This document shows, one piece after another, positions 1 through 64,000 of a stretch of 64,000 bases of DNA. Made by a program: the position numbers and the translations under genes. The notes under the pieces were generated by a model. The model was given only the letters and a program-made list of their open reading frames with translations, was not told where the DNA came from and did not search any database. This stretch comes from Nautilus pompilius. Lineage: Eukaryota > Mollusca > Cephalopoda > Nautilida > Nautilidae. Every line of letters begins with the position of its first letter. The first letter of the stretch is position 1. The stretch is from contig JACATO010001117.1 of the NCBI GenBank assembly GCA_018389105.1, positions 310,001-374,000 of the forward strand. The letters run 5' to 3'.

Positions 1-490
1 TGTAAAATGTACACAAATACAGTGATTTATTGGTTTGTTTTAGATTTCTAAATTACAGATAAAGAATAAAGTTATGTTTGTTTTTGGAACTATTTCACTA
101 TTGCTTAAAATTACACAAGGCCAGAATATATTAGGGATTTAGTGAATGTAAATTTTCTCTTCCTATGGTGTTCTTTATGAAATTCTTATTTGTGGATAGT
201 GCCAGGAATTTTGTTCTCTCCATCCTGATGTCTTTTATTAAACAGAAAAGTCTTAAGAAGAGAAAGGAAATCTATGTCTTTCTTTATGCAAATCAAGTGA
301 TATGAACTCATGACTACAGCATCTCCCATGCAGCCACTTTCATGAGTTCTACATAAGAAAATTAATTTATCTTTCATTGGTGAGAATAAAATCTAAAAAG
401 CTTGGCGAGCTTACGTTTTGGAGAAAAGGGTTCATTCCAGATCATAAATACTTCACGAGGCATTAGTTTATCATCATCATTTTTTTTTAG

Positions 491-3038
491 GTGAGGTGGA
501 GCAGCTGGCAGAAGATGCCTGTGGATCCCTGGCAGTCATCACTTTGTGGAGCACTGTCTGGTGAGTTTGTTTTCCCCTCCATTACCCTGACAACACTAAG
601 ACGGTGACCACGTGTTTCTCTGTTCACCCATGTTTCCTTCTCCTTTAAGGTGGAATTGCAGCTGGACTGACCACACCTCTTGATGTTGCAAAAACCAGAA
701 TCATGCTGGCTGAGGTAAGTGGCTGGTGCAAGAACTGCAGCTGGAACTTTCTGAGATAATCTATCATAAGAACAGGAAGTCTGGCATGGGGGGAGGGGGT
801 GGTAGGATTTAAAAAAAAACAGGTTCAAGACCAGCTTTGCCTACTTGTACAGCTTGAAAAATAGAAACATTTACCGCACAAGTGCATTCCAGAACAGTCT
901 TCATAAATGAACTTTGATGATTGCAGTTGAAAAATTTTAAAAACGAAAATATTCTTTATCTCCTGCGTCTGACCAGGTTAACTTATGTTAGCATCACAGC
1001 AGGATGGTCATATGAAAGAGGCTGTTTCAGCAACATATCAGCATTTTTGAAATTGCTAAAAGGTCTGTTTTACTTGGGTACATATGTCTCTCTAATATTA
1101 TTTGTTACTCTCCATAAAATGCAGACAATTTCACCATTAGTAAAATAAAAACATTAACCACTCATGCTCATTTTGTAAAAAAAGTGTGAAGCACATACCA
1201 TTACATGACTGAGTTATCTCCCATTGATTTCATGAAAACACTCAAATTGTAGAGTAACTGATATGATAGATAATCTACCAGCAGTATTTCACCTCTAGTT
1301 TGTGAAGGACTGTGGAACAACTTACCCATTGGTAGCTTTTTAATATGCAGTAGTGAAAAATCTCATAAGTATACAGTAATATCCTGTTGAAAACTGATTT
1401 GCTATTAAGCTCTTTAATTTTTTTTTAAATTGTGAATTCGAATGAACAGGCACACCTGCCATTTTTGTTTATGCCTGCTGAGCCAATCAGCACTCACCTG
1501 CTTTAGCTTAAACATACACATGGACACTCCACCTCATTTGTGGATTATCTATACCTACTGTCTGGAAAAGGGCCTGCAAATAAATCAGAGGTGAGGTGAA
1601 GTGAAACTAGAAGCAGGTGAGTGATGCCTTTAATTTGCCTACATAATCCCTTAGAACAATTTTGAGAAATGCTGATAACATTAAGGTGTGCACCAAGACA
1701 CCATTTCATTAGCTGCTAAGAAGTTAATCCAATCTAGGATCAGTGACGAAGAGTTTGATTTGGCTCCTGGAAGAGTCATTTGATGCCCAGTGTGACCACT
1801 GCCTGGCGCTACCTCTCACACACCTACCTCTGCTGTGGCAGCTCACTACTACAATGTCTTTGGCATTTAATACATGTCATTGTAGTATAATGTTCACACA
1901 TAGCTTAATTTATTCTTCAATCAGTTGTCTGTGTGTACCAGTAGCTAAGTTAAGCCATCGAGTATGGTATAATGACCCTGTTGAAAACTCTTCTCCAGTG
2001 TGTATCAGGGTGGTGGTGTACTGAAGTAACTGATGGATAACATCTTCTGGTAATTTAATGTGTTAAATTTCCCATTAATTCTTATTGTTATACTGCCTAA
2101 TCTTTATAAGGTAGGGAACCCAGATTTAGAATCAGAAGCTTCTGTTACTCCATTATACACCAAAGATGTCACATCTGATTTGAGCTCTAACTGTTTATGT
2201 ATGTATATTTCTGTCAGCATCTTGTAATGGTTACTTTTGAACATCAGCACATTCTTATAAAATAATTTTCATATTCCACCTTCATCAGTAATAAGCATTC
2301 AAGAAAAAAATCTATCTGGCAATTATTATGTAGAACATTTATGAATTTTCTCTGCACCAGTAAGATTCCTCTATTCTGCTGAATTTTTTTTTCATATAAT
2401 TCAATCTTGTAGCTGGCTTAGTTTAATTTTCCATGCTTAAGAAATCTGGTTTATTTATCATCATAGTTTGTGAAAACCTTATTATTTTCAGACTGGGAGT
2501 TCTCTGTCCAAAGGAAACATTGTTAATGCTTTCTACATTGTTTTTCATCAGAATGGGATGAAAGGGTATGTAGATTGTATACAGTATGCTAACTTTGATT
2601 GCATTTCAAATGCCATACCATCCTCTTCAACTCTTAGTTTGGTGGTAAAATAAAAGAAAAGAGTTACACATCTGAGGCTATAAAGTCCTACTAATCTGAC
2701 AGGTATAAATAAACACTCTGAGAATTTTATAACCTTAGGAAACCTGGTAAAATTATAATGAAGTTTGTAAAAAGAGTAAACCGAATACTTTGGTCATCTC
2801 AATATATTATATTATACTAAACTTTATTGATAAAGTACATTTAACATATCTGCTTTGCTTTTGTTAGTTTTCTTTGTGTAATGAAAAGCTGCTTCAGTCT
2901 GTCTTCTGACTCTGGACAATTTTTTTTTTAAGTTTATTTGCAGGAATTGTTCCCCGAGTTGTCTGGACTTCATTTGGAGGAGCGATCTTTCTGGGCATTT
3001 ATGATAAAACAAAAAGTATCATAATGAAAAATTCATGA
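491..3038 (+). CDS. SLC25A26: S-adenosylmethionine mitochondrial carrier, 3' four coding exons (partial)
   Basis: Carrier of the inner mitochondrial membrane that exchanges S-adenosylmethionine for S-adenosylhomocysteine. Coding exons are 491-560, 650-714, 2492-2565 and 2933-3038, each bounded by AG/GT and keeping one frame across all junctions (70+65+74+106 nt, about 104 C-terminal residues, stop TGA 3036-3038). The second exon gives GGIAAGLTTPLDVAKTRIML, containing the third-repeat mitochondrial-carrier signature PLDVAKTR (Px[DE]xx[KR]). The last two exons give GNIVNAFYIVFHQNGMKG and LFAGIVPRVVWTSFGGAIF, the end of the third carrier repeat; both align well with human SAMC as I remember it. 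The first two carrier repeats and the start codon lie upstream of the window; I found no further exon in 1-490. The gene is convergent with CEP83. Confidence 0.93.
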
Positions 3039-3283
3039 ATATTGTACACATTTACAAAGCTGTATGTAGCTACTTTGATTGCTGGCAAGAAAAACAGCAT
3101 CAGATAACTATTTCTGAAAAATACTGGAGTATTTATTCATCTACATCGTAACCATAGAAACATTTCTTGCAACTTAGCATTATCTTTTACATAGTGTACA
3201 ATGGTAAATATACCTGATGAGGTTGTGTGGAGCCCTTGGTGATGGACTTGTTGGGAGGGTTCTGATTAGACAAACCAACCAAG

Positions 3284-3289
3284 TTTATT
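3284..3289 (-). terminator. Candidate poly(A) signal of CEP83
   Basis: TTTATT on the + strand reads AATAAA on the minus strand, about 290 nt beyond the CEP83 stop. If used, the CEP83 3' UTR would run into the 3' UTR of the convergent SLC25A26 gene. Another minus-strand AATAAA is at 3129-3134. Confidence 0.45.
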
Positions 3290-3445
3290 ACAGTTTCTAT
3301 TTCCCTGCCAGAAAATAAGAGCCCTGAGCTGCTGTTAAACTGCATTGTATGCCAGAATTTTGTATATAAAATTCTGTTTGGACAGACGACATAACGTAAT
3401 GAAGTCACAAAGGTAGAGGATGCTGATAGTGACTGTTATGACTTA

Positions 3446-3455
3446 AATAAATAAA
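3446..3455 (+). terminator. Tandem poly(A) signals of SLC25A26
   Basis: Two overlapping AATAAA hexamers (3446-3451 and 3450-3455) lie about 410 nt after the SLC25A26 stop and are the first such hexamers on this strand after it. They predict a 3' UTR of roughly 3039-3475. Confidence 0.6.
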
Positions 3456-3577
3456 AATAATTTCCTTTGCCATGGTGAACAATACGTTCATCTTTGTTGG
3501 AGTTGCACCATACTTTTGTCACAATGTCCAACTTCCCCCTCTCTTAAGCCTTTGACATGATTCTGTTAACACCTGGG

Positions 3578-6500
3578 TCATAACTTTTCCTCTCGGTCTT
3601 CAAAAGAGCGGTGGATGGGTGTGCTGTTCACAATGTCCTGCAACTCTTCTAGCTGTTCCTTCTGGAAGCTGTCTAAGATGTCAAGCCGCTGCCTTAGTAG
3701 TTGTAGTTCATTCTGATGCTGGTGTTCCTGTAATAAAAACAAACATTGCTGAGACAACTGACCTCTGCCACCTGATTGTTGTTTTAGTTCTCAAATGAAA
3801 AACTAATTATAGTCTGGCCAATTACATATATATCTTTTATAAAAGTAAAGTTAGGCATTCTATTTCTAATTAGCTTTCTTTTTCCCATTGGCTGGATATC
3901 ATTCAGTAAAACATCCATAATTCTGCCCAGCAGTGCAGTGACTGGTGCCACAATTATTTAAGTAAAACTGGTGGTGCTTCACTTCTAAGTTCCTTCCTAG
4001 AACCTCCACTAAAGTCTTATAAGTAGACACGATTTAGTGAAGTATACCTGTTGTTATTTAAAGTGGAAACTAGATAAGCCTACATAGCTTTATAACAAAC
4101 ACACTGACCATAAATCGGATAAGATGTAATTGATTGAATATTTTTCTATCTATTTTGTAGTGAGTTTGAAAAGTAGCAACATCAGACCTGATACACCACA
4201 CCTAAGATGCAGGCAGACAGAAGTTATACATGTTTTGAAAATATCAGCAGAAGTGTAAATTAATGGAATAGGTAAGCTATTTAAAAAGTATACTGAGTTT
4301 ACCTTTTGACAACTGCCCACCTATGAAGTTTAGTTATCAAAATGACACATGAAATGATAAACATGCAGTTTTTCATGGGGGAAAAAGAATTAGGTTATGC
4401 AATATCTAATTTTAAACCTTGGTTAGTTGATACCTGAAACAGAATTTTAAAGATATATTTTCACTTAATAACTGCAGCAGGAATTTGTTACTGATGACAT
4501 CCAGCCTGCCAATGACAATGTTTTAAAATTGGATTTCATATTATATGAATATGGTATTTTAAAAGTGAGACTTCCAATAATAAAATTGTTGGACTTTTTT
4601 GTAATGCACCAGATATCTAACTATAAAGGAGAATGAGAACACCTCATGCTTCCTGTCAGTCAAGTGTTAACTAACACTCATTTGTCACAAATAGTGAGAA
4701 ATCATTACTCAAACTCAAACAAGACTTTACTGTAAAAAATATTTACCTGCAGGTTAACATTATCACTTTGCAAAACAGGGTTGTTGGGGTTGGGATTTAT
4801 CATGGAAGCAAATGTCAAATCTCCAATTGACATGGAAGTAGAGGTGGCATAGATTAATTTACGGAACTCATTATGACGTCTCTGCAAATCCTTCAGTTGC
4901 CAGTGCAGTCTCTTGTGTACTTCCTGCGGCACTGCGTTTCTGGAAGAGAACCACGCAGTTATAATAGCATGTGTTTGTCAAATGAATCTGTGCAGTAAGA
5001 AAAATAATACTAATGTAGAAGTGATGCACATTTAGACTATGAATATTGAGTTATTTGGCAACTTTAAATGACATCCCACCAAACGTTTAATCTCTAATAA
5101 TGAGAAGAATACAGGCAGCTTGACGTTACATATTTCTATATATAAAACTGATGGTTCGTCTAGAGAGAACAGCAAAACCATTACAATATGAAAATCCTTC
5201 AAACACTAAGGTTTCTTTAAGTTTAAAAGAAAATTAAAACGAGCCTTCTCAATTTGTCTATTAAAAACTGGTGGAAAGAATATCACACATAATAGACTGC
5301 AGCCTTAGCCATTAAATATATAAAATGGCACACCTTTCAGACAAAGCTTACAGCACACAATGCAGTTTCAAGCAAGGGGCACAGCAAATACTTACTCCAG
5401 AGACTTTTTCTCTAGTTCCAGCTGTTCTCTCTGTGCTTCAGAAATCTCCAGCTTCTTTTTCAGATATCGTATTGACTTGCTACATTTCTTTTTATACTGG
5501 AAATGCAAAAAGTGACACATTTCACAAGTTTACACAATACAATCTTTGACATTTAGTTAATACCTTACTCAATTATTTATTTCAACCTCTCAATGACCCC
5601 TGAGATGCAAACATCATAGCACCTCTTGTGATGACTCTTATCACATTAAACTAGGCTGTAAGTTCTGTTTACTTTTTCTATGCTGAAGATCAACCTAATT
5701 TTGGTTAGAGCACAGCTTGTAAAACATTCACCTACCTTGAGGTGGATGGTGGCTGCCTTACTTAACTTGGTGCTGAAGTATCCTAACTTCGTTTCCAGCT
5801 CCTGCCGCCTCTGGTCTAGCTGCTCTCGCTCCTCCTCCCATGATGCCCTGTACCTTGCAAGAATCTTATCGTTGTTCTCATTGCACTTGTTCATCTGCTC
5901 TTTGGTTGTCTTCATTTCACTTCGCAGAAGCTCCACCTGGTTGTGCAGCTTCATGTTCTTGTCAGATATGCTCCTTTCATTTTCATACAGGTTGTTTATC
6001 TCCAACTGGAGGCTGCTCACCTGGCTCCGCAGCATGCTGTTGTCACCTCTCTCCCGCTCCATCTCTTCCTTCATCAGTTGCTGCTGCTGCATCTTGGTTC
6101 TGAAAATACAGCAGTTGTGTTGATTTACCTAGAATTCACTGGAGTTAAGGGAATTAAGGGATCGTACAGCTGTCTGAAATACCAAAAAGGCTAAATAATG
6201 CAACAGTAACAGACCATTAATGGTCTGAGTGTTTGAATACGCAGAGAAAAATTCTCTAATTAAATACGTTTTTTTTCTTTTAAAGTGGGGAAACTGTTAT
6301 TTGGTGACCCCTAGTTTCTTCTTTAATGTGTGTATCATGAAGAACAAACAGCCTATATATGCTATATTGTTTCTACATGCTTGAATATTGAGAGAACCTT
6401 TCTAAAAAGGGGGGGATACACAAAACCCATACTGATTGATGAAAGTATGTTAGAATAATTTAAAATACCAAATACAGTAAAATCCCACATAGTGAAATTC

Positions 6501-9500
6501 AAGGGATCAAATTTTTTCATTGGTTATATGGGAGTTCTTTATACAGAGGTTCTTCAAAACTTATTTTTTTAAAATCCCCGAAGATAAAACACAGCCATGC
6601 TTGTGGTTTGTTTATTAATTAGATGAATCAGTCACAGAAATAGCAGGGCCAGAACAACCAGTTAAATAGGATGATAGTGTCTTTACAGGGACTGCTTTAT
6701 CATTTCACCTGTTCTAATTCCCTGAACAATTTTGAGTGTGTGTGTATATATCTGAGGCTGAGAACCCCTCAGTCCCACCGAGTGTCTCTAAAGCCTAGTT
6801 CTATTCGAGAAGCTCAATGTCTGCTGAGACAGACTCTTCAAGCATCACGTCTCTGACCTGCAGTTTTGTTGCCACTTCTTGCCAGCCTTCAGCCTCAAAA
6901 TAAACTCTCCATCACCCACACCGTTCTCTTCTGGAATGTCTGTGGTGGCAGCAGGCAGAGAGATCCTGCTTTCATGAAGAAATTTTCAATCACAGTTGAC
7001 TTGATCTCTTCCCAAACTAAAGAGAGTCTCCACATGGCTCAGAACTCCCATTTTAGCTTCAACACTTCAGAAGAACACTCCATTCTTTGCAGCAAGTACT
7101 GAACAAGTTGCCTTCTATAGATCCTCTTGATTTGAGAAACCACTCATTGGCTACAACTTTCCAGTGCAGGCTCTTAATGTCATTTGCAAGACGTTGACCC
7201 GGAAAAGAATTTCTCTCTTTTAATTTCATGTGTGCATCCACACTACACAGCCATTCTCTGAACAGCCACAATGTCATCCACAAGTTTTTGTAGCAGCAAG
7301 GCAGCCTTTTCACATTTTTAAACCATCTCGGTTTATTATACTTATTAATCACAAAAGATTCTAATTTCTCAGAACCATCAGAGTTGCTGCAGAGAACAAT
7401 TGATCTTTCTTGTACCATGGTGGCAAGTATAGCAGATTTATCCTCTACAGCTACATTTTATCTGGAAACAGATTGTAAAAATGTCCAGCCTCATCTCAAT
7501 TGTTACTAAATACCAGAGAGCAAATGGTGGTCTGGGAAAAAACCACTGGCTAGCCTAAGAATTATTCAATGCAAGCCCCTTCAGGTAGATGATGTAGTAG
7601 GGTCATATAGTAACTGGTACACGTGTAAAATAACATGCACGTGATACTATTATATCATTGTAACATCAGCAGTTGTTTTTTTTTGGCTTGAACAGTAAAC
7701 GTGGAACTGGACTCTGCTGTATTGTTGAATTAATTTAAAATATAGTCCTTTGATCTGAGAACAGTATAATACATTATTATACTCTTAATAAAGAGGCTTA
7801 ATTATAGCAACAGTGACATAGGATTTGATATATAGGGGGTTCATCATCCAAAGAAGATAGAAAGCCTATACAGATGTATCATATCTCGCTGGGACCAGAG
7901 TAACACTTCAATAAATGGAGTTTTCTGTTATGGAGAAGTTTGCTAGGTGAAGGTTTCACTGTATATACAAATTTATGATTCCAACCCTTTATCATTGCAT
8001 TTTTTAAAATTTTACTTACGTCTGTCTGTCTGTGTTTAGTTTAGTTTATTCTGAAACCACACACACTGCCTAAATCTGAGTAGAGATAATACTTTGTGGT
8101 GCAGCCCCTTTGATAGCTTATGCAAAGCAGCAACAGTCTGACATCAACAATCTTGACCTGTGGAATTGCAGCCCATTCTGGAAAAGAATCTGTACTAGAG
8201 AGTCCTGGGAAGTGAGTTTACTGGGACTTTTTCACAGGAATCAGTCAAGGATAGCCCACATGAAGTCAGTAGGATTCATATCTGACAGAGTTCTGATGAC
8301 CTGACTCTAAGAATTGCCTTCTTTGAATAAACTACCAGTGGCATAGACAGGCAGAAGTCCCTCTCAGGGAATGCTGATGTCCTGGGCAGAGATTAGTTCT
8401 TTCATAGAACATTAGCTATGTCCATCCAGTGACCAAATTGCAACCCACATCATGACAAACAAATTGCTCTATTTTGTCATGGTTTGCAAATGGCTTAATG
8501 AGAATTCCTGCACTACTTTGCCCATTAAAGTCAGCAACTCAACTAGCATTGCATGGGGGGGGGGGGGTGAAGAGTGGTTTGCATCTTGCCATTCTTCCAC
8601 ACATTCAGTGCTGTGGAGATAATGTCTAAAGGTTCTTATGAACACCTACTCATGTTCTGCTACATTTGTGTAGCCAATTTTTTAAGGATTCAGTTTCCCT
8701 ACTCTGCACAGCATGATGAGTATGTTCTGCTGGCTTTAGGTTCTAAGACACAGTTGCCTTATCACTCTCCTGAACTATAAAATCATCCAGGTAACAGTTT
8801 ACAGTGGAATATCCAGAGCCCTGGAGATTTCCCAGTGGCTTTTACCAACGTCCCATTGCTCAAGTGTGCGCCCTCATTCAAATCAATTCCTGCCAACATC
8901 CTGTTTTTGACATGGCTACCTAGCTTGTACCCATTCTGTTAGCTTGCAATCATGTGCCTATCAAGCGAATGGACTGACTTAATAGAGAGGAAGGCTATTT
9001 ACCTATATCAAGCCTGTACACATACAGATAATTCAGAGATGTCAAAGGGTAATGATTGAAATAAAACAAAGGCAGAATACAACATCTTAGGAAAAGTGAG
9101 CTAAAACAATGGTCAAATTACAACATCCAAAAACGATGAAAAACTGCTAAAATAAGATCACTGCACATCAAAACAATCAGGAAAAGCTCAATGAAATGTA
9201 GATTCATTAGTTACTACTACTAAGGTGAACTAGCCCCTCTAAATTCTGTAAATAACCATCATCAATCTAAACATTAATAAACTGATTTGGTTGACATCAG
9301 CCATTGCTGCTGCTGTCATCTATTTTTACATACATCCTTTTAGCTTAATGATGTTCTAAATGGACTAGGCCTTTGTACAAGTTGCACTGACCCTAGTACA
9401 CATCACCAGTCATGCTAATAACAAACCAGCCCACCTGAGAACAAGTAGCTCCCTCTCTGATGCATCCCTAGCTTCTATGGCAGTTTGCATCCGTTCTTCT

Positions 9501-12500
9501 ATCTTGTCTTTTTCAGCCTGGCGCTGAGCCTCCTCATCAATCTTACTTCTTTCCATTGCTTGTAACTTAGTTTCCAGCTCCAACCTGATGTTTAAAAATA
9601 TAAACAACTGAGCACAGCTGAGATGTTTTTGGAGTATACATATAGACCTTTTGAATCTTGTCATCACTCTGCCAATAGAGAAGACAGTTAAGGATGCAGA
9701 GCACTAAATAAATGTTCAGATAATACTTGTCTGCATACTGATGTCAATCATGACAAAATGGATTCAAAAGATAAATGTACCAATTACAGCTGAAAAAAAA
9801 ACAAAAACAGGGTTCTTTATATCTAAATTTGCTTCCTGTTTATACACTTTCTCTCTTGTTTGTTTACTTGCTGGTCTACAAAAAATTTGTACAGTAGACA
9901 TAACTTCATTACAATATCTAAGACTATATCAGGATGTTTTTCTGATAACTACCAGGAAGCAGGCATATACTGAAATTCTTACTATATATTTTTAAAAGCC
10001 ATAATAGGCATTCAGCAACAGTCGACCTTATGCTGGGTAAAGCCTCTAGCCTCTTACTTTTATATGTTGTCGAACGACAAAATCTACAAGGGAGACAACC
10101 CCGGTAAACAAATGTAGTGCTGGGGTTGTCCACTAGAGTGTTGCTAGTCTTCTGACCTCAGCAGGGAAAGTAGAACTCTTCAGATGTGGGAGGAAGTGAA
10201 AGAAATCATGTACACCAAAACAGGGCTGGTCCCAAATGAGATTCAAACTCGAGCTCCAACCATAATGGTCTTGAGTTATCCCAAACATTGCTGTTAAGAA
10301 GCATACATAGGAACCATGCAGATGCAGTAGGAACCTTATCAGCTTTATCACAGTAATGTTCTAAACAAAATGATTACTTACTTTTCGTTTTCTGTTTGTG
10401 TGATCCTCTGCAATTCCTCCTCTCGCACAGTCTGGACTCGATGGACAGCCTCTCGCTCCTTGTCGATCAGCGCCTGTGCTTGTTGGTCAATGGTGTGCTT
10501 TGCCAACTCCAGCTGGCTCTCCACATCTGCAGAGAAATAAGTCACACTATAGGCCCTGTGGTTTTCATATGTTAGAATGTTTAGCTGCATATCTGAAAAC
10601 TCTTCCATCACTCTACAGTGGGTCCCTGTCCCCCAGGCAGTCATAATTCTCATGGTGAATGGCCAGCACCTGATTAAGTCTACATGTAGTTTAATTTTTT
10701 CTGCTACCTAAGTGAAGAAATAATTCCCAAATTAAAAAAATATATATATCTCTGAATTATCCCCTTAACTAAAATACCTTGTTGTAGAAAATATACTATA
10801 TCCAATGAAACTTATTGACCTTTATATAGTCTAAACAAAAAAGGTTGTCAGCTTTCAATTACTTAGGCACCAAAATACCAAAGTTACAAAGAAAACTAAT
10901 ATATAGTACAGTAAAGAAATCAAAACATACACAAGTTTTTTTTTAAATAGTAAATCATAGCAGTGTATATATAAAACTAGTTTCTATACAGCATCATAGT
11001 TAAACATCGTTTCAACCTTTAACCCATCATGTTGCCAATAAAGACAACAACTGCAATGCTGAGTTTAGGACGTAAACTATTTGTTCAAATATATACTATA
11101 CATGACAAATAAAACCCTTTTACTTTTTGAAACATTGACCATCTTGTCCCGTTCACGCTCCAAGTCCCCTCGTTGTTTCAGCATCTCCATCTTTAGGTCA
11201 GCCAGCTCCAACTTGCTTGCATGCACAGTCTCCTCCACCTTGTTCTTCAGCAGCAAGTTGTCACGCTCCAACTCATGAACACGGCTACTGAGAACACTGC
11301 GCATCTCCTCAGCTTCTGTCACATCCTTCTTCAGGCTATCCATCTGCTTCTTGAGTGACAGTCGTTCAGCCTGGCAGGAAAGGTGAGTAAAAGGAAATAG
11401 AAGCAAGCAGGGCACAGACAATATTTTTTTTTTAAATCTTCGGCCATAAACCCACCCAGGTAGCCACCCCTACCTTTGCTGTGCCGATAACGCTGCTCAA
11501 AACGACCAGACACCAACATTTACCTCCAGTGATTTCACGTTGGCGGTCTGCTCGGTCAGCTGCTTGGCTTGCAAGCGTGTCTGGTGCTCTGATTCAATTC
11601 CATGCTGCTCTCGCTGGGCCTGCACTTCCTCAAGCTCCGTGATGAGATCCCTGACTTTCTGGTGAAGCTGAATGTTCTCCCGCTGCAGGACCCTATTCTG
11701 CTCTGAATCGTAGCCAAACTCCACCTGCATTTTGGTTGCTAACATTTCCTTCTCATTTCGGAGATGAGTGATCTGCAGTCAGAAAACAAAAAAAAATTCT
11801 CCTCGAAAATGTTCAATATTTAGAGAAACGTTCTGAGGCTGGATTCTTTCAAAACAAAACTTATCTTCAGAGACTTGCTGCAACAATCTTTCCAGTGTTC
11901 AGTCTAGGTTTTCCCCCATTTTTGTGCCAAGGATACAGAGTATAAAAATAAGTGGGCTGATCTCAGAAGGATATGCTTGCTCAGTGGAGCACAAAATTTT
12001 TTTTTTAAAATGTTAATATCTGAAGCTGATTTTATTTAAAAAGAAAAAGACTACAGATGTCACTTTTAAACAAACCAACCAGTTATGATTATCAACCAGA
12101 AAGACTAGCAAATCTTTATTACGTTTCTACGGTTTCTTTGGTGTATTTCAAAGAAGAAAGAATAGTTAGTGAGGGAGCCAAAGTTGGAAAATTTATGCCC
12201 TAGGTTTACCTCCATCCCTTTATGCTTGTGAAGTTCTTCGAATGCCTGCTGGTGCTGCATCTTCTCGTGTTCATACTCAGATTTAAGAAAAGAGAACTCA
12301 TAGCGGAGTTTGTTGTAACTATTCCTGTAGTCTTCAATCTGCTTCTCCTGACTGTGGAGCTTCTCTTTGAAAGGCTTCTCCACATCAGCAATGACCTGCT
12401 GCCGAATCATCTCCAGACGCTGGGGAGTTAGTACCTGAGGAAGAAATAAAGCAGATATACAATGGGCTATTTCAAGCCCTGATGATAGCCAGCCTTTGTG

Positions 12501-14630
12501 AAAAAAGAAAGCATTCATGCATCAGTAGTTGACACATTTTAGTCCTCCAAAATGGTTAATAAACAGCTGCTGATGTAAAGAATTTACCAACACAAAACAA
12601 AGATGCAAGTCAAAATAAACCTAAATCATGTAAAAATCCATATTTAAATTAAGGATCCGTAGATATATCTCTACTGTAGGAAGTTCTTGGAAGAACATTG
12701 GAATTCTAATGCTTTTAGGTAAAGGACTGCATTTGGAAAGCAAAGTGTTGTTGGAATAAAATGAAAGAAGCCAATTTTTTTAAAGGGTTAATTAGACTGT
12801 AGATTGTCAGCTAAACACAGAAAAACTCCTGAAACTCTTCCCAATACAAAGTGCAAAATAAATACCTCTCCTACTGTATAAAGATAATTAATTTTGAATA
12901 AAGTAAATAAAATAAATGAAATGATGGATTCCTGCTTTGATAAAGGATTTTAAAAATTGGTTCTAATGTGACCCTTATAAAAAAAAAGATAACAGATTCA
13001 CTCACCTGTGTTTTTAAGTCAATTATCTTCACCTGTTTTTCCCGAAGTTCTTGTTGCGTCTGTTCATATAGACCCTTGTATTTCTCCTGAACAATCTTAC
13101 TCTCTTCCAGAGTTGCCTTCAGGTCCTGCTGCACATTCATAAACCGTTCCTGAAGTCTGCAGAATAAGATTACCATCATAAAACATTTTTTACAGATGGA
13201 AATTTTCATTTTATAACTTAAAAGACTGTTCCTGCCACATGATGCAGAAATGAGAACTTGGAAGATTTTTCTTTTAACTGTAAGAGACCTATTCAAAGAT
13301 ATATGTAGCTGATGCCCTTGGAGTTGACCCCAATTCTTCTCTGGTACTGAAAGAACAATGACTAAAGGTAACCTAACTTAACCCAACTGAAGATGGAATT
13401 TAAGCCCATAGGCTTGAGTTTCCTCAAGTGGTCAAGTACATCAGCCAGACTAAGGAAGAAGGAAAATCATACCTGTATGTAGATGATGCTCAGGCCATGC
13501 CAAATACAACCCATTGTGATGTTGCAGCCCCTCTGAATTCTCCTGAGATAAGATTGTACTAAACATACATGCTCCCAAAGCCTTGTAGGTATACCGTATG
13601 AACAATTTTATGCCAGAAACAGTACCAACAAATTTAATCTTATGCAATCAAATGCAGCAGCAGCTGTATAAAATAAATAAGCACAAAAAAAATAATTAAA
13701 ATGCAAAATTTTCTGGAGAAAAATGAGTGGAAAGCTGAGGCAAACACCAATGTTTCTGAAAAGATTAATAGTTTCCACCTGGTGGTGCAGAAGTATCAGT
13801 GGTACAATGTTCATCGTGCAATAATTAAGCTAGAACCAAACACGTAAGACTTTATCAATCGTACAGCTGCTCAAAAACTAGGGATCACTGGCTGTCAATA
13901 ACGACTACTCGGTAACTCCATAGATGGACTTCAGATCCTGAACAATGCTAATCAGTCTAAGAGAATACCTTAAAAAATCCACAAAACAAAGTGTGTCTGT
14001 CTGTCTGTTTTCTTTTTAAATACAAGCATTGCAACATATCTGCATCAGTAATCATTCTTCCATAAGGTAAAATGGATATGATCTCACCATCGCTGAAAAT
14101 CATCGAAATTAACTCGTTTACATTCATGCTTGTGAAAACTGCCATACTATGGAATTTACGCAAGACAAGTTATCTGCCACTAATTGCAGTTTTTTCCTTA
14201 CACAACAATAACAAGGGAGATAATTCATCAGTATCTTGTGACAATGTATTTGAATCTTGACCTGCATCCCACATTAATTTGCCGCAGGTGGCGTAATATG
14301 CAGAATAAATTACTTACAAGTGAAGTTATACATTCTGACACAAGTGGGGACTGATTAGGAGGTCCATTCACCCCTGAAAATTGGATTTGGGTCAGTCTTT
14401 GAAGATTTGGACATCAGCAGCATGGGATGAGAGAGAATGGATACCAATGCTTACTGTGCATGTTCGGCCTTCAGCTGTTGGTAGTTCATTTTGTGCTGCT
14501 CGCTTCTCATGCGTTCATCTGCAAGTAACTTCTGCAGCTCTATCCTCTCACTGAGCGGGAGGTTCTGGTCAAGGTGGGGGGGCAGTGGTGGGCGAGTAGG
14601 GCTCCCCATCAGCACAGAAGTGTTTGCCAT
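3578..14630 (-). CDS. CEP83: Centrosomal protein of 83 kDa (CEP83/CCDC41), complete coding region, 11 coding exons
   Basis: Coiled-coil protein of the mother-centriole distal appendages, needed for membrane docking at the start of ciliogenesis. Coding exons in transcript order: 14630-14455, 13156-13006, 12434-12210, 11772-11524, 11370-11124, 10526-10382, 9584-9435, 6099-5736, 5496-5396, 4939-4747, 3727-3578. Every junction has GT/AG and matching phase, giving 2151 nt and 716 residues; human CEP83 is about 700. Start is ATG at 14628-14630 (MANTSVLMGS) and stop is TGA at 3578-3580. Conserved blocks seen: ADERMRSEQHKMNYQQLKAE near residue 37, then LTPQRLEMIRQQV and SYNKLRYEFSFLKSEYEHEK near residues 110-175, and QLKDLQRRHNEFRKLI near the C-terminus. 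These match human LTPQKLELLRAQIQQE, YNKLRYEHTFLKSEFEHQ and RLKDIQRRHNEFRSLI. Almost the whole product is heptad-rich coiled coil. The 5' UTR begins beyond an acceptor at about 14641, so at least one upstream non-coding exon exists. Introns hold a Tigger remnant (6475-7961) and a SINE-like piece (10.1-10.3 kb). I recognised nothing firm at 7962-9400, although 8.4-8.95 kb looks like decayed coding DNA of unknown origin. Confidence 0.95.
6475..7961 (-). mobile_element. Decayed Tigger/pogo-like (Tc1/mariner superfamily) DNA transposon
   Basis: Inside the CEP83 intron between exons 9584-9435 and 6099-5736. The left end starts CAGTAAAATCCC directly after TA (6473-6474). The right end, read inward on the other strand, starts CAGTGAAACC, next to TA at 7962-7963. 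These fit terminal inverted repeats with a TA target duplication. Between them, minus-strand frames hold pieces of the DDE_1/Tigger transposase. One open piece at 7418-7059 has SNSDGSEKLESFVINKYNKP, RWFKNVKRLPC, LFREWLCSVDAHMKLK and NDIKSLH. A further piece towards 6990, in another frame, reads STVIENFFMKAGSL. At about 1.49 kb the copy is shorter than a full Tigger; the N-terminal DNA-binding part is not recognisable and the frame is interrupted several times. It lies in the same orientation as CEP83. Confidence 0.82.
10085..10290 (-). mobile_element. Possible tRNA-derived SINE fragment
   Basis: Reading the minus strand, a box-B-like GAGTTTGAATCTC (10250-10238) follows a weak box-A-like stretch about 30 nt upstream. 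The sequence ends near a GGTTGTCTCCCTTG motif that recurs in molluscan non-coding DNA. It sits in a CEP83 intron. Without a family consensus the ends are approximate. Confidence 0.35.
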
Positions 14631-15139
14631 CTAGTTCTCCTTAAAAAAAAAAAAAGGAAGTTGTAAATAGAAGAAGAGTAAAACAACTTGAAAAACAGAA
14701 ATCCATCTGTTATACAACCACAAAGCAGTAAAACCACTTTAAAAAAAAATTACATTTCGTCAAAAACTCCTCGTGACAGAACCTTTCTTTGTTAGTGTCT
14801 GATACATTGACATTTCTAATAGGGTCGGACTAGACATGGCAATCTCGAAAGCTAAACAGGATCTCTGTTCTTTAGGCACCTTCTGCAATGACATGAGATT
14901 GTATGCATCACAAAGGAAATTTGCTTACTAAATGTAATAGTTACCTGACCCTGCGACTGTCCTTAATAAAACTGCTCGCACTCACTAAATTTTCAAATTA
15001 CATTCACATCGTGAGTTTCGTTTTTCTCACCCTGCTTATTTGTTATTATTGAGTGCTTCACTGCTCACTCATTCTACGGGAAGACAACGTCCTTGGGCTT
15101 GGGATCATCCCAATTCTGGAAATCCAAGGTGTTTGCTGT

Positions 15140-15780
15140 TTTCAGAGCTGTCATCTGTAGCTATCTTGTATTAATGGCAATGTTGTTGAAATTTAGGAGC
15201 TAATTTACGTTCGTGCTCAGAGCTCCTAAATCATCAGCAACAACTGATATCACTCCTGTTGATGTTTTTCATATTGTCCGCAGTCCTATCTTGAGGTCCT
15301 GGTATCATTTGTCTATTTTCTCTGCCTTATTTTTTTTTTTTTTTAAATGTTTCTTCCATATGTTTGTCTTTGGCACATTTGAGGTCCATTATTGTAGTGC
15401 GCTTCTTTTCTCTGTCTAATACTGCTATGTCTGGTCTTCCTGCCTGCATCTATTTTGTTGTCTGTGAATTTGAAGTCGTACGGCCATTTGTTCTATAGGC
15501 CTGACTATGGTCCATGTTGTTAAAATTTCATTGGGCACACAGACTGCAGCGTCATGATGATCATGGTATCCTCTGATCATGTGCTGCTCTATAGTTTCAG
15601 GTCCTGCACTTTCTCTTATCCCTTTCTTTAGGACGTCATAAGCATACACTGAGCCATTCATAACCATTACAGCATATCCGGGTTTACTTGTTGTAACTTT
15701 TCTGGCCATATGATGTTTTGTTCTTCCAACATTTCTTTCTGACCCGCACACGTTGATAAAGGTTCTTCCAATGCTTCCTC
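15140..15780 (-). mobile_element. Non-LTR retrotransposon (LINE) C-terminal remnant
   Basis: Minus-strand translation gives, in order and in shifting frames, an open piece at 15751-15425 (GIRESAGPETIEQHMIRGYH and AVCVPNEILTTW), then GRPDIAVLDREKKRTTIMDL, then EKIDK with YQDLKIGLR, then LGALSTNV. The order RPDI..D..KK....I/MDL, EKI.KYQDL, .V..LGA resembles the module that follows reverse transcriptase in many LINE proteins. The frame is broken several times and a poly-A/T run interrupts the middle. No reverse transcriptase catalytic motif is visible, so this is a 5'-truncated, dead copy. Family not assigned. Confidence 0.6.
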
Positions 15781-18700
15781 TCCTTTTATTGTGTTCAGGC
15801 TCTTTTCTCTACTGTTTCTACATATTCAGCCGTTGCGTTTCTTTCTACCTCTACTATTTCATGTACCTAAGTAACATGGCAACAATGAACATTTTCTTTT
15901 CTTTGAAGAACAAACAAAAACCCCAGCAACATCCTAATAGGCTCAGATTGAGCTACATTTGGGAGAGGAGTGGGAGGTTTGGATGAAATCAACCTATATC
16001 TGCTGCAAAAAAATTTAAATAAAAACATGCAGACTTAACAATGCTAAGAAACATCATCTAATTTCAGTTAGAATCTTTTAGAAAGCCTGGCTTTCTCAGA
16101 CCAAGATGCATGCTGCAGATACAAATAAAAACATTTCAACTTCAGTTTCTCAACATGGGACAAGAACTCCGTGTTACAGAGTTTATTCAATAAAGATGCA
16201 GTTTTAACAAGTTCAGTCACTTTAAATTTAGGGGAGGAAGAATGGGTTGGTTCATGTTATCTACAAAGTCCCTCAAAAGTTTATATTTAGGGTAGCTAAA
16301 CCTGAGATTCCCCTAAGACAGGTTATCACCCTTTTATAGATACATGCAGTAGCCATCTCAACTTGTGGAACACCGTATCAGTTAGCTCTTTTCTTATCCT
16401 TCATCATCAGTTAAATTATTTGCATGAACCAAACAAATCTCATAAAATAAACATCCAAATATTACATTCTGAACGCAATAAAAACAACAACTCCCCACAC
16501 CAAAAAGGTTTTATTTTAACTCCCTTCTTTTTTTCAGGCTGCACCCAGAACGAAAGTCTCATGAGTCCACGGCTTGAAGGGAGGTGATGGTGTTTTTATA
16601 AGAGTAACAAAACCCAACAATGCAAAGGCTGTCCTGATTTCATGACAAGCAGCGATTACTTTTATTGCTTCCATCAGCGGTAATTGTTCGCTCTGAGCTA
16701 TAAACATGGTGTCTGTCCCCTCAATGAAATCAATACAGCTGGGTCTGCAGACCTTTAATGGCAGCAGCTGATCAGAACACAATCAGATATGATGTTCACA
16801 AAGTAATCCTAATGGATGATTACAAAGAGACATGAGCAAGCTGCATTTAATATCAGCTTCTGCCTGCCTGTCTCACAATGATAGCCAGACTGTATTACTG
16901 TGGTCCATTCATCTGCATGCTTCATAAATCTAGAACAGATATCAGCCATATTGTCTGCTAATGCCACCCCTTTTTTTTCTTCCTTCTAAGTCAGATTAAT
17001 ATTTCATATCGCATTTCAAAATTTCCAATTTTAAGAGGAAAACACACAAGTGATATTGTCCATGCAGACAAAGAACTAAAGGGGAGGGAGCTTCAATTTT
17101 ATTACAAAAATGCCAATTATCTGCAAATAGATGGAGAACCCAGTCAAAATTACTACATATGAAAAAAAGAAAGAAAACTTTCAAGTTAAGGGGAGTCGTC
17201 GCATCAAAACACTTACAATATTGCACCTCAAATTCTTCAATGCCTTGCTAGACTACTGTAATCTATCAACACTGGTGAACTAGGACTTGGCTGACCTTAA
17301 CAACCTTCTTTCCAAATAGATTTCAGCATTCTTATGATGCCAGGTTTTGAGATATCCCAAGCCATCCAGGTAGGCAAGCAAATGTTTCTCTTTTACGCAT
17401 CTGTTCTAAGGAACATTTCTACAGCATTTTTTTCTGCTTCCGTCATAAGATGTCAGACCTATTTTTGAGATCTAAAATATACTAGCATAAAATACTGGAG
17501 AGTGGATTCCCTTGGTCCTATTCTTATTTAATTTTATTTTTGAACAAAACAGTAAACATAGCAGCAGATAAAAGCCCTTTGTATTCTTATAGATCAAGGA
17601 GAGCCCTCTCAAAGAGGGTATTAAGCACCAGTGAACAAACAATACCTTTAATGTTGCATTAGGCTTGAACAACAGAAAACTTTTCGCATCATGTTGGCAG
17701 GCAAAGGAGTGTAGGCCAGTGAGTCATCTTCAGCAAGCACAATCAAATCAGGCTCACAGAAGCCATTCTTAAGAAAACAGTTAGTCACTGTTTGCTGGCT
17801 GATGGCATCCCGTCACTCCTTTCCTTTTCCAGGTACAAAACCATCTGAAAGGCATCTTATCAGGACCAACCTCCAAAGCAGCAATGATTTATTCATGCAC
17901 GCAGCTTTGGCAGTGCTGCTCCAAGTTCTTGGGGTGGCCCCATGTTCGCGGACTGCACCGCACTGGTCAAACAGTTATCAACCAAAATAGATTCCTCAGT
18001 TTTTCTCACAAAGATGTATGTCCCATCAGAGAACTAGCCCTGCTCTTTAAACAACTCTGCAGCTACCCAGTTCCCACTACTGCTCGACTGACAGACATTT
18101 TAAATCTTTCAGGCAACAACATGGCTGCTGACTTTCTACAATGACAAGGAGTTAATAATTTTCTGACCCCGGCACGATGACCCACAGCGGTACAATGATC
18201 CATTTTTCACCTTTTACCACCAGCCAAATTGTCCGCTTTAAAGAAATTTCCCTTAACGGAGAAACCATGAAAAAAGAGAGTCTGAACTTATCCTCATTAA
18301 AAATGTCATCCTGAATTAATGACTCTAGAACATCTGGTAGGATATTGCTCCATGCTCTCTTTTCTTATAGATTATATAGTAGTAAGCTTTCCACCAGGTC
18401 AGCCAGTGATCAGAGTGCGGACTATTCCGTAGGCCCAAACTGCCAGACCCCTAGCTAACTTTCTGCTAAAACCATGCCTTCCCAACCGTGATCACCGCCT
18501 GTGACACCTGAAGTACACCAAACATTAAAGCAACAAAGGCTTGAGTTACACCGGGCGATTCTGCCAGAGATGAATCCACATGTTCCTTTGATAATGCCAT
18601 GCTTATTGCATTAAAGAAACCAAATTGACACAAGGGAGAGCAGCTACTGGTTTTACAACTTTTGATGTATATGAAATCCAAGAGGATCTGCCAAACAGAC

Positions 18701-19330
18701 ACCAATGATTCCCAACAGCGGCTAATACAAAGTTGTCCCCAGAGATGCCGCAATAACTGACAATAATCCCATTTATCCAGATCCCGATCAATCAAAGACC
18801 ACTATAAGAACCCAGCTAAGAGAAACATTATTAACCCTTTACAAAAACAAATAAAAATGATTTTTTAGCATTATGGAACTCTTCCGTACTGCGACCACTG
18901 TACGGTACAAAAATAAGCATTCATTATAGTTTAAAAAAAATTACTTATTTGACAAGTACAAATGCCTCAGTTAGCAGAGAACATAGGAAGCATTCAGCAT
19001 TATTCTTAACTGAATAAAAATACCAACAAAACATTAAACTATTGCAGCAAAGCATATTTTTAAACATTTTCCCATCTTTAAAAAAAAAGACACAAAGAAT
19101 AAGAGCATACTAAGCAAAAATCAAAACCCTCTGTCCATTCAGGGAGCTGGGATGTTTAAAACATGGAAAAATGCAAAAATAAAATCAGTAGGTATGCTCA
19201 AGTTGGGAAGTTGTCATCTTCTCACTGTGGTATTACTCCATAATATTTTAGTAGTGCAAACATCAAAAGTACACTATATACCCTGATCTTACCTAATGCC
19301 AACCGCACACCTTCAATGGTCCTTCCTATC

Positions 19331-19358
19331 GCAAACTGTACACACTTCAAAAATTCCC
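19331..19358 (+). repeat. Short duplicated segment, copy 1
   Basis: GCAAACTGTACACACTTCAA and the following AATTCCC recur as a near copy at 20051-20078, exactly 720 nt away. A third partial copy, GCAAACTGTGC, starts at about 20013. The copies flank the MITE candidate 19364-20008. Confidence 0.6.
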
Positions 19359-19363
19359 TTTAA

Positions 19364-20008
19364 CCCATTCACCACGCTAATTCACTAGTCATTGTCGATA
19401 TTCATGGTAATCAACTTTTCTCCACGGCTATCAGAGATTGCTAGAGAAAGCAAACAATATGTTATTGCAATTCCTGTGCAGATATACCTCCTCCCTGCAT
19501 AACCCCTTGTTTTGAAACATGTAAAGAAGAAATTCAAGAAAACTTGCCATAAACGTAGATAATGCAGATAAATATTTCATGTTGAATTTCTCTGATCATC
19601 TGACATAACATATCCCTTTCTGCATCCAACTTTTCATTCTGTAGCCTAATACTGTAATGTATGTGCAGTACTGTATAGAACCAATACATACAAAAGTTAT
19701 TCATAAATTAGCTATCTTTACACATGCTTCTGGTGAACTTTTGGCATCATTTGACTTAGCTGGGCTAATTATTATAATACCACCTATTTATTATAGATTA
19801 CATTTCCACATATTTTCCACTATTTTTTTTAATAAAAATAATTATTTTCACTATAAAATATTTGTTTCAATAAATTCTAATGCCATATATGTTAACTTGA
19901 GATCTTTTCACACAATAATAGTAGTAATAAAAGGTCATATTAACATTTTCATTTTTTGATGGCAAAATGACAGGGGACTGACCTTGAATCAAATCCACAG
20001 TGAAAGGG
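19364..20008. mobile_element. Candidate piggyBac-like MITE
   Basis: The segment is flanked by TTAA on both sides (19360-19363 and 20009-20012). It starts CCCATTCACC and ends GTGAAAGGG, so the ends are inverted repeats CCC[A/T]TTCAC matching at 8 of 9 positions. TTAA target duplication plus CCC..GGG ends is the piggyBac pattern. The interior (645 bp) has no coding capacity. The inverted repeat is short, so chance is not excluded. Confidence 0.4.
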
Positions 20009-20050
20009 TTAACGCAAACTGTGCAGTACCTTTCAGCGGGCCTCCCCAAT

Positions 20051-20078
20051 GCAAACTGTACACACTACAACAATTCCC
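20051..20078 (+). repeat. Short duplicated segment, copy 2
   Basis: Near copy of 19331-19358 (GCAAACTGTACACACTACAA then CAATTCCC). It lies just right of the MITE candidate. Confidence 0.6.
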
Positions 20079-21659
20079 TAAAACACTGTGCCTTATAATG
20101 TATAGCTTTCAAACAAATATAGTAGTGGTTCAGAACTCACAATAGCTAGCAAACTTTATCTGACTAGGTGAGAAGAGGTAAAATAACAGTGTGCATTAGG
20201 CGAAGATTATTGAGAAAAGTTGACAAATTTTTGTACTACAGTACAAAATTATTATACTAACATGATAAGCAACTCGAGGCCGTGAAAGAAAGTCATGGCT
20301 TTTTAAATTAGGAATTGATGGAAAACAGAAAAAATTAGTGCCAATTTAAATAAAAAGGTATTCCGGCTCTAAAGAATCAGAAAGATTTATTTCAAGATCC
20401 AGCTGGAAACAAAAGTTTAGAAAAATAAAGCCAAATTGTCTGAGAGAATGACAAAGATGGGCAGAATCTCATCAGGGTGTTTTAAAGAATAGTCTTCAAA
20501 GAAGAGTAACTGCCACTAAGATCTGACTTTGCTGTACATTAGATGAAAAGGACTGGAGCCAAGTGTTGTGACAGATGTAATCAACCAAAAAGACAAATCT
20601 GACGAGTGGTAAAGCGGTTCAATAAAATTATCTATTGCCAACAATAAAGTACACAGGGGAGCATGATGATGATGTGTCAAGGGTTGGGGGAAGGGGTGAT
20701 TTTGAGATCCTGATGGTATATTATGAGGTGGGCAGTGCATACTAATTTTAAAATGAGATGGACCCTAAATAAACTATTCGGTCAAAAAGGCTCACGAGTC
20801 CTAAAACAAACAATGTGGCCCCATCCCAGAGTCATGACTTCAATTCCATTAAGCAAATCTGGGGTTTGAAAAAGCAAGACAGATCCAATGAAACTTCTTC
20901 GTCCATGAGCCAAAACAGGAACAGGGTGGGCTTGTCTCCCGACATGCTGTCAATGCAATGGATGGCAGGTATCTGCGCATGATCATGAAGTGAGATCTCA
21001 AAAGGGTTAGACATTCGATACGTCATTCAACAGTCATTTATTATATACGCAGTTGTTACATTTATAAACATCACAATCTTACGAGGTAACCACAAAGTAA
21101 TGCATGCAAGAAATAAGCAGCAAAACCTTTTTTTTTTTTTAAATAACAAGCATTCATATCCAACTATTTCTGGTTCCTCGGCCAGTTTATTATCCTTCCT
21201 TTTCCGGTTATGAGGGGAGGGGGGGGTTTGTGGATCCCTAAGTTATGAGATGAGGGATCATGTGATCACGTACTACTGGGTGGTTGCTGTGAAAGGTCCA
21301 AGTTTCCAATGTGGAAGGAGAGCCCAAAGGAGAGCCCAGGGCCAGCCAGGGGGGGGGGACTACAACCGCAAACCCAGACCCCCTAACCGCCAGTTCGACC
21401 ACAGGGGTTAGTTTATTAAAGCAACAACAACAAAAACCAACAAAATGATTAATATGAAATTTTCAGCAGAAAATAAAAATGAAAAGAAACTTTAATCGCG
21501 ACTCAGAACTGAAGACAAACACAGTAATTGTCTGTAGAGGGAGGTCACTTATTTTATAAGCCTGACCTTTCCAAACCAAAAGGGGGCTGCGACCAAGACT
21601 AGAGGTAGTTACAGGTTCTCTCACCAGGTGGATGTGCTGTAGTTCACTGTCCAGAGGGT

Positions 21660-22260
21660 GATACACACAAACACCGGGGTGGGTGGGTCCTACCCCCCCT
21701 CCCCCTTAATCAGCTCCCGAGAGCTGGCAGACAAGCCACCCCCCACCTAACAGCAGGTGGTGGTTACAATAGAGGCTGGAGGGGGGTTAAAAGCTAACCC
21801 TTTCACCGACCAGGTGCTATAATTACCGGCCGGCCGGACGGGGCCGATCCAGCCCCTCCCCCCCCCCTTGTGCCCGGTCGGTCTCCCTGGAGCTGCTCCC
21901 CTCGTACGACTGCGGTGGGAGAAGGAGGGCCTCCCGCCCCTAGCACGTAACTCGATTCCACTTGCCTTGCCGAGGGAGGGACACACACCCGGCTACCTCG
22001 GGGGGACACCACAGCCAAGCCAACCGCCTTCACCGCTCCATGCTCAGGCACGTCGCTTTCAAACTTCGACAACAAAAGCCTGGCGCGCATGCGCGTCAGC
22101 TTCCTGCCGGTTACCTCCCCTTACACTCCTCCTCTGCGTTCTCGCCTCCTCCTCCTCCTCCTCCTGATTCCTCAGAAATATGCCTCGTTTTATACCCCCA
22201 TTTCCCCCTTTTTCCGTACATCGTCAGACGATGTACGGTATTAAGAGATTCATAAAAAAA
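21660..22260. promoter_or_regulatory. GC-rich promoter-like patch, candidate CEP83 promoter
   Basis: An abrupt GC- and CpG-rich block between AT-rich flanks. It contains the palindromic NRF1 site GCGCATGCGC at 22085-22094, typical of animal housekeeping promoters. Open frames on both strands here (for example 21747-22090 minus) are low-complexity and proline/arginine-rich; I take them as composition effects. The nearest gene in a sensible orientation is CEP83 (-), whose coding start is 7.4 kb away, so this would be its first-exon region. No first-exon donor could be chosen with confidence. Confidence 0.5.
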
Positions 22261-23739
22261 ACCCCCAGTAACGAGGATCTGTTGTCGTTCGCCGATTAGA
22301 ATTTTAACGATATTTGACTTAAAAAGAAGAGTTCGTAACGGAAGTCGTTTGTCTCCTCACCACCCATCCCCTATATACTGTACACACTCAACAGATGATG
22401 GTGGGCCGCCTTCCGTCCCAGTTAGGGGTTAACAGGACCTTAGGGGACCAATAACGAATGCTCGTCGCTGTGTGCAGTAATAGTAGAATGCATCGGAAAA
22501 CACAATGGGGCGGGTAGTTGTGTGGTTCCAATCCGTTAACTAATATCCAGGGGCAGTCAGTATTCACCGATGGCAACCGTTCTTAGTTTAAATTTATAGC
22601 CTGGAGCAGATAGAAGGAAGTTGTTAAAGTTAGGTAAACAAAGTTACAGATCGGGGGGAGGGAGGTTTACTATATAATCATCTACCGAATCTAGAACAAA
22701 ACGAGAAGGGTGCAGATGGGGCGGTGTTCTCCGTCCCCTGCTAAACCGACTGAATCACTCGTGACTGTTTTTTTTTAAATTAGATGAGTGGAAGAGATCT
22801 CTTCTAACTCAACTTCTTAGCGATCGACCGGAACACGAAATGGTGGTGGGGGCAACAGTGAGGTGAAGCCACATCGAGAACTTTTTCCGCGACGGATTTC
22901 GTCGGGGCTTCTAGTTTACCGGCAAGGATGTAGATGGCCAAATCGTGGTGATGCTCTGGGGTAGCTTGGCGGTAGACAACGAGAAAGAAAGGGGAAAAAA
23001 ACGCTCATGATTCAGTAGAGGAACGCCTTCATATTGTCTTACCTGAGTTTTAAGGTTAAAAGTGTGGGTGGGGGAGGGGGTGATATCGGTGATGGGAGAA
23101 TTTTTGGTTTAACAGAAACCAAATCAAAAATCAAAGTTCGTTTTTCATTCCAAGTCGAACTTGCAGCCAAAACCAAATTAGTTTTTCTTTTACTTCTTAT
23201 TGCAGGCGAGGGGAACAGAAAATAGACGATTCGCTCAAACACTTCCTCGATTTCTCTTTCTTTCTCGCATTAAAAAATTCATCAAGCACTGTGGACTTTA
23301 ATTAAAAGGCTTCACCTCCATAACTACTTTCTTTTTAAGATAATGCATCCCATAACTGATTTCCAACTCAAATTCTAATAGAACCACGGGCCCAAATACT
23401 AACCACCCTAGCTGAGACTTGTCCGAACAATCTTCCTTGTTTAATAAACGCTCACATAATTTGAACATTTCACTTCTCAAAGCAAATACGTGTATTTTTT
23501 TTTTTAATGAGCAAACTGGCGTGCCGAGAAGTAGTAATAATCAAGAAGATATAGCCATTGTACGCTTACTTTTCCGACAGGTGACTGTTTGCCATATTTA
23601 TAAATCATATGTTAATTGTGTAAAATAAGTGAAACCCACTTTCCGTTGGTGTCGTGGAGAGAGTACGTAACCTATACATCACTACACACCGTATAATTCT
23701 GATAACATTCATACACATGTTATCTGATTTTTAAGATAA

Positions 23740-23740
<1 letters not shown>

Positions 23741-23784
<44 letters not shown>
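23741..23784 (+). repeat. (TTA)n microsatellite
   Basis: About 14 uninterrupted TTA units. Confidence 0.95.
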
Positions 23785-23786
<2 letters not shown>

Positions 23787-24937
23787 ATGTCAAGCCAAAC
23801 CTCTTAGAAGCTTGTAAATGTTCTTTAATAATTAACAGCAATAAAGGAAATAAATTTATATTTAAACGGTAGTTTGACAGCGGCAATTAGCGAACTAAGT
23901 TTCGAGCCGCCCGACGGAGATTGGATTACGGCCGAACGGAAGTAGCTCTAAACAGGACCGCACTCGTATCGGCATGTGACGTTTTTACAACTTCCTTTAC
24001 GACACTCGTTTACTGAAACATCAGGACTTTTCCACATTAAAGATTTTTTTTATTATTTTTTTTTTTAGAAGTTCTAACGTATTGCAGGAGCCAACATTTA
24101 TTAGGAAAATAATCTTTCAGATGTCCGACAGCCAACAAGGAAGAATTAATATTTATGCCGAAGTTGTACAAAGTGAGATGTTACCAGTATCTAGTAAAGA
24201 TGCTGTTTAAAGTATGGTTTCTTAAATGTATATGGTAAATTATCTGAATTTTTTGGAACGAAGGCAATTGTTGTACTGATTTGATCGGTGGTATATTACA
24301 CACCTCCCGATTCCATTGGTGGATAAGCAAAAGGTTTAGTTCTTGTTTGAGTTCCATTGGCAACACAAATGGCGAATCTCGTCGTTAATTCCGCTCCTGA
24401 TACCGTGGCATTAATTGCAACAAAAAGAGAAGAAAATAATTATTTATATATTTGTTTTAAATGTGTAGATTTTCCTTTCTTTTATAAACGAAGTTAAAGT
24501 GATTATGTGATTTTAAAATATGCACGCTTGTTTTGTTACATCATTTGGTCTGGCAACTGCTTTCGCTTTTTAAAACATTGCTGCTGACACAATCCAAGTA
24601 CAAATCTTTGTTAATTAGTGTGTTTTGGTGATCTTGCGTGCTTATTTCGATACATAGCCCAGCCGCTTTTAGTTTTTACAATTGTAGTATTTTACCTGGA
24701 AGTTCATGGATAAATTTGGATCTATAAAGAGTAGGTAAATAAACTGTAAATGCTGCTAACCTGTCAGTATTTCATAGACATCCAAATCAGAGTTTTTAAC
24801 ACTTAACGCTTTTAAAACTAGAAAACACTAACTACACATAAAAAGTTATGCATTTTTTTCGGCTTGTTTTCGTATATTAATAATAATAATAATTTGAATG
24901 TTTTTGCAATTCCCCACCCAAGATTATGTCGGATTTT

Positions 24938-24939
<2 letters not shown>

Positions 24940-24978
<39 letters not shown>

Positions 24979-25530
24979 TATGATGTCAGTACACATAGAG
25001 AGAGATAGAGAGATATGACGTCACTACACATACACACAGATATGACGTCAGTACTCAGAGAGAGATAGAGAGATATGACGTCAGTACACATACACACAGA
25101 TATGACGTCAGTACTCAGAGAGAGATAGAGAGATATGACGTCAGTACACATACACACAGATATGGCGTCAGTACTCAGAGAGAGAGAGATATGACGTCAG
25201 TACACAGAGAGAGATAGAGAGATATGACGTCAGTACAGAGAGAGAGATAGAGAGATGTGACGTCACTACACATACACACAAATATGACGTCAGTATACAT
25301 ACACATAGATATAACGTCAGTACTCAGAGAGAGATAGAGAGATATGACGTCAGTACACATACACACAGATATGACGTCAGTACACAGAGAGAGATGTGAC
25401 GTCAGTTCTCAGAGAGAGAGATAGAGATATGACGTCAGTACACATACACACAAGATATGACGTCACTACACATACACACAGATATAACGTCAGTACACAG
25501 AGAGAGAGAGAGAGGAGAGAGAGAGAGATT
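24940..25530. repeat. Minisatellite carrying a regular array of CRE (TGACGTCA) palindromes
   Basis: A (GA)n tract leads into units built from ATATGACGTCAGTAC plus either ACATACACACAG or TCAGAGAGAGATAGAGAG, then ends in (GA)n. Perfect TGACGTCA octamers start at 25016, 25043, 25076, 25103, 25136, 25192, 25225, 25258, 25285, 25345, 25372, 25397, 25430 and 25458 (14 copies). One-base variants start at 24981, 25163, 25312 and 25485. Successive sites are 25-35 bp apart, mostly alternating 27 and 33. The octamer is the full cAMP-response element bound by CREB/ATF-family bZIP factors. It is the invariant part of each unit while the spacer varies between two forms. Whether it is functional is unknown. 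Confidence 0.95.
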
Positions 25531-25618
25531 GATTAAAGAAAACGAAATGATTTCGAAGAACCTGAAGATTTTTCAAAGTGACGGCGAATCGCCATAAAAT
25601 AAATAGATTGCTAACACT

Positions 25619-25640
25619 AAAAAAAAAAAAAAAAAAAAAT
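25619..25640 (+). repeat. Poly(A) tract
   Basis: About 21 consecutive A just after the minisatellite; could be the tail of a decayed retroposed element, but no body is recognisable. Confidence 0.8.
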
Positions 25641-26870
25641 ACACTGGGAAATTCTAAAAGAAATCCGACAGAGCTTAAATAAGTATTTGAGTGGACAGAT
25701 GTAGTTTCTTTTAAGTAAAGGGAGATAACTTCATTTGGGGGGAGCCAGTAAATCTTCGGCGTCCAAATGTTACCAAATTTACACAGTAGAAAGTGAATAA
25801 TGACCACCACCACAACAACAACAAAGAATTTATAGATAACAGGAAACATTTTTGTTTAGTTTTTTCGCTAATATGTTTAATAATACTTTATCTTTCTAAT
25901 TTCCGCCATACAAATATTATTTTATGTGCAGAGATATCATTTAGCTTTGGCTCTTTTGAAGCCTCGAGACAGCTCCCAGCTTTTTCGGCTCACGACACTA
26001 TTCGTAATCACATGTCCCCCCGTTATGTCAAGAGTTATGGTTACGAGGTCTTAGAATAGGTAATCCAAATTAAAGATTTGTTGGAGACAAGATCGAATCA
26101 GTTTTAATCTGTGCATCCATCTCACCTGATGTCAACAATTCCTCTTGGCAAACAAGATGGTTGGTTGTCCCCCGCATCCATTTGTTAGAAAACTGCTTTT
26201 ATAAGGGTGGTTCTTAGTTTATTCCTAATCGAACCAGTTTCCGAAAGTACCTGCTCACCCACCCCCCACCCCCCTCTGAATCCCCAGCTTCCTTCCAACC
26301 CTTTGCTGCAGTCACTTCCCGGTGTCGGAGTGACGATAAGCATCTGAATTGTTTCTAGACTTCCTTCTTACCTCTTGAAAGATGCTTTTGCCGCACATGC
26401 ATTTTATCTTCGCTAAGATTTATATTCACCATAACACACCTGAGAAGGTGCATCTACTCGCCTGCTCATCCCGAGACCTTTGAAACGTGTTAGTCAACTC
26501 TGTGTGTGTGTGCGACGTCACATCATTTCCGTGAACGAACAATGTGGGTATATTACTCAATCATCAGAATAGTGCTCGAGTCTAATTTGAAATCCACGCT
26601 GCTGCTTACAGTTTCTAAAACAAGTTTGTCGGTATTTTAAATAAGCCATATTTTTCTGAAATGTTATCAAAGGTTATTTTATGTTTTTTTAGACAGTTTT
26701 TAAATGATAATCTAAAAATAATTATTAGTTACTTTATACTATATTACCTAGATCTCTTAAAAGCATTCACTTTAATTGGACGACTCGAAATAGAGCTTGA
26801 TCGGTCATGGACGGCAGCTTACCTGGAGAACAAAAGAACATCCGAAAGCGTGTCGATCGTCTTCCTCTTC

Positions 26871-26878
26871 TGACGTCA
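26871..26878. promoter_or_regulatory. Isolated CRE palindrome
   Basis: Perfect TGACGTCA outside the minisatellite, in CpG-rich DNA; a related CGACGTCA lies near 26514. No adjacent gene recognised. Confidence 0.4.
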
Positions 26879-27681
26879 ATGGAGAACGGATGATGCCGTA
26901 ACCATAGAGCGAGTTGGTCTCTCTGCCGTCTCAGGAAATAATGTATCCGCGCTGTCTTCCCATCCTATAACAACAGTTCATCACGATGCCCAGTCCTGAT
27001 AGCGACACCAAACACGCCGAATGTCGCTCGGTGACTCGGAAGCAAAAAATCAGAAGTTTTCTATCAGCCGACTACAGCAACCCAATCAAAAAATCTCCAG
27101 ACGGCACTTTGATGATTATCATCGCTGAGTAACTATGACAATCGATCAGAACACCTGCTCGTCTCTCCGTCAGGATTGACAATAAGATCAATATGCCGCT
27201 CAAACAGCAGCCGCAAGAGTTAAATCTCCCAAGGCTCTTGTGTCACGTGTCAGGTTGGGGGGTGTGTGTGTGTTCATGTTGTTATTGCGGAGAAAGTCCA
27301 GAGTTACGTGCTCATTCTCAGCAGTACCCGTGGAGACTCTGGATGATTAACCTGACGTCGCCATCATCGGGGTATTTACGGGAATTAGCGGTTTTTGTGG
27401 TCCGACGTGACTTTTAGATTATCATTATTAAAGAATTTTAAAGTAACCGGCGTCGACCGGATCGGTAGAGGGATGCCCGGTCGTGAAACTGTCTAGACAG
27501 GTGCCCCGCCATGTCACGAGCTGGGGTTCTTTCGGCTACCTATGCGTTATTTAACAGAATATCGCGCAAATTCTTGAACTGCTTCTCTCTTTATCTGGGT
27601 TTTTTAGAGAAATATTACGTTATATATAAGTCGTGCTGAAGTCAGGGACCATAATCAGTTATAGTAAGACCACTATTAATT

Positions 27682-27702
27682 GACACACACACACACACAC
27701 AC
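27682..27702 (+). repeat. (CA)n microsatellite
   Basis: About 10 CA units. Confidence 0.9.
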
Positions 27703-27997
27703 GATATAATAACAAACCAGAACGAGGCGCCACCCTTCCCACTTGTAGTTCCAATTCGCTCCGCTTGGCGGCCTCCTGTGTGGAGGCGACTCGTTCGCAG
27801 TGTCACCCCCGTTTGAAACACGCTTCGTGGTGCAATCTCTGCTTTAGTTCTAACCGTTGTGTTGTCTTCTGGCTTCAAACAAACTGTTTTGTTGTCTTTA
27901 ATCATAATCAACCTCGCGGCAGCGCGCAAACTTCTGTCTTATTTTAGAGCTGCAATGGTCATTGAACTTTACCAGGGCCGTGGCATCGAACCTAAAT

Positions 27998-28008
27998 GCC
28001 GCCATTTT
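27998..28008 (-). promoter_or_regulatory. YY1-type motif
   Basis: GCCGCCATTTT on + is AAAATGGCGGC on minus, the consensus YY1 site that often marks transcription starts in animals. No coding exon found downstream on this strand. Confidence 0.35.
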
Positions 28009-28601
28009 GACGCTCGCTGCCTCCTCTCTAGAACAGCCGACTCCGTCACTGACCGCCGGCCGCACGCTCAACTTGTTATACTGTTGGAATAAACAGTTTG
28101 TTCAGCTTTAATTTCCAATTTTTTTCCAAAAATAGTCTTAAGAACCCCCCCCAACCAACTGTCTGAAAACAAACTAGAGAACTATTTTTTCTTGCGTAGT
28201 TACACACTCATGAAAACCCGACTACCAAATTACAGATTTCCTTGCCCTATATGGGTTCATTGTTTCTGGTATTTTCCAGACTTCCCCGCAGTTGTTACCG
28301 CGACTCATAATATTAGTTGATTCTATTTATCTCTTGCTGTTCTTGTTGTTTTTATTATTTTTGTGCTCTGTAACCCGAATCAAATGTTGTTTTTGGACAA
28401 TTTTTCACTCAAATGTAAACAGAAAGTAATCGATGTCCTTCGGTCGCTGCTGATCAGGATTCCAGTATTATTTTTAACGTCTTTGTATTAAAACTAATTA
28501 ATTTGTTTCCATTAGATTAACAGGGGGGGGAGAAAGAAAGAGGTTGGTCGGCGGCATTCTCCCGCCTCTGCCCGGTGCATAGAAATCGCCATCGCCCTAG
28601 T

Positions 28602-28615
28602 GTCTCCATGGCAAC
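28602..28615 (-). promoter_or_regulatory. RFX X-box-like 14-mer, copy 1
   Basis: On the minus strand it reads GTTGCCATGGAGAC, close to the RFX X-box that drives ciliary genes. The identical 14-mer occurs at 32177-32190 on +. Lies in CpG-rich DNA about 14 kb upstream of the CEP83 start codon. Confidence 0.45.
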
Positions 28616-29204
28616 GCGGAGAGATAAATACGTAAATGAGTGTCGCAGGAAGTGCTGTAATGTGAACTGTCGTTTTGCGGCAGTCGCAAAACATTAATAG
28701 GTTTTCCAGAGTTTATTCAGTGAAATGCCGGGCGGATAGAGTCTGACCCGCGCCAGGTTTACACAGTCTGATCTCAAACAAGTGCGGTCAGCGGAGGCAG
28801 GAAGCGATGCGGAGCTGCAGGTGAGATAAGGTAAACAGCCGTCATGTGCTCATGGCTCCGCTCACAGCCGTCCGTCCGTCCGTCAGTGCCCGCCCACCAC
28901 CGAGTGTCTGTATCTGTTATTGTTGCACAGCTAAATAGTCGGCTTGGAAGGGAAAACAAGAAAGAAAACCGCCCACAGCAGTTTCCGTCAGGTGCGAATC
29001 GCAGACTATAACTGTCTGTATCTGTCTCACTTATGGTGTTATACACCGAGCAGATCGGATGGCGTGAACGGCGAGGAATATCCACCAGCCATTAATTTAT
29101 ATTAATTGTTTCGGGCTGAGATCACCACGGTGATGGGTAGCTTTAATCTGCCTAATTTATTCAGTTTGTTGATAATTAAATGATTAAAATAAACTAAGAC
29201 ACAC

Positions 29205-29612
29205 ACAAAGAGAGAGAGAGATGGAGGGGGGAGAGAGAGAGATGGAGGGGGGGGGAGAGAGAGAGAGAGAGAGATGGAGGGGGAGAGATGGAGAGAGAGG
29301 GGGGAGAGAAAGAGAGAGAGATGGAGAAGAAGGGGGAGAGAATAGAGAGATGGAGAGATGGCTGGGGAGAGAGAGAGGGGGAGAGAGGAAGAGAGAAAGA
29401 GAGAGATGGAGGGGGAGAGATGGAGAGAGAGATGGGGGGGAGAGAGATGGAGAGAGAGGGGGGAGAGAAAGAGAGCGAGAGATGGAGGGGGAGAGATGGA
29501 GAGAGAGATGGAGAGAGAGGGGGAGAGGAGAGAGATGGAGAGAGAGGGGGCGAGAGAGATGGAGAGAGAGAGGGGGGCGAGAGACAGCTAGAGAGAGAGA
29601 GATGGAGAGAGG
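29205..29612 (+). repeat. Long polypurine (GA/GGGGGA) low-complexity tract
   Basis: About 400 nt of degenerate GAGAGATGGAGGGGG-type units, nearly all purine on +. It creates long spurious open frames on both strands. Long purine mirror-type tracts can form triplex DNA. Confidence 0.9.
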
Positions 29613-29725
29613 AACTCTCTTTCTCCAGAAATCCTGGCTCATTTGATTACTTTCATTATTTATTTACTCCTAAAGCTTAAAAAAGAATCCGTCCGGTTAG
29701 GTGGGGGGGTGTGCTTGGAAACAGC

Positions 29726-29766
29726 TCTCTCTCTCTCTCTCTCATATAGTGTGTGTGTGTGTGTGT
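29726..29766 (+). repeat. (CT)n and (GT)n microsatellites
   Basis: About 8 CT units, then a short spacer, then about 8 GT units. Confidence 0.85.
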
Positions 29767-30198
29767 AAATCTGTGGATAATTTTAGAATTCATTATTTTA
29801 CTTTAGATTCGTTCATCCACTCACTTCTAATATATTTTTATTAATTTTGATTTTAAATTCTTGGGGAAAAATTATTTAAGTTGCGCGTTCGGAAAAGAAG
29901 ATGGCGCAACCTGGTTGCTTGTTCTCCAGCCCGACAAACCGTCTGCTCGATTACCCGCCAGAGGGCCGTGTTGTTTTCGTTTCTTCTCCTCCTCCCACCT
30001 GCCTTTCGTACTTAGAGAGAAAGGAAATGGCTGTATGCGAGCGGGCTCTGGCGTAAAGAAAGGCAGCTTTTAAAGTATATACAAAGAAGAATAGAAATAA
30101 ATGAAATCTCCTAGACTGCGCTGTGTGTGTGTGGGGGGGGCATAATTTTGAAAGGTGTGCATCAGTGATAGTTTGGGGAACTCATTGTCACGGGTTAA

Positions 30199-30206
30199 TG
30201 ACGTCA
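30199..30206. promoter_or_regulatory. Isolated CRE palindrome
   Basis: Perfect TGACGTCA in CpG-rich DNA, just upstream of the (GC)8 tract. No adjacent gene recognised. Confidence 0.4.
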
Positions 30207-30256
30207 CCACTCAGCATCAAGCGAAGAACTCTGTTATTCTTGAAAGTTTTGAGTTG

Positions 30257-30272
30257 GCGCGCGCGCGCGCGC
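30257..30272. repeat. (GC)8 dinucleotide tract
   Basis: Sixteen alternating G and C, a potential Z-DNA former. Its survival implies little CpG methylation decay here. Confidence 0.9.
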
Positions 30273-30772
30273 TAAGCACCCTGGGAATTGCACGGCGACT
30301 ACAGTATTTGTGGACATGAATACTACAGATTGTCGGCAACACATGGTTTATTTATGCCATTTTATAACAATGGAAATACACGTTACCTTATTAGTTCATA
30401 CACTTGCATTTGTAGTAGTATAGTAAGTGCACGTGTCGAAAGTTCATACTGGCAAATAGAGGACTTGCCTCATCAGAGAGAGAAGAAGATCACAGCTGCA
30501 CCCGATAAGAAACTATCTTCAGAACAATGATGCGGAAATCAATAAACAGATAAAAGTCAAAAGCAGTATTCATAATTTGAACCTTGTTCTTATCGTCGCG
30601 GATATCTTAGCTCCGGGTTCGGTTTACGTGGAGTTTTTATTAAATAGAAATTCGAAAGACGGTACGGGACAATGAGTGTCTGAAAGAGAGAGAGAAGAAA
30701 GGGTTGCGATAAGAAAGCATTCAGTTAAATCGACACTTGTTAGAAACATTGGAATTGGGAAGTAGATTCCAA

Positions 30773-30783
30773 AAAATGGCGGC
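30773..30783 (+). promoter_or_regulatory. YY1-type motif
   Basis: AAAATGGCGGC on +, the YY1 consensus. No coding exon found downstream on this strand. Confidence 0.35.
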
Positions 30784-31578
30784 AGTTAGAAATAAGGGTT
30801 AATTGTCTTTTTTCGGTCTTATTTTCAAGTTGTGATTATTTAACCAGTAGTTTTAGAATTTCCGTAATCTTTTAAAATTATCATCGTTATTATTTATCAA
30901 AACAGCAACAACAAAAAAAAACTACAGTTAGAAATGGTAAAGTAAATAAAGTGAAACTAATATCATGGCGATAACAAGAAGATGTATGGGATGACTGGGT
31001 GATTGAATATCAAAGGCCATGTATCCAGACCTGAAAATATTTTCCGTATTCTTACAATTTCTGTAGTTTCCGGTTTTAAAAAAGGATCGCATAGCTCTGA
31101 CGGGAAAGAGGGGACGACATCTAGCGATGTATATTGTTATTATTCTGTTGTCTCTTGTGCTAGTGTTCTTCAAACTTACCTTTGCGCTCGCGCTGTCCGT
31201 CGTCCTTTGACTAATGCCAGTGTGAGAAGTCCCCAGCACAGCGACACCTGTCGACTGATGCTCTCTCTCTATCTCTGCCGGCTCGAGAACATTGGAAAAT
31301 GGATTTGTCCTGGTCGCATATAAATAAACCTTCAAGACACGGATTCTTCGGCAAAATCGATATTCACAGATAATCTATGCGCAATTTCCCCCCCTTTTTT
31401 TGTTCTTTCTCGCATTTATATAATATACCGTATTCTGTTAGCCGTTCGTGATCCCTTGTTTGTCGCGGTGGGCCGACGAGGGGCCCGTGCGCTTATCCCC
31501 TCACGTCCGTCCGCCCGCTCCCCTTGGGCCCATCTGCCGCAGAACTAATCTTCAGAATCGTCACCATAAAATCGAACA

Positions 31579-31579
<1 letters not shown>

Positions 31580-31626
<47 letters not shown>
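31580..31626 (+). repeat. (AAT)n microsatellite
   Basis: About 15 TAA/AAT units. An (AAAC)n tract follows at about 31857-31886. Confidence 0.95.
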
Positions 31627-32176
31627 TAAACACATGTGGGAAAACTTCAACAAGTGGGTCCAGTAACCCCCCCTCCGAGTTTTATTAACCCCTCTCCCAC
31701 CAAAAAACGTTACAAATTAGCTCCGTACTATCGAAGTCCGTGGATGTCAGTTTCGATTCCTTCCAGCCAGCAGATCCATAGATCCAAATCAAAGCCTGAG
31801 CTGTACTCGCTTATTGGATCGTTAACGGAAAGTTACAATATTAAATGAATAATTAAAAAAACAAACAAACAAACAAACAAACAAAGCATTAAAGCAGTAA
31901 CGCGGTTTGTGGTCAAAAATTCCGGTTGAAGCGAAGCAGGAAGTGACTGTAAAGTGAAAGTATTCCTTCGATTTTTCTCTTTAATCGGCTAATTCATTGC
32001 GCGAGAACCCCTCAGATATGGATGTTTCTCTTACTTCATCCTTGATAAGCCAAAAAGTTTCCTTTATCTCTTTCAAACACACTTTTTTTTCTTTTAAAGG
32101 GGGGGGGGTGTTGTCCTTTTCTCGAGTCGTCCATCGCCATTTCTCTCGCTAACTCTTAAGAAGAAGAGTGGCTTAC

Positions 32177-32190
32177 GTTGCCATGGAGAC
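32177..32190 (+). promoter_or_regulatory. RFX X-box-like 14-mer, copy 2
   Basis: GTTGCCATGGAGAC, identical to the minus-strand motif at 28602-28615 and inverted relative to it, 3.56 kb away. The surroundings are CpG-rich (GACGCGCGGCTCGCG just downstream). Confidence 0.45.
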
Positions 32191-34329
32191 ATATCGAATC
32201 GACGCGCGGCTCGCGAATGTTTTCTTAGACGAGGGTCTTGGCGGTGACGTGAAGAGGGCGCTCTGAAGACGACGGAATAATTGCACGACTTCTTCCACGC
32301 TTCCTCCTGTTCTTCACAATCCGCTCGCAGATTGTCTTTCTATTCTGTAGCGGCTGCATCATACAAACCAATTAAACTAAGGAAACCAGAAGATGACAGG
32401 CAAAGAAAACTTCCTTTGATTTAGTCCCCCCCCTAATCCATTCCTTTATATCTAGAAAAAAGTGCGTTACTCGGAATATCGGGGCAAATTAGCAATATTC
32501 CATGTCATTAGTACTTTCCAACAACAGATTCGAGGCACATAGTTACCACAATCTGGATTACGTTTGTGTGTTCTCAACAATCCAATTTTATCAATAGTTC
32601 TATTTTAAAAATATAACAGAAATACTCTCTTTTTTTGGTATTATTTTCCGTTAAATTTCTAAAAAAAGGGTAGTATAAAGTCCCTATAACTTATCAACAG
32701 AGGTCCATAATACACGCTTAAAAAATAGAATTACACCAATCGCAAGCCGTTTTGGTCTTCAACTGTAGGTTCGCACTTTCCGTTTGTTTGTTTGTTTTAG
32801 TTTTTAGAAAAAATTATTCTTAGCAACCAAAAAACGGTGGCAATGCGAGGGAAGCGAGCCACGTGACGTTATTAAGTATTCTGTCGTGGGGGGGGCGGGC
32901 CCCTCAAATATTCTTTAAAATGGTCGCTTTGCCGCAATTCTGAGAAATGAGCTGCTAAGTCAGTGCGTTTGAAACAGATCTCCTTAAATGCCCACGTGTA
33001 CTGTTCCATATGGAAGCGGAGGCGTATCTATGGACCCTCGTCTGCCACGACGTGGTCTCAAGCAGGTCCAGTGCTTAGGATCTGCTGCCATGAAAAATCC
33101 AGCAAGAGGAAGAACCTCCCAATCTACAATTTGATTTGAGTCAAAACCCGCTCCACTCATCTGAACTCGAGCAATATCGCTTCCTTTTTAGAAAGATGGC
33201 GAATACAAAGGGCAGCCTATCCGATGCATTCGAATTGCCAAGTTTACCTGGACAGGTGTAAATCCTTGACCATAGCGGAAATCAGGGGTCCGAAATAGGT
33301 TCGCGAAAAGTGAAACCGCGTCGGTTGGAATGGGTATTTACCTAGCCCAATCTCATGATATTACTAAACCTAGGCTTTCTGACTCTCCTACTAGGTGCGG
33401 AAGCACGGAACACTCGGGGTTTGCTTCTTCGAGAAATATTCTCGCCTTTTTTTGGGGGGGTTAAAGAGACTGGTTCCAGAGTATTTAGTTGGGAGAGCAA
33501 AACTAAACGGAAGTGGAAGCAGAGTTGGTGGAAAGGTGAACTGAATTCTTTTACTCGGAGACTGGGAGAAATAAGTGCGTCAAGTGATGGGCTCTCAGAG
33601 AGAATGCTAAAGGTTAGCGACTAAAAGAACTTTGAGCGACAAGGGTGAATGATTCTACAGAAAAAAAAAAGTCTTGATTTTCTGGTAACTAAGGATAAAC
33701 CGGAAATTACAGCATTAGAAAACACTTCATCTTGAAGTGATCTGGATGAGGAACAAGTAGCGCGAGTATCTGTGGTATTCCATACTATCATTCGTGCAAA
33801 AGCCTAGGTCAGTTCAGACACATCCAGCTCCTCTTCGCACTAGATCCGATTTGATTCCAAAGATGCTCTAGGAGAGTTTATGACTAAACCAGCAAGGGAC
33901 TCAATCACAACTCCCTTGAGAAATTGCATAACTGCTGCCGTACGATGAGATGTGGTGTTGTCCCCTGAAAACTGGCGGGTAGTCATCAAAACCTAAAAAT
34001 AACGACAGATTTAGACTGTTTTCAATAATGTCTGTTAGAATTTACGGTTCCGGATCAGTTATGAGACACACCCCACCCACCACAAGTAAGTCACAGCTTA
34101 TCCGTCTCCTACGTCGCCAGGTTCTCGTTCGACCATCTATAAAGTGCAGAGGGATCTACTTTCACCGGACCCTCTTCAATGCCCTCAAATTCCACCAGAA
34201 ACATTAATTGGACTAATAAATTTAGCTGCCGCCCATCTGATATCGTTGGACCTTTCACAGGGGCAACGAGCGTCGCAGCCACTACTATTTAGTGTTCCGG
34301 TGGGCATTCATTGGCTCATTTCGTAAATA

Positions 34330-34960
34330 GTCGCCCTGTTCTCTTCCAGGGACGCCCTCTACTGCCCTATCAACACCGACGGAGGGCAGCTCGCCAAATT
34401 GCCTTCCTACACGCATCTTTCGTTCGGGGTTATCTGCCATCTTTTCCCATGTAGCGTCTCAACGCCATCAGTCTTTTTTCTCTCTCTCTGTGTGTGGTGC
34501 CAGTGTAAAGTTCGTGTATGTGTGTTTATCTCCGAGGAGAAGGGAGTGGAGTAGGCCGAAGCCGTGTGTGGAGCAAGCTCCTGGTGTAGGCCTAAAGGGG
34601 CCGTGTTGAGGCGCCGAGGCGACCCATGTTGGTTGAAGCCGAAACTTCGAATTGGGAGTGATCGCTTCCCCAGCCAAAAACCAATCTTGGGGAAAAGGGC
34701 CTCAACACGTCAAGTCCGAAAACCGGTCCCTAAGTGCCTAACCTTTCCAGCCAGACAGGCAGGCCAAAGGCAAAAGGCGACCCTCGCCTCCACTCTTTTC
34801 AGGTAGAGGGCTTTCGGTCTACAATAGCCACAGAGTACTCGCCGCCCCACCCTCCAGGGTCGAACCCAAGTGACCTCGCCCAAAGGGCGTGGTCCTTGGC
34901 CGTTAGAAGGTTAATGGCACGATCCGCCGTAGCCTCGCCTTGATCTTAGACAAGCAACCC
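34330..34960. other. GC-rich segment of unknown origin
   Basis: A GC-rich, CpG-rich block differing from its AT-rich right flank (35 kb onward). Open frames on both strands (34468-34677 minus, 34564-34806 plus) have no recognisable domain. The composition would fit the 5' part of a retroposon or an exon of a non-coding transcript; neither is shown. Confidence 0.3.
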
Positions 34961-36579
34961 CTCCCAGAATTTATCCTGCTCAGCGTACACCTACAAGCAA
35001 CAACATAAAAGATGAGATAATTTCACTCAACCTCAAAGAATGACAAAGATCCTTTATTGCTGCAACATTTGGTTAATATAAAGGAAACATCTGGCGGTTT
35101 AACTCAGGTCGAGATGATCGTATTTGCTAGCGTTTTACCTAAGAAAATAATGGGGTAAATGGCGAAGCTGGAAAAGTGAATGTATAGAGATATCGTGTAG
35201 GGGGGATATGGTTTTATTAATCGTTAGAAAGAAGATAAAACAGAGAATCCTGATAAATATTCACCCTAAGTCGTTATAACAAACAATGACCTTTAGGGAG
35301 GGAGCTTCCCAGAAAATGCATTGTATTTCAGGTACGTTAAATCTCTGATCGCATACCTAAAAACTAATTATTAAATATATTTAATATAATTAAAATGAAA
35401 TAATAAAAAAAGACACGTTTATCAGAGTGGAGCTAACGCTGAGTCAGCGCTAAGACATGCTAATAAGATTTATTATATTATATAATGTATGACAACCACC
35501 CGATAGTTCTGCCCTTCTTGTCAGAAGAGTGTCATGGCGGTTGCCTTTTAAACACTGAATTATAAGATTCGGTGTTATCACGGTTCTGAATGAACCGGAT
35601 CACTTCTCGTTGATGGATATCTGTAAACCTTTCTTCTTTTTTCCATCACTTGATCGAGTGCTATGAACCGTTATGGAAGTATCAGATCGAATCTCATTTT
35701 TCAATTATTGCAGCTACTTCATCATTTATTCTTTTCATTTTATCTCCAACGCACTGGAATGTTTGCTGGCCGTGGGCCATCCCAGCCCATATAATGGAGA
35801 CCCCCCCCACTTTTTCCCCTGGAAAAGTTGACGAATAAAGACGACGCCAAGTTATTATATCCCATTCATTTTCTCTGAATGGAAGGATTTACTCCTAGAC
35901 ATTTTCGGAGAAATTTATCATGACATACAATCATAAACCGACACTTCCCAGATGGCGACCCTATTACTCAAGGAAGAATTTTCGATATCGATTTCCCCTC
36001 CCCCCCCACCCAACAGCCATTCTTTTTTATTTCTCTAATAATCAGTTTTGAGGAAAAAGGATACAGCAAATGGCAGGATGTTGAAGAACGTGTACTATCG
36101 AATGATCGATAACAGCTCCACAGCCAGATTTATTATATTCGAAAATGTCAAGAGTCTACGCGAATATCTCTCCATTGTAATATACAACTCCCATGATTGA
36201 TTACTCGCCCAAGGATACGTCTAATTCTGCTTGTATCGATTACTTTGCTTCATTATCTCGTAGTCCTTTCTGGCTAACAACATTTCTTTCAAAACACTAA
36301 TATTAAAAGTAAAAAGCCGTCCTCCACTCCCCCCACCCCCCCGGGACATCTCCTATTATTTGCTCATTCGCCGCATGGAGTAATGAAAGCCTTATCACGA
36401 CTTCGTGCTGCGCGCAGATAAAAAAATCACCCGAGATTCCCAGTCACCAGTAAAGCGGAAGAATAGCCGGGGTTCGGTTCGGGTTCTGTTCTTCTCTTGC
36501 AAACAAAAACCGAATTCGGTTGTGGGGGGGGGGGGTTGTTGAAAAATTTATAATTTCGTGAACTTCCCATGCTCCTTCG

Positions 36580-36840
36580 CGGCGCGGCGGACATTTTCTT
36601 CCGGGAAGGTTCTTGCCTCATGACGTATCATTCCGCACGACCGACAGCACCCCCGGTCCCTTAACGGGGCCGCGCTCCCCCATCTTTTTTTTTGCCTATT
36701 GTAAATATTAGCGCATTTTAAAACTTACCAACAGCTGTAAGGGCGACCCCCCCCCCCGGGGGGCTCCTCCCGAGTTACTGGGAGTAGCATCGTTGCGGTA
36801 AGCGGCCCGACTAGACGAGCTCTCGCGAGAAGCCCCCTAC
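36580..36840. promoter_or_regulatory. Orphan promoter-like patch
   Basis: CpG-rich block with the palindrome TCTCGCGAGA (36821-36830), a known animal promoter motif, an ETS-like TTCCGGGAA near 36598 and a CRE-like ATGACGTAT near 36620. It sits at the edge where CpG density falls towards TDG. No coding exon with a start was found on either side, so the transcript, if any, is unknown. Confidence 0.4.
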
Positions 36841-36922
36841 AGCTCTGTTAACAACAACAACAACAAAAAAAGAAGAGAACACATTGTTATTCCTTTTTTT
36901 CTCTCTTTCTTTACAATCAACG

Positions 36923-36928
36923 TTTATT
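36923..36928 (-). terminator. Candidate distal poly(A) signal of TDG
   Basis: TTTATT on + is AATAAA on minus. It lies at the boundary between CpG-poor and CpG-rich DNA, about 5.2 kb beyond the TDG stop. A nearer signal at 42107-42112 would give a short 3' UTR instead. Confidence 0.35.
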
Positions 36929-37016
36929 TCAGACAGTAGAAAGAAACTGCATAAAAATAAGGTTGTTGGAACACAAAACAAAAAACAAAACAAGTATCAA
37001 GCAGTAAGTCTAAAAA

Positions 37017-37017
37017 G

Positions 37018-37049
<32 letters not shown>

Positions 37050-37115
37050 TATACATAACATACATATACATCATACACACATATACATATACATATATAT
37101 ATATATATATTGATA
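37017..37115 (+). repeat. Poly(A)/(AT)n low-complexity tract
   Basis: A run of A leads into (AT)n, (ACATAT)n-like and again (AT)n sequence; further A-runs lie at 37179-37206. Confidence 0.9.
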
Positions 37116-38463
37116 CGTAAGATACACCTCACATTCCAGCTGGTATAATCTTTCAATAAATAAAATTTCTTTATTTAAAAAAAAAAATCAAAAAAAAAAA
37201 AAAAAATCAATCAACAATGGATGGCTACAGATGACATCTTTGTCTACTTAAATATATATGTATATTTTTACATAAACATATATACATCAAATTTCTGATT
37301 CAAATGAAAGGAAAAGACAAACCGTCTTCTATAACTGGAGGAGCAGTTATCTCCCATTCAGATAAAAAATTCAATGCACCAAGATAGACACAAAAGGGGA
37401 GGTTCAGAAGAAAATCGTAGTTTTTCCGAGGGATGGGGGAGAGATGATAAATCACAAAATGCTTGCAGAAGTCATGTTTTTAAACAATGCCTTTCTTTGA
37501 CAGTTCTTTTCTGCCAATCCTAGTTTTCTACCTCCATCTTTGATAAACCAGAACAAAGTAATTGACATCTAAGACAAAGCACAACACACACACACAAAAA
37601 AAATAAATAATAAATAATAGCGATCTCTATTTTGAACCTCTACAAAAGTCAATCTGCTTAGTTTTAGATATTAATTTTAATATAACTAAATACTGTAGAC
37701 TAATGGAGTATGCGATAAAATTCATGGTCTCTATTATTCTAAGAATGAATTAAAGGTAACGTACTAGAATGTAAATAGAACAAATGTGTGTAAATATATA
37801 AAAAATAAAAACACCACCTACTGGCAAATAAACTGCGATCAGCATACTTGAGAACAAGTAGTCTACCTCATTAAGCAAATATAGTTTTGACTACGGCAAA
37901 TGAGATTCTTAATTTTGATTCAGTATTTTGTGCGAGTAACCAAAAGGTACAATATCATTCAAAATAATAGACAACCAGACATTAAGGCAAAGCCTTAGCC
38001 AGGCGCTAAGTTGAGTTAGACACTAAACTGTTCACACACACATGGATGGGCATCAAAGTGAAGTCACTTTAGCCATTTAAAAGTTTCAGTAAAATGAAAG
38101 TAGGTATTTGGATAAAATGGTTTTATTTACTTACTTATTTTTACTTTACAAGTACTGCACTACATATATATGACTATAAAAAGGGGTGACATCTCAAACA
38201 ACAAAAACTAATTCTAACTCAGAAATTACACAGCATGCTGCATCTAAAGGCTTGCAGACAGCTGTGTGAATTGGGAGATAAATGTGAAGGTGGGTGGATT
38301 AAGATACCTAAGATGCAATCAATATTCCACAGATTTAACCTCAGGTTAGGTTTGATACAACTCTGGGTATCTGCCAAATTCAGGAACACCTATAGGGAAA
38401 TTTTTGATAGTTTAGTTTCTAAATGATCTTTCTTGTGTCACACAACAATAGATAGTGGAGCTT

Positions 38464-38471
38464 AATAATAA

Positions 38472-38522
<51 letters not shown>

Positions 38523-38523
38523 T
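38464..38523 (+). repeat. (TAA)n microsatellite
   Basis: About 18 ATA/TAA units. Confidence 0.95.
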
Positions 38524-41500
38524 ATAAATTATATTTGGCTAAATAGGGAGCAATATGTGACACAAGGTAATAAACAATAAAGGTGAACACATTTTCTAGA
38601 AAGCCAACAGACCAACTGTTTTTCTTGAACCAGCCCTTCTGAATGGTGTCATACATTTGTTGTAAATGCAAAATGAAACAATGGGAATCTAACAGTATGT
38701 CCCAGAAATGCATGAAGGAATATACACAGGTAATACGCGAAAACAAACATCTGTATTAAATATCGTCACGAAGTCTATAGTAAAATGCCGCTATGAAATT
38801 CCGATTTGTCAGCAAATCTCTTCACTTCACAAGTGGTCCCATTGTGAGGCACAGGTCGTGTGGTTCTGACAATGTAGAACTCAGCAGGTACATGTAAAAC
38901 ATGGAATGAGATCCCATTCGAAACAATGATATATATATTATATATACTTATATATAATTCCAGATATTTTCCTTTTCAAGGTCATTTCAATATTTAATAG
39001 TAACCAAAGTTTCTAAAAAAATTGAAATGATTTCTTAAAACTTATGTATATTTTTCAAAAGTACAATAATATAATCACAAAAAAAAAAAAAAACAACAAT
39101 TTCAACAAAAATGTTCTAACTGCAATTTTCTTTTTGGTAAAGAGTAATTTTATAATTTCTTTTAAGATCGGCAATTAAAAATTAAAAATGGATATATATA
39201 TATAATATATAAACTCAGGGTAAAAATTCATAGTCATTTTATAAGATAAAATTCTAAAAGCCACTAACAGTTCTCTTTCGCTCTCTACACAAAATCAGGA
39301 ATTAAAAAGAAAAAAAAAAATAATATATATATATATGTGTGTGTGTGTGTGTAAATTAAATAGGTTTGTTAAAAGCTATTGGTTTATCTGTTTTCACAGG
39401 TTTGCAAAAAGGAAAGTATTCTGAGGCTGGACTAGTTTTCTTTAAAAGTATTCAGTACTGGTTATCGTGTTGGCGACTATTCCACATTTCCATCTAAACA
39501 TAGTTATACAGCACTCACGTACAACATCTTTCCAAAGATTTTAATTACTGTCTTGTCGAATAACGTGAGAAGAAATTATGAGAAAGGAAAAAAGAGGGGG
39601 GGGTGGGGCAGCAACCTTCTCTTTAGTGTTAAAAGCATGAGAGTCATCTCAAGACAGCCTTCGGGTTCTTAGTTTAGAAGCAGGAATGTAACCGAGAGAA
39701 ATTTCAGTGGTATATTTTTGATTTTACAACCAGCGTACATCCTTAACTGTTTTGATGCCTAGTGGGGCTGAATGAAAGCCATTTTGATTCATTTGGATGA
39801 CTATTTCCAGCCAAGGGTGTTTTTATGAATATGTATCATGTTAATAAACAATAAAAACTGTAATTAAATTCAGGTCTCTGTTTTCAATGCAATTCAGCTT
39901 AAATAGGGGCTATAAATCACTCAATTGAGAGGATTAGCAACATCAGTACGACATGGTTTTCAGAGTTTCTAATTTCAAGTGAAGCAGAATTCATTCATTA
40001 AAAAAAAAAGATGATAAATGATAAGATGAAGTAAAAGATGTAAATAAAACTGAAGAGAATGAAATATAAGTTTTAAAAACAGTATATGATATGATTTGAT
40101 TGAATCAGTCAACGTTTTGTATGTGAGAAGACAGTTACAAGTAAAGATTTGGTTTCAAACTAATACATCTATATTAAAATCCTAGTGTTTTCAATTTGCT
40201 ATCATTCTGCTGCTGCAACATCATATATATATTAAAAAATTGTAATAAGAAAAATAAATCTAGGGATTGTTTAAGTCAAAATTTACATTTATTTTCTTTT
40301 AAGTCTGCACTACTTTCTAAAAAAATCCAACTGTAAACAACTTTTGCCAGTTCACTTCTATCAGTTAAAAGAAACTGTTTCTCTATGAAATAAAGAACAT
40401 TAGGCCCCATAACAGCTAGTAAGGCCACACAACCTGTTCACTGCACATCAGTAGCAACATAGACACGAATTTATAGTGTTCATTTTGATTAAGTGAGAAA
40501 AATCCCCTAAAAGACCAGACAGATGGAGAATTAATTATCCTGCCAGTGTTCTAAACAATTAAAAATAAAAGTCTGATAACTATATTAACACTCAACTCCA
40601 TTTTACAAAAATGAGACAAAAGTAGAAAACATTCACTCTAACACCAAAATACCAAATCCTAGATAGTGCCAAGGTGCTAAAAACACTGTTAAAGACAGGA
40701 AGACGGCTACATTAAATTGATATACATGATAGCAGTTTCATTTAGTCGTTTGCACATGGGAGACTTTTATGTTTATTCTAAGTTTAAGCCAACTCAAACC
40801 TTTACCGTTTGCCAGAGTCGTTATAAATGATTGAAAGCCAAAAAAATAGTTCTACTTTAAGAATCTGCCTCTGCTGAAGTATCAACGTAAACAAGCATCA
40901 TAAAAACCAATCTAAACCCTCCCAAAAACTAAGCATTAGATTCTCAGCATCTTGTCTGACCAACAAGTTGCATTTCTAAACTGTTAAATCAGACACAACA
41001 AAGCAACTCAACTCTTAGCAAGAAGCCATTAGTATAGATAAAAATCTAATAAAACAAACCAAAAAAAAAAAACAAAAACAACAACAAGCTTGAGTTTCAT
41101 GCTAGAATTTCAAACTTCCATTTCTCTATTCCAGGATAATCTCCAGCCTAAAGCCAACCAGGAAAATCCTAGTGTTACATATCATATTTAACAAGATGTA
41201 GAAACAATTTCCGACGCACACAAGAATAAACCAAAATACATACATGCCAGCCAGTAGAGTCTGCATAAACACAGTCAATAATTTATGTCAATCAAAACAT
41301 CATATCCATTATTTATACTACAGGTGTATTAACTATTATTTACACAGGCACATGGTACTTTGGACAAATTTTCAACAAACAAGGCAGAATATATCAAATT
41401 TTAAATTTATGAAAATGCTCCCAGACCTGTAAGTAAAAAATAAAATATACAGTAAAATGGCATTTTTTAAATTACAAAAATGTAGCTATATATATATCTT

Positions 41501-42180
41501 TTTTTTTCTTCTTATATTCCTGCACACTAAAAACTAATGTAAAATTATGCAGTGGATTTTAAAGGATCCCTAAATTGCAGGTTGTGACCAAAAGTTTAAA
41601 TTATCTTTTAATTATTCTTTCAAAAAAATTATTTTACATTTCAATTGTTAGTGAGATTATTTTAATTTAAAAAAATAATCGGATTTGTGGCGGAACCACA
41701 GGGCTAAATAAAACTGGTAAAGTCCCTCACTCAGAGTAAAAGATACACACACGTCAATGTGTCACAGGAAACTAGGGGTCTGCAAACTAAACTCACCGCA
41801 ACCAAAACACTAATTACTGAGGGAGAGGGTGGGGCTGTTGTTTTTGTGACTTAGTTAAAACTATGCGGCACACAGATTATAAATATTGGCAATATTGAAA
41901 TGACTTTTCAAGAGGAATGCGCAGTAATGTTAGAATCTCTGACAGCAGGCCATGAGGGCATACACGGGGCTATTTAGATGTGTCCAGTGACTAGACAAAC
42001 AGGCAGAAAGGGGCAGTTTGTTTTCTGTCACTGGTTTGTACAGAAAATATCAAGGGACCGCGTCTCTAAAGGCGTCTGACACAAAGCACCGACCAACAGC
42101 TACACTTTTATTTACCTACAGTCCTGAAGACACGACGAGACAGAATCAATCCCTGAGTGAACCGGAGACTAGAGTTTCTT

Positions 42181-45100
42181 TCAGGTAGGGAAGGGCATGT
42201 ATCCATAAGGGGGCTGAGGGTAGGCTGCGCAGTACTGCGACATCGCCGCGGTCATCGCTGCTGAGTTGGGAGTGGCCTGTGGCGAGAGCCCATCTTTGTG
42301 AAGGTTGTGGAATATTGCTGGTGGATGCGCGGCAAAAGTGCCTGCAGTGCAATCAAAGTTCTGGCCAGGCATCCGGCCATAATCCTCAGGGTTGTAGAAT
42401 GGCTCCTGTTTTACCCCATGGGCCTGGGGTTGGATAAAGCAACTCTGGGATGAGAAGTCGAAGGAGGAGGGTGGCAGTGGCTGGTTGCAGGTTGGCCAGG
42501 CATTCTGCGGGGGTTTCTGGTGCTTGTTGTTCTGGTTCTCTCGCTTCTCTGACTTGTCCGTCTTCACCTTCAGCTCCAAGTCTGGAAAACACACCTCAGC
42601 CTCGTTCAGGACCTTCTGGTCCCCCCGCAGATAGTCCCTTAGTTTCTTAAGGGCCACGTAGAATGGCACTTTGTCCACGGCTCGCGGCAGCTGGGAGCAA
42701 CGAGCGCTGGATGAGGGCATCACGAACACCATCTAGAAAACAAAACGTGGAGCAAACCATCACTATGGCGAGACAGAAGTATCAAGTGGGGATCACGGGC
42801 AAAGTCCTCTAACCCTTATTTTGGACATAACCACCTTGAAGGATCCCACCCGATTACACCTAATCTGCATCTATCGCAGAATCATCTACATGCGTATATA
42901 AATAAAACAATGACTGCGACAGAGAAGACCCGTCGTGTTACATCTTCCGCTGATCTGACCGCGTGAGACCAAAATAAAGATTCAATGGGGTCTTGAAGTG
43001 ACATAAAGCAAATCTATTCAAACAGATAGGAAATTCTGGTGGTGAAACCATCAAATATGACAACAACAACAACGAAGTAGGGAGTTAGTTCGAACGTTTC
43101 CCGTCACCCTTATATTCCTAGTAAATGGGGTACAAAGAAATGACATTTTAGTAATTTAGTTGGTGCCAAGGACAACTTTTTTGTGGACAATGATGTTAGT
43201 TGGGTTAATACTACTGGGTGATGAGAAATGTCTGACCTCCACTTCCTGCAAATAATGCATCACCAAGAACTTTCCATTTCTACCCTGACAGCAACACTTT
43301 GAAGGTCACTGAATTGTGGTCGTCAGCCAGGGGAAGACCAAACAAAAAACCACCAGACACGGTCATGGCAGGTGCTCCTTAGAAACTGAGGAGGACCCAA
43401 AACTGCAACAGTGGACACTGAACAGATAGCTGTGGTCCAGGTAGAGCCAGGAAGCAGAAGACTATGCACAAACTACTGGGCGGCCTAGTGCCGCATTTAG
43501 AAAACAATGCAAACCTTAGTTTCCATGCTACAATCTTCAGCTAATTTATATAGATCAAAGTTTTTTTTTTTTTTTACATTAATAATTTGCAACATCAGAA
43601 AACTGCACTCAAATTGTGTTCCGCTGGATGGTTTAAAAAAAACAACAACAACCATTCATTTAATTATCAATAATTGCTGAAAACTGCTAACCCCAAAGAC
43701 CAGTTTTTACATGCCAAAGCCACACTAACAGATACTCTATTGAAGTCATTCCAAGCTGCAGTCACAGGGAATACGATGAACTCACATGCCAGCAACTTTC
43801 ACAGAGTGGAAAACCAGTGCCGATCTATAAAACACAAATATAGATGAGGAAACGAAACTTACGGTGTCTGTTCCATCTAATGGCTCTGGTTGCTTTCCAA
43901 AAATAAAATGTTTGTTTCCACTGAAAATTTCATAAATACCTAAAAGAGAGAAAGATCAGGAAATAATCTAACATATCCAGCTGAATAAAAAAACACAAAA
44001 GAAAAAAAAGTAAGTAAATTAATAATCAGGATTCTTTCTTTCTTTGATTTTGTCTTAAACCAAACACATGTACGAGAATGGTGTTTTTAATTTTTAGAAG
44101 AAAATCTCATTTATTTTCTGTCAGACAAAAAAAAAAAAAAAAATAGAAAGGGAGACAACAAATGAAATACAACAAGTTTTTTAAACAACAAAAAATTTCT
44201 TTACCTTTCCCATTAAAAACTGCAATTTTAGGATGATAAAACTTCAGCTTTTCCAAAAGGATCTTGCCACCGTCTTGAATTTCCTTCCTTAAAAATTATT
44301 AGTTTTTATTCATTAAAATATATTATAGTTTAAGGGACATAAGTGAATAGCTCAAAGTTAAAGTGAAAACAATAATACTTATTCGAGCATATGTAAATAT
44401 AATAATAACTTCACTTATTACTAACTTTGTTAAATCACCACTTCCTTTGGTTGTCCGGTTCACAATATTGGTAAAGCCAATTCCATGCTTTAAAAGCTTG
44501 TAGTCATCGTAAGCTGTCATTGGCTCTGCGATAATCTTAGACAGGTGGAGGCACTTCCCTGAAAGAAAGGCCACATTATCCAATATACTGTAGCAAAGTG
44601 GAGTTTTCCATTAATTCCTCATACTTACATACAGAAATACGAATTTCAATCAGTACATATTTATGACATATTGTCATCTTAATAATAATAATAATTATTA
44701 TTATTACTATTTATAATAGCTCAGGATACATAATACTAGTGACTGAAGTATTAACAATGTAAAAGCTTTTTTTTTACATAGATAAATCAAGGGAGACCAA
44801 AGAGTTAATTTTAAGGATTATCTCCCTTTCTTTTCATTCAGCAAATCACCTATAGTAATAAAGAAAAAGGTTAAACATTTTATCAAAGTCTGTGGCTGAG
44901 AATATACAAATAACTCACAGAAATGATTTCCCGGCCCAGCATAGTGATGCCCAACATAAGCTGCAGTCAAACCTGGGTTAAATCCAATCTGAGAGAAGGA
45001 AATTAAAAGGCTAAATAGATAAATACATTAAAAAACAAAACAAGTTAAATAATATCTCCTGTTTTTTTTTTTTAAAATAAACTACTCAAATCTCACCTCA

Positions 45101-47306
45101 ATAAAAACCTGATTATTTCTTGGAAAGTTCTCTTTTGGTCGTTTAGAAAAGATTGTTGTTTGGTAAATGTTAATGGGAATCTCTTGTTATAAAGTGTATT
45201 GAGTAGTTTATGAAGAGTACTGTAGAAGTGACCTAGAATACGGGGTTTTAAAATCATTCTCAATCAGTTTGTACATATTTTGTACTGGTGGCAGGCTGGT
45301 ATACCTTTATTGTTAGTATTTCCATTTCCAAAATGCTAGACCCAACCTTCATACTGGCACACCTCATTGCTCAGCATACAGCAATTCTGCTGCCTCACAT
45401 AATTCATTTTTAGAGCTGACATTCCAAGGAATCAAATCACAGATTGCTTGCAAGTTTTTCATAGGGGTCATTTTGCAGCAAGTTGCGGTGCTGTCACCTG
45501 AAAGTAAGCAATTATTCCTTCTCCCACCCAAAGCATTGTGCATTAAATCACAAATATTTTCTAAGCAGCCATTTTCTTTGAAAAAATCAGGTGCTCAAGA
45601 CTTTTCAAAGATACAGACATGAGACTTACTACAACAATGTCCAGGTTTGGGGCCAGGTGGTCAGGTAGTGTTCTCTGCATCACCTCTTCTTCTGTCATTC
45701 CATTAAACCGATCTCTCTTCTTCTTTACCACCATGTGTTCCGTAATCTTTTCTTGTTTCACTTTCTTCAGAGGAACCAACATGGTGGATGTTGCCTCACT
45801 ACATGGGGAATAAAAAAACAAAACAAAACACACTATGTCCAGTTTGTGTCACCCCCTTTTTTTCTAGAAATAGTTTTTTAAGTATAAAAAACCCCAACAA
45901 AGTAATTCTTGTGAAAAAAATGTTTCCCCAGAAGCTACAAGCCACGAAACCCTGCCATGGAGGACTAGCTAGCTGTTAAGAGCTTACTTTGTTATTACTT
46001 GTGTCAGATTCACACATCAGCTCTCTATTTCTCATTGGTCTGAAAAATGATTTAATAGTTTTGTCTGTGTTTCAATGAGATTACTTTACATGTGTCTGAC
46101 AACGGCTAGCTGGCTGACCGATAGAATGTGGAGAGCCACCAGTAGGTAGTAATGCAGGTTTATCACCTTAAGATAAATGGAAACAAGTTTCCACACAAAA
46201 GCCTAGACCTATACATTCACCACAGTTACCTACCCTTATACTATAGCCACAACCCTTCCCAATACTTGTGGAGTTTTCTCTTTTTCTTGTAAAAAATGCG
46301 AGAAAAATACTATTTATCCAATGCTTGCGTAAAACCAAGCAGATTGACATTTTAAAAATCTAATAAAAAAATTAGCTGATGACCCTGATTACAGAGGGCA
46401 AGATAAATGAAAGTAAAAACGTAAGACGGAAGTAATTATGGAATAAGAGGATCAAGTTTGTTATTCAGGTGGAGACTCAACATTTGCTGGAGAGGTTTTT
46501 CTAGTCTTTAGAAATAAAACCAAATGGAAAAAGGAAAGAAGAGAAGCTCAGTTGGTTTATTACAAAGAAACTCCCACCCCCAAAAGTGGGGGGTGGAGAG
46601 ACTTGGTTGCTTTTGTGTGTGTTGCTGTAGTTGTCGTCATTCTTCGTGGCCAAAAAGCTGTAACAATAGCAGAACTCCCGTGTGGATTGGTGGTGGCTTG
46701 CATCGTGCCATCCACATCCTTGCCCACGACCCTGCGCTCCATTGGTAAGGGCCACACGCTGCTGAAAACCCCTGCCCTCATTTTTTAGACACGAGAGAAA
46801 ACCCACGTGGCCAACCAGACTAGTCTACCACCGGATCAGCTGAGATAGAAAGAAATGCTTATTCATGCACTTTTAATTAATAATAATAAACAATTGGAGG
46901 CACCAAATACTTGAGTTTGAAAACAACAACAGCAAAATTCCAAAACAAGAGAGATTCAAACATGGCGGGTACCGAAAAACATACTACAATAAATCTGAGC
47001 AAACACAAATCCACTTACTTCTCATCTTCTGGTTCGGTTTTAATTTTTCGCTTTTTCAGCGATTTGTCCACTACGGATTTCTCGGGATTCATTGGTAAAG
47101 GGACAGGTGCCGTTCCACATGCTGATGTAGGAAGTGCAAAGGGATAACTACATAAATGAAGAGAGCAGGCTGTTGTCAACATGTTTTGGTATAAAAGCAA
47201 CATGGATGCCAAATTTCACAACAATAAGTAACAAAGGAAAATAAGAGAAATTAGCTTATAGGTTTTTACTTCTCAGATGCACTATAGTTGTCCCTTCCAC
47301 AAGGAT
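42181..47306 (-). CDS. TDG: G/T mismatch-specific thymine DNA glycosylase, eight coding exons (5' end unresolved)
   Basis: Nuclear base-excision enzyme that removes T or U opposite G, and in vertebrates 5-formyl- and 5-carboxyl-cytosine. Exons in transcript order: 47306-47270, 47147-47019, 45798-45630, 44988-44919, 44558-44426, 44287-44205, 43939-43863, 42732-42181. All have GT/AG and consistent phase, coding about 416 residues (human 410). The catalytic domain starts near residue 85 ([13 protein letters not shown]). The motif [20 protein letters not shown] near 114 keeps the catalytic asparagine of the human GINPG motif. [13 protein letters not shown] and KIAVFNGK follow. [15 protein letters not shown] near 238 is the substrate-recognition loop. 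The first exon (37 nt, [12 protein letters not shown]) is supported only by frame and splice sites. The C-terminal tail is Pro/Gln/Tyr-rich (ending YGYMPFPT) and unlike the vertebrate tail, but carries VKQE, a SUMO consensus like the vertebrate VKEE. Stop TGA is at 42181-42183. The gene is divergent from SMIM4-UQCC6. Confidence 0.94.
43140..43500. mobile_element. SINE-like fragment in a TDG intron
   Basis: A core at 43217-43281 (GGTGATGAGAAATGTCTGA ... CATCACCAA) aligns with 56082-56145 (GGTGATGGGAAATGCCTGA ... CATTACCAA) over about 60 nt. The second copy belongs to an element with a tRNA-like head, so this is probably a relative or headless copy. The ends are estimates. Confidence 0.45.
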
Positions 47307-48243
47307 CTGACCTTAAATTCAAACAAAAACAACTGATATTATCACATTAGGGACAATTCGTAAATAAACAGTCCTGTTATCTCTCATTCCGGTTACTGTA
47401 CTGTACAAATGAAATCCTGTATGTACAATGGCGATTTTCATCTTGGTTATCATAGCTGTAACATGGAAGAAAAGGGGAGCTGTCGGAGATAAAACGTTTT
47501 GGTTAAAAGAGAAGGGTTTTTCAGTTTAAAACAACCGTCAGATATAAGCAGCTTGGAGATTTAAAAAGTATACGGATATTCAACTAAAATGAGAGTAGTT
47601 TTGCATTAGACATCCACTTATATCAGGTCAGAAAATTCATCTAGAGAGAGACTGGAAAAGTCAGCCTACTTCCTTCTTTAAATGTTGAGAAACAATACAA
47701 ATTTCATTTACGGAACAGCTGTGGCGCAACTACTAAGAAACTGTCCGTCTATATAAAGTACATTTCTAAAGTAATGTTCATAGAATGAATGCAAACCATT
47801 TTCTCTAAAAACTCCAACAGAAATAGGTGAAAAGCGGCCGTGTAAAGTATGTTCTCGTAGAAAATAGAAAATAAATTCTTCTAATATTTTTTAAAGTGTG
47901 CAAAACCATCTCTTCTGTTTTTATTTCAGCCTCTATTTTTTCCTAATATGACCGCTTATCCTCTTCCACGATAAAGCCTGATCCAAACAGTATCTCCACT
48001 GTCGCCTCTATTTATCCATTCTTCATTTCCAGAGTTCATAAGTAGCCCTGACTTGTCAACGGCCAGGGAGAGTTGACATTAGTAAATGTTTTACCTGCTA
48101 ATTTACTTCCTACCCCCGATTTTGAATTTTAGATCTTAAATACCATGATGCTTATTTCTTCCCTTTCCTCAAAGTGACATTTTATCGTTTATGGCAGATT
48201 TAAAGATAAAAAGAAAAACAACTCAATAGTTTGAGATGCTTAC

Positions 48244-48298
48244 AAATATGGACTTGTTATCTCCATCACATGAGCATCCAATTCCAAAATTCACGTTC
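48244..48298 (-). other. Possible upstream exon, not connected in frame
   Basis: 55 nt between a pyrimidine-rich acceptor (ending TTGTTATAG) and a good donor (GTAAGC). Only one frame is open (NVNFGIGCSCDGDNKSIF). That frame ends in phase 0, whereas the 47306-47270 exon needs one incoming base, so a direct junction would not work. It may be non-coding, joined through a missing exon, or a chance pair of splice sites. Confidence 0.3.
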
Positions 48299-50420
48299 CT
48301 ATAACAAAGAGAAAACAACTTCACGTTACATAATGATCCTCAAAAAAAAAAAGTAGTTTTCCATGATACTTAATTTACTTGTTTTCTAGGTTTAGTTAAT
48401 ATGATGAATGTTAAGAGATGGCAGGAATCAGTAACCACCGAAACATTGCCACCCAAAGAGAAATATTAAACCGGCTGACACAGTTACTATTAACAACCAC
48501 ACATGGTAATTTATCCCATTTGCTAAAAAAACTTTTTTTTCTTCTAATATCCAACTTTGCAGACTGGTTAACTATTTACCAATTACATTCTCCAGATTTT
48601 CTTGCCATCTGGAAAACATTTAAGTATCTAAACATTCAAAGAGCATCATTTTATGACTATCAGATTTATGAGCTATCTATGAGCTAAATTAAGCAGAACC
48701 CATTCTTGGTAATCATTCTAAATAAGTCCCCATGATTTTAGCATATATTACTACTGATGCGATTTCAATGCCAAAATTATTAAATACAAGAAAGAATTTA
48801 ATAAATATCCTCATCTTTGGATACATCAGAGACTACCTGCTTGCAGTTTGGAGCTCTTTATAAAATGTGAGAAGAAAGTAGTGTCCACAGAGCACAATGT
48901 ATGTCAATTACACGGCAATGTTACACACAAAGTTGTTAGTTGTCTTCTTGGCAGGAGAGCTATGCACTGAATGCTTAATTTAACTGAAATTCCTTCAGGC
49001 TAATAATTTACATAAAATATTAGAAAAAATGTATTTTTTAAAAAAATTTAGTAGTACATCTGTTTGCAAAATACTCAATGTTCCTTTAAATTTAAAATTC
49101 TAGACAACTGGTGCTAGGTACTTTCAAATAGTGTCTATCCCTTTTTCTTTAAATGACCACCTACACGGCAAGTTAAAGATGTGATCAAATTAAGGTTTAT
49201 ACAGTGGTAGGAATGTTTCCAAATGGTCTCATAGTCAATTCCTCCACTCCTTCCAGACTGTCTGTAGCCAAAATACACTTAGCTTCATATTTGAAACTTC
49301 ACTGATACTTAACATTCTTAGACTTAAAATTAGAAAGGGTCATAACCCCTCTCAAATGGATATTCTAACTAGTACGTCAAAAATTTTAAAAAATCAATCA
49401 CGTGAGAATTATAATTTTATGCCAACATTTGAAAAAAAATGCAGCCAGAATGGGATTTTACATCTGAAAATGCTTTTAATAAGATTTTTTTTTCATTATG
49501 GCCCCTTTTCGGAGATGAGGATAACCAGTAAATTCTTAATTTAGAATTCAGCCAAAAGCTGCTGGGGTAATTTTCTTCTCTAGATTAGTCAATCTGCTAC
49601 CATTAGTAAAATTAATGGATCAAGCTTCTGGCTTGATTTCATTGATAACATACATACAACAATAACTTTTATTTGCAGAAGGCAGGTGTTTCTTCCAACA
49701 CAGAATGTAGATAAAACAAAGCTAAACTCTCAGTCAGGGAATAAAGAACTGCTTCCTTCACATATTATCTTGAGCAAGACCAGTCTCATCACACTTTATA
49801 GAATCTAATTTAATCCTGTTGGATAATGAATCAAAATTATGGTAAATTTAATAGGATTCTCTACTAATATATCATGCAAGCATGAAATTAGAGAATGTAT
49901 ATATTATAAGGAAACCTGTTAGATTGATATTTATACAATACATAAATGTCATGTGACCCGTATAAGCCATGTGGGAGTTCAGGAACTATACAAGTACTAT
50001 AGTGGACAATCGTGTAAAAGGCTCGGCGCTGTCATATCCATCAAAATGGTCTCATGATGGTTGAGAAAGTGTCTATGAAAACTATTACCAGTAAACAGAT
50101 TCTAATGATCTAGTCCACAGATATTATTAGCACCTTTGCATGCTGCAAAATATGGAGTCTGGAAACTGTTTTCTATGAATCCCATTATCTAATATTTTGG
50201 ATGAACATTCATTGTTTTAATCACCAGCTAACAGGTTTTCCTTATCTAATTTAGACATGGGCTCGTAGAATGGGCTAAGCATAAAAAATCCAACATCACA
50301 TGTGGTCTGCATACTTCAAATGAGTCCTAATCAATGTACACACACATACATAGCAAACAACCTGATAAGAATTTGGTAATGTACCAAACTGAAATTAACT
50401 CCCTTTCCAGGTAGGTATGT

Positions 50421-50459
50421 GAGAGAGAGAGAGAGAGAGAGAACATATCTCTCTCTCTC
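50421..50459. repeat. (GA)n - spacer - (CT)n inverted microsatellite
   Basis: A GA run of about 11 units, then ACATAT, then about 6 CT units: an inverted repeat able to form a short hairpin. Confidence 0.85.
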
Positions 50460-52775
50460 GCAGCCATTGTTTTCACACATGAAAATTTGGTAAGAATCCA
50501 AAATGTGAAGTTATCTCGCTATCTAGGTGACAATCCAGTAACAAAACATTGAGCCTAGACAGAGTACCCATACAAAGTGAACAGTTCTTAATTCTTGCTC
50601 ACTTAAAATCTACATCTTTTGAAACTAGGGGCCTAGTAAGACTGTCTTTTAAACTGAGACACAAACTATGCTGTATGTGCACAAGCAACAAAACCCCTTT
50701 ACCCAGTGACTCTACAGATATGTAAATTAAAGCAGTGTTTTGCTCAACAATAGAAACATTTGGATATAGCATTTAAGCACAGATTAAATGGTTTCCGTTA
50801 AGAACAATATACACATTCAGCTTCTTCTGTAGGTGTTGGCAGAACAGCAGCTCAATTACAGTTGCATCGGGACGAACACTGTTTCATTTATCATTCAAAT
50901 ATTTCAAAGCCAGCAACAACACTACTCTGTAAACACACACACAGCCTAAGATATTTTCTAGGTGCACTATTTCAAGTAACTTTGTGCCCCAGGTTTCTCT
51001 AGCTCTGATCTCTTCTGTTTTTTTTTGGCCTAGACTAGCATTTCAACTGCATAAAGAAAGTATAGTCTAAAGGGTAGGAAGAAAAGAAAAAGATTTAAAA
51101 AAAAAAATACATTTACTGTTTCAAATTGGGTCTGAACCAATGATGGAGAACTCACAAACAAAGAAAATACATTCTTGAATAATAAAAATTGGGAGAAATA
51201 TTTTCTGTACAGTTTGCTTAGTTTTTTTCCCCCCTTAAAAATTGTTCACAGCAAACGCATTTTGTATAGAAAGTACAATTTTTCTGTGCATTCATAATCA
51301 AACTGATTGCCTACACGACTCTCAAGGTTCCCATTGGAGATGATTTTTCCTTTTTATCTCTCTTTTCACATTTATGTTATTTTTCTTCTAATAAGACATA
51401 AAAGAAAAGATTTTAACTTTACGGAGAAAATGCATTAATAATAAAAAAAAAAGGTCTCATCTATTTTAGTAAATATGCGAAATTTGCAAGATCAATATTC
51501 CATGCACTAGCTGTCCTAGAGAAATCTCTCGCTGATGCTACGTTCTAATTTTCTCCATTTCTAATTCTACCTATTACAATTATACATAGAAACAACTTTT
51601 TAAAGAAGCCAATTCAACCTACAAGAAGCGCAATATAAACTAAAAGCTTGGCAAGTTATCAATACACTTTCAGATGATTTCTTAAAAAATACATCTATTT
51701 GGGTACAGCAACAAATTATGTCCGTGTCAGATCTGGACTTAAAAACCACACAAAACAAACATGATTCTTACAATTCAAGGTTTCTAGGGTCTATCTAGCG
51801 AACAATGTCAACAGAATTGTATTTCAAGATAAAACATCAATCAGTAGTGCAATACTATGTCAGTTCAGATGCCAAAGAGTTAAAACTGCATTTAAATTCA
51901 CGTGCTTTTAAAAGAAAGAAATTCAGAATTGACTTTACTGCTACATCGGTTACCTTCTGTCCGTGTACCAAACTCTATCAACATCCTACACAAATTTGGT
52001 ACTAAACTTTCACATTCATCAAACAACTAAGTACACGAATTCTCGAGAACGTCTCAGCTCTACAGAGTGATATAGTGAATAGATTACTTGTTTTATTTTA
52101 AATGTATATCCAAACTAAGACTTGGGGTTGCTAAAACAAAGTAAGCAAAAACAGGAAAAATAGCAGAAAAACAGTGTCTACGTGAGACATTTAAATTACT
52201 TTTTTTTTTTTTTTAGGGGCCTGAGAGGAGGAGAAGGAACTAAAAAAAATTCACGACTGACTGATCGTTTCTACCAGAGGTTCTGGTGAGGGAAAGAGTT
52301 CAGGGTACAGACTTAATACGGATAAACGTGCACCATTTCCAAACAATGAACAGCACATAATTTACATTTATCTATCTATGTCAGTATCTAATTACAAGCA
52401 GAGGACATATTCTCACACATCTACATGATGTCTGTATAACACATCAACCAGAACATTAAATCAGTAACAGCACTTTAAAGTAAATTATTGGGGAATGGGC
52501 TAAGTGAACCGAATGCACAGGTAGTGACTGCATGCCACAGTGAGATGGTCTGATTGAAGGCGCAGGGTGCGTTCACGGACCACGACCCAACAACATGCCA
52601 GCTGAACACAAGGGGCCCGCGGGGGTGACACAGAACGTGAGGTAGTTAGTTCCTCATTCCAAGCAATATGGACAGACGACGTGAAAGGTCCAAAATCAAC
52701 ATGGGAACTGGTGAATTATACCAGTAGTCAGACCTCCCTGGGCCCAACTAGCAAGCGGGCCCGTGTCTTCCAGGA

Positions 52776-52839
52776 GGGGCAGGAGAGGGGTCTCTGGACT
52801 CCCGTCGAAAAGGTTCTCATGGGGCAGGAGAGGGGTCTC
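52776..52839 (+). repeat. 19-bp direct duplication
   Basis: GGGGCAGGAGAGGGGTCTC occurs at 52776-52794 and again at 52821-52839, 45 bp apart, on the shore of the CpG island. Confidence 0.85.
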
Positions 52840-53399
52840 GCGTTTCGTAACTATCCAACTAATCCGTTTGGAGACAAGTTGTCCCCTCTCTCTCTCCTCC
52901 ATCTTGTCTGAAATCGCTTGACGGCGATGGTAGAGGGAGAGAGAGAGAGATGAGCCAAACTCCTCACCGCACAACAATGCGGCTGGCTGACAGACAGCGC
53001 GTGCTCTCCCTCCTGGCATCGCCAACCGCGGCAGTTAAGATAAACAAGTAAACAAACATTCGCCACATTAAGCGCTAAACCGACTTCTGATCGTCTCAGG
53101 GGTGGGGTGGGGGATTCCGATAAAAATCTTCGCTATTACACACACACACACGTGTGTATGTATGTGTGTTCAAATTTACACTCGCCACGGGGTTCGATCT
53201 ACGCCATCAGCAAACAATGGATAGCGAAATTCGGCAACGGCCAGGAGAGGGAACCGTTCGCAGCATCAGATGAAGTCCTCCTCCTCCTCCTCCTCCTGTT
53301 TAACGCAGTCGGTCCCAGCCATAATATCTGGTACGAAATGAATCATCATCACCACCACCATCGCCGCGCTATCTCTGACATTCTGCCGGCAACACTCGA

Positions 53400-54468
53400 A
53401 GGCAAGATCTGTAAACAGGTAGGCTGTTGAAATCAAGCCGTAGCTGGCAGATATTTCCTTTTAAATAAATCAATATGGCACGAGATGAAATGGTCGGGGC
53501 TGTGCGCTATATACAGCCGGGCGGCGGTCTTATGTAAATAGAAGCTCGCAGCACGAACTGTCCACGTTCTTGTGCACCGGAGGATACCTCCAGCAGCGGG
53601 GGCCCGCGGGCCCCGGGACCGCCGCCGCCGCTGCTTTCTTTTTTCCTGTCCCCTTTTCAAATATAAAATGAAATATAAACATTGACACAGACTGGCGACC
53701 GATCGACCGACCGACCGACCGACCCGGCGCCGTTCGCTACCATCCGTCGGTCGGCGGGACTCGAACCGAGGCGGCGGCCGCCCCCACCCCCCACCAGCCA
53801 AGACAACACCGACATGCAGACAGACAGACAGACAACGAGCAGCAGCAGCAGCAGCCGGGCCAGACAGACAGAGAGGGAGCCAGCCTCCCTGGCCGAGCCC
53901 TGCCTGAAGCGAGATATCGACGCACACCAGCCGCGAGCACCTGACCGCAGGCAGGCAGCCAGCCAGCCAGCCTGCCTCGCGCGCCCAACCCTCACCCACA
54001 CGGGCCATCCACTCCACAAATACCGACCCCCGGCCTCGCTCCACACACACCACGGCCTATTAACACCTATCTTAATCACTCAGAAACACTTAAAATACTG
54101 CAACAGTCCGATTTTCTACCTTTTGTTGCACTCCTTCTGCTTTGTTCTTCGAAACCAATGAAACGAAGTAAGTCGTCGCTGATTGGCTCGCCCGCCCGGC
54201 CCGTCCAATCAGGACTCCGGAACACTCGCCGGAAGTGACCCCGGTCGGTTCAAGGTGACAAATATGGCAGCTTCCATGTAGGTGCGATGCGGACGACTCA
54301 CGGTTTTCGCCGAACGCAAACACTCCACACCTAATTTCGTTTTTCAGAGCGGTGTTTTTGTCCGATCCCCCACCCCCCCCACCCCCAACCCCACCCACCA
54401 CCCTAACCCCCCCGTCCGGGGCTCGGTGCCGCCGGAGCTCGGGGAGGGGCCCAGCCCGACCGGTGATA
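53400..54468. promoter_or_regulatory. CpG island, presumed shared promoter of TDG (-) and SMIM4-UQCC6 (+)
   Basis: GC- and CpG-rich block ending at the SMIM4 start codon. The proximal part has CCAAT boxes at 54155-54159 and 54205-54209, an inverted one (ATTGG) at 54182-54186, an ETS/GABP (NRF-2) site CCGGAAGTG at 54229-54237 and a YY1-like AAATATGGCAG at 54260-54270. This combination is usual at starts of nuclear genes for mitochondrial proteins. Simple repeats (GACC)n and (GACA)n lie at 53700-53840. Long open frames here on both strands (53433-54161) are Arg/Pro/Cys-rich composition artefacts. Use by TDG is inferred from position and CpG content only. Confidence 0.6.
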
Positions 54469-56628
54469 ATGTCGATGTGGAGCAGCAGCAGCCGCCGTAA
54501 GTTGGGAGCGTTGATGAACTTGTGGCCCGGAAAGAAGACGTTTGGATTATATCGATTTTTACCGATATTTTTTATCTTGGGAGCCGCTGTTGAGTTCTCT
54601 ATGATCAAATGGCATGTGGGAGAAGTCAACTTCTGTAAGTAGCCATGGGTGAACGGCCGACAGACAGACAGACAGACGGACCGACCCCTGCACCAGCCGC
54701 CTCTCGCCTAATTAAAAGTTAAAACAAAAGCTTCGCTAATTAATCTTTAAATGATTGTAATTATTGTTCTTTAAAAACAAGTTATGTGTGTGTGTGTGCG
54801 TGTGTTCAGCAGGATAGCGCGGCGGCCGTGATATTTGTTTATTATTATTATTATTATTAAAAGATTGGGTAAATTTGACCCGTGGTTTGGTGACTGGAGA
54901 ATAACGGGATCTCCGAAGCTTAACATTATGGTTGTTATTTCCGTGAAGTGATCCCTGTTTGTTCCAGCCTCAGCAGAATTACTCTTGGAGGACTGAGCGG
55001 TGTGCGGCTCTTATTCAAGAGATGTTATAAATACGTGTGCAACTGCCCTGCAAAGTGCTATGGCTACTCAGCCAAGTTCTGAAAGGGCTTTGTAGCATCT
55101 TTTCTATAGATGAAAAGAAAGGGAAACTCTATAGGCCTTTGTTCTGCAAACAAAACTTGAAAACATCCATAGAAAATCGACTAGGTTTTTAATTGCTTTA
55201 CTTTACTTAACCTTTATTATTTTTGTATGAGATATTTATCTTCTTGATCACAACTGTGTACGAGGCTTTTGTTATTTTTCTAAATTTGTATTTAGTTTTT
55301 TTTTTTAAAGACATTTTTATTGTTGTAGCTGAGGTACTTTTGAGTTTATATTAGCCACTCAGGAATGAAGCAAAAAATAAAACTGCTGCTTTGTTTAAGG
55401 CTTGCTACTTCACCATTGGTTGCTGCTTTATGGAATTAGTCAAATTATTTTTACATGCTGATAAATTACTCAAGGAATGTCTAACTTAAAACTTCACAGT
55501 TGAGAAAAATATATTATCTTTTGTTTTCTGCTTTCCACATTTTCTTAATTCCAGTAACATATATATCATAGTATTGATTGCAGTGGTTTTTTTCAGGCTA
55601 TGACTTATGTGGAAATAGTTTGTAATGTTTACTGTTTTTTTTTTTTTTTTAATGCATTTTAAGAATATTAATTTTACGTACTACTAACAAAGTCAGATGC
55701 AAAGATTCCTGGCTTTTAAACTACTTAAAGACTATAAGCAGAGTGCTGTTAGATGTTGGATAGTGTGGTTGTAAACCTGCTATCAGTGATATGTAGTTTG
55801 GGTGTTTCCCATAACTTTATTAGCAGTAACATAACTAACTAATGAAATTATGTTTTATGAATCTTTGTTTTCATCATCAGGGCTTAGTCCTGAAGGTAGA
55901 TGCTTTGATGGTGCAGTGGGCTAAATTGTTGGTGCAAAACACTACATTAAAACTTAGTTGATGGGTTCAAGGCTGGCTTAAGCCACTTGTAATGCACTCA
56001 GAAGTAAACCCTAAATACAGTGACGGGGAAAGATCACTAAGATGTAGGTTCATTATTGGTTCTGTTACAGCTAATAAGGTGATGGGAAATGCCTGAAATA
56101 ACTCTATTTTCCTGAAAGTACATTACCAATAATGTTTAGTTCTTATACTGTTATTGGTTGGGTGGGAGTAGAGGATACACCCATACAGAAACTAGCAAAC
56201 ATGGGAAGCACCTATGTACCTACATGGAGCTTGTATAGCCTGCTTCTAACTTATAATCTCTTTGCCATTCCCCAATGTACAGAGTCAAAATACCCCAGCC
56301 ATTTATCTCCTTTCACAAGGGATTCATTAATTCATCCATGTACTCGTATTATTTCATGGTTTTCCCCAATTTTTTTAAATAATATGTGAAAAAGTGATTG
56401 ATCTCGTCGTCATAACTACAAGATTTTTATTAGGCATTTAAATTAAAAGAACCAATCACAGATGTTAATATTGAGCAGCTTATGACACTTTAAATTCCAG
56501 TTAATATTGCTGAACTCAAACCCTGTTTTCCTTTTGCAGACAGTGTGTATAAGAAAAAACAAGCTGAACGAATAGCTCTCAAGGACCATGAAATGAATGC
56601 CAGACTGGCAGCAACACGTGATGTGTAA
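54469..56628 (+). CDS. UQCC5: Complex III assembly factor SMIM4/UQCC5 (Drosophila Sloth1 orthologue), first cistron
   Basis: Small single-pass inner-mitochondrial-membrane protein needed for assembly of ubiquinol-cytochrome c reductase (complex III). Exons 54469-54634 and 56540-56628 join at T|AC (Tyr), giving 84 residues with stop TAA 56626-56628; human SMIM4 is about 70 aa. Diagnostic block: PGKKTFGLYRFLPIFFILGA, one membrane segment at about residues 29-45, then VEFSMIKWHVGEVNFYSVYK. Human SMIM4, as I recall it, has PGKQRFGIYRFLPFFFVLGG and MEWIMIKVRVGQETFYDVYR. The start was chosen for A at -3; a second in-frame ATG follows two codons later. The frame is open upstream but proline-rich and non-conserved. 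A 5-codon uORF (54264-54281) and an overlapping out-of-frame ORF (54282-54500) precede it. The same second exon continues into UQCC6 after 48 nt. Confidence 0.95.
55895..56390 (+). mobile_element. tRNA-derived SINE in the SMIM4 intron
   Basis: Polymerase III-type box A TGGTGCAGTGG (55909-55919) and box B GGTTCAAGGC (55964-55973) are about 45 nt apart, as in a tRNA head. Downstream, 56082-56145 shares a core with 43217-43281. The start and end are approximate. Confidence 0.65.
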
Positions 56629-56676
56629 TTTGTTGTTCTCACTAAAATAGTTAAAAACTTAAATCAGGACCTGAGG

Positions 56677-59600
56677 ATGCCTGCAGGAACAACTTGGAGC
56701 CAATATTTGAAGTTTATTGCTACAGCCATATTTTCAATGTTTGCTGGATCTCAAACTGTTCATAGGTTATATCAACCTCTTAATGTAAGTCAACATATGG
56801 AAACTCTGCAGTTTTTTAAAACTTGTCAGCTCACTCAACATAGTCACTTTTATTGTGTCTTACTGTAAGTTCCTGAATTCCCATCTTGTTTGGCTTTGTC
56901 AGGTAATTGGCCCATGAAGGGTAAATAAAATCATGTAGTTCCAAGCCATGCCAGTCATTTCCATAATTATTGTTTGGAAAGTAATGATTGTTCAAATGTG
57001 AAAGCATAATTTCACATGTGATCATCAGCAACCAAAGTGGGATGAATAAGATATTGGGATCATGAACTAGATGCAATCATTAGAATAAAGTGTGTGAAGA
57101 ACCCTTATCTTTCTAATAAAGGAGAAAATTTTGAAAACCTACCAGTATTAATTAATTATCTTAATCTGCTGCAATGACTACTCAGAAATAAAGTGAAGTT
57201 GATGGTTATTCTCTAGATCTAATTCTGCTAAGTTTTCTATTGGAGTAGTTGCTAAAAATTTTCACCGGCTAGTTAAATTACAAAAGATTGTGGTGATACA
57301 TTTTTTTGGCCCCTTTTAAATGAAGACAAATATCCTGAATATGTTGTCTATACCATTTACTTTCTGAGCCATGAACTATTCTGTATGAAGTACTGCTATT
57401 GTTTTGGTGTCATGCAGAAATCTCTTCAAGCAAAACTACCCTAGTGAGGTAGCATAGTGCTGCCATTTGCTACCAGAGAGTGTTACCTGATCTCCAGCAC
57501 AATGGGCCCAACACTTCTGATTTGGGTAAGGAAATTTCTACCAGACCCCTTCAGATGTGAGAGAAAGCCCACACTACTGGTTGGTAAAGAAGAGCAAGAA
57601 GAAACCATGTTTGGGAGATACAACCTCAAACTGAGCCAACACCTCGACTGGGAGTTGAACTCAGGGAGGAGGGGTCAGCTTTGGCAGTCTAGCCACAGGG
57701 CTCCCTGTTTGAAGTGTGTAGGAGACAATCTGAAACTAGGGTTAAAGTGTCTAAATGCAGGAATTATGCTTTAAAACTGAAACATGCAAAGTATTCATTT
57801 TAATTTTGAGCCCTAAGTTGGCCCCCTAAAGAAACCTTTTTGAATTATCATTACTATACTGAAAAAGTTCTCTCAGTGAATCAAACACCAAGCAACTATT
57901 TTAAAGGAGTAAGGATGGCAGTTTGGTAGGCCAGTGGTAAAGAGCCCATGTTAGATTCCCAAAGGGGATTGACTTGGCATGATTTCTCTCTCTCACCATT
58001 TGGTTGGTTAATTCAGCCACATTTGAATATGTCATGCAGGGGTATAGGACTTGGTAGATATTAGTGGAAGTTTGGTAAGACTGCTTAGAAGTGTTTCAGA
58101 AATTAAGGATTTAGAATACTCTGAGAGGTTAAAAACTTGCCTGGTTTTGTTCATAGACTCATAGGAAGAAATCTGAAAGAAGTATTTGAAAGCTTTGAGA
58201 TTTTGAATGTTGCTTACTAACAAATGTTTTCAGTTGTCAACAGTTACAAGTAGCAGAGAACAATCATCATTTACTGTGAGGTTTTGTAAATTAAAATATT
58301 TATGGAATTGTGAATGAGTGAACTGTTGTTAACTGACTGTCATCTACTTCAAGGAATACTCCCTATTTAACAGATTTTCCTTAAAATGCCAGCCACACCA
58401 CAAGTTGCTTATTTGTTAGGTTGGCTCCCTAATTCCTGAACTTGAACAAATTCTACTGGAGTAACCTGTGATTGCATAATTAGACAGGGCTAAATATATT
58501 AACAAATATCTGACTATATACAATATAATCATTGCACCATTTAATCACGGTGCTTGGATTGTAGGACTGAAATTCCACAATTATTAATTTAGTGACATAG
58601 TTCGAAATTTTTCCAGTTGGTGGGAGTGCAAAACATTGACATTTTTTGAATGCTAGATACATGAACTATGCATCAGTAAACTTCTCTAAACATTTTGTTT
58701 TATTCAAACAAGTCATTCAAGTTTTTGCCTTTTAGGTAATATAATGACATAATGAACAATCGTGAAGTTAAAAACACAGAAAGAGCCTAAAATTCTAAAA
58801 GTCTGTTTTCTTACAAAGCAAAGTTCCTCAACAGCTGTGCTGATGACATCAGCCTGATGTAACATTATTCCGACAAGCATGTGTGGTCCAATTGCATGCA
58901 TGCACATAGCTAGCAACACATTTCCAGCTTCTCTTGGTGATCCAATGACTTGCTCAGATAAATAAGTTATCCACATATGATCTTGGTATGCCATTTAGTA
59001 GTATTAGCGCCCTAATTACTTACATGCATATGCCAAAGTATTGCTTTTTTGGGTAATGTGTTACCCTTGCAGTTCATATTTCCATTTAAAATTTGTAAGT
59101 TATACACTGGTTTTACTTAATTACTCAGCTGCAACATTAATTGGATATTCTAGTTTTTCAGGTAACCGATTCTATAAAGTGGAACAAATCTCAGTAGTGC
59201 TAAGTAAATTACAATAATGGAGATTTTTAAGATCCTTAAATTTCCTCTTTTTATCGCAAATATCTGGTGAGTGGGATGGGCAGCCCCACTACAGTTACAT
59301 CACTGAGTCAAAGGTCTTCCTAAAACTATCCTCAACCATTAAAAGGATACTAATGCACTCATAGGGTTAACATATTGCTGTTTATTATTTTTATATTAAT
59401 AAAATTCTTATAGAATATGAATAAAATGTTTATTATATGGATCTGCTGGTGCTTCCCACTTTATTTTTTTAAAATATAAGTACAAACAGCATTGCCAAGT
59501 TTTTTGCATTCTTGACAGGAGAGCTTCAGCATCACCCAACCGCAGTTTAGATCTTTTCAATGAAAATACCTTAAAGTTAATCATAAAAGTAGTTTATTAA

Positions 59601-59977
59601 GTGGGAGGAGAAGATGAGTAATTTAAGACTGTTCATTAACAGTTTAGCTTCTTCCACACAACCAGCTGCATTGTATGAACTAGGTTGGTTTATCGTGTTA
59701 CCTCCCAAATATAAACTTTACTAAGAATTAGCGGCATTGTTTTTCTGGGAGAAAGTTTGTTAAAAGCAGAATGCAAGCCTGAGCTTGGTCATTTTTCTGG
59801 CCTTTATTTTCATAGACTCTCATCAGCGATTTTGTTTGCTGTTAGGTCAGAGAAGAAGCTTTTTATATTTGTTTTTCTTTTTTTTTTTTCTTGTAGGACA
59901 TGGAAGATGTAATACAATTAGAGAGAGAAAAATTACATCACCGCTTGAAAAACGCACCAACTGGTTCAGCTCGGTAA
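56677..59977 (+). CDS. UQCC6: Complex III assembly factor UQCC6/C12orf73/Brawnin (Drosophila Sloth2 orthologue), second cistron
   Basis: Tiny single-pass inner-membrane protein required for complex III assembly. Exons 56677-56784 and 59897-59977 join in phase 0, giving 62 residues (human 71). MPAGTTWSQYLKFIATAIFS then MFAGSQTVHRLYQPL matches human MPAGVPMSTYLKMFAASLLA and MCAGAEVVHRYYRPD; the membrane segment covers about residues 10-27. The charged tail DMEDVIQLEREKLHHRLKN faces the far side. The ATG lies in the same exon as the end of SMIM4, 48 nt after its stop, with A at -3. I see no separate promoter, so it is probably the second cistron of one mRNA. The acceptor at 59897 has a long T tract. 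The final CGG TAA overlaps a consensus donor GTAAGC, so an alternative 3' end is possible. Confidence 0.92.
57430..57725 (-). mobile_element. tRNA-derived SINE in the UQCC6 intron
   Basis: On the minus strand, a box A-like TGGCTAGACTG is followed by box B-like GAGTTCAACTC, then a unique body up to about 57430. The spacing fits a tRNA-derived head. Inserted opposite to the host gene. Confidence 0.6.
57915..57990 (+). mobile_element. Possible tRNA-like SINE head
   Basis: GGTAGGCCAGTGGTAAAG resembles box A and TGTTAGATTCCC resembles a decayed box B, at about tRNA spacing. No clear body follows. Confidence 0.3.
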
Positions 59978-60261
59978 GCTGCGCTGCTGGCTTCTTGCAT
60001 CATTATAACTATGAAGATAACTTGGAGATATTGTTATCATTGAAATCCTTAAAAGAAATTTGTTGTTACAGGTATGAAGCAGGGGATTTAAAGAACATAA
60101 TATCCGTTAGTGTTGAATAAATTGAGGAGTATTTGTCACAATTTTGTTGGTAGTTTAATCTGTTTGGAAAATGCAGCCCTGAGCTGTGTGAAAGAGATAG
60201 ACCAGAAATCTGTTTTATTCTCTCGTATTCTTGCTATTATCTACAGATTTACAAATTACTT

Positions 60262-60267
60262 AATAAA
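60262..60267 (+). terminator. Candidate poly(A) signal of the SMIM4-UQCC6 transcript
   Basis: AATAAA about 285 nt after the UQCC6 stop; another follows near 60853. Confidence 0.5.
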
Positions 60268-60893
60268 GAAAATGGATGTCTTGCAATATATGAATACATG
60301 ACATGTAGTATGTAAGAATGTGATTCAAGTCTCTTAGAGTTTGCTTTAAGTACCGATGATGTGGTGGCTGGTCTGGTCTATTCACAGTTCTATTGATTAT
60401 TTCAGATAATTTTTGCATTTATTCCAATTTAAAATCTTATTTTAGATTTTATCGTCTGGCTTATTTCTTTTCAGAAATCTTGCTGCTTGTAGCATTGAGT
60501 TACGTCTGCTTCCCAAACTAAGATCAGTTCATAGCTATACATTCCAGTAGCTGCCTGTCAGCACAATAACCGCTCAGTTCTCATTTCTGCGACACTAATT
60601 TAGAAATCCCAAGGTTGTCATTCATAGTGATTAATTAGTGTTGTTACTTGTGGAAAGTCATTCAAATGTTCTCTGTGACAAGAGTTAAATTAGAAAATTT
60701 TGCTAGAGAGTGCTCTAGAAAATGTTTGAGGTATGTGATGACAACTTTTTTCCATTAAACATATACCCAACTTATATCGAGTAGGTGTCTTAGCATGGCT
60801 TGTATAAATATACCCACCACATTCATATTGTTTAGCCAAATACTTTTAATTAAATAAAACCAATCAAGCATATTTCTGTACCGTACTTTAGTA

Positions 60894-60895
<2 letters not shown>

Positions 60896-60941
<46 letters not shown>

Positions 60942-60942
60942 T
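60896..60942 (+). repeat. (AT)n(GT)n microsatellite
   Basis: About 18 AT units followed by 5 GT units. Confidence 0.95.
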
Positions 60943-62413
60943 AGCAAAATTTTTGATTAATAAGGTGTGAAATTTCAAACAAGTTTGCCAAGATGACTAC
61001 ATATCCATCATCCAGAGACTGGTTTCAGTCAACTATAAATTATTTTTGCATTATAAAACACATTTTCACACTACATACCACCATTCTTGCAACGTCTCTT
61101 TAACTAAATAGTTTAGTGAAGGATAGAAAATTAGCCTAATTATGATTATGTGATGTAGTACAAGTATGATTATTCATCAATTTCATTTTCAGGTACAGCT
61201 TGACCTGGAATGACAATGACTATTTTGCATCAGTCACCCTTATATTTTCTCTGAGGTCTGTAGTTTCCATTCATCTAGGGGTTTTAAAAAAAGCTTATGT
61301 GCAGCTTGTGTATGCAAAGCAAGTCGGATTTGAGATAATCCCAGTTATGGACTGACTTTCTAGGTTCTGAGACCCCATATTTATTTAAAGGACATGTTTG
61401 ACTGATGTGGATTTGTTCACATATGTATTCTGTTGCTAGTTTAATCTAGTTGGAAATTTTAAGCCCTTAATTTTTCTTGAACAAATGAAGAGTTTGTGAG
61501 TCTGAATGATCAAATGATGTATAGTTTTGAGATGTTTAAAATTTACATAGAATCATAATAGTTAGCAGAAGCTAATGGAGCAGAAAATGATGAGAATAAT
61601 TTTTTAGAAATCTAGAGATTCTTTCTGTCGTTATGTAAGTAATTCAAATTGTTCGCAACTGTTTTAAAAACGTCATGTGAATGTGTTATCTGTCATTGGC
61701 TACATATAATCTGGTAAGAAACAATAACAAGGGAGATAATTTATTGTATCTGGAGTTTGCTTGACTTGTAACAATCGGTGCCACCTTTAGACTTGATTTG
61801 AATGGTTTAGATTTGATTTGATTTGCTTTTTTTGCCCTATCATTTAGACAAAATTCCATCCTTTCTCAGCAAACCAGGTAAACGAATGAGTTTTTGTTTG
61901 CTGGTCTAAATTGTTTTCTCAATCTAGATATGTTGAGCGTCTTGAGTGATCATTAGAGCAACAAAATTTCAAATCCACTATTTTCCAAGTATGAACTACT
62001 ACTGGAAAAATGTCTGATAGTGAGGAAGAGTCTTTTGAAAACAATAAGGAAAAAATCAGAAAAATACCTCACTACCTCGGCTTTTATTTTTGTTTAAAAC
62101 AAATTGACATATAGCTATTTACTTGCATTGCTCACAGGTAGATCCGTTTTTCTCTCCCTGCCTCATATCCGCAAGTTTGTGTTTTTTTTAATATACTCTT
62201 TCAAATGTTGAGAGGCGGGTGCACTAAAACTTGAACATTAAATATTTTAAGTTTGCTGATTACTGACTGAAACTAACAAAATTTAATTCAATGAGCAACA
62301 AGTCTGGGTCTTCAGAAGACAAGAAACTTATTGTACTGTTGTAACTACAGGCCAGCCATTCTGTCTTATTTTTTTTTAATTCTATTTTTTAAATAATATT
62401 TATTCTGCTGTTG

Positions 62414-62545
62414 CACACACTCACACACACTCACTTCACACACACACACACACACACACACTTACTTACACACACTCACACACACACACTCACACACACT
62501 CACTTACACACACACACACTCACACTCACTCACTTACACACTCAC
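62414..62545 (+). repeat. (CA)n/(CACT)n microsatellite
   Basis: Interrupted CA and CACT units over about 130 nt; gives a spurious His/Thr-rich open frame. Confidence 0.95.
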
Positions 62546-63448
62546 CACACGATCAGTCTCAAAACCTTTAATTTTTCTAAGTTCCTAATTTTGACGATTA
62601 TCTATTCATTAAGAAATAATAAAAAGGGAAGGCAGATTCCTGGTAGGTTGGCTCTGCTGAGCCAAGACTGGACACAGGGTAGCTGACCCTCACTCGGAAT
62701 GAACTAATAATGGTAGTATAGATTGGTCTTTCTTTCAAAACATCATCCTTGTGTCTGTTAGATTGCATTTTAGGAATTTCCAGTGACTTCCTTCAGAGCA
62801 AAAGAGAATCTTCCATCTGTTTCAGTAAAATTTACCTGACATTTTGGTAGATGGCAGGCTGCACTTCATTTGTATTCAGCAAAGATTTTAGTATCTTGTG
62901 TTCAGGTGCAAGTTATGCGTGAATTGTCTGTTTTGTTGTGGTGGCGATCCATGCTGTTCATAATTTGTCCACATCTTATTTCATATTAATTCAAACAAAC
63001 ATTTAATTATAATGCTGTAAAGTGTCAAAAACCTGTCCTGTAGATGCTACTGCGCAGATTGTACACCTTTATATTTAAAAAGAATCTTTCTGCACCCGCT
63101 GTTCGTGTATTGGCGATTGTTCTTGCACAGGGCAAGGTAAAGGTAAACTAACTACGGCTTCATCATGCAACATCGCCATAAATAGTGACAACAACTGTCA
63201 AGATTGATAGACTGAAATGCAACCGAATATCTCCTCATGATGTGGTAGTAGTAAGAGTTGTCTCCCATGGATTATCGATTTATTAAAGTGAAAGGGAGAT
63301 ATAGATTTCGATGTGATATCGTTTACGTTCACGAATGAAAACAAAACAAAAAAAAACAGTTAAATGAGGTTGGCTAAACATGAAATACAGTGGGAATGCT
63401 TTGATGTCTATCTAATAAAAATTAAACTCGCTAGATTTTCCGCATCTA

Positions 63449-63486
<38 letters not shown>

Positions 63487-63503
63487 TTATTATTATTATT
63501 AAA
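63449..63503 (+). repeat. (TTA)n microsatellite
   Basis: About 17 TTA units with one TTC interruption. Confidence 0.95.
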
Positions 63504-64000
63504 GAACAATAGGGAATTCTATAGAAATTTTTACCAATATTAATTGTCTCCCTTAAATCTGAATTCGAAAAAAATGGACAACTGCAGTAGCTGTATCCAG
63601 CCACATCCAGTTAAACCTCATGCTTCCACCTCTCATAGGAAAAACCGCAGTCTTGGTTTATATGAATTACGCATCATGCTAATACCGTACTGGGGTTCAC
63701 CTGGCACACTAACCTTTCTGATCTGGAAATGTCTTCCTGGAATCGTGATTATGTTTTCTTTTACTAGAAGAAAACCTGAAAGAGAAAGATGAAAGAAAAT
63801 GTCCGTGTTGCATTGTATGAAGTTTAGCAAGAAGTAGAGGTAATCTCCTGACTAATGGTGACCTCTCTTAATCTTCCAAAATTTAATAAAGTTAAGGAAG
63901 GTAGAAGAGAGAGAGAGAAAAATGATTGCTTGCTTTAAAACAATTGAGACGCCAAAATTCAAAATTTGGATATGTAAAACTAAAGTTAGGAGAAGATGAA

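What the first reader, a model, noticed from the sequence alone, without database searches (positions are those of the whole stretch)
54469..59977. SMIM4/UQCC5 and UQCC6/Brawnin encoded as one bicistronic unit
Seen: the SMIM4 stop (56626-56628) and UQCC6 ATG (56677) lie in one exon 48 nt apart, same strand, no CpG island or promoter motif between them, both starts with A at -3. Known: Drosophila sloth1/sloth2, the orthologues, are translated from one transcript and both act in complex III. Inference: this two-cistron mRNA is ancestral in bilaterians and conserved here in a probable mollusc. An 84-codon first ORF and a short gap fit re-initiation; out-of-frame ATGs inside the first ORF make simple leaky scanning less likely.
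Basis: partly seen in the sequence, partly recalled or inferred. Interest (0 to 1): 0.92.

Follow-up and report, generated by a model that had tools for sequence, protein, structure and literature searches.

The report
Two-protein mRNA for complex III
A probable mollusc gene encodes two small mitochondrial proteins that help build respiratory complex III, one after the other in what looks like a single messenger RNA; the same arrangement is already known from flies, sea squirts, lampreys and choanoflagellates, so this is a new example of a known kind.

Summary
The window encodes SMIM4/UQCC5 (84 aa, PF15114, E 3e-32) and UQCC6/Brawnin (62 aa, PF14990, E 1e-17). The SMIM4 stop and UQCC6 start lie 48 nt apart in one predicted exon. 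CpG o/e is 0.93 around the SMIM4 start and 0.12 around the UQCC6 start, so one promoter is the best reading. A bicistronic mRNA is likely (about 0.85) but not shown: no RNA evidence was available.

It is not new in kind. Bosch et al. 2022 (PMC9681215) report this architecture in fly and, as candidates, in sea squirt, lamprey and a choanoflagellate.

Leaky scanning, perhaps helped by short internal ORFs, is likelier.

Added here: TDG lies upstream in divergent orientation, and TDG and UQCC6 are neighbours in human and listed side by side in chicken. The UQCC6 intron after codon 36 matches mammals; the SMIM4 phase-1 intron recurs in 7 of 20 homologues. So in jawed vertebrates UQCC6 probably stayed in place and SMIM4 left.

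The parts
54153..54271 (+). Probable core promoter before SMIM4: two CCAAT boxes (54153-54161 +, 54180-54188 -), GABP/NRF-2-like CCGGAAGTG (54229-54237), YY1-like AATATGGCAGC (54261-54271)
   Evidence: motif names recalled. CCGGAAGTG is the only match in the window, but 15 of 100 shuffles also hold one or more. The transcription start is not known.
53001..55000 (.). CpG-rich stretch upstream of and over SMIM4 exon 1, on the side facing TDG
   Evidence: half-kilobase windows starting 53001-54751 have CpG o/e 0.76-1.18 (8 of 8)
54469..54634 (+). SMIM4/UQCC5 coding exon 1 (55 codons + 1 base)
54635..56539 (+). Intron 1, phase 1, after codons NF; same position seen by read-through in 7 of 20 SMIM4 homologues
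56540..56784 (+). Shared exon of 245 nt: end of SMIM4 (56540-56628), gap (56629-56676), start of UQCC6 (56677-56784)
56629..56676 (+). Intercistronic gap, 48 nt, GC 31%, no CpG, no in-frame stop
56785..59896 (+). Intron 2, phase 0, after UQCC6 codon 36, the same codon as in mammalian UQCC6
59897..59977 (+). UQCC6 coding exon 2 with stop 59975-59977; AATAAA at 60116 and 60262 follow
42184..45848 (-). Pieces of TDG (thymine DNA glycosylase), divergent from SMIM4-UQCC6; its 5' end was not found
   Evidence: Joined pieces match TDG chains in the PDB at 2.6e-56; the same pieces scanned singly against Pfam gave no glycosylase hit

Best explanation
One transcription unit, starting in a CpG-rich region near 54.2 kb that faces the divergent gene TDG, is spliced into a three-exon mRNA whose middle exon holds the end of SMIM4 (UQCC5) and the start of UQCC6 (Brawnin). 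Ribosomes make SMIM4 from its AUG. A minority pass it by leaky scanning, some perhaps through short out-of-frame ORFs inside SMIM4 that allow re-initiation, and make UQCC6. Making both from one mRNA keeps in proportion two proteins that work in one early complex III assembly complex. Shown here: ORFs, families, splice signals, lack of a CpG-rich start at UQCC6, TDG in divergent orientation, conserved intron positions. Inferred: the mRNA itself (about 0.85), the translation of both, the leaky-scanning route (about 0.55 given the mRNA), the function in this animal.
For: Both families clear. Shared exon with its acceptor ranked 2 of 377 and its donor 7 of 349. No poly(A) signal in the shared exon. 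CpG o/e: 8 of 8 half-kilobase windows starting 53001-54751 at 0.76 or more, 24 of 24 starting 55001-60751 at 0.48 or less; 0.93 centred on the SMIM4 ATG, 0.12 on the UQCC6 ATG. The only GABP-like site of the window is before SMIM4. The fly mRNA is proven by cDNA and RT-PCR, and fly reporters support leaky scanning (PMC9681215). Human SMIM4 and C12ORF73 depend on each other and sit in one complex with UQCC1 and UQCC2 (PMC8719881, passages); fly sloth2 overexpression is lethal unless sloth1 is co-expressed (PMC9681215, passage).
Against: No RNA or peptide evidence. CpG-poor promoters exist, and one CCAAT match lies 219 bases before the UQCC6 ATG. The SMIM4 donor scores modestly, rank 33 of 349. 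AATAAA sites in intron 2 (56924, 57084, 57115, 57187) could give SMIM4 transcripts without full UQCC6. For leaky scanning: the SMIM4 ATG has A at -3, four in-frame and five out-of-frame ATGs lie in the way, and out-of-frame ATGs are not depleted.
Confidence: 0.72

Rival explanations
1. Same bicistronic mRNA, but UQCC6 is reached mainly by re-initiation after the full SMIM4 ORF.
For: The second AUG follows the stop by only 48 nt; nine further ATGs lie between the two starts, which makes pure scanning harder; coupled termination-reinitiation is reported for five human transcripts with overlapping ORFs (PMC5972666, passage).
Against: Permissive first ORFs are usually under 30 codons in mammals, and re-initiation after long ORFs is presumably very rare (PMC5972666); here 84 codons. 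In the fly, impairing sloth1 translation raises downstream output.
Confidence: 0.18
2. Two overlapping transcription units: UQCC6 has its own start in intron 1 or the shared exon.
For: Not excluded by sequence; one CCAAT match at 56450-56458.
Against: CpG o/e 0.12 around the UQCC6 start against 0.93 at SMIM4; no TATAWAAR between 47757 and 59388; no GABP-like match there.
Confidence: 0.08
3. SMIM4 and UQCC6 are made from different isoforms of one unit, with intronic polyadenylation in intron 2 for SMIM4.
For: AATAAA at 56924, 57084, 57115 and 57187.
Against: Such motifs are expected in AT-rich introns; a UQCC6 mRNA from the same promoter would still carry SMIM4 upstream. The three AGs in the gap score -4.5 to -9.2, ranks 152-307 of 377, so an acceptor that would drop SMIM4 is unlikely.
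Confidence: 0.07
4. Stop-codon readthrough makes a SMIM4-UQCC6 fusion.
For: The ORFs are in frame, with one stop codon between them and 16 sense codons in the gap.
Against: This happens by chance in roughly one case in seven (my estimate). In the fly the two ORFs are in different frames.
Confidence: 0.02

Closest known systems
Drosophila sloth1/sloth2 (CG32736/CG42308), PMC9681215
   Same: Orthologous pair, same order, one transcript, short gap, both act on complex III
   Different: Fly gap is 5 nt and the ORFs are in different frames; here 48 nt and in frame, with two introns placed at conserved positions. In the fly sloth1 has the weaker Kozak context; here neither start is clearly stronger.
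Linked sloth1/sloth2 orthologues of sea squirt, lamprey and the choanoflagellate Salpingoeca urceolata (PMC9681215)
   Same: Described as a similar bicistronic gene architecture
   Different: Their sequences are in a supplement that I could not read, so introns and neighbours were not compared.
Human UQCC6 (C12orf73) beside TDG at 12q23.3 (PMC11714271, passage)
   Same: UQCC6 next to TDG; mammalian UQCC6 proteins break after codon 36, as the intron here
   Different: Human SMIM4 is on chromosome 3 (PMC9681215), so the pair is split.

Membership tests
SMIM4/UQCC5 | PF15114 (UPF0640) domain | tested here: met
   E 3.4e-32, 110.6 bits, cut-off 27
UQCC6/Brawnin | PF14990 (DUF4516) domain, MPAG start | tested here: met
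   E 1e-17, 64 bits, cut-off 27; 118 of 120 listed homologues contain MPAG
sloth1/sloth2-type bicistronic gene | SMIM4 then UQCC6, same strand, in one exon, short gap | tested here: met
   48-nt gap in a predicted exon of 245 nt
sloth1/sloth2-type bicistronic gene | Single mRNA with both ORFs | not testable with these tools
   No RNA data; CpG evidence is indirect
sloth1/sloth2-type bicistronic gene | First start in weaker context than the second (leaky scanning) | tested here: inconclusive
   Both have A at -3 and lack G at +4
sloth1/sloth2-type bicistronic gene | The two proteins are distant paralogues (proposed in PMC9681215) | tested here: inconclusive
   No BLASTP alignment; hhalign probability 0.3%, but the SMIM4 profile is shallow (Neff 1.76)
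sloth1/sloth2-type bicistronic gene | Both proteins act in complex III assembly | not testable with these tools
   Known in fly and human (PMC9681215, PMC8719881); needs experiment here

The most novel reading that the evidence does not exclude
The pair is a fixed three-exon, two-cistron mRNA at least as old as bilaterians. Its intron positions (SMIM4 after NF, phase 1; UQCC6 after codon 36, phase 0) and its place beside a divergent TDG have survived in a spiralian. In jawed vertebrates SMIM4 left this promoter while UQCC6 and TDG stayed. The bicistron would be an ancient device for fixing the ratio of two complex III assembly partners.
Probability: 0.45. Interest if true: 0.5.

Novelty: new member of a known kind. 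Interest (0 to 1): 0.36.

Why it matters
Bicistronic mRNAs encoding two partners of one complex are relatively rare in animals. A spiralian example with conserved introns and an ancient neighbour gene suggests that this one is old and stable, predicts how it broke up in jawed vertebrates (SMIM4 moved, UQCC6 stayed with TDG), and warns that a 62-codon second ORF is easy to miss in annotation.

Tried and rejected
Searches that found nothing: SMIM4 profile in viral contigs (27 pattern matches, 0 relatives) and genome contigs (106 pattern matches, 0 relatives); UQCC6 as a single sequence in the protein database; solved relatives of either protein (SMIM4 alone hit Cox5c at E 0.11, which did not recur with the profile); RNA families (0 matches) and tRNAs.

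Rejected: (1) a structured IRES in the shared exon: it folds no better than shuffles (z +1.17; 179 of 200 shuffles fold at least as well). (2) An acceptor between the ORFs giving a UQCC6-only mRNA. (3) Depletion of out-of-frame ATGs as a sign of scanning: not seen. Some length match arises by chance in 18% of trials; with equal contig number above one, in 0.1%. Suggestive only; 120 of 395 UQCC6 hits were listed.

Full report
What is there. The + strand encodes two small proteins. SMIM4/UQCC5 (84 aa) is spliced from 54469-54634 and 56540-56628; UQCC6/Brawnin (62 aa) from 56677-56784 and 59897-59977. Both are clear family members: PF15114 at 3.4e-32 and PF14990 at 1e-17. The SMIM4 stop and UQCC6 start lie 48 nt apart in a predicted exon of 245 nt. 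On a splice matrix recalled by me, the two acceptors rank 2 and 1 of 377 AGs; the UQCC6 donor ranks 7 and the SMIM4 donor 33 of 349 GTs. The three AGs in the gap rank 152-307. The shared exon has no poly(A) signal, and the two ORFs are in frame, 303 nt between the ATGs.

One promoter or two. Methylated gene bodies lose CpG while unmethylated promoters keep it (established knowledge). In 1-kb bins CpG o/e is low over the genes and 0.53-1.22 over 22-37 kb, where I identified no gene, a mosaic as known from invertebrates. In half-kilobase windows, 8 of 8 starting at 53001-54751 have o/e of 0.76 or more and 24 of 24 starting at 55001-60751 have 0.48 or less. Centred on the SMIM4 ATG it is 0.93, on the UQCC6 ATG 0.12. 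The only CCGGAAGTG of the window (GABP/NRF-2-like, recalled) is at 54229, though 15 of 100 shuffles also hold one. Two CCAAT boxes and a YY1-like element lie near it. A CCAAT match at 56450 lies in intron 1; the window total, 14, is near the 9.4 expected. One promoter before SMIM4 is the best reading, not proof. AATAAA sites in intron 2 would allow shorter SMIM4 transcripts.

How the second protein is made. Both starts have A at -3 and lack G at +4. Four in-frame and five out-of-frame ATGs lie between the two starts; the latter open ORFs of 2-18 codons that end before the UQCC6 ATG and are not depleted against synonymous shuffles (5 found, mean 3.4, 98% of 5000 shuffles have 5 or fewer). A review (PMC5972666, passages) says permissive ORFs are usually under 30 codons in mammals, that distance is needed, and that re-initiation after long ORFs is presumably very rare, though five human transcripts with overlapping ORFs use coupled termination-reinitiation. 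In the fly, reporters support leaky scanning (PMC9681215, section 5). I favour leaky scanning, partly through the short internal ORFs, at about 0.55 given the mRNA. The shared exon shows no unusual folding. Readthrough is possible in frame but unlikely.

Why together. In human cells loss of SMIM4 lowers C12ORF73 and the reverse, and C12ORF73 forms a complex with UQCC1, UQCC2 and SMIM4; antibodies to each enrich newly made cytochrome b (PMC8719881, passages). In the fly, ubiquitous sloth2 overexpression is lethal unless sloth1 is co-expressed (PMC9681215, passage). A common mRNA that fixes the ratio fits; for this animal it is inference.

How old. Bosch et al. already report the architecture in fly, sea squirt, lamprey and a choanoflagellate and propose unlinking towards jawed vertebrates. 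This window adds a probable mollusc: the best SMIM4 hit of 20 is Octopus vulgaris; the next hit with an organism name is the annelid Lamellibrachia. Three observations go further. First, TDG lies in divergent orientation (pieces in 42184-45848; joined, they match TDG structures at 2.6e-56; singly, Pfam found no glycosylase). Its 5' end was not found, so a shared promoter is inference. [quoted passage not shown] The human orientation is not taken from any call. Second, the UQCC6 intron lies after codon 36, phase 0. Of 120 listed homologues, 42 have PDL, always ending at codon 36; 11 of these 42 diverge or end exactly there, six reading VS as into an intron. The named ones among the 42 are mammals and one frog. 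The insect-like rows run through without a break, so the intron is not universal. Third, the SMIM4 intron after NF, phase 1, shows as NFCK read-through in 7 of 20 homologues; 13 read NFY. So UQCC6 most likely stayed beside TDG in jawed vertebrates and SMIM4 moved. I saw no statement of this in the papers I opened; my searches were sloth1+sloth2, SMIM4+C12orf73, UQCC5+UQCC6, brawnin+bicistronic, C12orf73+TDG and bicistronic+smORF+mollusc, open-licence papers only.

Weak or contrary. The proposed paralogy of the two proteins got no support here, with a shallow profile. The UQCC6 list came from a bait alignment with recalled and invented rows. The window's own genome could not be searched: nine requests were unanswered.

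Verdict. Real, correctly described and ordinary in kind: a new lineage for a known bicistronic gene, with useful synteny and intron evidence and a corrected view of the translation mechanism.

Noticed in passing
window 3581-13377, minus strand: Exons of a long coiled-coil protein that reads like CEP83 (identification recalled, no call confirms it; Pfam gave only weak coiled-coil hits for the three pieces tested).
   Followed up: partly
window 22000-37000: CpG o/e 0.49-1.22 in 1-kb bins, flanked by CpG-poor stretches; simple repeats, no gene identified. Two AAAATGGCGGC matches, at 27998-28008 (-) and 30773-30783 (+), lie inside.
   Followed up: no
window 54264, 54276, 54287: Three upstream ATGs with ORFs of 5, 1 and 15 codons before SMIM4; they matter only if transcription starts above them.
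   Followed up: no
window 56677-56868: If intron 2 is retained, UQCC6 reads on to a 63-aa variant with another C-terminus.
   Followed up: no
SMIM4 protein, residues 22-79: Weak similarity to a Cox5c chain (9f5x_2F, E 0.11), not recovered by the profile.
   Followed up: partly
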